DNA from: Amia ocellicauda
Lineage: Eukaryota; Chordata; Actinopteri; Amiiformes; Amiidae
Assembly (NCBI RefSeq): GCF_036373705.1
Contig: NC_089866.1
Location: 20,560,501-20,624,500 of the forward strand
DNA length: 64,000 nt
Reading direction: 5' to 3'
The notes under the pieces: generated by a model
Database searches by the model: none
Seen by the model: the letters and a program-made list of their open reading frames with translations, nothing else
What the model was told of the DNA's origin: nothing
Made by a program: the position numbers and the translations under genes
Shown here: positions 1 through 64,000 of the stretch, in pieces
How positions within the stretch are numbered: the stretch's first letter is position 1
Layout: each line of letters begins with the position of its first letter

Positions 1-2002
1 ACTTCTACAAGGATGTATTCCATGGAAATGTAATTTTTCTTAACGTTCTGAGGCTGCATTTGTAATAATTTAAAAAAGCAACCATGTGCTTCAATTCAGG
101 AGCTTCAAACCTGAGTGAAAGTGTTTAAATGATTGTGTTTAAGTGTTCCCTGATTTTCCATTCAGGAGAAATTATAGAATTAAAACTGTATATTTAAGCA
201 TCAACATGTTGTGTGAAAATGGGGATGAGGGGGGCGCTGATGTACGTACTTCTGCATTGGAAATGAAGACTAAACATGAGACACCCTCACTGCAATAGTG
301 TGAAAAAATCCTCCCTTAAAAATGCTAATTTGCTTAGTGTGATACAATCAACCCAGAGATAATTTCTGGTGTGAATAAATGTCTGCCCAAATTGCACAAA
401 GATAATTTTTCTGTTCACCATGCTGACCCACAGAAACTTACTTTTTATCTTAACAACAAGGACTTTTATGTTCACAAAACCTTTGTTTGTTGCCTTGTTT
501 TGTTTTAAGGAGTGTATTTAGTAAGTTCCTTCGTGCTTTCTTTTTCTTATCCTGCAATCTTGTTTTCAGTCTTTCTGTCAGTGGCCGAGCATGAAACTCC
601 AACTTTTAAAAATAATGTGATTCATAGCAAAATCTGAGTAGTTCACTCCCCCCACCCCAACACTTTCAATCCAATCATATTTTATTGTTTCAAAACCAAT
701 ACATTGTAATTGACACCTGCTCCTGAATTTGCTGCTACAGCCCTCATACCAGCATAGACAAGATTGTCACATCATACTAGTCTCCTTCAAAATGTTAATG
801 GTTTGGCTATTTGTTTCTTTTCATTCTGCAAGCTCCAATCGCAGGTGGACACCTAGTGACAAGCTTCCCCAATTAAATATTAAGGAGGTACAAGAGTAGC
901 CATTGAGACATATCTAGTTATTCTGGGGGAACGAGCTGCTCTAATTGGTCAAAACCTGAAGCAGCAATCAGCCTGAGCACACTAGCCATCCCAGCTCCAA
1001 TAGAGTTAGACAGGATTACACTGTTTATCTTCTTCTTATTGTCTGACCAGTTTTATTAGATTGGAGATAACGCAAATGGCGTTTTGGGTAGCAATAATAC
1101 ACAAAGCCAAAGCAACTTAATTAAACTAAAAATAATGGCATTGGTAAAGTGCCACCAATGCTATGCACATACGTGAGGTAGACTAGGAATGGTTACAATG
1201 CAATGTGCTTCAATACCGGGCACCAAAAGGTGTTTTCAGATATGACTTTCCATAGTGGGTGTGCGGAAGTAACACCTTACTAGTATCAGCAGTTTAGAAA
1301 CCACAAAGCAGGCAGAAGCACCGAAGGATCTACCGCAACTCCCTGCATTGGCAATAGCTGATGACAGGCACCCGGTTCAGGTGCGTTTGCTTAACACACC
1401 CAGTGTACTCATTTCTCCTGTTTCTTTGCTATTTGCAAATTAGAAATGCTTTTGCCTGAATTTTAACCAAAATTCAGTTATAACCCTGCTATTCAATATA
1501 CTCAATGTCATGAGGAGAAAAAGAGATTTAACTATTATCAGCAGGTATTTAAATTGCATGTCCATTTAAAATGTGATTTAAATGTTTTTATTTGAAGTCC
1601 CTTGTTTTATGTTTGTGTAGCAGAATAGTACATTCTCTGTCTCTTTGCAACATCACCAAATATGAACTGCACTGTTCAGAAGCTTCTAAATGCAACATTG
1701 GAAAAGCATCTAGAATATAATTTGCCATATTCAGTGTTCAGAAATGTTATGAAAACTACAGCATGATGGAACTGCAGGATTATGTTTAAGTCAAAGGCAG
1801 CCCTCTTCTGATAAAGTGCAGCAGTGACTGTAAAAGTTACTGTGACATCATCTGCCTTTATCTTTAATGCTGCTAATATCCATGCACCACATTTACACAA
1901 CAAACATAAAATACTAAATAAATGATCTCATTCTTATGAAATTAAGTATTTGGCATGCATTCTGCAGACCATAAATGGCTTGTATTCAGCCTGCTTCTAT
2001 AC

Positions 2003-2051
<49 letters not shown>

Positions 2052-2205
2052 AAAGCATAATCACACAAAATTACAAATCTCTATATAATCTTACAATCGA
2101 GCAGATTCTAGAAAATATTATTAAAAATCAGCTACTTTGAACAGCTGTTTCTGTGATGAACTGCTCTTGCTACAAACCCTGTGCAGGTTAGTGCTTAGCC
2201 ACCAG
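1..2205. other. Intergenic DNA left of HCAR, no gene recognised
   Basis: I see no supported exon, RNA gene or complete transposon here. The short open frames on both strands have no recognisable domain and no paired splice sites. The stretch is AT-rich, with one TA microsatellite near its right end. It is downstream of HCAR, which points leftward, so its right end probably holds the HCAR 3'UTR. Confidence 0.5.
2006..2048. repeat. (TA)n microsatellite
   Basis: An uninterrupted run of about 21 TA dinucleotides, about 165 bp beyond the HCAR stop codon on the minus strand. The short plus-strand open frame across it is a by-product of the repeat. Confidence 0.9.
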
Positions 2206-2213
2206 AGCTGCTC

Positions 2214-3296
2214 TCACAGATGGCTGAGGGTCTGAGAGTCTGTAGTCTCTCTGAATGTCTCTCTGGTCTTCTCGTCAGCTATGTTTTGCTCCACTTCTTT
2301 CCTCCGGAGACTGCTCTTTACTGCGGCTTTGTAAATCCTTTTGAATGTGGGACTGGAAAAGTAGTAAACCACTGGATCCAGCATGCTGTTGAGATAGGTC
2401 AGGCTGATGGTGATGTAGAATGCACGATCCAGAGATTCATAAGCATCACAGCTCTTGATCTTCTGGCCCTTCTTAGCCCAAATCACCAGCTGGGTGACAT
2501 TGCTGGGGAGAAAACAGATCACAAACACAACTACAACCACACCAATAAATCGCACTGCTTTCTTTATCTTGTTGTGCTTGTCTAGTTGTCTGCCCTTAAG
2601 TTGCCAGATGATAGACAGTGAGCAGTACACTATAATGCCCAGAGGCACAATGAACTCCAAGAAGAACAGTGCATTGTGCCACATACTTCCAGAGACAGAG
2701 GATAGATCTATAGTGAAACTATCACACTGTGTAGAGTTTTCCATGTCGATTAGGTGGGACTCAGTCAGCAGGTACACTGTCATCAATATGGCAAAAGCCC
2801 AGAGAACACAGGCAGCGATTGAGGCCCTTGAGATGGCTATGAAATTTATGGGATGGTGGGGATGGACCACTTTGAAGTAGCGATCCACTGCCACTGCTGT
2901 CAGGAACAGAATGCTTCCTCCCCGGTTCATGGCCAACATGAACAAGGAAATGCGGCAGAACACGTCACCGTAGACCCAGTGCTTGTTCCTCAGGTAGTAG
3001 CTTGTCCGGAAGGGTAGTATGATGTTCAGGAGGAAATCAGCCAGGGCCAGATTGAACAGGAAGACTGTGCTGGTTTTCCAGGGCTTCAGGTGGAAACAGA
3101 AGACCCACAGAGCGATCCCATTGCCCAGGGCACCCAGCACAAACTCCAGGATGAGCATGGGGGGAAGGACATTAGACAGCACATCTCCCGCAAAAACACA
3201 GCAATTATGTGACACTTTACACATGCTGAGGAGAGCGTCTTGGGTGTTGATCAAGAAGCAGATCATAAGATACTGGTCTTCTGGTGTAATATACAA
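2214..3296 (-). CDS. hcar1: Hydroxycarboxylic acid receptor, HCAR1-like class A GPCR
   Basis: Single-exon seven-helix receptor for hydroxycarboxylic acids. Family members sense lactate (HCAR1) or 3-hydroxybutyrate/nicotinate (HCAR2) at the plasma membrane and couple to Gi. The open frame has 360 codons. The Met at codon 25 (3224) gives a 336-residue protein starting MCKVSHNCC, closer to the short N termini of the family, and I prefer it. Visible hallmarks are GALGN in helix 1, NLALADF in helix 2, LAMNRGGS in helix 3 with the Arg that binds the ligand carboxylate in this family, the [11 protein letters not shown] box, FVICFLPSN in helix 6 and NSMLDPVVYYF in helix 7. LPFRTSYYLR and YFKVVHPHH are more like HCAR1 than HCAR2; that assignment is inferred. 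The 5' end of this gene lies inside tandem-duplication unit 1, and a broken second copy lies at 10171-10623. Confidence 0.92.
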   Translation of the reverse strand: MYITPEDQYLMICFLINTQDALLSMCKVSHNCCVFAGDVLSNVLPPMLILEFVLGALGNGIALWVFCFHLKPWKTSTVFLFNLALADFLLNIILPFRTSYYLRNKHWVYGDVFCRISLFMLAMNRGGSILFLTAVAVDRYFKVVHPHHPINFIAISRASIAACVLWAFAILMTVYLLTESHLIDMENSTQCDSFTIDLSSVSGSMWHNALFFLEFIVPLGIIVYCSLSIIWQLKGRQLDKHNKIKKAVRFIGVVVVVFVICFLPSNVTQLVIWAKKGQKIKSCDAYESLDRAFYITISLTYLNSMLDPVVYYFSSPTFKRIYKAAVKSSLRRKEVEQNIADEKTRETFRETTDSQTLSHL

Positions 3297-4294
3297 ATGA
3301 TGAGGACTTCCTGCTCCGTCTAGCCCTTAATACTCAATTTGGTTGTCCTATAGAGAGCTTTAAATCACTTGATAGAAAATTAACATTGTGACTTTAAGGG
3401 GCTCTGAACACCACATCAGACTTTCATTTTGGTCTCAAAAGGGAAGTTATAAGGTTAAAACTTTAGTATATGAGGTGTGAACTGAAATGTTATTAATATC
3501 TTAAGTGGTTTGGTCAGAAACCGCAAATTAAAACTTAAATGTATTTTCAAGGTTTAACTTAACTAGCAATTTATAAACTGAAGGTTGGTCAACTTTGTTT
3601 TGTCTTCTAGCGCTCTCTCTAAATATTACATTAAGTAAACACTTGAGAGAAGATTTTTGATGGATTGCTTACTAGATTGAATGTTGGAAGATAGGGTTGC
3701 TAAAATAACATAATAGTAATACAATTAGACCGCTTCACAAGCTAATTTGTAAATGTTTGTAAGGATATTACTACATTGGAAGTATTATTTATGTTGAAAT
3801 AAAAAGGTATTTTACAGTGTATTTGTGCCAGTTAATGGTGCCATACTATCAGGGGCAGTGTATAGTTGATGAGTTTATTCAAACATTCAACATGTGGCTT
3901 TCAAAGGTTTCAACATACGATTTTGAACGTGTATGAGCTGGTCAAGTTGTCTGGAAGTGAACTTGCACACAATTCATTCTCAAAAAGCATGTTGCAATGA
4001 ATAAACAACAACATCCTCAAAGGAGACCAAAGTTTTATATTTATTAACCTAAAGATTGCTTTAGTGCAGTGTTTTGGAGTAATTCACAATTATATCAGAC
4101 CTTTGGCAACCAAGAGAAAAGCAGCTATACAGAAATGAGGAGAAAATAAGTCAAGAAAGGGGCCAGTCCACAGTTTCTATACAGTAAATAAAATAGATAT
4201 AAAATGCCTTTTGTATGTATGTGTGTCTTGTATGTTTATTTGGCCAGGTCATGGTGTTGCGTTGCATTCCTCAATAAAAGTGCAGGTTGGGTGA
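3297..4294. promoter_or_regulatory. HCAR upstream region / HCAR-DENR spacer (unit 1)
   Basis: About 1 kb between the HCAR start codon and the orphan terminal DENR exon. By position it should carry the HCAR promoter and, on the ancestral arrangement, the DENR 3'UTR. From about 3600 rightward it reads as identical to unit 2 at 10932-11626. I see no clear TATA box placed for HCAR and no open frame worth calling. Confidence 0.4.
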
Positions 4295-4873
4295 TTACTT
4301 CTTTACTTCTCCAAGGTCTTCAATGCTGTCATCATCCACCTGCCAATGTCAAATGAAAAAGTTTTAGCTGACTTTAGTAGAATTCCTGCAGCTAGAGAGA
4401 CAAGTGTAAGACCAATTTCTCACTTTAATTTGGGGGGGGTGACGTCTTACCAATAGCTTCTAGTGACACTGTTCTATAGGTGGAAAGGTTTGCTGTACAG
4501 CACGCATTGTTTACCTTTTATGGCCTGGTCTCGGATACGACACTCATAATACCAACACGTTTCGTACGGTGCGTACATTTTTAAAAGATCTCCTTCTACC
4601 GTAACTTGATAATTAATGTTTATTTGAAAATGTAAGTGAAAAGTCTAAACCATACTGTGCTTTTTACATGGGTACACTACAATCATTTTACATGATCTCT
4701 TATGGTAAAATACGCATTGATTAGTGCAATTTCTATGGAATTAATTCATAGCACTAACCTGGGAACATCTGTAATTGCAATTTATTTTTGCTTGGTAGAT
4801 TTTAAAAATATGTATAATGAAGATCAACAATTTAGTGATTACTCATTTCTTCAGAAGCATGCACCCACACATA

Positions 4874-6459
4874 CAGTGATGGAAAAAAGTATTTGATCCC
4901 CTGCTGATTTTGTACGTTTGCCCACTGACAAAGAAATGATCAGTCTATAATTTTAATGGTAGGTGTATTTTAACATTGAGAGACAGAATTACAACAAAAA
5001 AATCCAGAAAAACGCATTTCAATAAAGTTATAAATTGATTTGCATGTTAATGAGGGAAATAAGTATTTGATCCCCTATCAATCGGCAAGATTTCTGGCTC
5101 CCAGGTGTCTTTTATACAGGTAACGAGCTGAGATTAGGAGCACTGTCTTAAAGGGAGTGCTCCTAATCTCAGCTCGTTACCTGTATAAAAGACACCTGTC
5201 CACAGAAGCAATCAATCAATCAGATTCCAAACTCTCCACCATGGCCAAGACCAAAGAGCTGTCCAAGGATGTCAGGGACAAGATTGTAGACCTACACAAG
5301 GCTGGAATGGGCTACAAGACCATCGCCAAGCAGCTTGGTGAGAAGGTGACAACAATTGGTGAGATTATTCACAAATGGAAGAAACACAAAATAACTGTCA
5401 GTCTCCCTCGGTCTGGGGCTCCATGCAAAATCTCACTTCGTGGAGTTTCAATGATCATGAGAATGGTGAGGAATCAGCCCAGAACTACACGGGAGGATCT
5501 TGTTAATGATCTCAAGGCAGCTGGGACCATAGTCACCAAGAAAACAATTGGTAACACACTACGCCATGAAGGACTGAAATCCTGCAGCGCCCGCAAGGTC
5601 CCCCTGCTTAAGAAAGCACATGTACAGGCCCGTCTGAAGTTTGCCAATGAACATCTGAATGATTCAGAGGAGAACTGGGTGAAAGTGTTGTGGTCAGATG
5701 AGACCAAAATTGAGCTCTTTGGCATCAACTCAACTCGCTGTGTTTGGAGGAGGAGGAATGACCCCAAGAACACCATCCCCACCGTCAAACATGGAGGCGG
5801 AAACATTATGCTTTGGGGGTGGTTTTCTGCTAAGGGGACAGGACAACTGCACCGCATCAAAGGGACGATGGACAGGGCCATGTACTGTCAAATCTTGGGT
5901 GAGAACCTCCTTCCCTCAGCCAGGGCATTGAAAATGGGTCGTGAATGGGTATTCCAGCATGACAATGACCCAAAACACACAGCCAAGGCAACAAAGGAGT
6001 TAAAAGAAGAAGCACATTAAGATCCTGGAGTGGCCTAACCAGTCTCCAGACCTTAATCCCATAGAAAATCTGTGGAGGGAGCTGAAGGTTCGAGTTGCCA
6101 AACGTCAGCCTCGAAACCTTAATGACTTGGAGAGGATCTGCAAAGAGGAGTGGGACAAAATCCCTCCTGAGATGTGTACAAACCTGGTGGCCAACTACAA
6201 GAAACGTCTGGCCTCTGTGATTGCCAACAAGGGTTTTGCCACCAAGTACTAAGTCGAAGGGGTCAAATACTTATTTCCCTCATTAACATGCAAATCAATT
6301 TATAACTTTTTTTAAATGCGTTTTTCTGGATTTTTTTGCTGTTGTTCTGTCTCTCACTGTTAAAATACACCTACCATTCAAATTATAGACTGATCATTTC
6401 TTTGTCAGTGGGCAAACGTACAAAATCAGCAGGGGATCAAATACTTTTTCCCCCCACTG
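4874..6459 (+). mobile_element. Tc1-like transposon, copy A in unit 1
   Basis: A 1586-bp Tc1/mariner element flanked by TA (4872-4873 and 6460-6461). It begins CAGTGATGGAAAAAAGTATT and ends CCCCCCACTG. The terminal inverted repeats are about 205 bp and carry the GTATTTGATCCCC motif at both outer and inner ends, the IR/DR layout of Sleeping Beauty-type elements. It sits in the intron between the last two DENR exons. Unit 2 holds the same insertion at the same site, so it entered before the duplication. Confidence 0.95.
5241..6252 (+). pseudogene. Tc1 transposase, frameshifted (copy A)
   Basis: DD34E transposase starting [20 protein letters not shown] after a Kozak-like CACCATGG. The N-terminal paired-type helix-turn-helix and the first two catalytic Asp (LWSDETK and QHDNDPKH) are readable. 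Compared with copy B, two bases are lost in the TGGCTCAAG region (about 6000), so translation ends at 6020. The rest, including NPIENLW with the catalytic Glu, continues out of frame to 6252. The same 2-bp loss occurs in unit 2. Confidence 0.92.
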
Positions 6460-7728
6460 TATGTTAAACGTGTGTGGTAGTTTTTTGTTTTGTTTTTCCT
6501 TCGGTTTCCTACCTCAGGCCACTTATCTTGAATCACATCGATGATGTCGTCTGTAAAATCTCCCTGAATGATGATTTCATCCTCCGCTGTAACAGAGGCT
6601 CCACAAGAGAATTTCTGGGCAAAAAATCTCTGTGCTTCTTTAAGGTCAATATCTACAAGAGGGGGGGGAAAAAAGAAACTAAGACCATCAAGTGCCAGAA
6701 GAAATAGCATTAGGGACTCAAATCAGTCAAATAGTCCACTGTTTTATACTACACTATTAATGTGAGGAACAATATTTGCAGAAAACGTCTGTATGTGTAT
6801 TTCTATTCAACGCAATGATAAGCTCTTAATGAAAGTATAGCTAAAAACAACCCACAAATGATTATTGTAAATTACTTTTTAAAAGAGGCTGCCGGTCATG
6901 TGCTCAGAAATAAGTGGTGGTGGACATAGCAGGTTCTGTTTCTGCTTCTAGAATTTCATACAAGTATGTACGCTTAAATAAATGTATAAATACGAGGATC
7001 AGCAAAGTACAACAAGATTAGGATTGATAAAGATGAACAATAAATTATAAAGTCAGGGTAATATGCTCACGAAATAGTCACACAATGCAGACATGTTTGT
7101 CTAACTCTTACCAAAGGTTGCAAGACCACAGACCCTAGTGACGTATTTCTTCTTAGCCCTGGGGATTTTGGCTATGGTTACTTTCTGGGGAACCGTCTTC
7201 TTCTTCTATTTAATCTGACCTCTGCCACCTGGAAGAGAGAGGGGCATGAGACTAGAGTACACCTCCTAAAGAAGTTGCAGAAAAAGCTTGCGTGGCATGA
7301 GTCAGTTTCCTGACCGGGGCCTCGAAAGCAGAGCACCACACCTTGTGCAGCACACACTACCAACACATATCTTCAAATCATATTTTAAACATGGTGTTAC
7401 ACCTCAAAACATCTCCTGTGGAGACCTTGATCCACCTCCCAGCTTGGAAAAAATACGGTTTGGTGATGAGGTTTATTCTGTGATTTTTCACTTTGATAAG
7501 AGGACATAATACATTTGCCTTTTCAATTTTGACATTAAGCACAAAGCACAAGCGCAAGTTTGCATAAACGTCAGCAGCAGCAAGATACTGATTTCAATAC
7601 AAGCTTGAAAACCCACAGAAAAGCATTACTATTAAGCAATAACAATAAATTACAATATTTAAGTATTAAAAGCAGCACGGACAGGGAACGTTTTTATTTG
7701 GACACAAAGGGAACTCTCTCCAGGGCAG

Positions 7729-8057
7729 TGTTGGGGACCTGCCAGGCTCTCTATCCTGGACCCATTTGAGCATCATTGGATTTGGCCACAGTGAACAGAA
7801 ATCCACCCCCAGTGAAAATTCCCATCGGTGGATTAACATTTCTGACCTCCCAAAATTATGAGTAAGACTTCTGAGAAGGAATTTTATTTAATACATGGTT
7901 TCAATGTGTCCACACAGCACTGTTCTGTTTAATAGGTCAGAACCCATATATATTGTGAGCATTTATTATTATGGACTCCATGTTAAAGTGAATATGAAGG
8001 TGGTTTTTAGCTGCTGTCTTGGAACATTAAAAATATTTAAGTTGTTGGTTCACTTGA
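7729..8057. other. Segment present in unit 1, absent from unit 2
   Basis: Unit 1 reads GGGCAGTG, then about 329 bp, then AATCAAGTGAAGC. Unit 2 reads GGGCAGTG directly into AATCAAGTGAAGC near 15058-15065. There are no terminal repeats or target duplication, so a deletion in unit 2 is likelier than an insertion in unit 1. No gene is seen in the segment. Confidence 0.7.
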
Positions 8058-8575
8058 ATCAAGTGAAGCAACGTCTAACTTGGTTTCTACTGAAATGTGT
8101 CAAGCAGGACATGCTTACTCAAACCACAGTGTCAATACGAAAGCTGTGTAGATCCATGGTGCATTTCCTTCCTTATTTTTATGCATTTTTTTTTCTTCTC
8201 CATTTCCGGTTTTAAACTTCTGAAAAATGTCATGTTTAGACAAGTCTAATGCACATCACACAGTTGCATCCAAATTTAGACTGACTAAGCCTAAGACTAA
8301 GTCTCCTCATCCCCCGGCTAATATATATATACATACATACATACATACAGTGAGGGAAAAAAGTATTTGATCCCCTGCTGATTTTGTACGTTTGCCCACT
8401 GACAAAGAAATGATCAGTCTATAATTTAAATGGTAGGTGTATTTTAACAGTGAGAGACAGAATAACAACAAAAAAATCCAGAAAAACGCATTTCAAAAAA
8501 GTTATGAATTGATTTGCATGTTAATGAGGGAAATAAGTATTTGATCCCCTATCAATCAGCAACATTTCTGGCTCC

Positions 8576-8672
8576 CAGGTGTCTTTTATACAGGTAACGA
8601 GCTGAGATTAGGAGCACTCTCTTAAAGGGAGTGCTCCTAATCTCAGCTCGTTACCTGTATAAAAGACACCTG
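8576..8672. repeat. 43-bp-arm palindrome in the Tc1 leader
   Basis: CAGGTGTCTTTTATACAGGT at 8576 runs to GAGCACT at 8618, and the reverse complement lies at 8630-8672, leaving an 11-base loop. It sits between the left terminal repeat and the transposase ATG at 8715. The same palindrome occurs in copies A (about 5102-5198), A' (about 12434-12530) and C (minus strand, about 45092-45189), so it belongs to the family. Confidence 0.9.
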
Positions 8673-8714
8673 TCCACAGAAGCAATCAATCAATCAGATT
8701 CCAAACTCTCCACC

Positions 8715-9728
8715 ATGGCCAAGACCAAAGAGCTGTCCAAGGATGTCAGGGACAAGATTGTAGACCTACACAAGGCTGGAATGGGCTACAAGACCATCGC
8801 CAAGCAGCTTGGTGAGAAGGTGACAATAGTTGGTGCGATTATTCGCAAATGGAAGAAACACAAAATAACTGTCAGTCTCCCTCGGTCTGGGGCTCCATGC
8901 AAGATCTCACCTCGTGGAGTTTCAATGATCATGAGAACGGTGAGGAATCAGCCCAGAACTACACGGGAGGATCTTGTTAATGATCTCAAGGCAGCTGGGA
9001 CCATAGTCACCAAGAAAACAATTGGTAACACACTACGCTGTGAAGGACTGAAATCCTGCAGCGCCCGCAAGGTCCCCCTGCTCAAGAAAGCACATGTACA
9101 GGCCCGTCTGAAGTTTGCCAGTGAACATCTGAATGATTCAGAGGAGAACTGGGTGAAAGTGTTGTGGTCAGATGAGACCAAAATCGAGCTCTTTGGCATC
9201 AACTCAACTCGCCGTGTTTGGAGGAGGAGGAATGACCCCAAGAACACCATCCCCACCGTCAAACATGGAGGTGGAAACATTATGCTTTGGGGGTATTTTT
9301 CTGCTAAGGGGACAGGACAACTGCACCGCATCAAAGGGACGATGGACGGGGCCATGTACCGTCAAATCTTGGGTGAGAACCTCCTTCCCTCAGCCAGGGC
9401 ATTGAAAATGGGTCGTGGATGGGTATTCCAGCATGACAATGACCCAAAACACACAGCCAAGGCAACAAAGGAGTGGCTCAAGAAGAAGCACATTAAGGTC
9501 CTGGAGTGGCCTAGCCAGTCTCCAGACCTTAATCCCATAGAAAATCTGTGGAGGGAGCTGAAGGTTCGAGTTGCCAAACGTCAGCCTCGAAACCTTAATG
9601 ACTTGGAGAGGATCTGCAAAGAGGAGTGGGACAAAATCCCTCCTGAGATGTGTGCAAACCTGGTGGCCAACTACAAGAAACGTCTGACCTCTGTGATTGC
9701 CAACAAGGGTTTTGCCACCAAGTACTAA
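8715..9728 (+). CDS. Tc1-family transposase, uninterrupted DD34E
   Basis: Cut-and-paste transposase of 337 residues, about the usual length for fish Tc1 elements (340). I chose the Met at 8715 because it has a strong CACCATGG context and opens the conserved [20 protein letters not shown]; the longer frame upstream reads through the leader palindrome. The N-terminal half carries two helix-turn-helix regions that would bind the terminal repeats, followed by a basic stretch (RKWKKHKI). Catalytic residues are Asp in [12 protein letters not shown], Asp in [20 protein letters not shown] and, 34 residues later, Glu in [12 protein letters not shown]. The C terminus is NKGFATKY. No stop or frameshift interrupts it, unlike the three related copies in this window. 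Whether it is transcribed or active cannot be told from sequence. Confidence 0.93.
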
Positions 9729-10153
9729 GTCGAAGGGGTCAAATTCTTATTTCCCTCATTAACATGCAAATCAATTTATAACTTTTTTGAAATGTGTTTT
9801 TCTGGATTTTTTTGTTGTTGTTCTGTCTCTCACTGTTAAAATACACCTACCATTCAAATTATAGACTGATCATTTCTTTGTCAATGGGCAAACGTACAAA
9901 ATCAGCAGGGGATCAAATACTTTTTTCCCTCACTGTACATATACACACACACATACATATATATATATATAAATAAATGCAAACATCCACCTCATTTATA
10001 GAAGAACATAAAAGTGTTTGAAAAAAAAATAACACATCCCATCTCACTTGTTCGTTAGTAGATAATCAATGCCAGTTTCCCATCAGTTTGTTAAAAATCT
10101 AGCCACAAAACTTAGTATAAAGACCCATCCCTATTCAGTCTTGCAGGCTGCTG

Positions 10154-10170
10154 CTTTAAATGTCCACCCC
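10154..10170. other. Duplication junction filler
   Basis: Seventeen bases, CTTTAAATGTCCACCCC, lie between the end of unit 1 (GGCTGCTG, matching 15631-15638) and the start of unit 2 (TGAAATTTATG, matching 2840 onward). They match neither flank, as expected of end-joining with a short insertion. Confidence 0.7.
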
Positions 10171-10623
10171 TGAAATTTATGGGGTGGTGGGGATGGACCA
10201 CTTTGAAGTAGCAATCCACTGCCACTGCTGTCAGGAACAGAATGCTTCCTCCCCGGTTCATGGCCAACATGAACAAGGAAATGCGGCAGAACACGTCACC
10301 GTAGATCCAGTGCTTGTTCCTCAGGTAGAAGCTTGTCCGGAAGGGTAGGATGATGATCAGGAGGATATCAACCAGGGCCAGAACAGGAAGACTGTGCTGG
10401 TTTTCCAGGGCTTCAGGTGGAAACAGAAGACCCACAGAGCGATCCCATTGCCCAGGGCACCCAGCACAAACTCCAGGATGAGCATGGGGGGAAGGACATT
10501 AGAGAGCACATCTCCTGCAAAAACACAGCAATTATGTGACACTTTACACATGCTGAGGAGAGCGTCTTGGGTGTTGATCAAGAAGCAGATCATAAGATAC
10601 TGGTCTTCTGGTGTAATATACAA
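10171..10623 (-). pseudogene. hcar1: Truncated HCAR 5' fragment (unit 2)
   Basis: Second copy of the HCAR N-terminal half: start region, helix 1 ([20 protein letters not shown]), helix 2, helix 3 with LAMNRGGS, and [13 protein letters not shown], where it stops at the duplication junction. Helices 4-7 are missing. Four bases (ATTG) are lost at 10380/10381 relative to 3050-3054, which shifts the frame in helix 2, and the DRY motif is now DCY. It is dead as a receptor. Its presumptive promoter region (10624-11626) is still duplicated intact. Confidence 0.93.
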
Positions 10624-11566
10624 ATGATGAGGACTTCTTGCTCCATCTAGCCCTTAATACTCAATTTGGTTGTCCTATAGAGAGCTTTAAATCACTTGAT
10701 AGAAAATTAACATTGTGATTTTAAGGGGCTCTGAACACCACATCAGACTTTCATTTTGGTCTCAGAAGGGAAGTTATAAGGTTAAAACTTTAGTATATGA
10801 GGTGTGAACTGAAATGTTATTAATATCTTAAGTGGTTTGGTCAGAAACGCAAATTAAAACTTCAGCCAATATGTATTTCAAAGGTTTAACTTAACTAGCA
10901 ATTTATAAACTGAAGGTTGGTCAACTTTGTTTTGTCTTCTAGCGCTCTCTCTAAATATTACATTAAGTAAACACTTGAGAGAAGATTTTTGATGGATTGC
11001 TTACTAGATTGAATGTTGGAAGATAGGGTTGCTAAAATAACATAATAGTAATACAATTAGACCGCTTCACAAGCTAATTTGTAAATGTTTGTAAGGATAT
11101 TACTACATTGGAAGTATTATTTATGTTGAAATAAAAAGGTATTTTACAGTGTATTTGTGCCAGTTAATGGTGCCATACTATCAGGGGCAGTGTATAGTTG
11201 ATGAGTTTATTCAAACATTCAACATGTGGCTTTCAAAGGTTTCAACATACGATTTTGAACGTGTATGAGCTGGTCAAGTTGTCTGGAAGTGAACTTGCAC
11301 ACAATTCATTCTCAAAAAGCATGTTGCAATGAATAAACAACAACATCCTCAAAGGAGACCAAAGTTTTATATTTATTAACCTAAAGATTGCTTTAGTGCA
11401 GTGTTTTGGAGTAATTCACAATTATATCAGACCTTTGGCAACCAAGAGAAAAGCAGCTATACAGAAATGAGGAGAAAATAAGTCAAGAAAGGGGCCAGTC
11501 CACAGTTTCTATACAGTAAATAAAATAGATATAAAATGCCTTTTGTATGTATGTGTGTCTTGTATG

Positions 11567-11572
11567 TTTATT
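11567..11572 (-). terminator. Candidate DENR polyadenylation signal
   Basis: AATAAA on the minus strand, about 55 bp beyond the DENR stop codon at 11627. It is a perfect hexamer in the expected place, but other AATAAA-like sequences lie further on, so the 3' end is not fixed. Confidence 0.4.
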
Positions 11573-11626
11573 TGGCCAGGTCATGGTGTTGCGTTGCATT
11601 CCTCAATAAAAGTGCAGGTTGGGTGA

Positions 11627-14600
11627 TTACTTCTTTACTTCTCCAAGGTCTTCAATGCTGTCATCATCCACCTGCCAATGTCAAATGAAAAAGTTTTAGC
11701 TGACTTTAGTAGAATTCCTGCAGCTAGAGAGACAAGTGTAAGACCAATTTCTCACTTTAATTTGGGGGGGGTGACGTCTTACCAATAGCTTCTAGTGACA
11801 CTGTTCTATAGGTGGAAAGGTTTGCTGTACAGCACGCATTGTTTACCTTTTATGGCCTGGTCTCGGATACGACACTCATAATACCAACACGTTTCGTACG
11901 GTGCGTACATTTTTAAAAGATCTCCTTCTACCGTAACTTGATAATTAATGTTTATTTGAAAATGTAAGTGAAAAGTCTAAACCATACTGTGCTTTTTACA
12001 TGGGTACACTACAATCATTTTACATGATCTCTTATGGTAAAATACGCATTGATTAGTGCAATTTCTATGGAATTAATTCATAGCACTAACCTGGGAACAT
12101 CTGTAATTGCAATTTATTTTTGCTTGGTAGATTTTAAAAATATGTATAATGAAGATCAACAATTTAGTGATTACTCATTTCTTCAGAAGCATGCACCCAC
12201 ACATACAGTGATGGAAAAAAGTATTTGATCCCCTGCTGATTTTGTACGTTTGCCCACTGACAAAGAAATGATCAGTCTATAATTTTAATGGTAGGTGTAT
12301 TTTAACATTGAGAGACAGAATTACAACAAAAAAATCCAGAAAAACGCATTTCAATAAAGTTATAAATTGATTTGCATGTTAATGAGGGAAATAAGTATTT
12401 GATCCCCTATCAATCGGCAAGATTTCTGGCTCCCAGGTGTCTTTTATACAGGTAACGAGCTGAGATTAGGAGCACTGTCTTAAAGGGAGTGCTCCTAATC
12501 TCAGCTCGTTACCTGTATAAAAGACACCTGTCCACAAAAGTAATCAATCAATCAGATTCCAAACTCTCCACCATGGCCAAGACCAAAGAGCTGTCCAAGG
12601 ATGTCAGGGACAAGATTGTAGACCTACACAAGGCTGGAATGGGCTACAAGACCATCGCCAAGCACCTTGGTGAGAAGGTGACAACAGTTGGTGAGATTAT
12701 TCACAAATGGAAGAAACACAAAATAACTGTCAGTCTCCCTCGGTCTGGGGCTCCATGCAAAATCTCACTTCGTGGAGTTTCAATGATCATGAGAACAGTG
12801 AGGAATCAGCCCAGAACTACACGGGAGGATCTTGTTAATGATCTCAAGGCAGCTGGGACCATAGTCACCAAGAAAACAATTGGTAACACACTACGCCATG
12901 AAGGACTGAAATCCAGCAGCGCCCGCAAGGTCCCCCTGCTCAAGAAAGCACATGTACAGGCCCGTCTGAAGTTTGCCAATGAACATCTGAATGATTCAGA
13001 GGAGAACTGGGTGAAAGTAATGTGGTCAGATGAGACCAAAATTGAGCTCTTTGGCATCAACTCATCTCGCCGTGTTTTGAGGAGGAGGAATGACCCCAAG
13101 AACACCATCCCCACCGTCAAACATGGAGGTGGAAACATTATGCTTTGGGGGTGTTTTTCTGCTAAGGGGACAGGACAACTGCACCGCATCAAAGGGACGA
13201 TGGACAGGGCCATGTACTGTCAAATCTTGGGTGAGAACCTCCTTCCCTCAGCCAGGGCATTGAAAATGGGTCGTGAATGGGTATTCCAGCATGACAATGA
13301 CCCAAAACACACAGCCAAGGCAACAATGGAGTTAAAAGAAGAAGCACATTAAGGTCCTGGAGTGGCCTAACCAGTCTCCAGACCATAATCCCATAGAAAA
13401 TCTGTGGAGGGAGCTGAAGGTTCGAGTTGCCAAACGTCAGCCTCGAAACCTTAATGACTTGGAGAGGATCTGCAAAGAGGAGTGGGACAAAATCCCTCCT
13501 GAGATGTGTACAAACCTGGTGGCCAACTACAAGAAACGTCTGGCCTCTGTGATTGCCAACAAGGGTTTTGCCACCAAGTACTAAATCGAAGGGGTCAAAT
13601 ACTTATTTCCCTCATTAACATGCAAATCAATTTATAACTTTTTTTAAATGCGTATTTCTGGATTTTTTTGTTGTTATTCTGTCTCTCACTGTTAAAATAC
13701 ACCTACCATTCAAATTATAGACTGATCATTTCTTTGTCAGTGGGCAAACGTACAAAATCAGCAGGGGATCAAATACTTTTTCCCCCCACTGTATGTTAAA
13801 CGTGTGTGGTAGTTTTTTGTTTTGTTTTTCCTTCGGTTTCCTACCTCAGGCCACTTATCTTGAATCACATCGATGATGTCGTCTGTAAAATCTCCCTGAA
13901 TGATGATTTCATCCTCCGCTGTAACAGAGGCTCCACAAGAGAATTTCTGGGCAAAAAATCTCTGTGCTTCTTTAAGGTCAATATCTACAAGAGGGGGGGG
14001 AAAAAAGAAACTAAGACCATCAAGTGCCAGAAGAAATAGCATTAGGGACTCAAATCAGTCAAATAGTCCACTGTTTTATACTACACTATTAATGTGAGGA
14101 ACAATATTTGCAGAAAACGTCTGTATGTGTATTTCTATTCAACGCAATGATAAGCTCTTAATGAAAGTATAGCTAAAAACAACCCACAAATGATTATTGT
14201 AAATTACTTTTTAAAAGAGGCTGCCGGTCATGTGCTCAGAAATAAGTGGTGGTGGACATAGCAGGTTCTGTTTCTGCTTCTAGAATTTCATACAAGTATG
14301 TACGCTTAAATAAATGTATAAATACGAGGATCAGCAAAGTACAACAAGATTAGGATTGATAAAGATGAACAATAAATTATAAAGTCAGGGTAATATGCTC
14401 ACGAAATAGTCACACAATGCAGACATGTTTGTCTAACTCTTACCAAAGGTTGCAAGACCACAGACCCTAGTGACGTATTTCTTCTTAGCCCTGGGGATTT
14501 TGGCTATGGTTACTTTCTGGGGAACCGTCTTCTTCTTCTGTTTAATCTGACCTCTGCCACCTGGAAGAGAGAGGGGCATGAGACTAGAGTACACCTCCTA

Positions 14601-15419
14601 AAGAAGTTGCAGAAAAAGCTTGCGTGGCATGAGTCAGTTTCCTGACCGGGGCCTCGAAAGCAGAGCACCACACCTTGTGCAGCACACACTACCAACACAT
14701 ATCTTCAAATCATATTTTAAACATGGTGTTACACCTCAAAACATCTCCTGTGGAGACCTTGATCCACCTCCCAGCTTGGAAAAAATACGGTTTGGTGATG
14801 AGGTTTATTCTGTGATTTTTCACTTTGATAAGAGGACATAATACATTTGCCTTTTCAATTTTGACATTAAGCACAAAGCACAAGCGCAAGTTTGCATAAA
14901 CGTCAGCAGCAGCAAGATACTGATTTCAATACAAGCTTGAAAACCCACAGAAAAGCATTACTATTAAGCAATAACATTAAATTACAATATTTAAGTATTA
15001 AAAGCAGCACAGACAGGGAACGTTTTTATTTGGACACAAAGGGAACTTTTTCCAGGGCAGTGAATCAAGTGAAGCAACGTCTAACTTGGTATTTACCGAA
15101 ATGTGTCAAGCAGGACATGCTTACTCAAACAGCAGTGTAAATAAGAAGGTTGTGTAGATCCAGGGTGCATTTCCTTCCTTACCTTCATGACTATTTTTTT
15201 GTTTTTGTTTAGACTAGTTTAATGCATGTCACACAGTTGCATCGAAATGAAGACTGACTAAGCCTAAGACTAAGTCTCCTCATCCCCCGGCTAATATATA
15301 TATACATACATGTATACATAGAGCTCTGGAAAAAATTAAGAGACCACTTAACATTTATTTCTGAACTTGGGAGTGGTCTCATTTTTTTTTACAGAGCTGT
15401 ATGTATGTATGTATGTATG

Positions 15420-15456
<37 letters not shown>

Positions 15457-18400
15457 AATGCACACATCCACATCATTTATAGAACAAAAAAAGTTTTTGA
15501 AAAAAGAGATCATACATCCCATCTCACTTGTTAATTTGTTAGTAGACAATCAATCCCAGTTTCCCCATTAGTTTGTTCCAAATCTAGCCACAAAACGTAG
15601 TATAAAAACCCATCCCAATTCAGTCTTGTAGGCTGCTGAACTCAGGACCTGGGGTCAATACTGGTCCCATCACCTCTACATGGTTCAAAATACTGGACTC
15701 AAATCCCCTCACAATCTAAGGGTCAAAGTTAAAAAGACTCGGTGTGTTTAAGCCCATGTGTGTGCACAACCTCTGTTACCAAAAGAGGAAGAAATATTCT
15801 ACGAAGGGGATCTGGAAACTTGTTCAAGGAACCAACATTACAGCGGATTAAGGCAGAGATCAGCAGAGCAATACAATCACCCCTCAGAGACATGCAATGC
15901 GTCTCATATTGCTTCCACAGCTGTGACTTACAGCGTATACATTTATTCTTCTGTTACTTTGAGGTTTGAAGCTGAACATCCATGAGCCTGCCATTTTTAC
16001 ATAGTAGTCTCTGGACTTTGGCTAAGCCCCTGGTTTTAGTAGAAGCAATTTGGTCAATGGTACATACATGAATGTTCCTACAGTGGTGATTAATTCATCA
16101 ATTAAAATGTTGAAAATCTATATTTAGGTTAATGCACATAGAACTTTGATGCCAATGAGAGGAAGCCTACAAATGAACCGTAACCCTTAACCCCTAACCT
16201 CTCACCTCTCTTCTGCTTCTTCTTCTCCTCCTCCTCCCCCAGAGCAGGGACCTCTCCACCACCACTGTCCTGCTTAGGAGAGTTTCCTGCAGGTCACAGG
16301 ATTACAAGACAAAAGTGAAATGCTAGAAATGTAATAAATAAATAAAATGTAACAATTAGACCGGACTAAAATAAGGTTTGGCTTTACTTACCTACACTGA
16401 GTTTGGCAAACTCATCTGGGAAGTTTTTCTCCAACCACTGCCTGCATTTCGCTGGTTCAGGCATATATTCACAGTACTGGGAAGAGAGGTTAGGTTAGGC
16501 AACACAATTCAAAAGCACAATTGCACTGAAATCTTGCAGAGGACTGGAAACAGTTAAAAAGTGATCTAACAAATGATTGGAAAAATAAAATACACTGCAC
16601 TATTTATAGTGTAAAATAATGCAATGATTGCACCCTCTTGAGTCACCTAAGGGCTACTTCAGTTCACAAATTCAGCTTCCACAGGGTTGTTGCATTGCTC
16701 ATTGTTTGGTTCTGTACAGGTTTATTTACATGGAGCCAGTGGTTTATATGGTTGATATATGAAATATCTGAGTTGTATTTAGAATTGTGATCATGATGTA
16801 TGATGATATGCTAGGTGTGAAAACCAAAATAAATGTGTGGTTACTGCAGATTTTAAACATACCTCTGTTGGCAAGGAACAAACTGCAAAACAAAAAGAGA
16901 AAATTAAAAAACAAACACACACATTCAATGCAGGAAGTGCAAGACACATCCCAGAACACACAGACACTTTGAGCAACTAATCAATAAAACCACTTAGATA
17001 CTCCTAGAACTCTTGAAAGAGACTGGCATTTTAAAGCATTTTTTTTAAGTACATAACACATTATATCTCATAAGAGAACAGTCCAAACAATCTAAATAAA
17101 ACACAGAGAACATTAAAGTTTACAAGCCATTTTAATTCCTGAACACAAAAAAATATATCATTTCAGTGAATATTAATATCAAATTGTAAAAAAAGACTTC
17201 CCTTTCTAAATATGTAAATCAATGTATGCACTTACTAGGCATGTGCATTTTTTCCTATGTATCTCTCTCTGTATATATGGGTGTATTACACTGTAATTAT
17301 TTCAAGAATCCACTTATGTCAAGTTTTTACTCAGCAAACAAAAATAAAAGGGGATTTTGGAGATGCATTTCTACAGTACGGAAGAACGGAAGCATATTGC
17401 TGCGACACGGAAAAAAATAAAATAAAAATACCAGTTTGCCAACACAAAAAAATTTATTAAAAAAATGCAAGGTTTGGGGGCATGTTGCTGCCAGGGATTT
17501 TTTCTTTTTCTTTTCCCTTGGGGTTGGGGGCGTGTTGTTGCCATTTTTTTTTTTTGTCCAAGACCATTTGTAGTTCTTATGAGTAACCTCGCAATACGAC
17601 AGAACTGGATAAGAACTGAAACTATATCGCTCCTGCGAATCATTCTGAAAATGCGTCTCTTTATGTGTCCTGATATATTTAATTGTGTTGTCATTAAATA
17701 AAAACCAAATGCTGCCAAAAAATATACTGTTTAAAAACATGTACCAGACAAAGTGCTAATAGCAAGTGTAGCCAGAGCTCCCTGCTCTGCATTCTTACCA
17801 CCAACAACAGGAACCGCAGCTACTCCAGCACAGTACAGTGTGAAGCCCACTAAACGGGAACAGCACGTGTGTCAGACATTGTCCACTTTTACTTTAACCT
17901 TGGTCTCCTCATTAACAAATATTACAATGTTTGAGCCACGTAAACAGAACTGTGCTCAGAATAAGAACATTCAGAAGGATTTTAATAGAAAAACATACCC
18001 ACTTTACTTGAAGTAGCATTGTTTTTGATGGCAGAAATAGGTAAATAAGGGAAGCTACATGGGTATAAAATGATGCACCTTATATGACTTCAACAGGGCT
18101 TTGTGGAAAATCAAGCCACCAGACGCCTTCTCCACACACTGGATCCTGAGGGAGTGTGTCACAGTGTCTCACACAAGCAGTATGTCAGTTTATTAACTTT
18201 CTATCCTTCCTAGCCAGTTCTGTCATATCACGAGGACCCATAAGAACTACAAATGGTCTTGGACAATTTTTTCATGTGAACATTTGGATTGCATTTTTTT
18301 TCTTGTAAAATGTACAGAAGCATATTGATGCCACAAGTAAAGAGGAAGAAAAAAAAAAAGGAAACAAACTCACAGAAAAGTGCATTTCTTGTTTGTGTTA

Positions 18401-19307
18401 AATTAAACCTCTTAATATAAATACACTAAATGTATTCATGTTGAATTATGTATGACTAGCACAATTGCGTCTACACTTCTTAGCTCATTGTACTAGGACG
18501 TATGCTTATTGTCTTTTATACAAATGGTATCACTGCACTTTGTAATGATTTGAAATGTTTGTGTAAACTGTAAGTCACCCTGGATGTCTACTTTGAATAA
18601 ATAAATACAAATAATAAACCTATTTTTATTTCTTGTGAAATTTTCAAATCTTCTCAGTTTTGTTAGTTTAAATTATTCCAAAAACAATCTGGCAATTTAA
18701 AATAAAATGAGAAAACGTCAAAGCAGGTAAGTAGCCTTCCCCCCCCCTTTTCTTTTTTCCTTTAGATTTTACAGGAAGAACAACATCCTATCTAACCAAA
18801 AAAAATGAGGTATGGTGTTTCTGTGTGGGGAAACACAAGGATGACCATACAGGTACAAAAGCACGTTAATAATTGAAGATTTATCAAGGATGTTTTTTTT
18901 AATTGTGTGTGCGTGTATGTATGTATGTATGTGTATATATATATATATCTACACACATACACGCACGATATATATATTTGTAAACTGTTAGCAGAACTGT
19001 CATACACATTTCAATACTAGATTCTTGTCACCACAATTGTATTACTGTTATTCTTATCTGTAGACTGAATTTTTACACCAAGCATAAGGACATTGATCAA
19101 TCAAATTTAATCCTACTAAAAAACACCAGCTGAAGCACAATTAAATGTTTGAGAGTACAACATGTCAATATGACTCAGCTTTTATGAGAACTCCTTCATA
19201 CCTCCACAGTAGAGCACTTTCAAAGGGTATTTAGCGTTGGAGTCAGCATGCCTGCGATCCACTTTGTTCTCTGGTGAACCTGATTCTGCATTTTCAGTAG
19301 TAGCCAT
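11627..19307 (-). CDS. denr: Density-regulated protein, translation re-initiation factor
   Basis: DENR pairs with MCTS1 in the cytoplasm to recycle 40S subunits and promote re-initiation after short upstream ORFs. Coding exons in transcript order are 19202-19307, 16863-16882, 16392-16476, 16206-16286, 14444-14560, 13845-13984 and 11627-11671. They sum to 594 nt, 197 residues plus stop (human 198). All junctions are GT-AG and phases match. The start is [10 protein letters not shown] after an acceptor at 19319-19320, so there is a further 5' noncoding exon. The [27 protein letters not shown] region holds the Cys cluster, [17 protein letters not shown] is basic, and [19 protein letters not shown] with [21 protein letters not shown] is the SUI1 domain. 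Exon 2 is only 20 nt. The last three exons lie in duplication unit 2; the unit 1 copies are dead. Confidence 0.96.
12206..13791 (+). mobile_element. Tc1-like transposon, copy A' in unit 2
   Basis: Duplicated counterpart of copy A at an offset of exactly 7332 bp, with the same TA flanks (12204-12205 and 13792-13793) and the same length of 1586 bp. It lies in the terminal intron of the functional DENR gene, in the opposite orientation to DENR. Its left terminal repeat reads identical to copy A, but its transposase part differs at many bases. Confidence 0.95.
12573..13584 (+). pseudogene. Tc1 transposase, frameshifted (copy A')
   Basis: Same transposase as copy A with the same 2-bp deletion before the catalytic Glu, so it stops at 13352. 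About a dozen residues differ from copy A over the shared open frame, for example MWSDE for LWSDE, RRVLRRR for RCVWRRR and GCFSAKG for GWFSAKG. Both catalytic Asp remain. The Glu region is out of frame. Confidence 0.92.
15321..15399. mobile_element. 79-bp Tc1/mariner-type MITE
   Basis: TA, then GAGCTCTGGAAAAAATTAAG ... ATTTTTTTTTACAGAGCTG, then TA. The ends are inverted repeats, with inner GAGACCACTT and GAGTGGTCTC also pairing. There is no coding capacity. It inserted in unit 2 only, in the same TA-rich tract that took Tc1 copy B in unit 1. Confidence 0.75.
15400..15454. repeat. (TATG)n / (TA)n microsatellite
   Basis: TATG tetranucleotides passing into TA dinucleotides directly after the 79-bp MITE. 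The matching tract in unit 1 is at 8323-8347 plus 9936-9971, split by Tc1 copy B. Confidence 0.85.
15639..16205. other. DENR intron right of the duplication
   Basis: Single-copy intron DNA between the end of duplication unit 2 and the DENR exon at 16206-16286. The short plus-strand open frames show no domain. Nothing else is recognised. Confidence 0.5.
17388..18345. repeat. Candidate non-autonomous DNA element with internal inverted repeat
   Basis: In the first coding intron of DENR. GTCCAAGACCATTTGTAGTT (about 17556-17608, continuing through ACAGAACTGG) has a near reverse complement at about 18213-18267. Outside these arms, GAAGCATATTG with TGC or TGCCAC appears at about 17391 and again in direct orientation at about 18318. 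The arrangement suggests a decayed palindromic transposon or two overlapping copies of one repeat. No flanking target duplication could be fixed and no protein is encoded. Minus-strand frames across it are low-complexity by-products. Confidence 0.4.
18903..18976. repeat. (TG/TA) compound microsatellite
   Basis: TGTG, GTAT and TATA runs followed by a partial inverted ACACATACACGC. A simple repeat in a DENR intron. Confidence 0.8.
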
Positions 19308-19318
19308 TGTTATATTTT

Positions 19319-22300
19319 CTAAAACAAAGAACAAAAACAGAGAGAGCATTATTCTACTGAAATGTATTAAACAGATCCAAAAACTGTGGAAAGTCTTTTT
19401 CACTACAGCAGAATGCAAGACTTTAGGCCAATGGGTTTGAAAATTGCCAAATGGTGCCATCTAGTGAATAAGAAAGAAAGAAATACTCAAGAGTTATGTA
19501 TGGCTCAGGCACTATAAAAATGTTTCTGCACCTTGCATCAGACAGGCACATTCTGCAGTCTATAGACTAACCATACTATACATCAGGATTGTCCTGCACT
19601 TTGCATAGTGATCCAGAACCTTTAGCAATACAAAAACATAAATAATCACAGCAGAGGAGAAATGGCCTGATAGGTCCTGATTTGATCAAAATTATATGTT
19701 GTAGAACACAGACCTGGAAATGAAAAAAGATGGTTAGTAATCCTACATAATCAAGAAACTATAGCATGTCACTGCCGAATAAGAAAAAACACTGCACAAA
19801 CAGAGGACCCTTTCTTTCTGGCCCAGCACAGGAACAGTAATAGTCCTCAATACACTGTACAGTTAGAATAAAATGCAGAGACAATCTCCATACAATAGGA
19901 AGTCAAGAGCGGCTCAACCCTTGCAGGATTCGCCATCACTCCTTCTCCTATGGTAGTAGTATCCCGGCTGTAGAAAAGCTCCAAAAGGGTGTTGCCGTTT
20001 TGCACGAATATAACCCTACACGATCAATGGCTAATGCATAGATCCTGGCGATTCTTACATGCACCAAACTTGGACCAAAAGCTTGTGGAAGCGGTCTTGC
20101 GACATGTACAAGCATGCAAATACCTTGATTTTAGAGCAGATGCGCGGCCTCTACATACATGGAGATCAGTGCGGCCATTCCCTAACGAAGGGAGTACCCT
20201 CCTACCCTGTAAAGATCTGTACAGTTGCCAGGGTTTCCTACAAATACATCTGGTTATATCCCCCCCTCCGATCTACGTTCACAACTCTATTTTAGAGAAA
20301 ATAGCTACGAAATAATAAAACCCGAAATCTATCAAACCACGCAGGCGTCGCATTTCCTATTAGCGTTTAAATGACAGAAATACCCTGAACACCGCCACAG
20401 CAAGTTGAACGTAAATGGGGGGAAACGGAAGTAAAAGTCAGTTGCATTTGGTAGTTATTTCTTTCTTTCCATTATATAAAAACAACCCGTAAAACAGCAG
20501 TGCGAAACTGGTCAGAGAGGATCACTACCATCATGCAAGCATTTTCTTAGCGACGAAGCAGTATGGAGATGACCTAGACATCAACCTCCCAGATTATTCA
20601 CCATAGGACGAAAAAGCTTCTCGAAAATTGCATATAGTTACAAATGACATCATGAGTACATTTTTTTAAACGGTATTAACTGTTCAACTTTTAAATAATA
20701 TGGGGACCAATACGTGCTCTCTCTCGCGACTTTCCACCTCATTCATTTCCAGTATAAAACTTCAAAATGAACAATCAATGCATCATAACTTACATAATCA
20801 TACATACCCCGTAATTACAACCCTTAAATTAAGTACTGCCAATCGAAAAGTTAAGCATTATTATGTAGTGGGAAATGATCTGGTAAAAAATAATAAAACG
20901 AACACCAAAAAGCACACCTCTCTACTAGTCTTGCTCGGGGTCCTGTCTTACGAAGTGGACGCTTAATTTGGCATCAATAGGAAGTCATTCAACTGCCTGA
21001 ATATAAATCAATATATTTTTGATTTTTTTGGAGACATACAATAACTTAAGATATGACATATTTGACATGCATACTTATATGTTAATGACGTGTATTTTAA
21101 TGCTATTCCAAAATATAGATTTGTTAATTAAAATGGCAGTTTCTATCAGGCCTATATGTTTCGGGAGATGGCCCTTCTGTGATCTGTGGATTTCTTTACA
21201 ATGTATTGTCTAAATTTTTATAGAGTTTAAAAAAGAAACAGTAAATCAATAAATCCGAATTAAATAATAGAAAGAATAATCAAGGCATAACTGGAACTCG
21301 ACACGTAGGCCTTAGCATGTTTTTATTGGAGGTAAGACATATCCGTCATTTTACAAAACCGTGTAAAGTTTTTGAAACACTTCTAAAACTCTGATTGTTA
21401 TTATACGACTGTATGCTCGTTGACGATTGGTTATGTTCAGCAACACAAAATAAACAAGTGACGGACTTGGACTCCGTCCTCTCTAGTGTCCTGTGCTCAG
21501 CTTGAAATGATGCACAGCCTACATAGGTTTGCCAGTGTTTTAAAATGTGTCTGTGTTGGAAAGCTGGCCGCTAACAAGCCTCTACACAAATGCAGATTCC
21601 AGAGAAAATGTAGACTAATGCTAATGCTAAAATGAAATACATCTGAAATTCAGCTTCATGCAGGATTTTGATCAACTTAACAATAAAACCCACAACCAGC
21701 ATACATGTTTCATAAAAAAATTCGAACAAGTTATATATAGATATAGATCTATCTATGGAAAGGGGAAGACGTGAATATGGTACAATGGAAAAGATAAACG
21801 ACCAATTAGTCCAAATAGAAACGACCAGAGGACAGCAGTGCTGTTTTAACCAGTCATTTGGAAACGGTAGATTGCTAGGCCATAGAAGATAGGATTTATA
21901 GGCATTTTTCACTTTCCAGTTAATCATAATATGGCGATTCCAGGAAAAGATAGACATTTGTATCACATTTACAAAATGCATAATTGCTTTGGCCAATGCC
22001 TATTGGTGCTTTAATAAATAAAATCACACCATCCATCCAGCATTTTTTGTGCAACAGTGTGAGTAACATCATAGTTTATCTACATAATTTATCTAACCTC
22101 ATATATATACTGTATTCAGAAGAAATGCACAAAGCTTTTGCTTGAGGCCTGATTTGAAATCCAGCAGGGGTCACTACTGAAATTAATGGTCTTTTTTCTT
22201 GTCGTCTGTTTTTTTAACGTGGATAACCAATACCTATTACAACTTCTGAAGTCATTGGTCATAGAGAATGGCCTGGCCACTGGTATTATTTTCCCCTTAA

Positions 22301-22611
22301 TGGTATGTCACAAGTCCTTAGCAGTGTATTGGATTGTTAAGCTTTATGATCATTTCCCTCTCTTGGTTTTCTCTGGAGTCCTATGTGGAGGCTGACATTT
22401 GTGAAGGGCATCGTTATATATTGTGGACAATAATGTGCTGCCAGCTTATGGTGAGGTTCTTATATATATATATATATATTAGATTTCTTATGTATTTCAT
22501 TACTGATCTAATATAAAAATATATAATTAATTGGCAAACTTTTAAGTTACTGACCTTGTTGATGTAAAACACTAGAGACAGTTTGAAAAAATCTTGTATA
22601 ATTACTTTCAG
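19319..22611. promoter_or_regulatory. Divergent DENR / CCDC62 promoter region
   Basis: About 3.3 kb between the first coding exons of two genes facing away from each other. It should contain the noncoding first exons and a promoter for each. The best local candidate for DENR is around 20.3-20.6 kb, where an ETS-like GGAAGT element (GGAAACGGAAGTAAAAG, about 20420) sits in a slightly more CpG-containing stretch. I could not fix a transcription start. Short open frames on both strands have no recognisable domain. A TA run lies at 22459-22479. Confidence 0.4.
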
Positions 22612-22619
22612 GTATTGCT

Positions 22620-25185
22620 ATGGATCCCTGGCACAGCACTCCCATAAAACAAGTAAGGACACTTCTATTTGATACATAGAAAAAGATGTTTTAAGTGCAC
22701 TTTTGAGAACCAACTCAACATGTGAGTCATTAAGTTGTTGCATTTAAAAAAAATGTGTCCTGAAGAAAGCAAGACAAAGAATTTAAATGCGTACTTTAAT
22801 TTCAGTTGCATTGTTATTTTAAGACCTCCAAAAACAATGCATTTGAATTGAATGCCTTAATGTCTGTTTTTGCAGCACAGTTTTAGCTTGGCAAAGAATT
22901 CATCCTCTCCTACACAGCTTCATTTTGGCAACGGAGCGAAAACACAGACATTATCCCCCTTGCAGGTCTCTGATGATCGGCCAGCTTCTGTTGCTGAGAG
23001 GAAGCATGTGCAGGTAGGAGGGGACGCCATGTTGGGTGCAGGGCTGCAGCGTTCTCGAAGAAACACAGGTCATAGACATAATGGCTCTGCAGACATTCCT
23101 AGCATTCGGGTTTCATTCAATGTTTTATAGACTCCACGACTGAGTCTTCATATCTGCTCTGCACACACATCATGAGTCTTTATTATGCCAATTACAGCAC
23201 ATTAATACCATGCTACTGCTCTGCTGCCTCCTGCTATTATTAGCTGGCCTCTGTTTGTTTGGCTTTGCATCGAAAGTGTGTATAGTAGTTGCCTGAAGGT
23301 GGCAGTGCATTTAAAATTTAATTTAACGATTCATTCAAAAAGTCCTGTAGGTAAAGGATTTAAACTACAGCTCGAAGAAAACTAAATAAGACATTGTATC
23401 CTATAATGTGCAGTTTGTAGTGCAAGTACTTTTTTTCTGTTCTGTAAAACTGTGTCCTTTCAGTGAAAGCCTGGTTCATGTTTCTTTGGAATTCAGAATT
23501 TGTTTATTTAGCTTTTTTATCGCATTCCTCCTAAGATGATGTCCAATATTGGTCAATTTAAACTTTCTAAATAGCGATGCAGACTCCTGAGGTCTTAAGC
23601 AATAGCATCCTCTTCTTTCTCCCCTCTTGCCCATTGATAGTTCTGTCACTAGTGATCTTTCCATTGGTCTGTAATGGATACTCTTGAATGCACAGCAGAA
23701 GGCAGTGGACTTCTGCCTTCACTACCACCCAGTGTGGTACACAACATGCTTTACATTAATGATTCAGAAGCACTTATATCTCCAAGGGGATCTCTGTCTG
23801 GCAGGCATGCATGGCACAGTGAGATTGCCAGTGTGTGCAATTATTAATTCTGTCCAGCTGTCAATTTGGAAGAAACCTGTGGCTTGAGTTTTCCTTGTGC
23901 AGTAGGACAGCACATCTATTACCAGGGGCCTGTAATTCTAGTTCAGTCTAAATGTTGGTTTAAAAGACCTTTCTAATTTATTCTATGTCACAAGTTTCTG
24001 ATAGGGCAGTGACTGTAAAATAGTGTGCCTTTGGCCAGTGTGAGGGAGCTGCAAGCCCTGGTACACTTTTGGGATAAACACTAACTTTGTAGCATGCTGC
24101 AGCTGGACTGTACAGATAATAAACAGATTTTATTCCATGAAAACATTTTGGTAAAATGCATTTGACTTTTTAAAGGACTATGGCAGTGATAGATTAATAT
24201 TGTATAGAAATGTGTAATTTCTTTGTAGGTGCTTACAAAACCCGTAGTGTGAATATTGTTATGCTAATTGTCTCCCACAGTGTATTTGTTCTTCTGTGTG
24301 TCTTAATACAAACATTGTGCATTAAATGCTTCAACCATATTCCTGCATTACTGTAGTTGTTTTCTGAGATGGCTGGTGTGTCTTTGCAGAAGACAGCGGG
24401 TGAGATTGAAGGTGCCACCATCCAGAAACAGCGTAAGGAGCTGCAACTTCTGGTTGTAGAGCTGAAGGACCGTGACCGGGAACTGAATGACATGGTGTCG
24501 GCCCACCAGAAACAGCTGCTGGCCTGGGAGGAGGACCGGCAGAGAGTGCTCACGCTGGAGCAGAGATGTGCACGGTTAGAGAGTAAGAACCCTTCTTCAC
24601 CTTAATAAACTCCCCTCCCAGACCACGGGAAACATGGGCAATTCTAGAAAGGAGGCGGTATTTAGTAACAAACCTCACCTAATTACATGTTGTTAATTGA
24701 TGTTTTTATGAGATCAAATTCATTTGGGGGGTTTTGCACATGTGATCAAACTGATGTTTTTATAAATATTTCAAGTGCTCAGATTTTAAAATATGTTCTG
24801 ATCCAACCGTTGTCCTTTTCTGTAACAACAGAACAGGCCTGGTGTGAGAATAGCTTGCAGACTTACTTTTGTAATCTTAATTAAACTGTGCGGCCTTTGT
24901 TTCAGGCGAGCTTCAGAAAAGGAATGACATCATCCGGTCCCTGACAAAGAGAATCAAAATATTGGAGGCCCAGCATCAGGACCGCCAGTCTGCTCTGACC
25001 AGCACACAGCAGCGGCTGCAGGACGTCAGTCAGCGAGAGCAGCTGACCTCTACCCAGTGCCAGGACCTGCAGGTACCTAATTCGTCTACTTCACTATCCC
25101 TCTCCCACCTTTTTTCCCCCGATCTTGTTCTCCTTTTTTTCTCTCCTTTAACTTGTCCCTGTTGTTGTTGTTGTTGTTATTATTA

Positions 25186-25244
<59 letters not shown>

Positions 25245-28200
25245 ATAATTCTAAGTATTACTGTCCTAGCTGTGGATTTACTGACATTCCATGCTAACCT
25301 ACCTCTGCTCCAAGCTCAAATAATATATTGCAATTGTATATTGTAGTTTTTCAATAGTTTTTTTTTTTTTCTTTTTCTTTTGACAGGAAAGAAACCAAAG
25401 TCTTAATTCCTCCATGTTAGAGCTGTCGTCTCAAGTTGGGCAGCTCCAGGCACGTGAGCAGGAACTCGGTGCCATGCTTAAATTAAAGGTAAATTACTGT
25501 GTACTCTGTTACAGCTGTTTGACACCTTAATATGTGAGCCTAAGAGCACCTTCCCATTTTCACATTGCTCTCTCCCATCTTCATTTCTATCCCCAGTTAT
25601 CACTAACATTTTGTTTTGCTCCAATACACACACCATCCTGAATCTACTGAAATTCTGGTTTACCAGGTACCATCAATTACATCAGTCTGTAAGGAATGAT
25701 AACTGCAATTGATATTTGAGAGACAGTCAAGTGTGATCAGTACGGCAGAATCATTGAACAAGAACATTTATTTGTAAAACATGATTTATTTATTCTTCCT
25801 TCCATCCATTCTCAAAAGCTGCTGCATCCAGTACGGTGTCATGGTTATTTATTTATTGATTTATTTACTATCCATGACATTTACATTGGAATGATAATTA
25901 TAGAAACTGCCCCCTCCTCATTTCTTTCATATCAGGACAAGGACATGACAGAAGCCACCAACCACATCATAGACCTGTCGGGTCGCTTCAGGAAGCTGGA
26001 GGCTGCGGTGAAGGAGTGTCGAGTGAGGGAGGCCCGGGCCATGAGGGAAGCGCAGGAGTACAGAAAGCGACTGCGGGAGGCTCGACACGAGGCGGACAGG
26101 CTCACAGGTAATCAAACATTGACAGTCTCGTACAGGAAACAACAACAACAAAAAACACACATCTCGCAACCCCAATGCATCATTGAGTCTTTCACGGCTC
26201 ACATTTCATTCACGCCCTGTGGCTAAAAGAGGCACATTTAGAAGATATTGATGGATGATAGTGAGCAGCCATCTGTTCTCTCACAGGGTAAAGTGGTTTG
26301 CACGCGCCCCGTTTCAAAGGATTGATTTAAAAGGGCAAAGCTTACTGCACTTTGATTGTCATCATTAGCGGCGGTATGAGGAGCGTTGTTTTTGTTTCTG
26401 ACACACAGAAGGCAGTTACGTAATCTCAGAAATGGGCTTTGCTTGTATAACCTGAACGACACTAGTGTGGAAGCCAATGGCATTAGTGGAAGGAATTGTT
26501 GAGATGAAAAATATGTGCTTGATGCATTAATACCTACATAATAACTGCACCATGCTGTCATGCTCACTAGGATTGAGGAATTCTTTCAGAGACACTTAAA
26601 CACATTTGGGTAAATTCAATCTGTCAAGGTTACTCTTGATGACACTTGTCAAACAAGTGCTGTGGGTGGAGAGTTGTTGAGATGCTTATGGTTAACCCTG
26701 TCATTCTACTAATCCTTCTGAACATCTGGGTGGAAGTGTTTGGTTGAAAGTAAAAATCTTGACTTTGTTGCCATATTCAAAAATCATACATCAAAAGACA
26801 AACCCCTTCATACAGAATTCTCACATTTTATTAAAATAATAATTATAAAATGTATTATAAAATATGTTTTTTTTTATTTATTAATCTGAAATGTTTAAGA
26901 TTAGTTACTCCAGAATATATAATGTTGTCATGAAAAGTATGTTTAATGTGACGTTAATTAACTGGTCAATTGTTTAGCAGAATGAATAATGATGATAATG
27001 ATTTAATGGGATTTTATTTATTTATTTCCAGAAACAATTATAATAGTATGGCGGGGCAGCTGTACATATATATGAGTATTTATCACACTTAAAGGATCTG
27101 AAATTCCTTCAGGTGAATCCATTGCTATTGTCCTTAGTCTTGTGATCTGGAGTGTTGCACAGTGTATGTTGTGAGATGTGAGAAATTAATGTTTTGTTAT
27201 CACAGGTGATTTACGGGAAAAGACTGCGGAGAACAATAGCCAAAAGGAAGATCTAATCCGACTCAAACAGGAAAATCAGCTTTTGCAAAATGAGCTTGCT
27301 CTGGCAGGTATGTGGTGACACCTTTAGAGCTGGCATAGTACGCTCAACAGGTTTATTTCACTCTGATGGAAACGGTGAAGAGCTTTGATTGATGGCGGCT
27401 GGTGAACCTGTTGTGTGTGTTTACCAGAGTGGGGGAGGAATGTCACAGAGCCTGCTCTTCCTGCTCTTCACTCCACTATGCCTTCATGCATTGAAGACTA
27501 GTCCACACCCATCGACAAAATAGCTGATTCCTAACCAGAGACAGTGTTCTGTGTAAAAATCATTACAGGCATGCAAAGAATGGTTCAGAGCAATCCCAAA
27601 TAATTTCAAGTCCTCCTTTCAAGTCTGTAATAAGACCATGACATAGCAAGTTAAGTATATATTTGTTTTGTTTCTTTAATAGGATTATTTATAAAAGGAT
27701 GATCAATGGCTTCAATGAAGTATAAACATTTGTAATATTCTGTGTTGTATTTTGTACGACTCCAGTCCTGTATAATTAAGTTAAAAATACACTATTAGGA
27801 TGCTCGCTCGCAGTACCGTATTGCAGCAAAACCTAATACTTCTCTCATTGCATTCTACTCTCTGCAGTTTAGATTTCAAAGTAATCCTTTTCCATTTATT
27901 GTAGTAGGATTATAAAAACGTGCTCCTTTAAAAACATATTTGCGACCCAGCTGTAAGCACGGCCGTTCCATGAATTTGCATTCATGCTTTAATGTAGGTG
28001 AAGGTGAGCGCAGGAAGGAGGACCTGCTGGAGCTGGCCAGATCGAAACAGGAGCGCACCGAGACCGAGCTGCACTGCCTCCGACAGGTAGCCTTGCATTG
28101 TGCTGTCTATCCCCAATGAGCACTTGGAAGAGTTCACCAGTCACTGTCAGACTGCTATTGTCTTTTTTGTGGGAACTTTGTGTAGATTTGATGCCAACGT

Positions 28201-31200
28201 GTACACAGTCAGTGTAATAAATGTTGATGGGCACACAGTGGGCCCAGTCAAGCATGAGAGGGTAAACATTGTCCTGAACACAAGTCTTCCTGTACTCTGT
28301 GTACATATAAACGTAATGTTTCACATCGTTGTTGCAGGGTGCTGCTGTGCTGTTTTTTCCAGTTATAGATAGCTCCCTCAGATAGCTGTTTTCCATTTTT
28401 TTCAAAGGCATCTGCACCCATAAGAAACATTAAAATAATGAGGGGTTGTTTGACAGCAGCGAATCCAGTATTTCAGCATACCTAGTCTCAACCACATTTT
28501 TTCTTTGCTTACTTTGAAACAGTTTAAAGATACATTTGCATACTTGCACTATGACCAAATTCTTTTAATGTCATTGATGTTAGGACAGGGGAGTATTCCA
28601 CCATGGGAGGCCTGATCTTCAGAATACATTTTATCAGGGTTAGCAAAACCATTCCTGACTGAAATCTGAAGACTGAAAACTACAACAATTATTATATTTG
28701 CCCTAATTATAACCAAGTCTTTTTCAGACTTCCAATATTCAGTTTTGTTTCTTGCACAGCACCTTTCAAAGAATGCCAGTCTGGCTGATGTGTGTGTCTG
28801 TGTGGCGCAGGTGTGTGAAAACCAGCAGAATGATCTACAGCTTCTTCATCTGAACCTGGAGAGCTCGCAGGAGAGACTGCAGGAGAGGGAGAGGAGGGGC
28901 TCTGGAGGAAGGTGAGGAGTAAATGTCACACAATTCTGCATTGATGTCTGAAGTCCAAGCACCTGAGCCTTGCAAACCCAAACAAGTACCACAGTTACGA
29001 TACAGTACCACTCGGTTTCGGCAAGATTTTCAAAAGGGGCAAGATAAGATGTAATTTTACTTTTGCCCAGTTTTGCTAAAATCTCATGGGATTCATTCTT
29101 AGCTCCCTTTGTTCATCTTTGATCTGTTCTTCTTGCATCTGAAACACAAATGCAGAGCCTTCTGTTGCAGTCAGCATTACTCCAGCCTCAGCTGCTAATA
29201 GCAGCGCTGCACAGTTGAGCAAAACAGCAAAACTGCTGTGTATGACGTTCAGAAACTTTAATTTAAACTGGAAACACATTTACGTGTGTGTGCATATGTG
29301 TGTGTATATATACACTCACCTAAAGGATTATTAGGAACACCATACTAATACTGTGTTTGACCCCCTTTCGCCTTCAGAACTGCCTTAATTGTACGTGGCA
29401 TTGATTCAACAAGGTGCTGAAAGCATTCTTTAGAAATGTTGGCCCATATTGATAGGATAGCATCTTGCAGTTGATGGAGATTTGTGGGATGCACATCCAG
29501 GGCACGAAGCTCCCGTTCCACCACATCCCAAAGATGCTATATTGGGTTGAGATCTGGTGACTGTGGGGGCCAGTTTAGTACAGTGAACTCATTGTCATGT
29601 TCAAGAAACCAATTTGAAATGATTCGACCTTTGTGACATGGTGCATTATCCTGCTGGAAGTAGCCATCAGAGGTGGTCATAAAGGAATGGACATGGTCAG
29701 AAACAATGCTCAGGTAGGCCGTGGCATTTAAACAATGACCAATTGGCACTAAGGGGCCTGAAGTGTGCCAAGAAAACATCCCCCACACCATTACACCACC
29801 ACCAGCAGCCTGCACAGTGGTAACAAGGCATGATGGATCCATGTTCTCATTCTGTTTACGCCAAATTCTGACTCTACCATCTGAATGTCTCAACAGAAAT
29901 CGAGACTCATCAGACCAGGCAACATTTTTCCAGTCTTCAACTGTCAAATTTTGGTGAGCTTGTGCAAATTGTAGCCTCTTTTTCCTATTTGTAGTGGAGA
30001 TGAGTGGTACCCGGTGGGGTCTTCTGCTGTTGTAGCCCATCCGCCTCAAGGTTGTACGTGTTGTGGCTTCACAAATGCTTTGCTGCATACCTCGGTTGTA
30101 ACGAGTGGTTATTTCAGTCAAAGTTGCTCTTCTATCAGCTTGAATCAGTCGGCCCATTCTCCTCTGACCTCTAGCATCAACAAGGCATTTTCGCCCACAG
30201 GACTGCCGCATACTGGATGTTTTTCCCTTTTCACACCATTCTTTGTAAACCCTAGAAATGGTTGTGCGTGAAAATCCCAGTAACTGAGCAGATTGTGAAA
30301 TACTCAGACCGGCCCGTCTGGCACCAACAACCATGCCACGCTCAAAATTGCTTAAATCACCTTTCTTTCCCATTCAGACATTCAGTTTGGAGTTCAGGAG
30401 ATTGTCTTGACCAGGACCACACCCCTAAATGCATTGAAGCAACTGCCATGTGATTGGTTGGTTAGATAATTGCATTAATGAGAAATTGAACAGGTGTTCC
30501 TAATAATCCTTTAGGTGAGTGTATATATATATATATATACACACAATCATATTGCATCCTTCTTTGGAACATGGAGAGAAGATTCTTATACCAGATCTAT
30601 TTCGGGTTTTGTACAGGCAAATAACAGGTGTACATAATATTCTAACTTCACATGTTTGAATGTGCAGTAAAGGTATAAGCTACAGTTACTACACAAATAT
30701 CCAGTGCTTTGTTTTGGCTTCTATACAGGAGCTTGCAGCTCCAGCCACCATGCAGTGGCAATATTATTTAAGTTGTTAGTAAGTCAGAACAATACAAATA
30801 AGGCTTGTAGTTTATTTTAATATATTTTAACATGTAGTGAGTACAGATTTTCTTGCTGTTCTGTTGGAGGCTCTTGTCCTTCACCCTCCAAACCTCGAAG
30901 AGACAGTGGAGATTTAGAGCAGGGTGATTTAGTGAGGAGACCCAGAGGAAAGAAGAGTATATAAACTGAGATAGTGAGCAATGCCTTTGACGAAATGACA
31001 GCAGGACCCCTGATTGTCAAGCCTTCCACCACAAAGATGAACAGCAGCCCATGTTGTAGCATTTACCATTGTAGTGATGCTGACGGCTTTACAAAACTAC
31101 GAAAACCTCCATGTTTAGATGTGGAAGGAACAGAGACAGGTTTAGAGCAAAAACACCAGGATAAGACGATGACAGGAACACTTCACAACATTCAGTGTAA

Positions 31201-34200
31201 ACTGGCAGGTAATAGGGGATGCTCCCTCACTGGACTAGAGATAGAGAGGGACTCTGTGGACAGGGCTGCATCTTCTAACTATAGTATAGCTAGTGGTGGG
31301 AGACTTGCAGCATCAGTTCCAAGTCATCACAGATCAGAGGCCGACGTGTGTGGCGGCTGTTGTGAAGACCAGACAGGTTCAGCTGGAGTCACATGTCACA
31401 GAGCTGTCAGCACAGCAGGACACCGAGCCACCGATGGTGTTCCAGAGAGGAATCCAGACTCGGGAGAATCGGGGGGGCTCTGTGACAAACTCGGAGTGGG
31501 TTGCGATCTTTCAGAGTGTGAGAGGATTCTGTGTGTCGATTGATGTGGATGTAGCTGTATCGTCTGCACAGCACTCTAGGTATTGTTTCTAGATTACATA
31601 TCAATCCAGTAACACATTTTAGGGCAGCCCATTCCTCAGAGGTAAAAGGTTTAATCACAAACGCATTGTATTTCTGAACCTACAGTGTTAATAGAGGGGA
31701 ATGTATATTTTATAGGCACTATATATTTTTAAATTTATTATTTATTAACAATTGTCATATAATGTAATCTGTTTTTGTATAATTCTGCCTTTTTTGCACA
31801 AGGCTTTCATGTTGATGTCACGTCTCTTTAACACTATACAAGTTTTTTATTTTTTTTAATTTCCTTGTATCCCCAGCCAGGGAAGATTGGACTTCAGCTC
31901 CCTTCGTCTGGCCTCTCCGGTGCTGCCGGTGGGTTCCTCCTCAGGCACAGATCAGTGGAAGCAGCGAGGGAGCCCCCGTCCAGGAAATGGCTGTCGCGAA
32001 CTGGGAGTTTCACCCCCCCGTGTCACTGTAAATGGAGACCCCACACCCATCTCTAATCCTGCTGACAGTGTGAGTATTTTCTCTCATTTGGCTGACATTA
32101 AGATGGCATGTGTTTCAGATTGAGAAACAAGGCTGCAGCAGTAGGCTTGTTGCAACTTTTGAAGTGTTTCTTTCCATGCAGATGATAGGATCGGCCCCTC
32201 GGGGATGTGAAATGAAAGCTGTTGCTGGCTTTCCTCCTGAGGTATGGCAGACGAATCCTCACTCTCGTACATATGAGACCCTGTTGGGTTGCAAAACGAA
32301 ATTGGGGGAGAAGAGAAATTGCCTGAAGTCAGTGCTTTTACTGGCACATATTTGTCTTGCAGCGGCATATCTACCCCTGAGGTTTGCGACACCCTCTTTG
32401 ATAAGAAATCTTTTCTCATACACTGGTGCGTCTGAAGATCAGAGTCAAGTAAATTAAATAGTGTTCAGATTTCTGTCCTAAACATTCCACCTGCTTTTAA
32501 TATCACATATTTCTAAACCACCTAGTTCCATTCCTTGCTTCTCGCTTTAGCCTTTGCACACCTCAAGTAAGGGAGAGGACTGGAGATTGACTGGCTGATC
32601 TCACAGTCCCATCTATATCCTTTTTTGCATCCCTGAGCAGAAATGTATAGTTATATATGCCCAAAATATTTTTTTTTTGCTGGAGCACCTCAAATAAATA
32701 TAAACAAAACACAAAAGCAGTGATTTTTAGCAGTGAGAATATGATCTCCTTCTTGCAGGGTGAGCCGCTGTCCCCCACGACCCGCCTGCAGCGCCTGCTA
32801 GCCGAGTCCAGGCAGATGGTGATGAGTCTGGAGCACACCACTCTGCGGCCGCCCAGTCCAGCACGCAGCCTTGACAGCAGTGACAGCGGCAGGGTATGTC
32901 ACCTCTGCACCCCCCCCTCCGGCTTATGGCTATTTGATAGCAGACATGGGGATTAGTAACAGTTCATTAATCACAGATAAAAAACAGGCTTTCATTTAAT
33001 AAATCCATGCAGTTTCAAGTATGTCCTCCATATTAAAAACCCTGCCAAGGCACTTTCTTCCTTCTACTGCAGCGCAGGTATTATTTTTTCTTGCAGTTAG
33101 GCAAGTGTGGTGGAAAAGGGACAGATTGCATTTATGTTAACTCTGGTGTGGCCTATAAACACGGTAGAATATCTCTCAGTTTAAGCCTCCAATAGGTCCT
33201 TAATAGATTTAAATTAATCGTTGAATTTAAACTGTATTGATTTTATTTGGTTGAAATCTGATTTTGACCTGAAATGTGAAGTCTGGTGAATAATTATCAT
33301 TACCTGATAGCCCACTCACCCTGTCAGACTAAATGATCTTGGGTTAACTTCCTCAATCAATGTGGTTTCTAATCCTTATAAGCTTCTTACTGCAGATCTG
33401 CCTTGGTAATCTGCTTTCAAGGGGGTGAATTTCTATCATACAGCCTTTCGTTTGGGTCTGTGTTGCTGTGTACCACAGAACTGGCTCACAGTCCCTCCGT
33501 GTTGTGCTGTCAGAACCTCCAGCTATCTCTGCATTGTTTTCAGTGCAACAAAGAGAACCTAAAGGGCAGAATATCATTCCATCATCCTGCAACAATGTAA
33601 TCCAGTCATTACACTTCATTCTATTTATAATCTGTGTACTAGGTGTACTACAGACATAAGCTACTTAATTTATCTAAGACAAGGAATGTTTTAGGAGAAA
33701 TATAACACAGCTTTAACATTTTTAAATAAATAAATATATATGTTGAAAGGCAGATGTAAAAGGCACTGCTTTTTTTTCTTCTAATATTTGAATATGTAGA
33801 TTTATGTAAGAAAAAGAAGGGGGTTTTACAGTTTTCATTGTTTTTTATGATCTCTTTTGCACAGAAGGAGGTCAGGCCTAAATTCACTGCTGAAATTACT
33901 GCTGGTTTATTTCTCACATTTTGAACAGAGCATTGAAGCTTTAGACACCAAAGAACAGCTCCTGTCAGAAAACACAAAAGCCCATCCAATGAAGAGCTCT
34001 GTGCCATCCAAGGTTAGTACTGTTCTCCAGTCGCAAGTGTTGCAGCAAAATGATTGTATAATTGCTAATTTAAAAACAATTTGTGTGTGTGTGTAGAGTT
34101 TAAATATATTTATGTTTTTAGATCACCTGGTTATTTATCTTTTTGTTTTGTTTCATATGTGTCTGTCAGCCTGACACTCTTTATGATGCTTGTAGGGTTC

Positions 34201-34743
34201 ATTTCACCACACAGTGTGGAAACGCAGACTGATGCACTTTTAAGAACAATAGTCTGAGGAAGGGAGACAGTTTGGGGGAGTGGGCAGTTGGGGATGTTTG
34301 GAACCAGTGTGATGTTGCATGTTTAAATTAGTGCAGAATGCTAAAGAGCTCCATTTTGTTGTATCCTTCCTTCCCCTCTCATGAACTAATTTCACAGAAT
34401 GGTGATTCTCGGTTGAGGAGCAGCCTAGCAGGCAGCCTTTAAACTTGGAAACATAGCAACGGCCCATTAATCAACAGCACGCATCATCCATGGGCGGAGT
34501 CACCGCCACCAGTTTAGGCCACTCACTGCCAGCCATCGCCATGGAGCAGCGTGTCAAGACGTGGGCCTGAGTGAAGCTGGGAGGCCTGTGCAGCGTGGGG
34601 AACAAGGAGGGGCAGCACTTGTGGTCAACAGTGGCATTTATCTTCCTCTCAGACCCCAGAATCCACCAACTGTAGCTCATTCTGACAGCATCACTACTGA
34701 AGCTCTCCCTCTCGGGTTCTCACAGGAGAAGACAGTATTATAA
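22620..34743 (+). CDS. ccdc62: Coiled-coil domain-containing protein 62
   Basis: CCDC62 is a mostly testicular, nuclear/acrosomal coiled-coil protein (in mammals an oestrogen-receptor co-activator needed for sperm formation). Coding exons: 22620-22652, 22876-23013, 24390-24582, 24906-25072, 25387-25488, 25936-26107, 27206-27307, 27998-28086, 28811-28911, about 31060-31208, about 31294-31579, 31877-32069, 32759-32893, 33929-34012 and 34726-34743. They join in phase to about 653 residues (human 684). Exon 3 gives IQKQRKELQLLVVELKDRD and AWEEDRQRVLTLEQRC. Exon 5 gives ELSSQVGQLQAREQELGAML, exon 8 LLELARSKQERTETELHCLR, exon 11 SEWVAIFQS and exon 13 LQRLLAESRQMV, all matching the family in order. 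Exons 2-9 form the continuous coiled coil. Exons 10 and 11 are the least certain boundaries, and exons 14-15 rest on splice sites and phase only. The first Met (MDPWHSTPIKQ) follows an acceptor, implying a 5' noncoding exon. A Tc1 element sits in the intron after exon 9. Confidence 0.9.
25161..25243. repeat. (TTG)n(TTA)n microsatellite
   Basis: TTG triplets passing into a long TTA run in CCDC62 intron 4. The tyrosine-rich open frame over it is an artefact. Confidence 0.92.
29313..30521 (-). mobile_element. Tc1-like transposon, second family
   Basis: A 1209-bp element with TA flanks (29311-29312 and 30522-30523) and short inverted ends: CACTCACCTAAAGGATTATT at the left, and its mirror ending CCTTTAGGTGAGTG at the right. 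It lies within TA/TG microsatellite DNA in the CCDC62 intron between exons 9 and 10, opposite to the gene. It is unrelated at the ends to the CAGTG family of copies A-C. Confidence 0.93.
29345..30373 (-). pseudogene. Tc1 transposase with stop at the catalytic Glu
   Basis: Transposase starting MGKKGDLSNFERGMVVGARR. It has helix-turn-helix regions (SISQSAQLLGFSRTTISRVY), catalytic Asp in AWSDESRFLL and Asp in FQQDNAPCHKGR, then [10 protein letters not shown]. The next codon, where the family has the catalytic Glu of NPIEHLW, reads TAG (29537-29539). Downstream the frame stays open to a natural end, KAKGGQTQY-stop, at 29345-29347. One base change therefore separates this copy from a full 342-codon frame. 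Confidence 0.92.
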
Positions 34744-37198
34744 AAGTTTATCTATATCTATATCTATAACTGCATGCTATTTCTAACACATTTGAAAGAA
34801 TGGTTTTACATTTTTTTAAAGATAAAAATACATTAGCAGCAGGAGCCTGCATAAATGTCTAAATATAGCCCTTTAGACTTAAATCAATATTAATTAAACA
34901 ACTTAAGTGTTATAAAGAAGCGACCAAAAAGCTGAAATTTAGTTTCACTCTCTGTATGAAATACAAGTATTTTGTTATAAGCTGAAGTGAAGTGCTGAGG
35001 CCACTGCTATCACATTGTTCTAAAAAAATTTAATTAATATTTAGTGTTCTTTGGATTATGCAGCCATATAGTTCCCAAATAAAACACAACATGAGATGTA
35101 GCATTAGTACACAAATATAATTACAGGTATTTGTAAGTGTAGCAATAAACCCTTAGTGTCTGTAAGCAAAATGTTATTTATTTATTAATTCCTAAGCAGA
35201 TCCCCTTACCCGGGGCAATTTACAGTTGACACAATATGAGGAGAAATATATTTAATCTTGCTCTGAAGGTTAAATAAGTAGGGATAAAAACATGGATAGT
35301 TCATGAACAAGACAGGGATAGTTTCTCCATGTTTGAATTGTTTGTAGCTCAGTTGATGTTTGCACTTCACAAATGCAGCTTTGGAGGCAGCTCCACATAT
35401 TTTTTTTTTTTCTCATGGCAACTTTGTTAAAGGCGTAGTAGCTTAAATAAATGTACACACATCAACATCACAATACCTGCATGATGGCAGGGAAAACTGC
35501 AGTTTAGCAAATTCAGAATTCAAGTGCTAACAATTTGAAACTAAATTATGTTTACTGATCTTAACAAAAACCTACTTGTTGGAGACAAGAGTTGAGTTTA
35601 AATGAAAGAATGAGGTCAACTCCTTGGTTGTGCCATACTTTCATATTTTAAATTGACAGTGTTCACTGAACAAACCCTTACTTTATCCAAAATATGTTTT
35701 TAATAGGTGTGGCACTCATGCTCATGGGTGTGGCACTATCAGCACTAGACCAGTACTTTTATACTTCTTACACATTACAATAATTATGAAAAGTTTAATT
35801 AGCCTAGTACTTGATTCACATCCCTCCTGTTTTTTCACCTTGGCCGTGTCCCTTTATTTTCCTGTTCCACTTTTAAACAATGTGATTTACATATATAACT
35901 GATGTGTAGGTTTGCACAAATTAAAATGATTCATAATTGAAGTAAATTAAGTATTTTGGTGCCACTTTAATGCATAATGCAATAATACCACAGTACAGTG
36001 TGTACAGACAAATATTTGAACATCATTTTACTGATTATTTGACACGTGTAGCGATTACTCCTAACAGAGCATTTCCAAAGTTCAATTAACATCTTGCCTG
36101 ATTGCAGAGTCTTGTGTAAGTTTAAATTCAGCTTCATGCAAGATCTTTCATTATCTAAATTGTTTTATTGTGTTTTAAAAACAATAGTATGCAGTTGAGT
36201 GTTGACAATGAGTGAATGTATTATTCATGGTAGCCAGGATTAGAAAAACAAACAGTGGAGTGCTGTGTCTGTATGTGCATGAATTGAACACGGTATTCTC
36301 AATCTTATTTTCAAATTTAGGTTTTGTGTCTATTTTATGTTGAGATAAAGGAATCTGCATTGACATCAATATTTCCTAAGCTATTCATTTGTTCCTTTGA
36401 CCGAACTGTGCATATGTTAGAGGAGTACTTTGGACTTAATTATGTAGTCACTCTTGTGTCATGTAGGCCTACATATCAAAAAGCACTACAATAGCAAATT
36501 ACAAAACTAAAATATGAACATACTGGGTAAAATACTGTAATATTGTAATATTCAGATATTTTATAACTATTTTCTTGTGAAATGATTTCTATTTTTGTCA
36601 TACAGGCCAACTTTTTCTATTAAAAAATATTTTGCTCATTATTGCAAATTTGTGTTTGGTTTTCTACATTAATAAAATAAAGTTTGAATTATAGACACTG
36701 TTAAAACTGTTAAAATATTTGAAAGTGGGTTTTTTTATCAACAGATTAGTAATGTTTTATCATATTCTGCAGATTTATAGACCCAGTCTGAACGATTGGA
36801 TTTAAGCATTACAATAATATAGAATAAATTATTATGTATTGTATTATGACGGCAAAAACAACAACAAAACAAACGGGTGCGCATGGTGAAATACATACTG
36901 ACAAAAAAACGCATTTGGCAGATACATGTATAATAAAATTACGTTGGGGTCTATAGTTTTATCGAGGTGGCATTTTGCATGATACAGCAGAATGTTCAAA
37001 TTGAGTTCATCTTTTTTTAAATTGGGAAAAATGTTGTACTGCAAGATGTGTAGACCAGCTCTTAAAATAACATTATCTTTCGCTGTGACCTCATACCCCC
37101 TCTGCCTCCCTTTCTGTTGCATTTCACCCATTTGGGAGAGCGTTGCTATGTGTGTGTGTGTGTGTGTCCTGTGCAACCTGGGCAGGCAGGCATCCGCA

Positions 37199-37249
<51 letters not shown>

Positions 37250-37290
37250 CCTGCTCCCATGATGCTGTACTCATCTGTATTCATTTGACT
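34744..37290. other. CCDC62 3'UTR and CCDC62-HIP1R spacer
   Basis: AT-rich DNA after the CCDC62 stop. An AATAAA at 35078-35083, 335 bp past the stop, and another near 36672 are candidate polyadenylation signals. No gene is recognised. The long minus-strand frame reaching back from 37404 runs through the CT and TG repeats and is not coding. Confidence 0.45.
35174..35235 (-). mobile_element. SINE 3'-tail relic
   Basis: TTATTTATTTATTAATTCCT followed by AAGCAGATCCCCTTACCCGGGGCAATTTACA is the reverse complement of the tail seen in the full SINE at 59192-59391 (TGTAAGTCACCCTGGATAAG). A similar, weaker relic in the same orientation is at about 45485-45535. Both are short and diverged. Confidence 0.45.
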
Positions 37291-37507
37291 CGGCGCAGCG
37301 CAGCCGAGGCGACGCGTCTGTGAAGCGCTGCCCCCGGTCTCGTCCAGCGAAGAAGCGGCGCCTGGGCGGTTTAACGACACGCATCCTCTGGGAGAGTCGC
37401 TCAACTCGCGGTCCGCACCGTGTTTTTAGTGGTGGATTGTTTTGTTCCCTTCAAAACAAACCCCGAATAACAGATTATTTTAACATTATCGCACACCGGA
37501 CTGGAGA
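37147..37507 (+). promoter_or_regulatory. HIP1R promoter / 5'UTR with TG and CT tracts
   Basis: A TG run (about 37149-37167) and an uninterrupted CT run (37201-37246) are followed by a GC- and CpG-rich stretch (about 37290-37440) leading into the HIP1R start codon at 37508. Pyrimidine tracts beside a CpG-rich 5' region are common at TATA-less promoters. The transcription start is not fixed, and the promoter role is inferred from position. Confidence 0.55.
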
Positions 37508-40500
37508 ATGAATTCAATACGACAGGTGCCTTCCAGGGTGAAAAGCAAAAGGACTGAAACCAATTTGGGGGCGGAGAAAGAGCAATTTGACAAACAGCAG
37601 GTAAAGCGCATATTGTTATTAATTGCTACACTTGTTTTTTTTATTTTTTGGATGGCTTATTTCATCGTATAGGCTGCTGTGTGTCGCATGTATATTTAAA
37701 TATTGGTTTGTTTTTGTATCACGGGGGGCCTGGACAGTGAGCGCTTTTTCCTAAATGTTCCCGTCTGTGGAAATGTGACTGGAGACGGACACGGCACTGT
37801 ACACACACGGGTAGTTTGGTAGGGGTTTCGGGCTCTGGGGTGTTTTTCCCCATGAAAACAAGTCAAGGTTCAGTCGCATGTCCATCAGTACATTGGAAGA
37901 TATTGCCCAAATTGTACTTTATAGCACATCAGGTATTGCTGTATTGTCTCTGACTGTTGAAGCAGGCGGTTTGTGTACATAGATTACAGCTGCATTAAAG
38001 GTTACTGATTAACCACCAAGAGCAAGTGCCCATGGGTACCTAAAACGTTCTCTGTAGTTTATTTGTGGATGAGACGCTTAATTTGGTTGACTTGTCCTTT
38101 TTCTAGAGCAGTCCTGCGGCTGGCTGCTCGTTGCTCGTTGCGTTTGAAACGCTTATGGTTCCAGAGAGCCTGCAGCTCACACGCGTCACTCAGAGCTGCT
38201 GGGAGAGCGCAGACCCCGGCTGGAATAACACGAAACCCACGTTAGTTATTCGCCCCCGTTTTGCGAAAGGAGGCGAAGGGCGGACAAACAGTCCACGCCG
38301 CGGAGTTCAGTGTGTTCCCTTGACTGTGACTTAGGCGTGGAAAGTGCATGGGTCGTGTTCGTGCAGCGCAGGTTTCCGCACTTCTGCGCCGCTCCGCCAA
38401 TGGGATCGTTGGGATTCTGCAGATCTGCGCAGAACTGCGGAACTTTGCGCTACAACAACGCGGCCGTGGAACTTGTTTAACTAGTGACGTCATGAACGCT
38501 GTCTTACTTCCCACGTATTGGGAGGGTTCGGGAAGTTGAGGATTTGAGGATGCAATGGAGAGCAGTTGTTCAATGTAATGAGTAACTAAGTTGTTGCGTG
38601 CCGTTTTCGTTCCTTAGAGCACGATGTCAACCATTATGAATTTACGGACTTATGTACACCAGGGATTCCCTGTTCTGTTGGATTTTGTTCCAGCTGACAT
38701 CTTAATTGCTTAATTGAATCCTTAATTGAACAAACCATGCAATATACGGCTCAATTATGTAATTAAGACTTTATAGCTGTACGAAGTGCATCTAACATCT
38801 AAACTGGAACATGCCATTCAGGACTTGAGGATTCTGTTTTTTGCCCATTATTCTAGAAGCAAAGCTAAAACTATTTAGGACCGGATTGTTGGCTAGTGCA
38901 GGGGTGGCTAACCCTGGTCCTGGAGAGCTGCAATCCTGCAGAATTTCCAGGTCTCTCTTAATTACCAGTCAATGGATATCTTGAACACAGGGACATTTTG
39001 CCTAATTAAGACCCATAAATCGTTCAATTAAGCAGTTAACGATCTGGATAAAACAAAAACCTGCAGACCCTGTGGCTCTCCAGGACCAGGGTTAGCCACC
39101 CCTCGGCTAGTGAGTTACAAAAACTAACATTTTAAAAACCTTTTCCAAAGAAGCAAGTAAAACGTGTTTAAAGAGTCCAACCTTTGAACAGAAGTTGTCC
39201 TTCTGCTTTTATGTACTACATTTAGTTCAAACTGTTTGGGTAAAAAAACTACAAATAATTATAAATATGGTCAAAATGATGATGGAGCAGAAGAATAAGA
39301 TGGAGAGATTATTTGATACAGAATGGATGACTGCTGACCTGGTGCAGGAAGGTGTCCTTAGTTTAGGGTGTGAACAAAGCTTCCCAATATCAAGGTTTGA
39401 AACCACACCTCAAGCCATTTGGGTTTGGTCATATCCGATTGCTTTAGCAGAGGTCACGTTGAATGAAAGCAGTGCTCCCTATCCCAGATACCTCTCGGCG
39501 TGCCCTCTTCTGTTACCTGCAGCTGATCACTGTCACGTGTTTACCGTTGGCTGTAAAAACACAGGCCTATCACTCCATTCTTATGTCTAAAAAGGCACAT
39601 CAGTCTGTTTGTTATTTCTGACCCAATTATTTGTTTGATGGTTTTTCTTTGTCAGTGGATGCCTTAAACCAGCCCATAACACTGTGCTATAGGAATTCAT
39701 CCCCAGGCAAGAAGCATTGAAGGATGACTCCTGCCTGTTCCGTTTATCTAACAGTCTTGCTCGAGTGTGGTGCTAGATTTGTGCAAGACAGGTGCAGTGC
39801 TGTCATTCAATCCTCACTGTCCTAGAAGCATGTACATATAAAATCTCTCTGTCTGGCTTATCCATGCAGGGCAAAGCCTGATTTAAAATGACACTTTGCT
39901 TGTTTAGGCTAGGCTATATCTTAAGAGCTTCTAGAATAATGGAAAATACAAATAACCGGGAAGCAGCTTCCCTTGTCAACCATGATGCAGAAAGCAGCTC
40001 ACATGGGCACACATTCCTTGGTAATTGACGCCCTGTACTGTTGACTGAAATCTATTCTCCTGCCCGGCACGGGTGGCACTGATACTTGTGCCTGGTTCAG
40101 GAAGTATGTAATGCCAACCCAATCTTGAATTAGTAAACACTATGGGCCATTGGGATTTAAATACATTTGCTCATTGCTCCACATCATGTTTGAGATTGGT
40201 AGGGGAAATTACAAATATCAGTTCAAATGATAACACTTGTAATTTCTACCTACTAGCTGATGGAAAAAGAAGAGGAGTACTAAAACTCAGAATTGAACAT
40301 TACAGGATGTGAAAGTAGTTTCTGCATTAGCACTTAACAGCAGTTAAGCGGACTTTGAATCTGAATTTTCTAGTCAAATAATCTCCCTGTCACAAATGGC
40401 TTGACAAAGCATTTGAAATAAATTACATTAACCATAAAAGGCAAGTGTCCTGTTCAGATTATTTACAATCACATTGACATTAAAGGCCCTTAAATATTTC

Positions 40501-43500
40501 AGCAAAATATCAACCAGACTGTTTATTTATTTATTTATTTTTTTTGGGTCATACAGGTGCTGCTGTTTAATGTTTTCATAATGCAGTCAAGGTCAAATGG
40601 CTCCCGTGCAATATCCCACATAAGTTCTGTTGACACTTTCATCTTGTGTGGGCTTTTTCCTGCAAATTCTTCCCTGTTTCCCAAATCCAAAGAAACATAA
40701 TAGTATAAACATTGAAATACAGTTTAGATAAGGCTAGAGTGCAGCTGCTGGAAACAACATTACTCCCTTCTGGCCTATTACCTCCCTTCTGAGAGACCTG
40801 ATGCACACAGGAGCTGACTGTGGATAGGGGATGTGGAAATAAAACCTGTTGAATACAACTCATTGAATCTGATCTGCTCAGATGATTCAGTGACGAGGGG
40901 ACTAGTAAAGAGTACATCTATTTTACTAGTTTTTTAGTCTGTCACAGTTTAATTCCTGCAGGCCTTTCTTGTTTTTCCACCATCTTCCCAGAGTTCACTC
41001 TGCAGACCCAGCTGTCAGATGGCCACTTCAGTTCCAGAGGGAAGGTGTTTTTGTTTTTATAATCACGTGAGCGGGAATTCAGGACAATGTCTGCATCACA
41101 CTCAAATAAGTACACGCAGGCTTAACCCAGGCCTGTTTCCATACATACCACTAATGTCCCTTAACTTGCGTAACTCATGTTCTTAAGTCATTTTTTTTGT
41201 TTCCTGTAAGGTAGCAGAAATGCATTGTGAGCTTGTTTTCTTTTTAATCACTAAATGGACATCTCACACCTTCTCCCCACACAAACCTCTGTACACTCAG
41301 GTGGAACTTGTGGCATCTTCTCTTTGCATCACAGTGCGCTGACATAACATTGACATGTCGGAGGACAGGAAGGAAAACCTTGCCTGGCAGGGCTGGGCGT
41401 CAAGCTGTGCTATGTGAATGGTAGTGGGATGGCGTTTCCTCCCCTCCAGGGTCTGACCGCTGGGTGGGGTGCTCCCAGCAGCACGGCCTCGCAAGGCACC
41501 TGTGGTGACCATGGAGACCAGCCTCCTGCAGGAAGAGGAAATGAAGGGGCCGGATCAGAGCAGAGGCCTGGCATTGTTTCCAGGGGCAAATGAAACGTGA
41601 TTGGCTCAACAAACTATGAAAGCCTCAAAGTTTCATATCAGTCCCGCAGTGGGATCGCACAATAGGAAGGCTAAGATTATTTGTATTATTTTAACTGTCT
41701 ATGGTGATTATTTGTATTGGAGGAGGAATCCTTGTATGGTAAGGCAGGTATAGCTGCAGTGGGACTCATGGTTTATTTGAATAATGCCAACGGGTGCTGC
41801 ATGCCTTGGTTTGTATCTGCATTGTTTAGTGCCCCTGGAATCCCAGACATTCAGGAAAACCAGCTTCGAAAAAGCAGGGGAATCTCACTCTGCCAAACAA
41901 GACGTCTTCCTCATCGCTTCGTGGGCAGGCCGAATGTGATCCGACACAAATAAGTGTGGCTGTGTCTTTCCACAGTGCTGGTCTCTGTTAACCCTACAGC
42001 TGTGCTAGTGGACAGTGGACAATAAGTCAATGTGCTGAACCAGTCTTATTATTTAGACTGGAGTATTGAGAGATGGCATTCAAGTTTCCTTTTGCTCTTC
42101 AGATGAGATAAAAGATTATCAGCCATTACCTATAATGTTCCATTATCAGTTGGAGCCTGAACTTAGCAGTGAAAAGATTTTCTTTCTAAGAGATTACAGT
42201 AGAAGAGCCAGTGTAGGACCTCATTCTGCCCCACATCTATACAAATTCAGATAGCATTGGCATATTAAAAAGATGAATGATTATGGTTTTATAAATGTAC
42301 CAGATATCTGGTACGGATAATAACTTCTGAATGCATTTTACATAAGAGTATTTGCTGGATAGTATATTTTCATTTTGTTTTTTAAATATATATACATTTT
42401 AGATGCATGGTATTATATACATTTTGTTTTGCTTCCCTCTGCACTTTAAGTAGGCAATAGCTTGATATTAATATAATTATAATTTAAGGAGTGAGAGTCT
42501 AGAGGCCAATCTATCATTACAACATTGAGTGCTGGGGGGAGGAGGGAGGTTTGTTTTGCCAGTCTAAAATATGCACACCTATGTCATTCCAAAGGCATTA
42601 CTACTCCTGTTGTTGTCGGAGGCCTGCGAGATCCATCACTTTCACTGCAGTGTGAGGGGGGGCACATCCTCCACAAGCTCTTCACTTGCACAACTTTCTG
42701 TTCCCGGACTGCTGTGAAGCGCAAACATTGCTGCAGCAGTGAGTACAGGAGGCTGCATTGTCTCTGGCTCCAGAAATGCAAGCGTGTGTACCTGTGTACA
42801 GGAAGTAGGCCCCTGTCAAATGGTGGTGTTTTTGAACGTGACCATTTGCATGCTGCCCACATTTCTCCTCCGTGTCAACACCCTTCGCTGTAAAGCAGTC
42901 CTTCCTGCAGTTCTGTTTGAACACCGAAACGGTTATACTTGCTGCAGTGAGAGGACATAAATATCACAATTATCCATGCTTCTTTTCTATGTCAGTTTTG
43001 TTTTCCATTAATATCACATTTAAAACAAACAAACAAACAAAAAAAAAAGTTTGAAAATTCATCTTGTTTCAGCCACTGTTAGTCCCGAAAGTCTGGTAAC
43101 ATTCTCTTTGGTCTGGAAGGTCTGTTTCACGGTGTTACAACTTTCAATTATTTATTTTCACTTAAAAGAAAAAGCAATAAATTAAATAAGGAGGAAAGAA
43201 GAAAAATATGGAGTATTCTCTTAAAACCCTATTGCATTTCTACTGCCTTGCCTCTTCTGTAATCAGGATCTTCACCTTCAACTGCCACAGCTTCTATAGC
43301 CGTGTGAAAATGTACGTTGTATGAGCCTGTCATCGAATACACCGGGGTAGGCTACACTGCCCTGAAAAGAAAAAGCTTGCAGTGTTTTACAATCCATGGT
43401 TGAGTTATTTTTTTGTCACATAAAAAAAAAGAACTACTAGTGCTCTGGCGCTGCCAGGCTTGAGTTACTGACAATATAAAAGCAGAACTGCTCAAGAGCC

Positions 43501-46097
43501 ACGGGTCATTGTTCTGTGTGATACAGCAGGAGGGTAAGGAGGTAAGGAGAAACTTTGCACAAGAAACAACATGGTTGAAAGGTTTGAGGAAAAAAAAAAA
43601 TTAGTGTGAAGAAAGGACTGGTAAACAAATCCTTTTACGGGTCATCTGCTGCTACTGAAACCAGTATGGTGCCCTTATTTACTTTACTTGGAAGTGCACG
43701 GTCTTGCAGCTTTGAAAAAGTGGGATGTGTGGTCGTACGAGGTGGTTGCCCACAAGAGTCATTTGCTGGTCTGGACTCAATTCCATAAAAACCCACAGAG
43801 CGTGGCCTGCAAAAGCTTTCACATACAGTGGGGGAAAAAAAGTATTTGATCCCCTGCTAATTTTGTATGTTTGCCCACTGACAAAGAAATGATCAGTCTA
43901 TAATTTTAAAATTGTAGGTGTATTTTAACAGTGAGAGACAGAATAACAACAAAAAAATCCAGAAAAACGCATTTCAAAAAAGTTATAAATTGATTTGCAT
44001 GTTAATGAGGGAAATAAGTATTTGACCCCTTCGACTTAGTACTTGGTGGCGAAACCCTTGTTGGCTATCACAGAGTTCAGACGTTTCTTGTAGTTGGCCA
44101 CCAGGTTTGCACACATCTCAGGAGGGATTTTGTCCCACTCCTCTTTGCAGATCCTCTCCAAGTCATTAAGGTTTCGAGGCTGACGTTTGGCAACTCGAAC
44201 CTTCAGCTCCCTCCACAGATTTTCTATGGGATTAAGGTCTGGAGACTGGCTAGGCCACTCCAGGACCTTAATGTGCTTCTTCTTGAGACACTCCTTTGTT
44301 GCCTTGGCTGTGTGTTTTGGGTCATTGTCATGCTGGAATACCCATCCATGACCCATTTTCAATGCCCTGGCTGAGGGAAGGAGGTTCTCACCCAAGATTT
44401 GACGGTACATGGCCCCGTCCATCGTCCCTTTGATGCGGTCCAGTTGTCCTGTCCCCTTAGCAGAAAAACACCCCAAAGCATAATGTTTCCACCTCCATGT
44501 TTGACGGTGGGGATGGTGTTCTTGGGGTCATTCCCCCTCCTCCAAACACGGCGAGTTGAGTTGATGCCAAAGACCTCGATTTTGGTTTCATCTGACCACA
44601 ACACTTTCACCCAGTTCTCCTCTGAATCATTCAGATGTTCATTGGCAAACTTCAGACGGGCCTGTACATGTGCTTTCTTGAGCAGGGGGACCTTGCGGGC
44701 GCTTCAGGATTTCAGTCCTTCACGGCGTAGTGTGTTACCAATTGTTTTCTTGGTGACTATGGTCCCAGCTGCCTAGAGATCATTAACAAGATCCTCCCGT
44801 GTAGTTCTGGGCTGATTCCTCACCGTTCTCATGATCATTGAAACTCCACGAAGTGAGATCTTGCATGGAGCCCCAGACCGAGGGAGACTGACAGTTATTT
44901 TGTGTTTCTTCCATTTGTGAATAATCGCACCAACTGTTGTCACCTTCTCACCAAGCTGCTTGGCGATGGTCTTGTAGCCCATTCCAGCCTTGTGTAGGTC
45001 TACAATCTTGTCCCTGACATCCTTGGACAGCTCTTTGGTCTTGGCCATGGTGGAGAGTTTGGAATCTGATTGATTGATTGCTTCTGTGGACAGGTGTCTT
45101 TTATACAGGTAACAAGCTGAGATTAGGAGCACTCCCTTTAAGAGAGTGCTCCTAATCTCAGTTCGTTACCTGTATAAAAGACACCTGGGAGCCAGAAATC
45201 TTGCTGATTGATAGGGGATCAAATACTTATTTCCCTCATTAACATGCAAATCAATTTATAACTTTTTTGAAATGGCACTGGTACAGCCCCTGAGTGCAAC
45301 TTTCCTGGCTACGAGGGAGGATGGATCAGTGCCAGGCCTGAACAGGAAGCACTCAACACCTTAATGAGAACCAGACGGCTGTAAGGACACTGGACAGGGT
45401 TTGAGACTTGAGACGTGGATTACATGTAGGGTTTGCTTAAAATGTGATGCACTTGGCATACCATGTGATGTTCTTTATGATTATTATTTATGCATGTAAT
45501 AGTAAATGCCCTTACCCAGAGTGACTTACTGTAGTACTGTTTGCTTGCCACTAAAACTTTACATATTACAGTAAGTGCAGTTCAGTACAATATACAGCAT
45601 TGGTGATAAGCATCCAAAATCAATACAATAAACCGCAGTAGTATCAGTCTTACTTAAAGTGAACTACGATCTACAGAATGTTAAAACTACCCGTTTAATA
45701 TAGACTGTTAACTGTTCAGACAAATTGAAATAAAATTGACTTCTAATGGACTTCTAATTAACTGGGGAAGATATTGTGTATAGGGTCAGGCACTGAGGCC
45801 CCCTGATCTGTGGGTTGTTCCTGCAGTGTTTCTGGAGGCTTTCAGACCTCTTTCACCTCACACTCCAGGCCACACACTAATAATATGATCCCTTTCTGTG
45901 TCACTTGGAACAGCTGACTGGACTCCCCTAGCTGGTCTGACTGTTTGAAGTCAGGTTGCTATTCAGGTGAATGCATAACTGATAGAACTGCACTTTACAG
46001 AGCAGGTGGAAGAGAAAATGAACCCCTGTATTTAATTTAGAAAATGTGCTGTTGCTCGCCCATAATTACGGGAATGTGGACAGAGAAAAGACTGCAC

Positions 46098-46139
<42 letters not shown>

Positions 46140-47872
46140 GTTGGTCAATTTATTTATTATCCATGAATCTATATAGGAGATAATTGATGTTTAGATTCTG
46201 CTTTACAGGTAGTCTTGGAGTTTGACTAATGCTCCTGTCTCGTATGGTCTCGGCACCAGTGTACCATTAAGTTCTCTCATATTCTTGCAGCCATTGAAAA
46301 ATGATTCTTATAGCCGTGGGTCACAACTGGTGTGAAGATGAGATTGAGATTTGATTAAAGCTGCACTTAATCAGGATCGCAGTGGAAAAGCCTGTTGGTA
46401 AGAAGGAGAGTTGATTGGAACCCATGCCTCTTTTCCGTGAACACAGATGCCTCTTTTCAGGTCTTGATTTGATTGTGTGTGTGAGACGGAGCACATATGC
46501 ACTGTGAATCTGAAATTTCCATTGCTTTAGAAGCTGCACCTGGACTTTAATTTATTTACTGTTTCCCTAAATTCTCTTATGCCCCAGGAAGCTCACTCTG
46601 GCGACTGTCAGTATGTCTGTGGCTGCTCAGGCCTGGTTCCGTCCCACGCTTGGCAAGTGGGTCACACAGTGGCTGCAAGGGACACGGCCCCATATTAATC
46701 TTCTCACTCGGTGGACTGCTGTTGTGAGCAACTACACACAGCACAGCTCCGATACTTGTTTTTTGTGGTGTATATCGGTCTGTGATTAAACCTCTCACTG
46801 GTTGATTTAGTTGTGACCTCATTCTCCACATAACAGAAACCAGAGGAGTTCCTCTCTCTAATTATCAGTGCATCAGTTATCGTCTTTGGAATGTAAGCTT
46901 CCCCAATGCACTGTGGTAAACGCTGGAATTTGTCACTGCACTTATGTTTTTTCTGATAAATGACCCAGTCCGGTAGCTGGGGAGGAAAGTAGTGCTGTGC
47001 CCCCACTGGGCCCATTTAAAATCCAAGGCAACAGTACACACAGGCTAGATGCACTGACCAGGCCCAGGATTTTCACATTAAGGAGATCTGATCTGTTACT
47101 GCACTCAATATCCATATGATTAGTTCTGTACCCTTCTGATCATGATGCCAAGAAAAACCTTTCATCAGAAATCTGAGTTTGCCCCAGTCTTTTAACAGCT
47201 TGTGCACATTCCACCCTGCACGTTTAGCATCACACATCATTGTGCCCTGTTACACCACTTGTTGGCAAGTGATTTATTTTTTACTTATGTATGACACACA
47301 AAAAATTACCCTTGTTTTTTCATGTCGTACAGAGCGTGACATGTTATGGGTGTTCCTCCGTATGTAACCTTGAAGGCTAGGACTCGAAGTGTGTTGAATT
47401 AAGCTGATAAGGACTAGCATAAACAGGTGCCCTATGCACAGAGCAGCCCACAGTCTAGCACAGTCTCGGGACAGAGAGGCGTCTGGAATATGTCGAAGCT
47501 GAAGGTGCAGGATGCTTTGTTGAAGAACAAGGACGAAAAGGTGAGCGCAGGATCTGTCTTGGATCACTGATTTAAATGAATTGTTCGCTTGAAGCTCTAG
47601 TTGGGATATAAGAAGGTTCTGCACATAGGAGTCTGGCTCTTGCTCTGGTATCGGCTTTAAGACAGTCATGTAGATGTCACTTTGCCTGACCCATTTAGCT
47701 GTGGTGTACCGAGCCAGGGAGTTACACACACAGATTATTCCACATCTATAGTCTCATCCTGTTTGCATCATCTTAGACTCTGCTAGCGTGTTCCTTTTGA
47801 TTTATGTAATTGAGACCATAAAATTGGTCTTTCATCAGTGCTGTATTGTAGGAGTGTGAGCTGTAGAGCCTG

Positions 47873-47914
<42 letters not shown>

Positions 47915-50900
47915 ATTAGTGTGCTGAAGCAACACAATCCCGTCTGGTACAGAATTAGAATGAAAAGCCGTTAGTCACACCGGTTGAAACTAATCATAGT
48001 CTGAATGTCCAGCCGTGTAGTAAATTACTATTGCACTCCAATCATCTGAAGACAGTTACTTTAACGAGAGGGTAATCTGCTGTTTATCTTTATTTATTTA
48101 TTTATTTTAAGTGTCAGGCAGTGTAAATGCATTATAAATGCTTTCCCATGGCAACTCTATACACATGCCATCTGCCCTGTTAGAGGTGCCAGGCAGTGCT
48201 TGCCAGGGTCTGGAGAGCAGCCAGAGATCGCCCAGCTGATGCCCTCCCTGCACCGCTGGCACAGGCTCTCATTATCCCCCCACTGTCTTTCACTTGAAGC
48301 GCCGTCCGTCCGCAGTAATGAACCAGGGACACCAACGGCACCACAAGAAGGGTCTTCATTAACTTGGATCCCACTTCTAGTGTCTGTCCCACTCTTGGAT
48401 CTCTGTTAATTGGTGCCACAGTGGAGCTCTGTGTTCAGTGAGGTCACTGCTGCTGGCCCTAAATGATTTCTTTATGCAGTGGGAGCTCGCCGGCTGCAGG
48501 GCTCCTGAAACGGGCCTTTTTCTCCTTCTGAGATCATTTCCAGAAATGTCTGTGACTAAACCCCCGGGAATAATGAAACGCTTGCGCTGCATGCTTGTTC
48601 TGTACTTTGAAAGGGGGAGGGGAGGGCCAGGGATGAATGCACCATGGAATGAAAGGAACTTTTAGAATCTGTACAACCTGAACAGATCCATGAAGGAAAC
48701 AAACCTTAACAAATTGTCCATACATCATATCTGGAGTCCAAGAGGCTTCAGGGAGCCAGCATTTGACTCTCTAAACCTGTAATCTTTTGGTATGCCCTCG
48801 TCTCTGACATGGTGGTGGATTTACATCACTTAAGGAGCTTAGAACACCTTATTATTGCTGCCCAAAGCAACAAAGATTCAGATTTTTATCTTTTGGCTTG
48901 AATCCCATCAGACTTCCCAATATACATCAAATGAGCTCTCTGTTTGAATGCCATTTTGTTTCTGGATATACCAGTATCAAATGTAGGTCACCTGAGTTGA
49001 GTGCGCAGTAGTTGCTATTGTTACAAAGTCCTTTTGGTCTCCTCTGAGTGCTGGGAGTCCTGGGCAGGGAATCAGGGGAGAGCCCTAATTGGCTGATATT
49101 CAGTCCCCTATTGGGGGTTGGTTGTTCTAGAATGCTCCAGACCATTGTTTGTTTCTCACTCCCTCTCAAGTTCATTGTTCTGTTTTCAATGGTATTTTCA
49201 GTAGTGATAGTGAGGAGAACTAAAGGTACCTTTGTGAGTCTTCACAATAGAAGTATTTTTTGTTTTGTTGGTTTATGATTTTATATGCTTGAAAAAAAAA
49301 TACATCCATTTAATTCTTGCTGATTGTACACAAATGGACAGTACAGCTGGCATTGTGAATGAGTGGCTTACAGCTCTGTTGTAATGACTCTCCCCCACTA
49401 AATGTAGCCTTTTACAAATGAGTCGTCCTTCTGCCCACGACATCTGTCTCCCACTCCAGCATTTACAAAAAAATCCACTAAAGCAGAACAGTTTTGCATA
49501 CTAAGCTTAACTTCCCAGAGTTATTAAAATCCCTGTGGAGGGGAGGCTTTGTTTTGACAGTGCTGTCAGAGTGCTGTTTAGTGAAGTGCGCTGGGATTGT
49601 CCTCAGGAGAATTGGGAGAACACATTGCCGAGCTCTGTCGTTCTCGCTGTCAGTTTGGTCGGTGCAGAAGCTCGTTTACTTTAAGGCACAGGCACTGACA
49701 AAAAAGCTTGCACGTCAGCTACAAATAACTGTCTGCTCCCCGATAAAAAATATCAATTAAGTGGTTGTCACAGATGCACATTTGCACAAGTTGTCATTGC
49801 ATATTAATATGAAATTGGCATTGTGCCTTCCTGTGGTTTACTGGAAAACCTGGCTGCACACCTGCATATTTGCCAGATTGTCTTAAAAGAGATGGGGGGT
49901 CAGAGTCAATATGCATCCAGGGTATCCAGATGTGTGGTGGCAAGGGAGGGAAGGTCATATGGAGTTCAGCGGCCACATTGCCCAGAGTTACCGTCTGGGA
50001 GAGACCCAGGGGGGACCCAAGTTCTCACCCATGTAGCTCCGCAGTAGATGGGTGAACTGGTGAGAATGAAGAGGGCTCAGCAACTCTGGGAGCATAGTTT
50101 GCAGGCATCAGCTTTTCTGTGGTGAAGAGTGGGGCTATTTGGCTCAACTGCATTTCAATACTTTGTGTTTAAAGAATACATTAAATCCTAATATTACAGT
50201 AAGCGCCTGCCAGGAGTCCTAGAGTGTAAACCGATAAAAGAGAAGGTCGTTCTGTGGTGGTGTGGGTGGGTAGGAGTCGTGTACCGTAGAACAACAGCTT
50301 AGTGAGAAAAGCAAACGCAACCTTGTGGTCACAAAAGGATGTGCAAGGACATTCATGTTTCCTAGTGGGTTTTATGTGAAAATGAACATTGCCAGTAATT
50401 GCTTAGAATATACACGTTATGATTTACTTTTGCAGCATTATGCAATGAACTCAATTTGACATGCTTTTGATTATACAGTAGAATTGATTTAGGCCTATGC
50501 TAATGACCTGTGAAATATTGAAAATGAACGGTGCGACAGGCCTGTGTCGAAATAAACAGCAGGTTTTTCTGTTTTGTCGTTTATCCTCCAAAAGCTTTTT
50601 AAGTTTAAAAGAACTTATCCTGGTTCATATCTACGCATGATCTAAGTTTTTATTGGATTCCTTCACAATTCGAGAAACGTACTGCTTTGTGGGTGTAGCA
50701 CTTGCTCCACGGCTCCACCCTTGCAACCACAAACAAAGAGGTGTATTTTCAATCTGTCTGGAAAGTTTTTTTCTGCAAGTTTTGACACTGCCTAGTTTAA
50801 TAATAACTCACAATACCTATTGGTCTGTTTACAGTTTGATAGGCTTATCACAGGGAACCCAGGGCAGCTGTAGATTGGCTCTTGGTTCTTATACACACAC

Positions 50901-53900
50901 ACACACACACAGATGTACAGATCCATAAAAGCATCTCTCTGAGACCCATTCACTCTTTCAAACTCACCCTTGATAATGAATGGAAAAGTTTTCATAGTAG
51001 TGGGAATTCATAGGTCATGGGAAAATGTGGTAGATCTCCTTCTTGATCTTGTGTTTCCCAGCCGCTGACACCACAATAACAAGCGTGGTTGGACTTCACA
51101 CCAAAAGCCAAATGATTTTACTGTATTTCCTGGCACTGATAAAAGGACGAGCCACTTGTTTAAGTAACTCCTTTCTTTGTTGTTGTGGTCAGTGTTGTTC
51201 TGCCACAGGCTCTAAGTGCAAGAAGCTGTCAGTGTTTATGCTTTAAGAACCCTGCTAATCACTCTTTAAGTTTCCTTGCAAGCCAGTGCATCAGGGGTAT
51301 GTTTAGGTCAGGATCAAACCCCCTGGAGATTCAAACTGGTCTCATATTGTTCTCTTAAAGAGGATTCAGGTAAACAGGATATTGCACAATGAACTGTACA
51401 GGGCTAAAGCAAAATCCTACATGGTTTGGAATTTTCCTATAAATAAGTCAAATGTGGGATGACTCTCGCAGCATTTGTTTTGCCAATATGAAAAAAACCC
51501 AACTTCAGAAAAGCAAGTGATGCATGAATAAGTAATGGGAAGGTAATTTACAGAGATCCCATTGGCTGTATATCAGGTTGTATATCTGTGCAGAAATGGA
51601 GCCAGGAAGAGTGATAAGTGTTCACTATTATAGTGTCCAGGGGGGATTGTCTGTTGAATATTTCTGTGGCCTGATGGTCAAAGCTCTTTATATCAGTACA
51701 TCAGTATATATTCCAGTTATCATCCATTGGAGTTCATACACTGTGCTAAAATTAAACATTTTCCTGTTTATTATTGAGTGATGTTATTCATATTCCTGAC
51801 TGTTGAGTATCTCCTTACTCGGCAAAACCACAGTGGTGTTTCAGCTACATTTTGTATTTTAAATAAAATGCCCTTGGAAAAATGTTTTGTGTGCGGTTGT
51901 GTTGATGAAAATTCATTTTCATGTATCCTGTTGATCTTAAATGTCAAGTTTCCACGGCAACATTCGTATGCCTTGGTCCAGAAAAATGTTATTTTAAAAG
52001 CTGAGATGCATGATTTTGAATTCTTTGGATGTTTTCTTCAGAAACGGTGCATAGACTCACCTCATTGTGGATGACTCCTTATCAGCATGTCAGCGCAGAC
52101 TAGCGTGTGTGGGCTTCCTTGTCGTAGCTAGTTTGTTGGCTGCCGTTGTCGTTTTCAAATGGCCCACCATGCCACTTCTGCATACAGTGGAGCACTAATG
52201 GAGTTTTCCTCATTTGGAGGGGCTTTTAGGAGCCAATTTGCCAGCATCTACTTTAATTTGCACTTGACTTACCACTGCTATGCTGAGGGTTGATTTAGTC
52301 ATAGACATGCAGGCACACACCCATGCAAGAGTGTTTGGCAGTGTGTTTTAACCCGGTGTTTTCTATCAAGGCAGAAGTGTTTGTTCAAGGATCATCTCTT
52401 TGCCTTTGGATTAGGTGTGATGCACTCCTCTAGTGTCAGCCTCACTTTCTCATTCTCTTCTCTGACTGGGGTGTGATCTGGGATCCGGTCCAACGTGGCA
52501 TTAAATGGAGTCGATTTAGGCAAGTGATGGAGACTGATGCCCTTGGGTGGGGAGTGGGGGCCGAGGGGGGGTGGTCTAATCTGAGAGGAGCAAACTCGCT
52601 GAGATTGAAGACGTGAGCTGGATCTCCGCCCAGGCTTCCCTAGGAAAAGTAAGTGGTTGAAAGTCTGTTCGCTTCAGCTCAGACAATCTTTCTCACTGCA
52701 AGACCCCAGCTACAGGTTCCTTTGCCATATATCCTCCATGACCAGTACCCAGATGGACAGTGTCACCTTGGATCCATGCCATCCTGTGCAAAACCTTGTT
52801 TGGAATGAAATTGAAATGCTGAACCAGGGGAAGGATTTCTGCAAGGCCATGAAAACCTGTGCCAGGGCACTTTCCTTCAGCAGCCAGCCCTTCACGTCAA
52901 CCAAACCAGCTCTGAAAGGTCTTAATTCCATCCTGCACTATTCACACAATCTCTCTCTCTCGATGTTGCTGACAGATGCAAACTGAAAGTGTGAGTGCTG
53001 GTTGCAGGATGTATTTTCTGTAATAGCCGTAAGGGCAGGAAATTGCAGGGTGATGCTTTTTCTGTCAAGTCCTGTGCTGTTACTGTTCAGATCATGGTCA
53101 AAACAGTACAGTAGTTTGACACCTGGACAGGTAACATACTGCCTGTGTGTGCCAAACATGGGCAAGGGATGGTACTGCTAAGAGGCCTAGATATTAAAAT
53201 AAGGAAGTACAAAAATAGAACACTACAAATACAATTTCATTGAACAAACATGTTCTTATCTTTACAAACCGCTGTTATAATGTGAAAGCAGTTGATCTGA
53301 CCTCCACCTCTCCCTCTTTTTTCAGTTGGCCAGCATCAGCAAAGCCATCAACAGCACTGAGACCCCAGTAAAGGAGAAGCATGCACGCAGTATCCTTTTG
53401 AACAGTGAGCCCTCAGTACACGCTGCCAGAGAGCACACGATTGCCAACAGCACTGGGACAACAGTCACATTCCCAAACACAGCTGCTTGGGATGAATTGG
53501 ATGAGATGCAGTGCCCCCCCCCACCTACTTCCCACAGTACAGATCTCTACCAGTTTTGTAATTACTATTCATCACAGAGGTGTCCTGTGGGATTAGGGTC
53601 AGACTGAATTGTTTTCAGTGCTGATCTTGTTACTCTCCCACTTTTGATGGGCCTCACAATATTAATACAGTCTGCTCTCTTCTACATTATCACAACTGGT
53701 CACTGGCAGACATGCTTTTGCTGATGCACACTTCAGTACAGGAAAAAACTACACTGCTTCCCCCACACAAAAACAAACGCACAGTGAACAATAGTGTATT
53801 GGATGTGGCACTTCAGACAGCTAGGCATTAAAATAAAGGTTATTTAGATAAATCATGTTGGTTGTCAGGCTATATATCTGTGGCGGAATGCACTTTAAAC

Positions 53901-56900
53901 AAACAGAAGCAGGAAGAGTGATAAGTGTTCACTATTATAGTGTCCAGAGGGGATTGTCTATTGAATATTTCTGTGGCCTGATAGTCAAAGCTTTTTTTTT
54001 ATCAGTACATCAGTACTTGTTGGAGTTCATACACAGTGATAAAATAATTGTTCCTGTTTATTGTTGAGTGATGTTATTCATATTCCTGACTGTTGAGTGT
54101 CTCCTTTCTCACCAACATCACAGTGCGGTTTGTTACGTTACTTACATGATACTAGTCTGAAAATAGTCAGGCCTGTGGGTGGTGTGTGTGTGTGCGCGAA
54201 GGGACACAGGTGTTGCTCTGCTGTGTCTCTGGAGGGCTCTTCCTTGACTCCTGTGCATGAATCATCCTCGGGACGCACCGTGAGAAAGGAGCCTTCACGT
54301 TCTGGTCGTACGCGCTGGGCCTGCCCCTGGCCAGCAACTCCATCCTCAGCTGGAAGTTCTGCCATGTCCTGCACAAAGTCCTGCGAGATGGGCATACCAA
54401 TGTGAGTGAAGCCTTCTTATCTCCTGCCTTATTAAACACCTACCCACCCACTGAGACGGCCTCTGCACAGTGCTGTAGTGTTGGAGTCCAGCTGAAATTG
54501 GACTTCCATGAGGCTGTATTTGTAGGCTTTATAGGCACACCTTGCGTAGAGTAGCTTCTAAAATATGCCTGATCATTTTACTGTGCAGACTATTTGCTCT
54601 ATAACTTCCAAATTGTACATGCTTACAATGTAAATGTTATTTTTGAATGCTGATTTATTTATTAAATTATCAAATGATTAGCCCATTTAGCTCCGAGACA
54701 GAGATGCATAAGCCAGCTAGTCTCAAACGACTTGTGTTGGTTTTGATGGCTCTGCTGGGTTTGTGTTCCTCAGAGCCTGCAGGACTGCGCGAGGCATCGG
54801 AGCAACATTCGGGAGACGGGGGTTCTGTGGGTGAGTTTTCTGTGGAGGTGCTGAGTCATTCGCCTCATAGGATCTGAATGGAGCAACGCAGTGAATGGAG
54901 CATGTTGGAGTGCATGTGTGTGACATATTTGATTAACAAATAACTAGGAACCTTTTAAGGGGAAATGACATAGGAGGAATGTTGATGTGGGAAGAATAAA
55001 GTACCCATTTAATATGTATTTTTTTAACAAACCAAACTGGTATATGTTTATATTCTGTACAGCTCTGAAGTGGGAATTTCTTATTATAGGAGGGTAGAAG
55101 GTATTCTATGGAAGATTTATTAATATTATTTTTTTCCAAGGGTAACTTGCATGATCTATATGGACAGCTTGTTGCACTTCACTGCAAGCTCCTGTGCACG
55201 AAGATGGATTTCCACATGAAGGTAAGAGAGCCAACCACTTTCTGCAGGTGCATCCCTTGCACTTTCCCTCGCTGCTCTGCTATTAACAGCCCAGAGGTTG
55301 ACATAACCTTAAAGGATCCTTGACTACTCTGATTGATATTGCCTTGTAAATCTAACATAACACAACTCGCTCTACCTGTCATTACTAACCAACTCCTGCA
55401 ATCTATTTTGTTCGGTTGTTCTGCCTTCTCAATCGGTTTCCTAAGTAACGTTTCATTACTTATTATATATTATTTAGTTCTAGGATACCATCAAAATGGT
55501 TGTGGCTGTGATAACCTGCCAACACACACACAGCTTTCCTCTTCCTGCCATCTCAGTCACAGGCACATACAGATATCCGTGTGTGTGTGATTTGTAATGG
55601 ATCATTTCTGACGATGACACTGCCAGTTTTCAAAATCTCTCTAAACCACATTTTATTTATCAGCAGTATCCAAAACTGTTTTTAAAGGCATGACTGACTA
55701 CATTTTGTATGTTCCTATAGGTGTCATCCTCAGAACATATTTGGTTGTGCTCAGATGCCCTTAGATTTTTGTTTAGAAGTTTGTTCACAGATCGTATACT
55801 TCCTATTATTTTCAACCTCTGCCTTCCAGTTGCAGCACCTTAAAAACTGTACCTTGGGGAGGCTAGGGTTTCTGGAAAAGCAGTTTGGGCATAGTGCTGA
55901 AAATGCATCTCATTTTAACTGCATGCAAATAAAGTTGTTTTCCTTAATTTAAGGTTAGATTTAAATGCCTCATTTGGCACATTGGTTTAAAGATGGCTGC
56001 CTCAGAGTGCATTCCTTCCTGGCTGACACCTTAAACATTAATTTGTTTTTTAATTAATTGGAGTAATAGTCTAACATCTTTTTTCTTTTATTTTCTTTTT
56101 TTCCAAAGTATCCAGATATCCGCCCAAACCTTGAGGCATCGGATGAAGTCCTGGAGCGAACAGCCGGCACTAACATCGACAACGTGTGAGTTTCTGTTCC
56201 ACGTGAGAGGCAAGAGGGAGCCCCAGAGGAATGTTAACGTTACATAAAAATTCATGACCATGAGGGCTCCCCAGTTGAACAGTCCTCTGCACTGTCAAAT
56301 TGCCCCCCCTACTTTTTGTTTTTGTTGTTTTTTGTTGTAAGTTTTGTCCACGATTTGTCAGTATAGGATAACCACCACCACCCCCCCCCCCCGGACACAC
56401 ATACACACAAGGATGTCCTTTCTCTTCCTCCCTCAGGCATCGTGCTTGATCAGGATAGTTGATTTGATAAAAACATGGAAAAACGTGTGCTGTACACTGA
56501 CTTATTCATTCACAATCTTTGCAATATGTCTCATGAATATTATATCTAAAAACAAAAAAAATCTTGCAATGTCTAAAAACAAGAACTGCAAAGAAAACGA
56601 GAACTGTTGACTTGATTTCTGGTCATAGCTTGGAGCTGTATCCATTTTACATTTATTTTGCTGATAAATTATGCATCTTAATTCTGCATAAAAATAACCA
56701 ATTTTCCTCATCTTGGACATAGCTACAGTGTGGAAGGCCTTATTAAAAAAAACATTCTATATTTATATGTCCATTTTTTTAGGTTGGTATTGGATGAATA
56801 AGTCGATGGCACTTTTATTGGAAGTGTACAAGACAGGGCAATGGGGAAAGGGAGAACTTAACTGCTAACCTTTTAAAAGGGTTATGAATCACTTTTTATT

Positions 56901-59900
56901 TTCTCCCTCAGTTTCCAGCTGACAGTGGAGGTGTTTGACTATCTTGACTGTGAGCTGAAGTTGGCAGAGACAGGTGAGTCACCGTGGCTCCTATGGCAAA
57001 GCAGGGTACAGTTCAATGAAAGCATTTCACATAGGTAACATGGGAAGAATAATGGATTTAAGCTGTACACAAAGGTGACTATATACTATTGTATAGTGCA
57101 GAACAAAGGTGAACAATAATGCAACTCGAATAATGCCGAATGTAAGCTAAGCTCCTGATGCACTGAATAACACACAGAACTGGACTTTTTTACTGTTGTT
57201 TGGAGATAGTGTGTATTTCCCAGGTCTGGATGAATTTGCAATGCACTGAATAGGCAATAATGGGTGTTAAGTCAGAGAATGAACAGGCCCTTAACTTGAT
57301 TTAGTAGCTTTAATGAATGCTGAAAAGCAGCTCCAGTGAAGGACCAATAGAAGTTGTATGCAGACAATCTGATAACCATAGAAACTGGGAGAAGTACAGC
57401 ACGCCACACTTGCCCTCCCAGATTGCATTCACGACCGACACAGTCGCCACACCCCGCTGTACAGGAGAGTTCTGTGGCAGGAACACCTGTATTGTTTAAA
57501 CGGTACGCTCTGCTTCCTGTATGTAGGGGACTGCAGAATTGTTCATGAAACGAGCATATTACATCACAGGTGTAAAATAAATTGGGCACAGGTTAAATAA
57601 ATAAAATGATTCCAAAATGCATTCCTTCTAAATAAGTAGTAAGTAAGTATAGGTTCAATCTTGTGTAAGCAAAACCTTGTTAAACTGTAAGCATGTCCTA
57701 TGGGTGCTCCCTGTTCAGAGCCTGTGTGACCGGGGTTAAAAGTCTCAATGTGCCACTATGACGTACAATTCACAGGAGGATCTATACAAAACTGTTCCGT
57801 CTGACACACATCCACGATTTATTTTAAACCTATAAATATGTCAGTGATTTTAAATAGCCTGCAACCTCATGTTATCATCTTTGTGTCATTTGCTGCTAGC
57901 ACTGGCCATATGTGAGATCATTAGTGGTGTTTAAACCCTTTTGGCATTGCCAAGGTTTGCCCAGGAGAGACCATGCTTTGATGTTCTGCTCCCTGGGGCT
58001 CCTCTTCCTGTTTAGACTGGGTACACAATGTGGAAGTGTACTCTCTTATTGAGAAACACGCCGACCAGGATCTGTGGCCACTTACCCTACCCTGTCACTG
58101 CTGTGTGCAAAGTGGTAGCCTATATGTATACTTGAGGAAGTATTAGTGCTTTATTTGTGCTGTGTGTTTCTGCTGTTGCCCTAGGTCAGTGCCTGGGCAG
58201 ATATTTTCTAAGGACCAGTAATAGTAATAGGACAATCACATTGAAGGTGTCTTTTCTTTATTCATACTTTTCAAAGGTACAGTATTGTGCAAAAGCTTTA
58301 GGCAGGTGTTAAAAAAATGCTGTAAAGTAAGAATGCTTTCAAAAATAGACATGTTAATAGATTATATTCATCAATTAACTAAATCAAATCCATATTTGGT
58401 GTGACCACCCTTTGCCTTCAAAACAGCATCAATTCTACTAGGTACACTTGCACAGTCAGGGATTTTGTAGGCATATAGTCGGGTGTATGATTAAACAATT
58501 ATACCAAACAGGTGCTAATGATCATCAATTCAATATGTAGTTCGAAACACAATTATTAAATGAAACAGAAACAGCTGTGTTGGAGGAATAAAAGTGGGTG
58601 AGGAACAGCCAAACTCAGCTAACAAGGTGAGGTTGCTGAAGACAGTTTACTGTGAAAAGTCATACACCATGGCAAGACTGAGCACAGCAACAAGACACAA
58701 GGTAGTTATACTGCATCAGCAATGTCTCTCCCAGGCAGAAACTTCAAGGCACACAGGGGTTTCCAGATGTGCTGTCCAAGCTCTTTTGAAGAAGCACAAA
58801 AAAACGGGCAATGCTGAGGACTGTAGATGCCAAGGAAACTTACTGCAGCAGAAGAAAGACACATCATGCTTACTTTCCTTCGCAATCGGAAGATGTCCAG
58901 CAGTGCCATCAGCTCAGAATTGGCAGAAAACAGTGGGACCCTGATACACCCATCTACTGTCTGGTGAAGTCTGGTGGCCTTCATGGAAGACTTTCAGCCA
59001 AAAAAACATGCCTCCGACGTGGCAACAAGGCCAAGCGACTCAGATATGCATGAAAACACAGGAACTGGGGTGCAGATGGAGTTGGGGATTTGGTCAGAAT
59101 TAATGGTCTCCTCAGTGCTGAGAAGTACAGGCAGAGCCCTGATCTCAACATTGAGTCTGTCTGGGATGACATGGAGACAGAGAAGCAACAGTAGGCAGCA
59201 TTGTGCAGTAGTGGTTAGGGCTCTGGACTCATAACTGGAAGGTTGTGGATTCAAATCCCGGGCGGTGCAGTGCTGTTTTACCCTTGAGCAAGGTACTTCA
59301 CTTAGATTGCTCCAGTAAAATGCCCAGCTGTATAAATGGGTACAAATGTAAGTCACCCTGGATAAGAGTGTCCGCTAAATGATCAAAATAATAACAGAGG
59401 CTGCCTAAACCCACAGAAGAACTGTGGTTGGTTCTCCAAAATGTTTGGGCCAACCTACCTGCTGAGATCCATCAAAAACTTTGTGCGAGTGTACCTAGAA
59501 GAACTGATACCGTTTTGAAGGCAAAGGATGTTCACACAATATTGATTTGATGTAGATTATTCTTCTGTTCACTCACTTTGCATTTTGTTAATGGATAAAT
59601 ATAATCTATTAACATGTCTATTTTTTTAAGCATTCTTACTTTATAGCATTTTTTCACACCTGCCTAAAGCTTTTGCGCAGTACTGTGTATAGTGTGAGCA
59701 GCATGACACAGCATTTGCAGTCACTTTCACAGTGGAGAGTTAAACTTGCACATCCGGTGCATACTGTAGATTGTACTGACAACGCTGCTGCCTGGCATCT
59801 TACCCTCTGCTCCCATTTCCTCAGGCTTCAGGAATGCCTGTGGGTTTGGAGTTGAGTTTCAGCCAAAAGAGATTCTTAATTTTTTTTTGTTGGGCACATG

Positions 59901-62900
59901 ATCACTTTTACAACTGTAAACACCATGTGACTGCAGCTGCTGCAAAAACCACAGTGATTGAATCCAGGGACAGCACCCACAAGGCATGTGATCGTTAAAC
60001 CACTTGATGAAAAACCTAAATTAATATCTAGGCAGTTGGAAAGCACAGGTTTCGCCTCTGTGTCAAGAGGAGTTGTTTAGTGGCTGGGAGTGACATCATC
60101 AGTTCAGTGGTTTATTCGTTACACTCTAGTTGTGATGGGCTATCCTCCCCTGTCTCAGGCTGGCCTGGTGCATGGATGTGTGCGTATGTAGATGAAGCTA
60201 ACTCAGCCTCTTGTCTGTCCAGTCTTCCGGCAGCTCAACACCTCCATCGCCATCTCCACGACCACGTTGGGGCAATGCAGGCTGTCCCCACTGATCCAGG
60301 TGATCCAGGACTCCAGTCAACTGTACCACTTCACCGTCAAGCTGCTCTTCAAACTGCATGCCTGTGAGTGGCCCAGCTCTCCCTGCCTCTGGCCCTGACT
60401 CCTGCTAAATTGTGGCCCCAGACTCGGACACAGTGTGCCAGTGTTGTCAGCGTTTTGCAAAAACCCACTGAAACTTGTTGTGCTGTGTTGAACTTGTGTG
60501 TGAGTGGATTTGAGTGTCTAATAGATTTGTTGCCAAAGATGTCAAATGCATTCTTAAACATCCAACACTCACTGCTTTTCTAATGTAAGCTTACTTTGAA
60601 CTGTGGTGGCACAGTTTATTTAATCTGGGTATTCTATATAAAATATAAATATAAATATAATATATATATAAAATATTTGAGGCTGATCTTTGACAATGAC
60701 CAGAATATATCTAGTAATTATTTTGCCGTATTAACCTACATGTCTAGTTTTGTAACCAAATGACTTGATTCAAAGATCCCTTGTTCATGCTTTTTCCGAT
60801 GTTCTGTACAGGTTTGCCAGCAGACACTCTTCAAGGGCACAGAGACCGATTCCATGACCAGTTCCACAGGTAGGCGCGCTGCATTAATGCGTTGGTAGGA
60901 CCTATGAATAGACCTAAAAGGGGCAGCCGTCTCCATTTGCACTTGACTTAAACGGATGCAAATTAAATGCCACTGCAGGTCACCCAGCACTTGAAGCTCA
61001 GCCCACGAGCAATAATGATCGGCACAAGCACGTCTCCCTTCATGGGCCTCCCTGCCCAACTCTGGCAGGCGTAATTTACTTGATTGAACATTGTCTCCCT
61101 GTTTTATTGCATTTTGCTATAGCTAGAATGCAAATGAGTCACTGTGTTGAAAGTTGGCCAATTGTAATTTTTACATTAATCTTACACAGCAGCACCTTAG
61201 TTTTCCCTCCACTGTTCATAAGTATGTGGGCTCTATTCATGATATGTTAATGAATGCTGTGATTAAAATCTTGCTGCCTGGTTACCTTCCTCCCTCAGTG
61301 CAAAGGCCAACTTGGTAAAATTATCTCGGTTGTTATGGAGCAGGCCAGAGAAACCAGACAGTTTTATTAGCATTGTTAATGAAGAGGTTTATTCAGCCTG
61401 TGAGGAAAAACTCTTACTTTCAAGTATCCTGCATAAATATTTCCTTTGGTTTGTGTTCTTCTGTTAGGCTGAAAAACTTCTTCAATCGGGCCAGAGACAT
61501 GCTGTACTTCAAGAGACTCATCCAGATCCCCAAGCTCCCTGATGTAAGAGGCCAGATTTAACACAGTAACACTCTTTTACACTTAGACTTAGCATCCTTT
61601 GAGAGCACAGCACACTCGACCACATTTGACATGTATATGTGTGCCTGCATTAAAAGCCCTTTTTATAACATGACTAAATACATAAGTATTTAAAAAGTGA
61701 AGTGTAGTTTAATGATTGTTGTGCAGAACTGTTCTGCATTGAGTGCCAAAACCAACAGCCAAAGCTTAGTACAGGCAAAAAAAGGTTAATTGTATTTATT
61801 GGATCTGTTACTGTTCATAGGGTTAAGGGTTAAGCAATTGTAATGTGTGCAATGCAAATGTAAACCATACTCTTCAGTTGCTGATGAAGCGCTCTGATCT
61901 CTATCCAGGCTGTCAGACTCGGCCATTTACACACTTCAGTCCAGTTTCCCACAGTTATCACATTCTTCTAATTGTCAAGTTCTGAAATAAAATCCATCAT
62001 TTATAGTTATTTGATAGACGTTTTACTTGTTGTGCAGCGCAGTCTCATTACCTAGCTTCTGTTTGTTCTCAAGTCAGGAATGGCCCAGCTGTGGTGCTTG
62101 GTTGGAACCCTCTTGATGTTTTTCTGGTTTCTTCTCGCTCTCTCTCGCTCTCTTGCTCCGTATCCATTTGTATCTACCCATTCCTACCCTCTCCATCTGC
62201 TCTAAACCCCTGCTTCTCTACCACCTCTCTCTCTCTTGTCTTCAGTCCCCCCCTAATTTCCTGCGTGCATCTGCACTGGCAGAGCACGTGAAGCCCGTGG
62301 TGGTGATACCAGATGAGGAGCCATACGACGACGACCCCGAACCTCTGATTGAGGTCAGTGTGACGCCCCAGTATGAGCAGCAGATGCACCTACAGGCCCA
62401 GCCACAGGTACGTTATAGCACAGAGTTCTGTACAGGACCAGGCTATCAATAGGCCCAGGGTAAAAAAGGACGATTGATATAGAGGTCAGAGACACTTAAA
62501 TTAATGTATGTTGTTTCAGCCTCAGGACATACAGAATTTGATCAATTAATAAGCTTGTAGATAAGGCCATTCTGTTTTAATTGTATCATCATCAAATCAT
62601 CAGTCATCCTAAATCATTTTTTCTTTGTTGTTTTTTCCCCAGGCGCTGGACATATTTGATAAGACCTTCGGGCCTCCTAATGGTGGCTTTGATGAGAGGT
62701 GAGAATCTCTGGGGCTGGGGGAGGAGGTTTAAAGTTTAGTATTTTTTTCTGCTAAATACATACCTGAGATAACGGACTGCTTTCTAAGGGTGCAGTAATT
62801 ACAAAACTGATCAGGAATATGGGATGTACCAAGAAAACATATTTTGGTTCATTCCTGTGAAATATGGTTCAGTCTCCCTCTAGTGGCGAGTTGCTGCAGA

Positions 62901-64000
62901 GCATTCTGAGCTAAACGGTTGTGTGTCTCTCTGAGGGCTCATCCTGTCAGGATCTCTCTGATCTAGCTAAACTGTAATTTGAATGAATTAAGTATGAATG
63001 AAGCCCAGCTCTAACAAATCGCCATCTGAAAGAAAGATTTTTTTTTTTTTTCATCTTACTTTATAGCAATTAAGCAATTAATTTCATGTATAGCAAACAA
63101 AACAATGCCTTCTCCACAGGGATGTTCAGATAGACAACCTCAAGCGGGAGATTGAGATGCTCAGAGCCGAACTGGAGAAGATCAAAGCTGAGGTAAAGTG
63201 AGACGAGGTTTCAGATTAAGTACTGTTCATTATTCATCTTCTCATCCTGGAGTTTGCTCAAACTGAGCTACAGGTTACGCTGAGCTTGTGCCTCGCAGTT
63301 TCTTGCTGTGTATCCAGGGTTTTGTTATGGGGTAATCCTGCCCATTTTGGAGAGACATGCTCAGGTGGAATGCTGACTTTCAGTTTGGAATGGAAGCATT
63401 CACTTTTCTGTGTGTTCTCAGGCCCAGCGCTACATCACCCAGCTGAAGTCGCAGATCAACAGCCTGGAGGCGGAGCTGGAGGAGCAGCGGATACAGAAGC
63501 AGCGTGCCCTGGTGGAGAATGAGCAGCTGCGCATGGAGCTGGAGCAGCTGCGGCAGCAGGGCGTGGAGACAGAGAGCGTGCAGGCCAACTTCGTGGAGGC
63601 TGAGAGTGAGCGCCCCTGTCTGAGCACCCCATCAGCTACTGACACAGAACCCACAGAATAAACATTTGAAGTTACCTTGGATAATTACATTTGTATTTAG
63701 TATAGCGCCCTTCACAACAAATTGCCACAGAGCGCTTCACACATTGAGAACAAGAGCAAGAGAATAATAGTAACGCATCCACCCACACACACCGACACGT
63801 AGACCTATTTAAAAAAAAAAAAAAATAAAAAAAAAAAAGGCATCCAGAGAGACCACACGTGCCGTCATTATAGGGTGCAGCAATCCTCCCTCTGTGTGTC
63901 TGTTCCTGCTGCTGTGTCTGACCAACCCTGCATCCCTGTCCCTGCAGAGCGAGCCCTGGCCACAGAGCTGCGCTACACCAAGCTGAAGGAGAAGCACGCC
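37508..64000 (+). CDS. hip1r: Huntingtin-interacting protein 1-related, 5' part (runs off window)
   Basis: HIP1R links clathrin-coated pits to actin: the ANTH domain binds phosphoinositides, a coiled coil binds clathrin light chain, and a C-terminal talin-like domain (outside the window) binds F-actin. Coding exons: 37508-37600, 53326-53389, 54259-54401, 54774-54830, 55141-55221, 56109-56185, 56912-56973, 60223-60363, 60812-60869, 61468-61543, 62246-62407, 62643-62698, 63120-63192, 63422-63605 and 63948 to the edge. They total 1380 nt, 460 residues in frame. Exon 1 ends EKEQFDKQQ; exon 2 has SISKAIN and [12 protein letters not shown] motifs are [76 protein letters not shown] and [32 protein letters not shown] follows, then TFGPPNG and a heptad coiled coil from [18 protein letters not shown]. 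All junctions are GT-AG except intron 2, which looks U12-type. Intron 1 is 15.7 kb. Confidence 0.95.
38655..38850. mobile_element. Diverged hAT-like MITE relic
   Basis: CACCAGGGATTCCCTGTTCT and the following TTAATTGCTTAATTGAATCC / CTTAATTGAAC resemble the interior of common fish hAT-type MITEs and the intact element just downstream. One end and the target duplication are not recognisable. It lies in HIP1R intron 1. Confidence 0.45.
38899..39104. mobile_element. hAT-type MITE with 8-bp target duplication
   Basis: A 206-bp element with ends CAGGGGTGGCTAACCCTGGT and, at the right, ACCAGGGTTAGCCACCCCTC. They form about 30-bp inverted repeats with only the outermost base unpaired. The octamer GGCTAGTG directly flanks both sides (38891-38898 and 39105-39112), the target-duplication length of hAT transposases. 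No coding capacity. HIP1R intron 1. Confidence 0.9.
39113..43823. other. HIP1R intron 1, left part
   Basis: About 4.7 kb of intron with no exon, RNA gene or full transposon that I can support. It contains a T-rich stretch near 40530 and an A-rich one near 43040. The open frames, up to 131 codons, lack domains and are not joined by usable splice sites. Confidence 0.5.
43826..45274 (-). mobile_element. Tc1-like transposon, copy C, truncated
   Basis: Same family as copies A and B, inverted. The plus-strand left end is complete (TA at 43824-43825, then CAGTGGGGGAAAAAAAGTAT). The other terminal repeat breaks off at about 45274, after TTTTTTGAAATG, so its outer part of about 135 bp is missing and the sequence passes into unrelated GCACTGGTACAGCC. 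The leader palindrome is present. It lies in HIP1R intron 1. Confidence 0.93.
44036..45048 (-). pseudogene. Tc1 transposase, multiply broken (copy C)
   Basis: Starts [12 protein letters not shown] at 45048. Against copy B it has a Lys-to-stop change after LVNDL (44773-44775), a Cys-to-stop change in the KSCSAR motif (44704-44706), and one G missing in [10 protein letters not shown] (near 44475), which shifts the frame. The C-terminal part, with QHDNDPKH and the Glu of NPIENLW, reads openly to NKGFATKY-stop at 44036. Confidence 0.92.
46099..46134. repeat. (GT)n microsatellite
   Basis: Eighteen GT repeats in HIP1R intron 1. A second, similar run lies at 47874-47912. Confidence 0.92.
47874..47912. 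repeat. (GT)n microsatellite
   Basis: About nineteen GT repeats in HIP1R intron 1. Confidence 0.92.
51572..51840 (+). repeat. Dispersed direct repeat, copy 1 (HIP1R intron 1)
   Basis: About 270 bp sharing AGAGTGATAAGTGTTCACTA, ATTTCTGTGGCCTGAT and ATGTTATTCATATTCCTGAC with 53862-54130, in the same order and orientation, with small indels. There is no tRNA-like head or terminal inverted repeat that I can see. The two copies bracket HIP1R exon 2. Confidence 0.8.
53390..54258 (+). other. HIP1R intron 2, U12-type (minor spliceosome)
   Basis: The donor is GTATCCTTT directly after CACGCA, a perfect U12 5' splice site. TTCCTTGAC at 54240-54248 matches the U12 branch-point consensus, with the branch A eleven bases before the predicted acceptor. 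No usable AG lies between branch point and exon; the nearest upstream AG (54234) would enter a stop codon at once. Joining at CAT|GAATC restores KHA-R-R-IILGTH, as in human HIP1R. The intron therefore appears to end in AT, giving rare GT-AT termini. Confidence 0.75.
53862..54130 (+). repeat. Dispersed direct repeat, copy 2 (HIP1R intron 2)
   Basis: Partner of 51572-51840, inside the U12-type intron. It has an insertion near its left end (AATGCACTTTAAACAAACAG) and a gap near TCAGTACATCAGTA relative to copy 1. Confidence 0.8.
58669..59519 (+). pseudogene. Decayed Tc1 transposase (third family)
   Basis: Begins [20 protein letters not shown], with a readable helix-turn-helix ([20 protein letters not shown]). 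The frame is then broken repeatedly by deletions and stops. The catalytic region is split by the SINE at 59192-59391, and the C-terminal remnant ends near 59519. Non-functional. Confidence 0.85.
59192..59391 (+). mobile_element. tRNA-derived SINE nested in the Tc1
   Basis: A Pol III-type head with an A box (GTGGTTAGGGCTCTGGA) and a B box (GGATTCAAATCCC) is followed by a conserved body (CTTGAGCAAGGTACTTCACT, GCTGTATAAATGGGTACAAA). The tail is TGTAAGTCACCCTGGATAAG with GTGTCCGCTAAATG. The surrounding transposase sequence resumes directly after it, with a short AACAG repeat at each side as probable target duplication. It is about 200 bp. Confidence 0.88.
63690..63947. other. HIP1R intron 14 with A-rich tract
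   Basis: ATTTAGTATAGCGCCCTTCA with ACAGAGCGCTTCACACATTG resembles a dispersed fish repeat fragment, but the match is from general familiarity only. An A-rich tract lies at about 63811-63838. The intron ends at the acceptor CCTGCAG before exon 15 at 63948. Confidence 0.4.

Follow-up and report, generated by a model that had tools for sequence, protein, structure and literature searches.

A probable U12-type intron with GT-AT termini in the HIP1R gene of Amia ocellicauda

Minor-spliceosome introns with unusual ends have been described in several settings. In the CENATAC study (PMC8280824), the human G-type minor introns comprise those with GT-AG, GT-AT, GT-TG, and GC-AG termini, and the 5′ G of a U12 intron has been reported to pair with either a 3′ G or a 3′ T (PMC4176328). 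The latter paper attributes relaxed U12 acceptors to the dominant part played by the branch point. In a pan-eukaryotic survey, most non-canonical ends of conserved animal minor introns were one base off the canonical forms (PMC10639083), and single U12 introns that have non-canonical ends while their orthologues are canonical have been described, including the GA-AG intron of zebrafish actr10 recorded in U12DB (PMC2831892).

Here, we discuss intron 2 of HIP1R in Amia ocellicauda and compare it with these systems. Compared with GT-AG U12 introns, it has the same donor, GTATCCTTT, the same branch motif, TTCCTTRAC, a similarly short distance from branch site to acceptor, a non-zero phase and, judged by eye, the same lack of a polypyrimidine tract, but it differs in its last base, which is T rather than G, and in the exon base before the donor, which is A. 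It resembles the human GT-AT minor introns (PMC8280824) in its termini and, by definition of that class, would share their spliceosome, whereas the HIP1R case is known from DNA alone. Like the actr10 intron (PMC2831892), it departs by one base from canonical U12 termini in a single fish; the departure is at the 5′ end in zebrafish, with canonical termini reported in orthologues, whereas it is at the 3′ end in HIP1R intron 2. Taken as a whole, the sequence points to a U12-type intron with GT-AT ends that would be removed by the minor spliceosome, a reading to which we give a probability of roughly 0.8. This figure is a judgement, as are the weights expressed in words for the rival readings below.

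HIP1R in the analyzed window

The window is the whole stretch of 64,000 nt that was analyzed, and all per-window counts and expectations refer to its full length. Exons 2 to 14 were placed by tblastn with a human HIP1R sequence, and their edges were then read from the DNA, exon 14 being taken only as far as 63604. The coding part of exon 1 (37508..37600, 31 residues) was found by local alignment to the human N-terminus, with a score of 91 against 28 for the runner-up. It is followed by intron 1 (37601..53325; 15,725 nt), which begins GTAAAG and ends TTTTTTCAG, and by exon 2 (53326..53389), which encodes 21 residues and supplies the opening base of the Arg codon that follows. Intron 2 (53390..54258; 869 nt) is in phase 1 and separates exon 2 from exon 3 (54259..54401), which begins GAATCATC and encodes ANTH-domain sequence. 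Introns 3 to 13, all GT-AG, and exons 4 to 14 occupy 54402..63604, with the frame open throughout. All of these features lie on the plus strand.

Exons 2 and 3 together encode a product that matched the Pfam ANTH family (PF07651) with an E value of 1.4e-21, and its best match in the PDB was the HIP1R ANTH chain 7ost (E = 7.5e-37; 60 of 67 residues identical). Five PDB matches were listed, none of them a chain of the paralogue HIP1. Three of the others were Sla2 ANTH chains, and the fifth, a ribosomal protein with an E value of 0.58, was attributed to chance. The gene name and intron number proposed in the first-pass annotation, an earlier reading of the letters of this DNA, stand. When exons 2 to 14 were joined (exon 14 to 63604), 411 codons were obtained with no stop. 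The gene looks intact, and we rejected a pseudogene because the frame is open across all of these codons. Searches for stray eukaryotic copies of HIP1R returned 18 pattern matches in viral contigs and 117 in genome contigs, none of them a relative, and an Rfam scan of the whole window gave nothing reaching gathering scores.

Minor-spliceosome signals of intron 2

Intron 2 opens with GTATCCTTTT at 53390 and closes with CTTCCTTGACTCCTGTGCAT, its last base being 54258. Its donor, GTATCCTTT (53390..53398, plus strand), agrees with the U12-type consensus RTATCCTTT at nine of nine positions, and the putative branch site, TTCCTTGAC (54240..54248, plus strand), agrees equally fully with TTCCTTRAY. The branch A would be at 54247, from which 11 nt lead to the last intron base. 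This spacing falls within the optimum of 11–13 nt given for U12 introns in PMC3584512, which also describes these introns as typically lacking a polypyrimidine tract. None was seen by eye here: CTTCCTTGACTCCTGTGCAT consists of the branch site and 10 mixed bases. The initial description of a textbook donor and a textbook branch site 11 bases from the exon agrees with the consensus comparison, and the U12-type assignment is strongly supported.

Among the 3,833 plus-strand GT dinucleotides of the window, ATCCTTT follows only one, that of intron 2. TTCCTTRAC occurs once on the two strands together, as TTCCTTGAC, and allowing a final Y in the branch motif adds a single match, at 55940. By chance, 1.43 donor motifs and 1.51 branch motifs would be expected per window, so that neither is remarkable singly. 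Under a first-order Markov model that allowed nine branch positions, the joint chance that a perfect donor sits exactly at the exon end and a perfect branch site falls at a suitable distance from the next exon was about 2e-8 per intron. The other perfect U12 donor, ATATCCTTT, is present at 32615; we considered it as the start of a second minor intron and set it aside, as no exon was seen in front of it by eye.

The other introns of the same gene served as a control. Of the 13 HIP1R introns complete in the window, 12 are GT-AG and intron 2 is the exception. Intron 1 was judged by its ends and is outside the 11 introns that were scored. These 11 showed four to seven mismatches to the U12 donor, compared with zero in intron 2, and two to four mismatches at their best branch-site match, again compared with zero, when the branch A could lie between 8 and 30 nt from the end of the intron. 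None of the 11 resembled a U12-type intron.

U12 introns are reported to be biased against phase 0 (PMC7367187), and the phase of intron 2 agrees with this avoidance. The same paper reports that, in phase 1 and phase 2 GT-AG U12 introns, T is in excess and A and G are disfavored at the exon base preceding the donor. In HIP1R this base is A, contrary to what is a bias and not a defining rule.

Intron 2 also contains an interspersed repeat (53910..54131, plus strand) that is about 82% identical to 51603–51841 in intron 1. Because 108 bases separate it from the branch site, it touches neither splice signal, and we rejected the idea that a splice signal was derived from it.

Position of the acceptor and competing readings

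The letters and coordinates given for the two exon edges in the first-pass annotation were correct: exon 2 closes with CGC A at 53389, and exon 3 begins at 54259. The proposed 3′ splice site is the AT at 54257..54258 (plus strand, context GCAT|GA), which keeps the protein sequence KHARRIILGTH. We searched for other junctions in two ways. With the donor fixed, scan A covered 54190–54329 and took every AG, any AC, AT, or AA whose distance from the branch A was 5–40 nt, and all open junctions in frame up to 45 nt from it. Scan B let the donor vary as well and covered 120 × 130 pairs, with the first intron base at 53331–53450 and the last at 54150–54279. Only two pairs in scan B gave the conserved protein, namely GT-AT and a TA-TG pair in which the junction is slid by one base through a shared G, and the latter was rejected as implausible. 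The earlier statement that only a junction after CAT yields ARRIILGTH thus holds, with that one-base shift as the sole companion. Since this shift is the only other pair that keeps the ANTH register, the DNA is best read as having GT-AT ends.

Upstream of the junction, the genomic in-frame codon ahead of ATC ATC is TGA, so exon 3 cannot start further upstream in frame. The AGs ending at 54234, 54209, and 54201 lead to stops 9, 13, and 20 codons on, and no AG lies between the branch site and the exon, as had been noted. That the nearest AG gives an immediate stop was, however, an overstatement. Three downstream sites that are in frame and open went unmentioned in the first-pass annotation. These are an AA at 54261 (14 nt from the branch A, at the cost of one Arg), an AG at 54288 (41 nt, at the cost of 10 residues), and an AG at 54291 (44 nt, at the cost of 11 residues). 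A further AG, at 54284, breaks the frame. In addition, A-to-I editing was considered as a rescue and rejected, as it alters A, whereas the odd base here is the final T; the edited sites described in PMC4176328 were GT-AA and AT-AG.

If intron 2 is of the U12 type with an AT acceptor, the U11 and U12 snRNAs would recognize GTATCCTTT and TTCCTTGAC together, and the branch A at 54247 would set the acceptor by distance. The second step would then cut at the first usable YAN downstream, which is CAT at 11 nt, and CGC-A would be joined to GA-ATC to give KEKHARRIILGTH. The CAT acceptor most likely derives from a U12 YAG (or YAC) through one substitution at the last base. Such a change may be tolerated because U12 acceptor choice rests mostly on the branch site and the distance, and the strength of the donor and of the branch site probably offsets the mismatched last base. 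Slower splicing or more intron retention may perhaps accompany an acceptor that ends in T.

Several observations count against the GT-AT reading. For a 5′ G partner, a 3′ G is preferred over a 3′ T according to PMC4176328, and an A precedes the donor; moreover, there are open in-frame alternatives in the AA at 54261 and the AGs at 54288 and 54291.

The final T at 54258 was read from one assembly, and the functional intron could be an ordinary U12 intron with GT-AG (or GT-AC) ends if this base were an assembly error or a private or segregating allele. CAT and CAG differ by a single base, and the C at position −3 suits either. Non-canonical ends account for about 3.8% of conserved animal minor introns in PMC10639083, a share low enough that an unusual end deserves suspicion. 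The 411 joined codons are, however, free of frameshifts and stops and give no hint of poor local sequence, and base errors in polished assemblies are presumably rarer than true non-canonical minor introns. We therefore regard an error or allele at this base as unlikely, albeit the least unlikely of the alternatives. U12 splicing to one of the downstream ends, AA at 54261 or AG at 54288 or 54291, would leave the frame open in all three cases, and the two AG sites are canonical dinucleotides, but the protein comparison speaks against it. All four aligned ANTH chains (7ost and the three Sla2 chains) run without a gap across the AT junction, nine of the 10 residues lost with the AG at 54288 are identical in 7ost, and the Pfam ANTH score is 77.2 bits with the AT junction compared with 69.1 with the AA junction. 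Furthermore, the AGs, at 41–44 nt from the branch A, are far beyond the optimum of 11–13 nt (PMC3584512), and PMC4176328 does not list a 3′ A among the bases to which a 5′ G splices in U12 introns. Splicing to one of these ends accordingly seems slightly less probable than an error or allele at the final base.

Intron 2 could also behave as a U2-type or twintron-like unit using an upstream AG, or be retained frequently, so that a premature stop would tune expression through decay. Three AGs (54201, 54209, and 54234) do lie between 54190 and the branch site, and with the intron retained, the 73rd codon beyond the final complete codon of exon 2 would be a stop. Conversely, the donor fits the U12 consensus at every position, and the upstream AGs cannot yield the main protein because all three lead to stops. 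We consider this the most improbable of the readings weighed here, and its product would be at most a side product of minor-spliceosome splicing at GT-AT.

Precedent and implications

The kind of intron proposed here is already known, given that human GT-AT minor introns (PMC8280824) and U12 splicing of a 5′ G to a 3′ T (PMC4176328) are on record. The suggestion that HIP1R would add to knowledge of U12 acceptor tolerance was accordingly too generous; it would be one more example. We found no mention of a minor or U12-type intron in HIP1R in the main texts searched; as a search of main texts, this is weak evidence of novelty.

If confirmed, intron 2 would be one more natural GT-AT minor intron, in this case with donor and branch signals of perfect consensus, and would offer a clear-cut natural setting in which to ask to what extent a strong, well-placed branch site offsets a mismatched last base. 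It is conceivable, although we hold it to be quite improbable, that the GT-AT end is fixed in the lineage and has long been kept as an inefficient acceptor that sets HIP1R output; were this true, weak pairing at a U12 acceptor would hold back the production of an endocytic adaptor. In addition, a confirmed GT-AT end would suggest that HIP1R exon 3 may be misplaced or lost by annotation pipelines that allow only GT-AG and AT-AC ends.

Read-through peptide and a second U12 donor match

When HIP1R exon 2 is translated straight on into intron 2 (53390-53406, plus strand), the resulting peptide loosely resembles the true KHARRIILGT, the conserved ANTH-domain sequence that spans the exon 2/exon 3 junction, and the tblastn alignment obtained with a human HIP1R query extended past exon 2 into this same read-through peptide. 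The likeness is probably due to chance. A perfect AT-type U12 donor, ATATCCTTT, also occurs at 32615-32623 on the plus strand; by eye, no exon was evident directly 5' of it, and this match, too, is probably fortuitous.

Transposase-like and interspersed repeats

A Tc1/mariner-like transposase element (family name assigned by eye) occurs four times in the window, at 4858-6461, 8332-9937, 12190-13793 and, inverted, 43817-45274, with identities of 96.3-97.7% among the pairs listed. One copy retains an open frame of 376 aa (8598-9728), and the other three of the four are interrupted. Another transposase-like frame (278 aa, 29537-30373, minus strand) looks, by eye, unlike these copies. Additionally, HIP1R introns 1 (51603-51841) and 2 (53910-54131) share an interspersed repeat at about 82% identity.

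Direct duplication and receptor-like frames

Two directly repeated segments of roughly 4.9 kb (2840-7730 and 10171-15062, 98.9% identity) reflect either a recent duplication or a haplotype-derived assembly artefact. The duplicated unit contains what we take to be a DENR-like exon and part of a neighbouring receptor-like gene, both named by eye. Minus-strand frames resembling a seven-transmembrane receptor, identified only by eye, lie at 2214-3326 (370 aa) and, as a truncated second copy, at 10112-10653.
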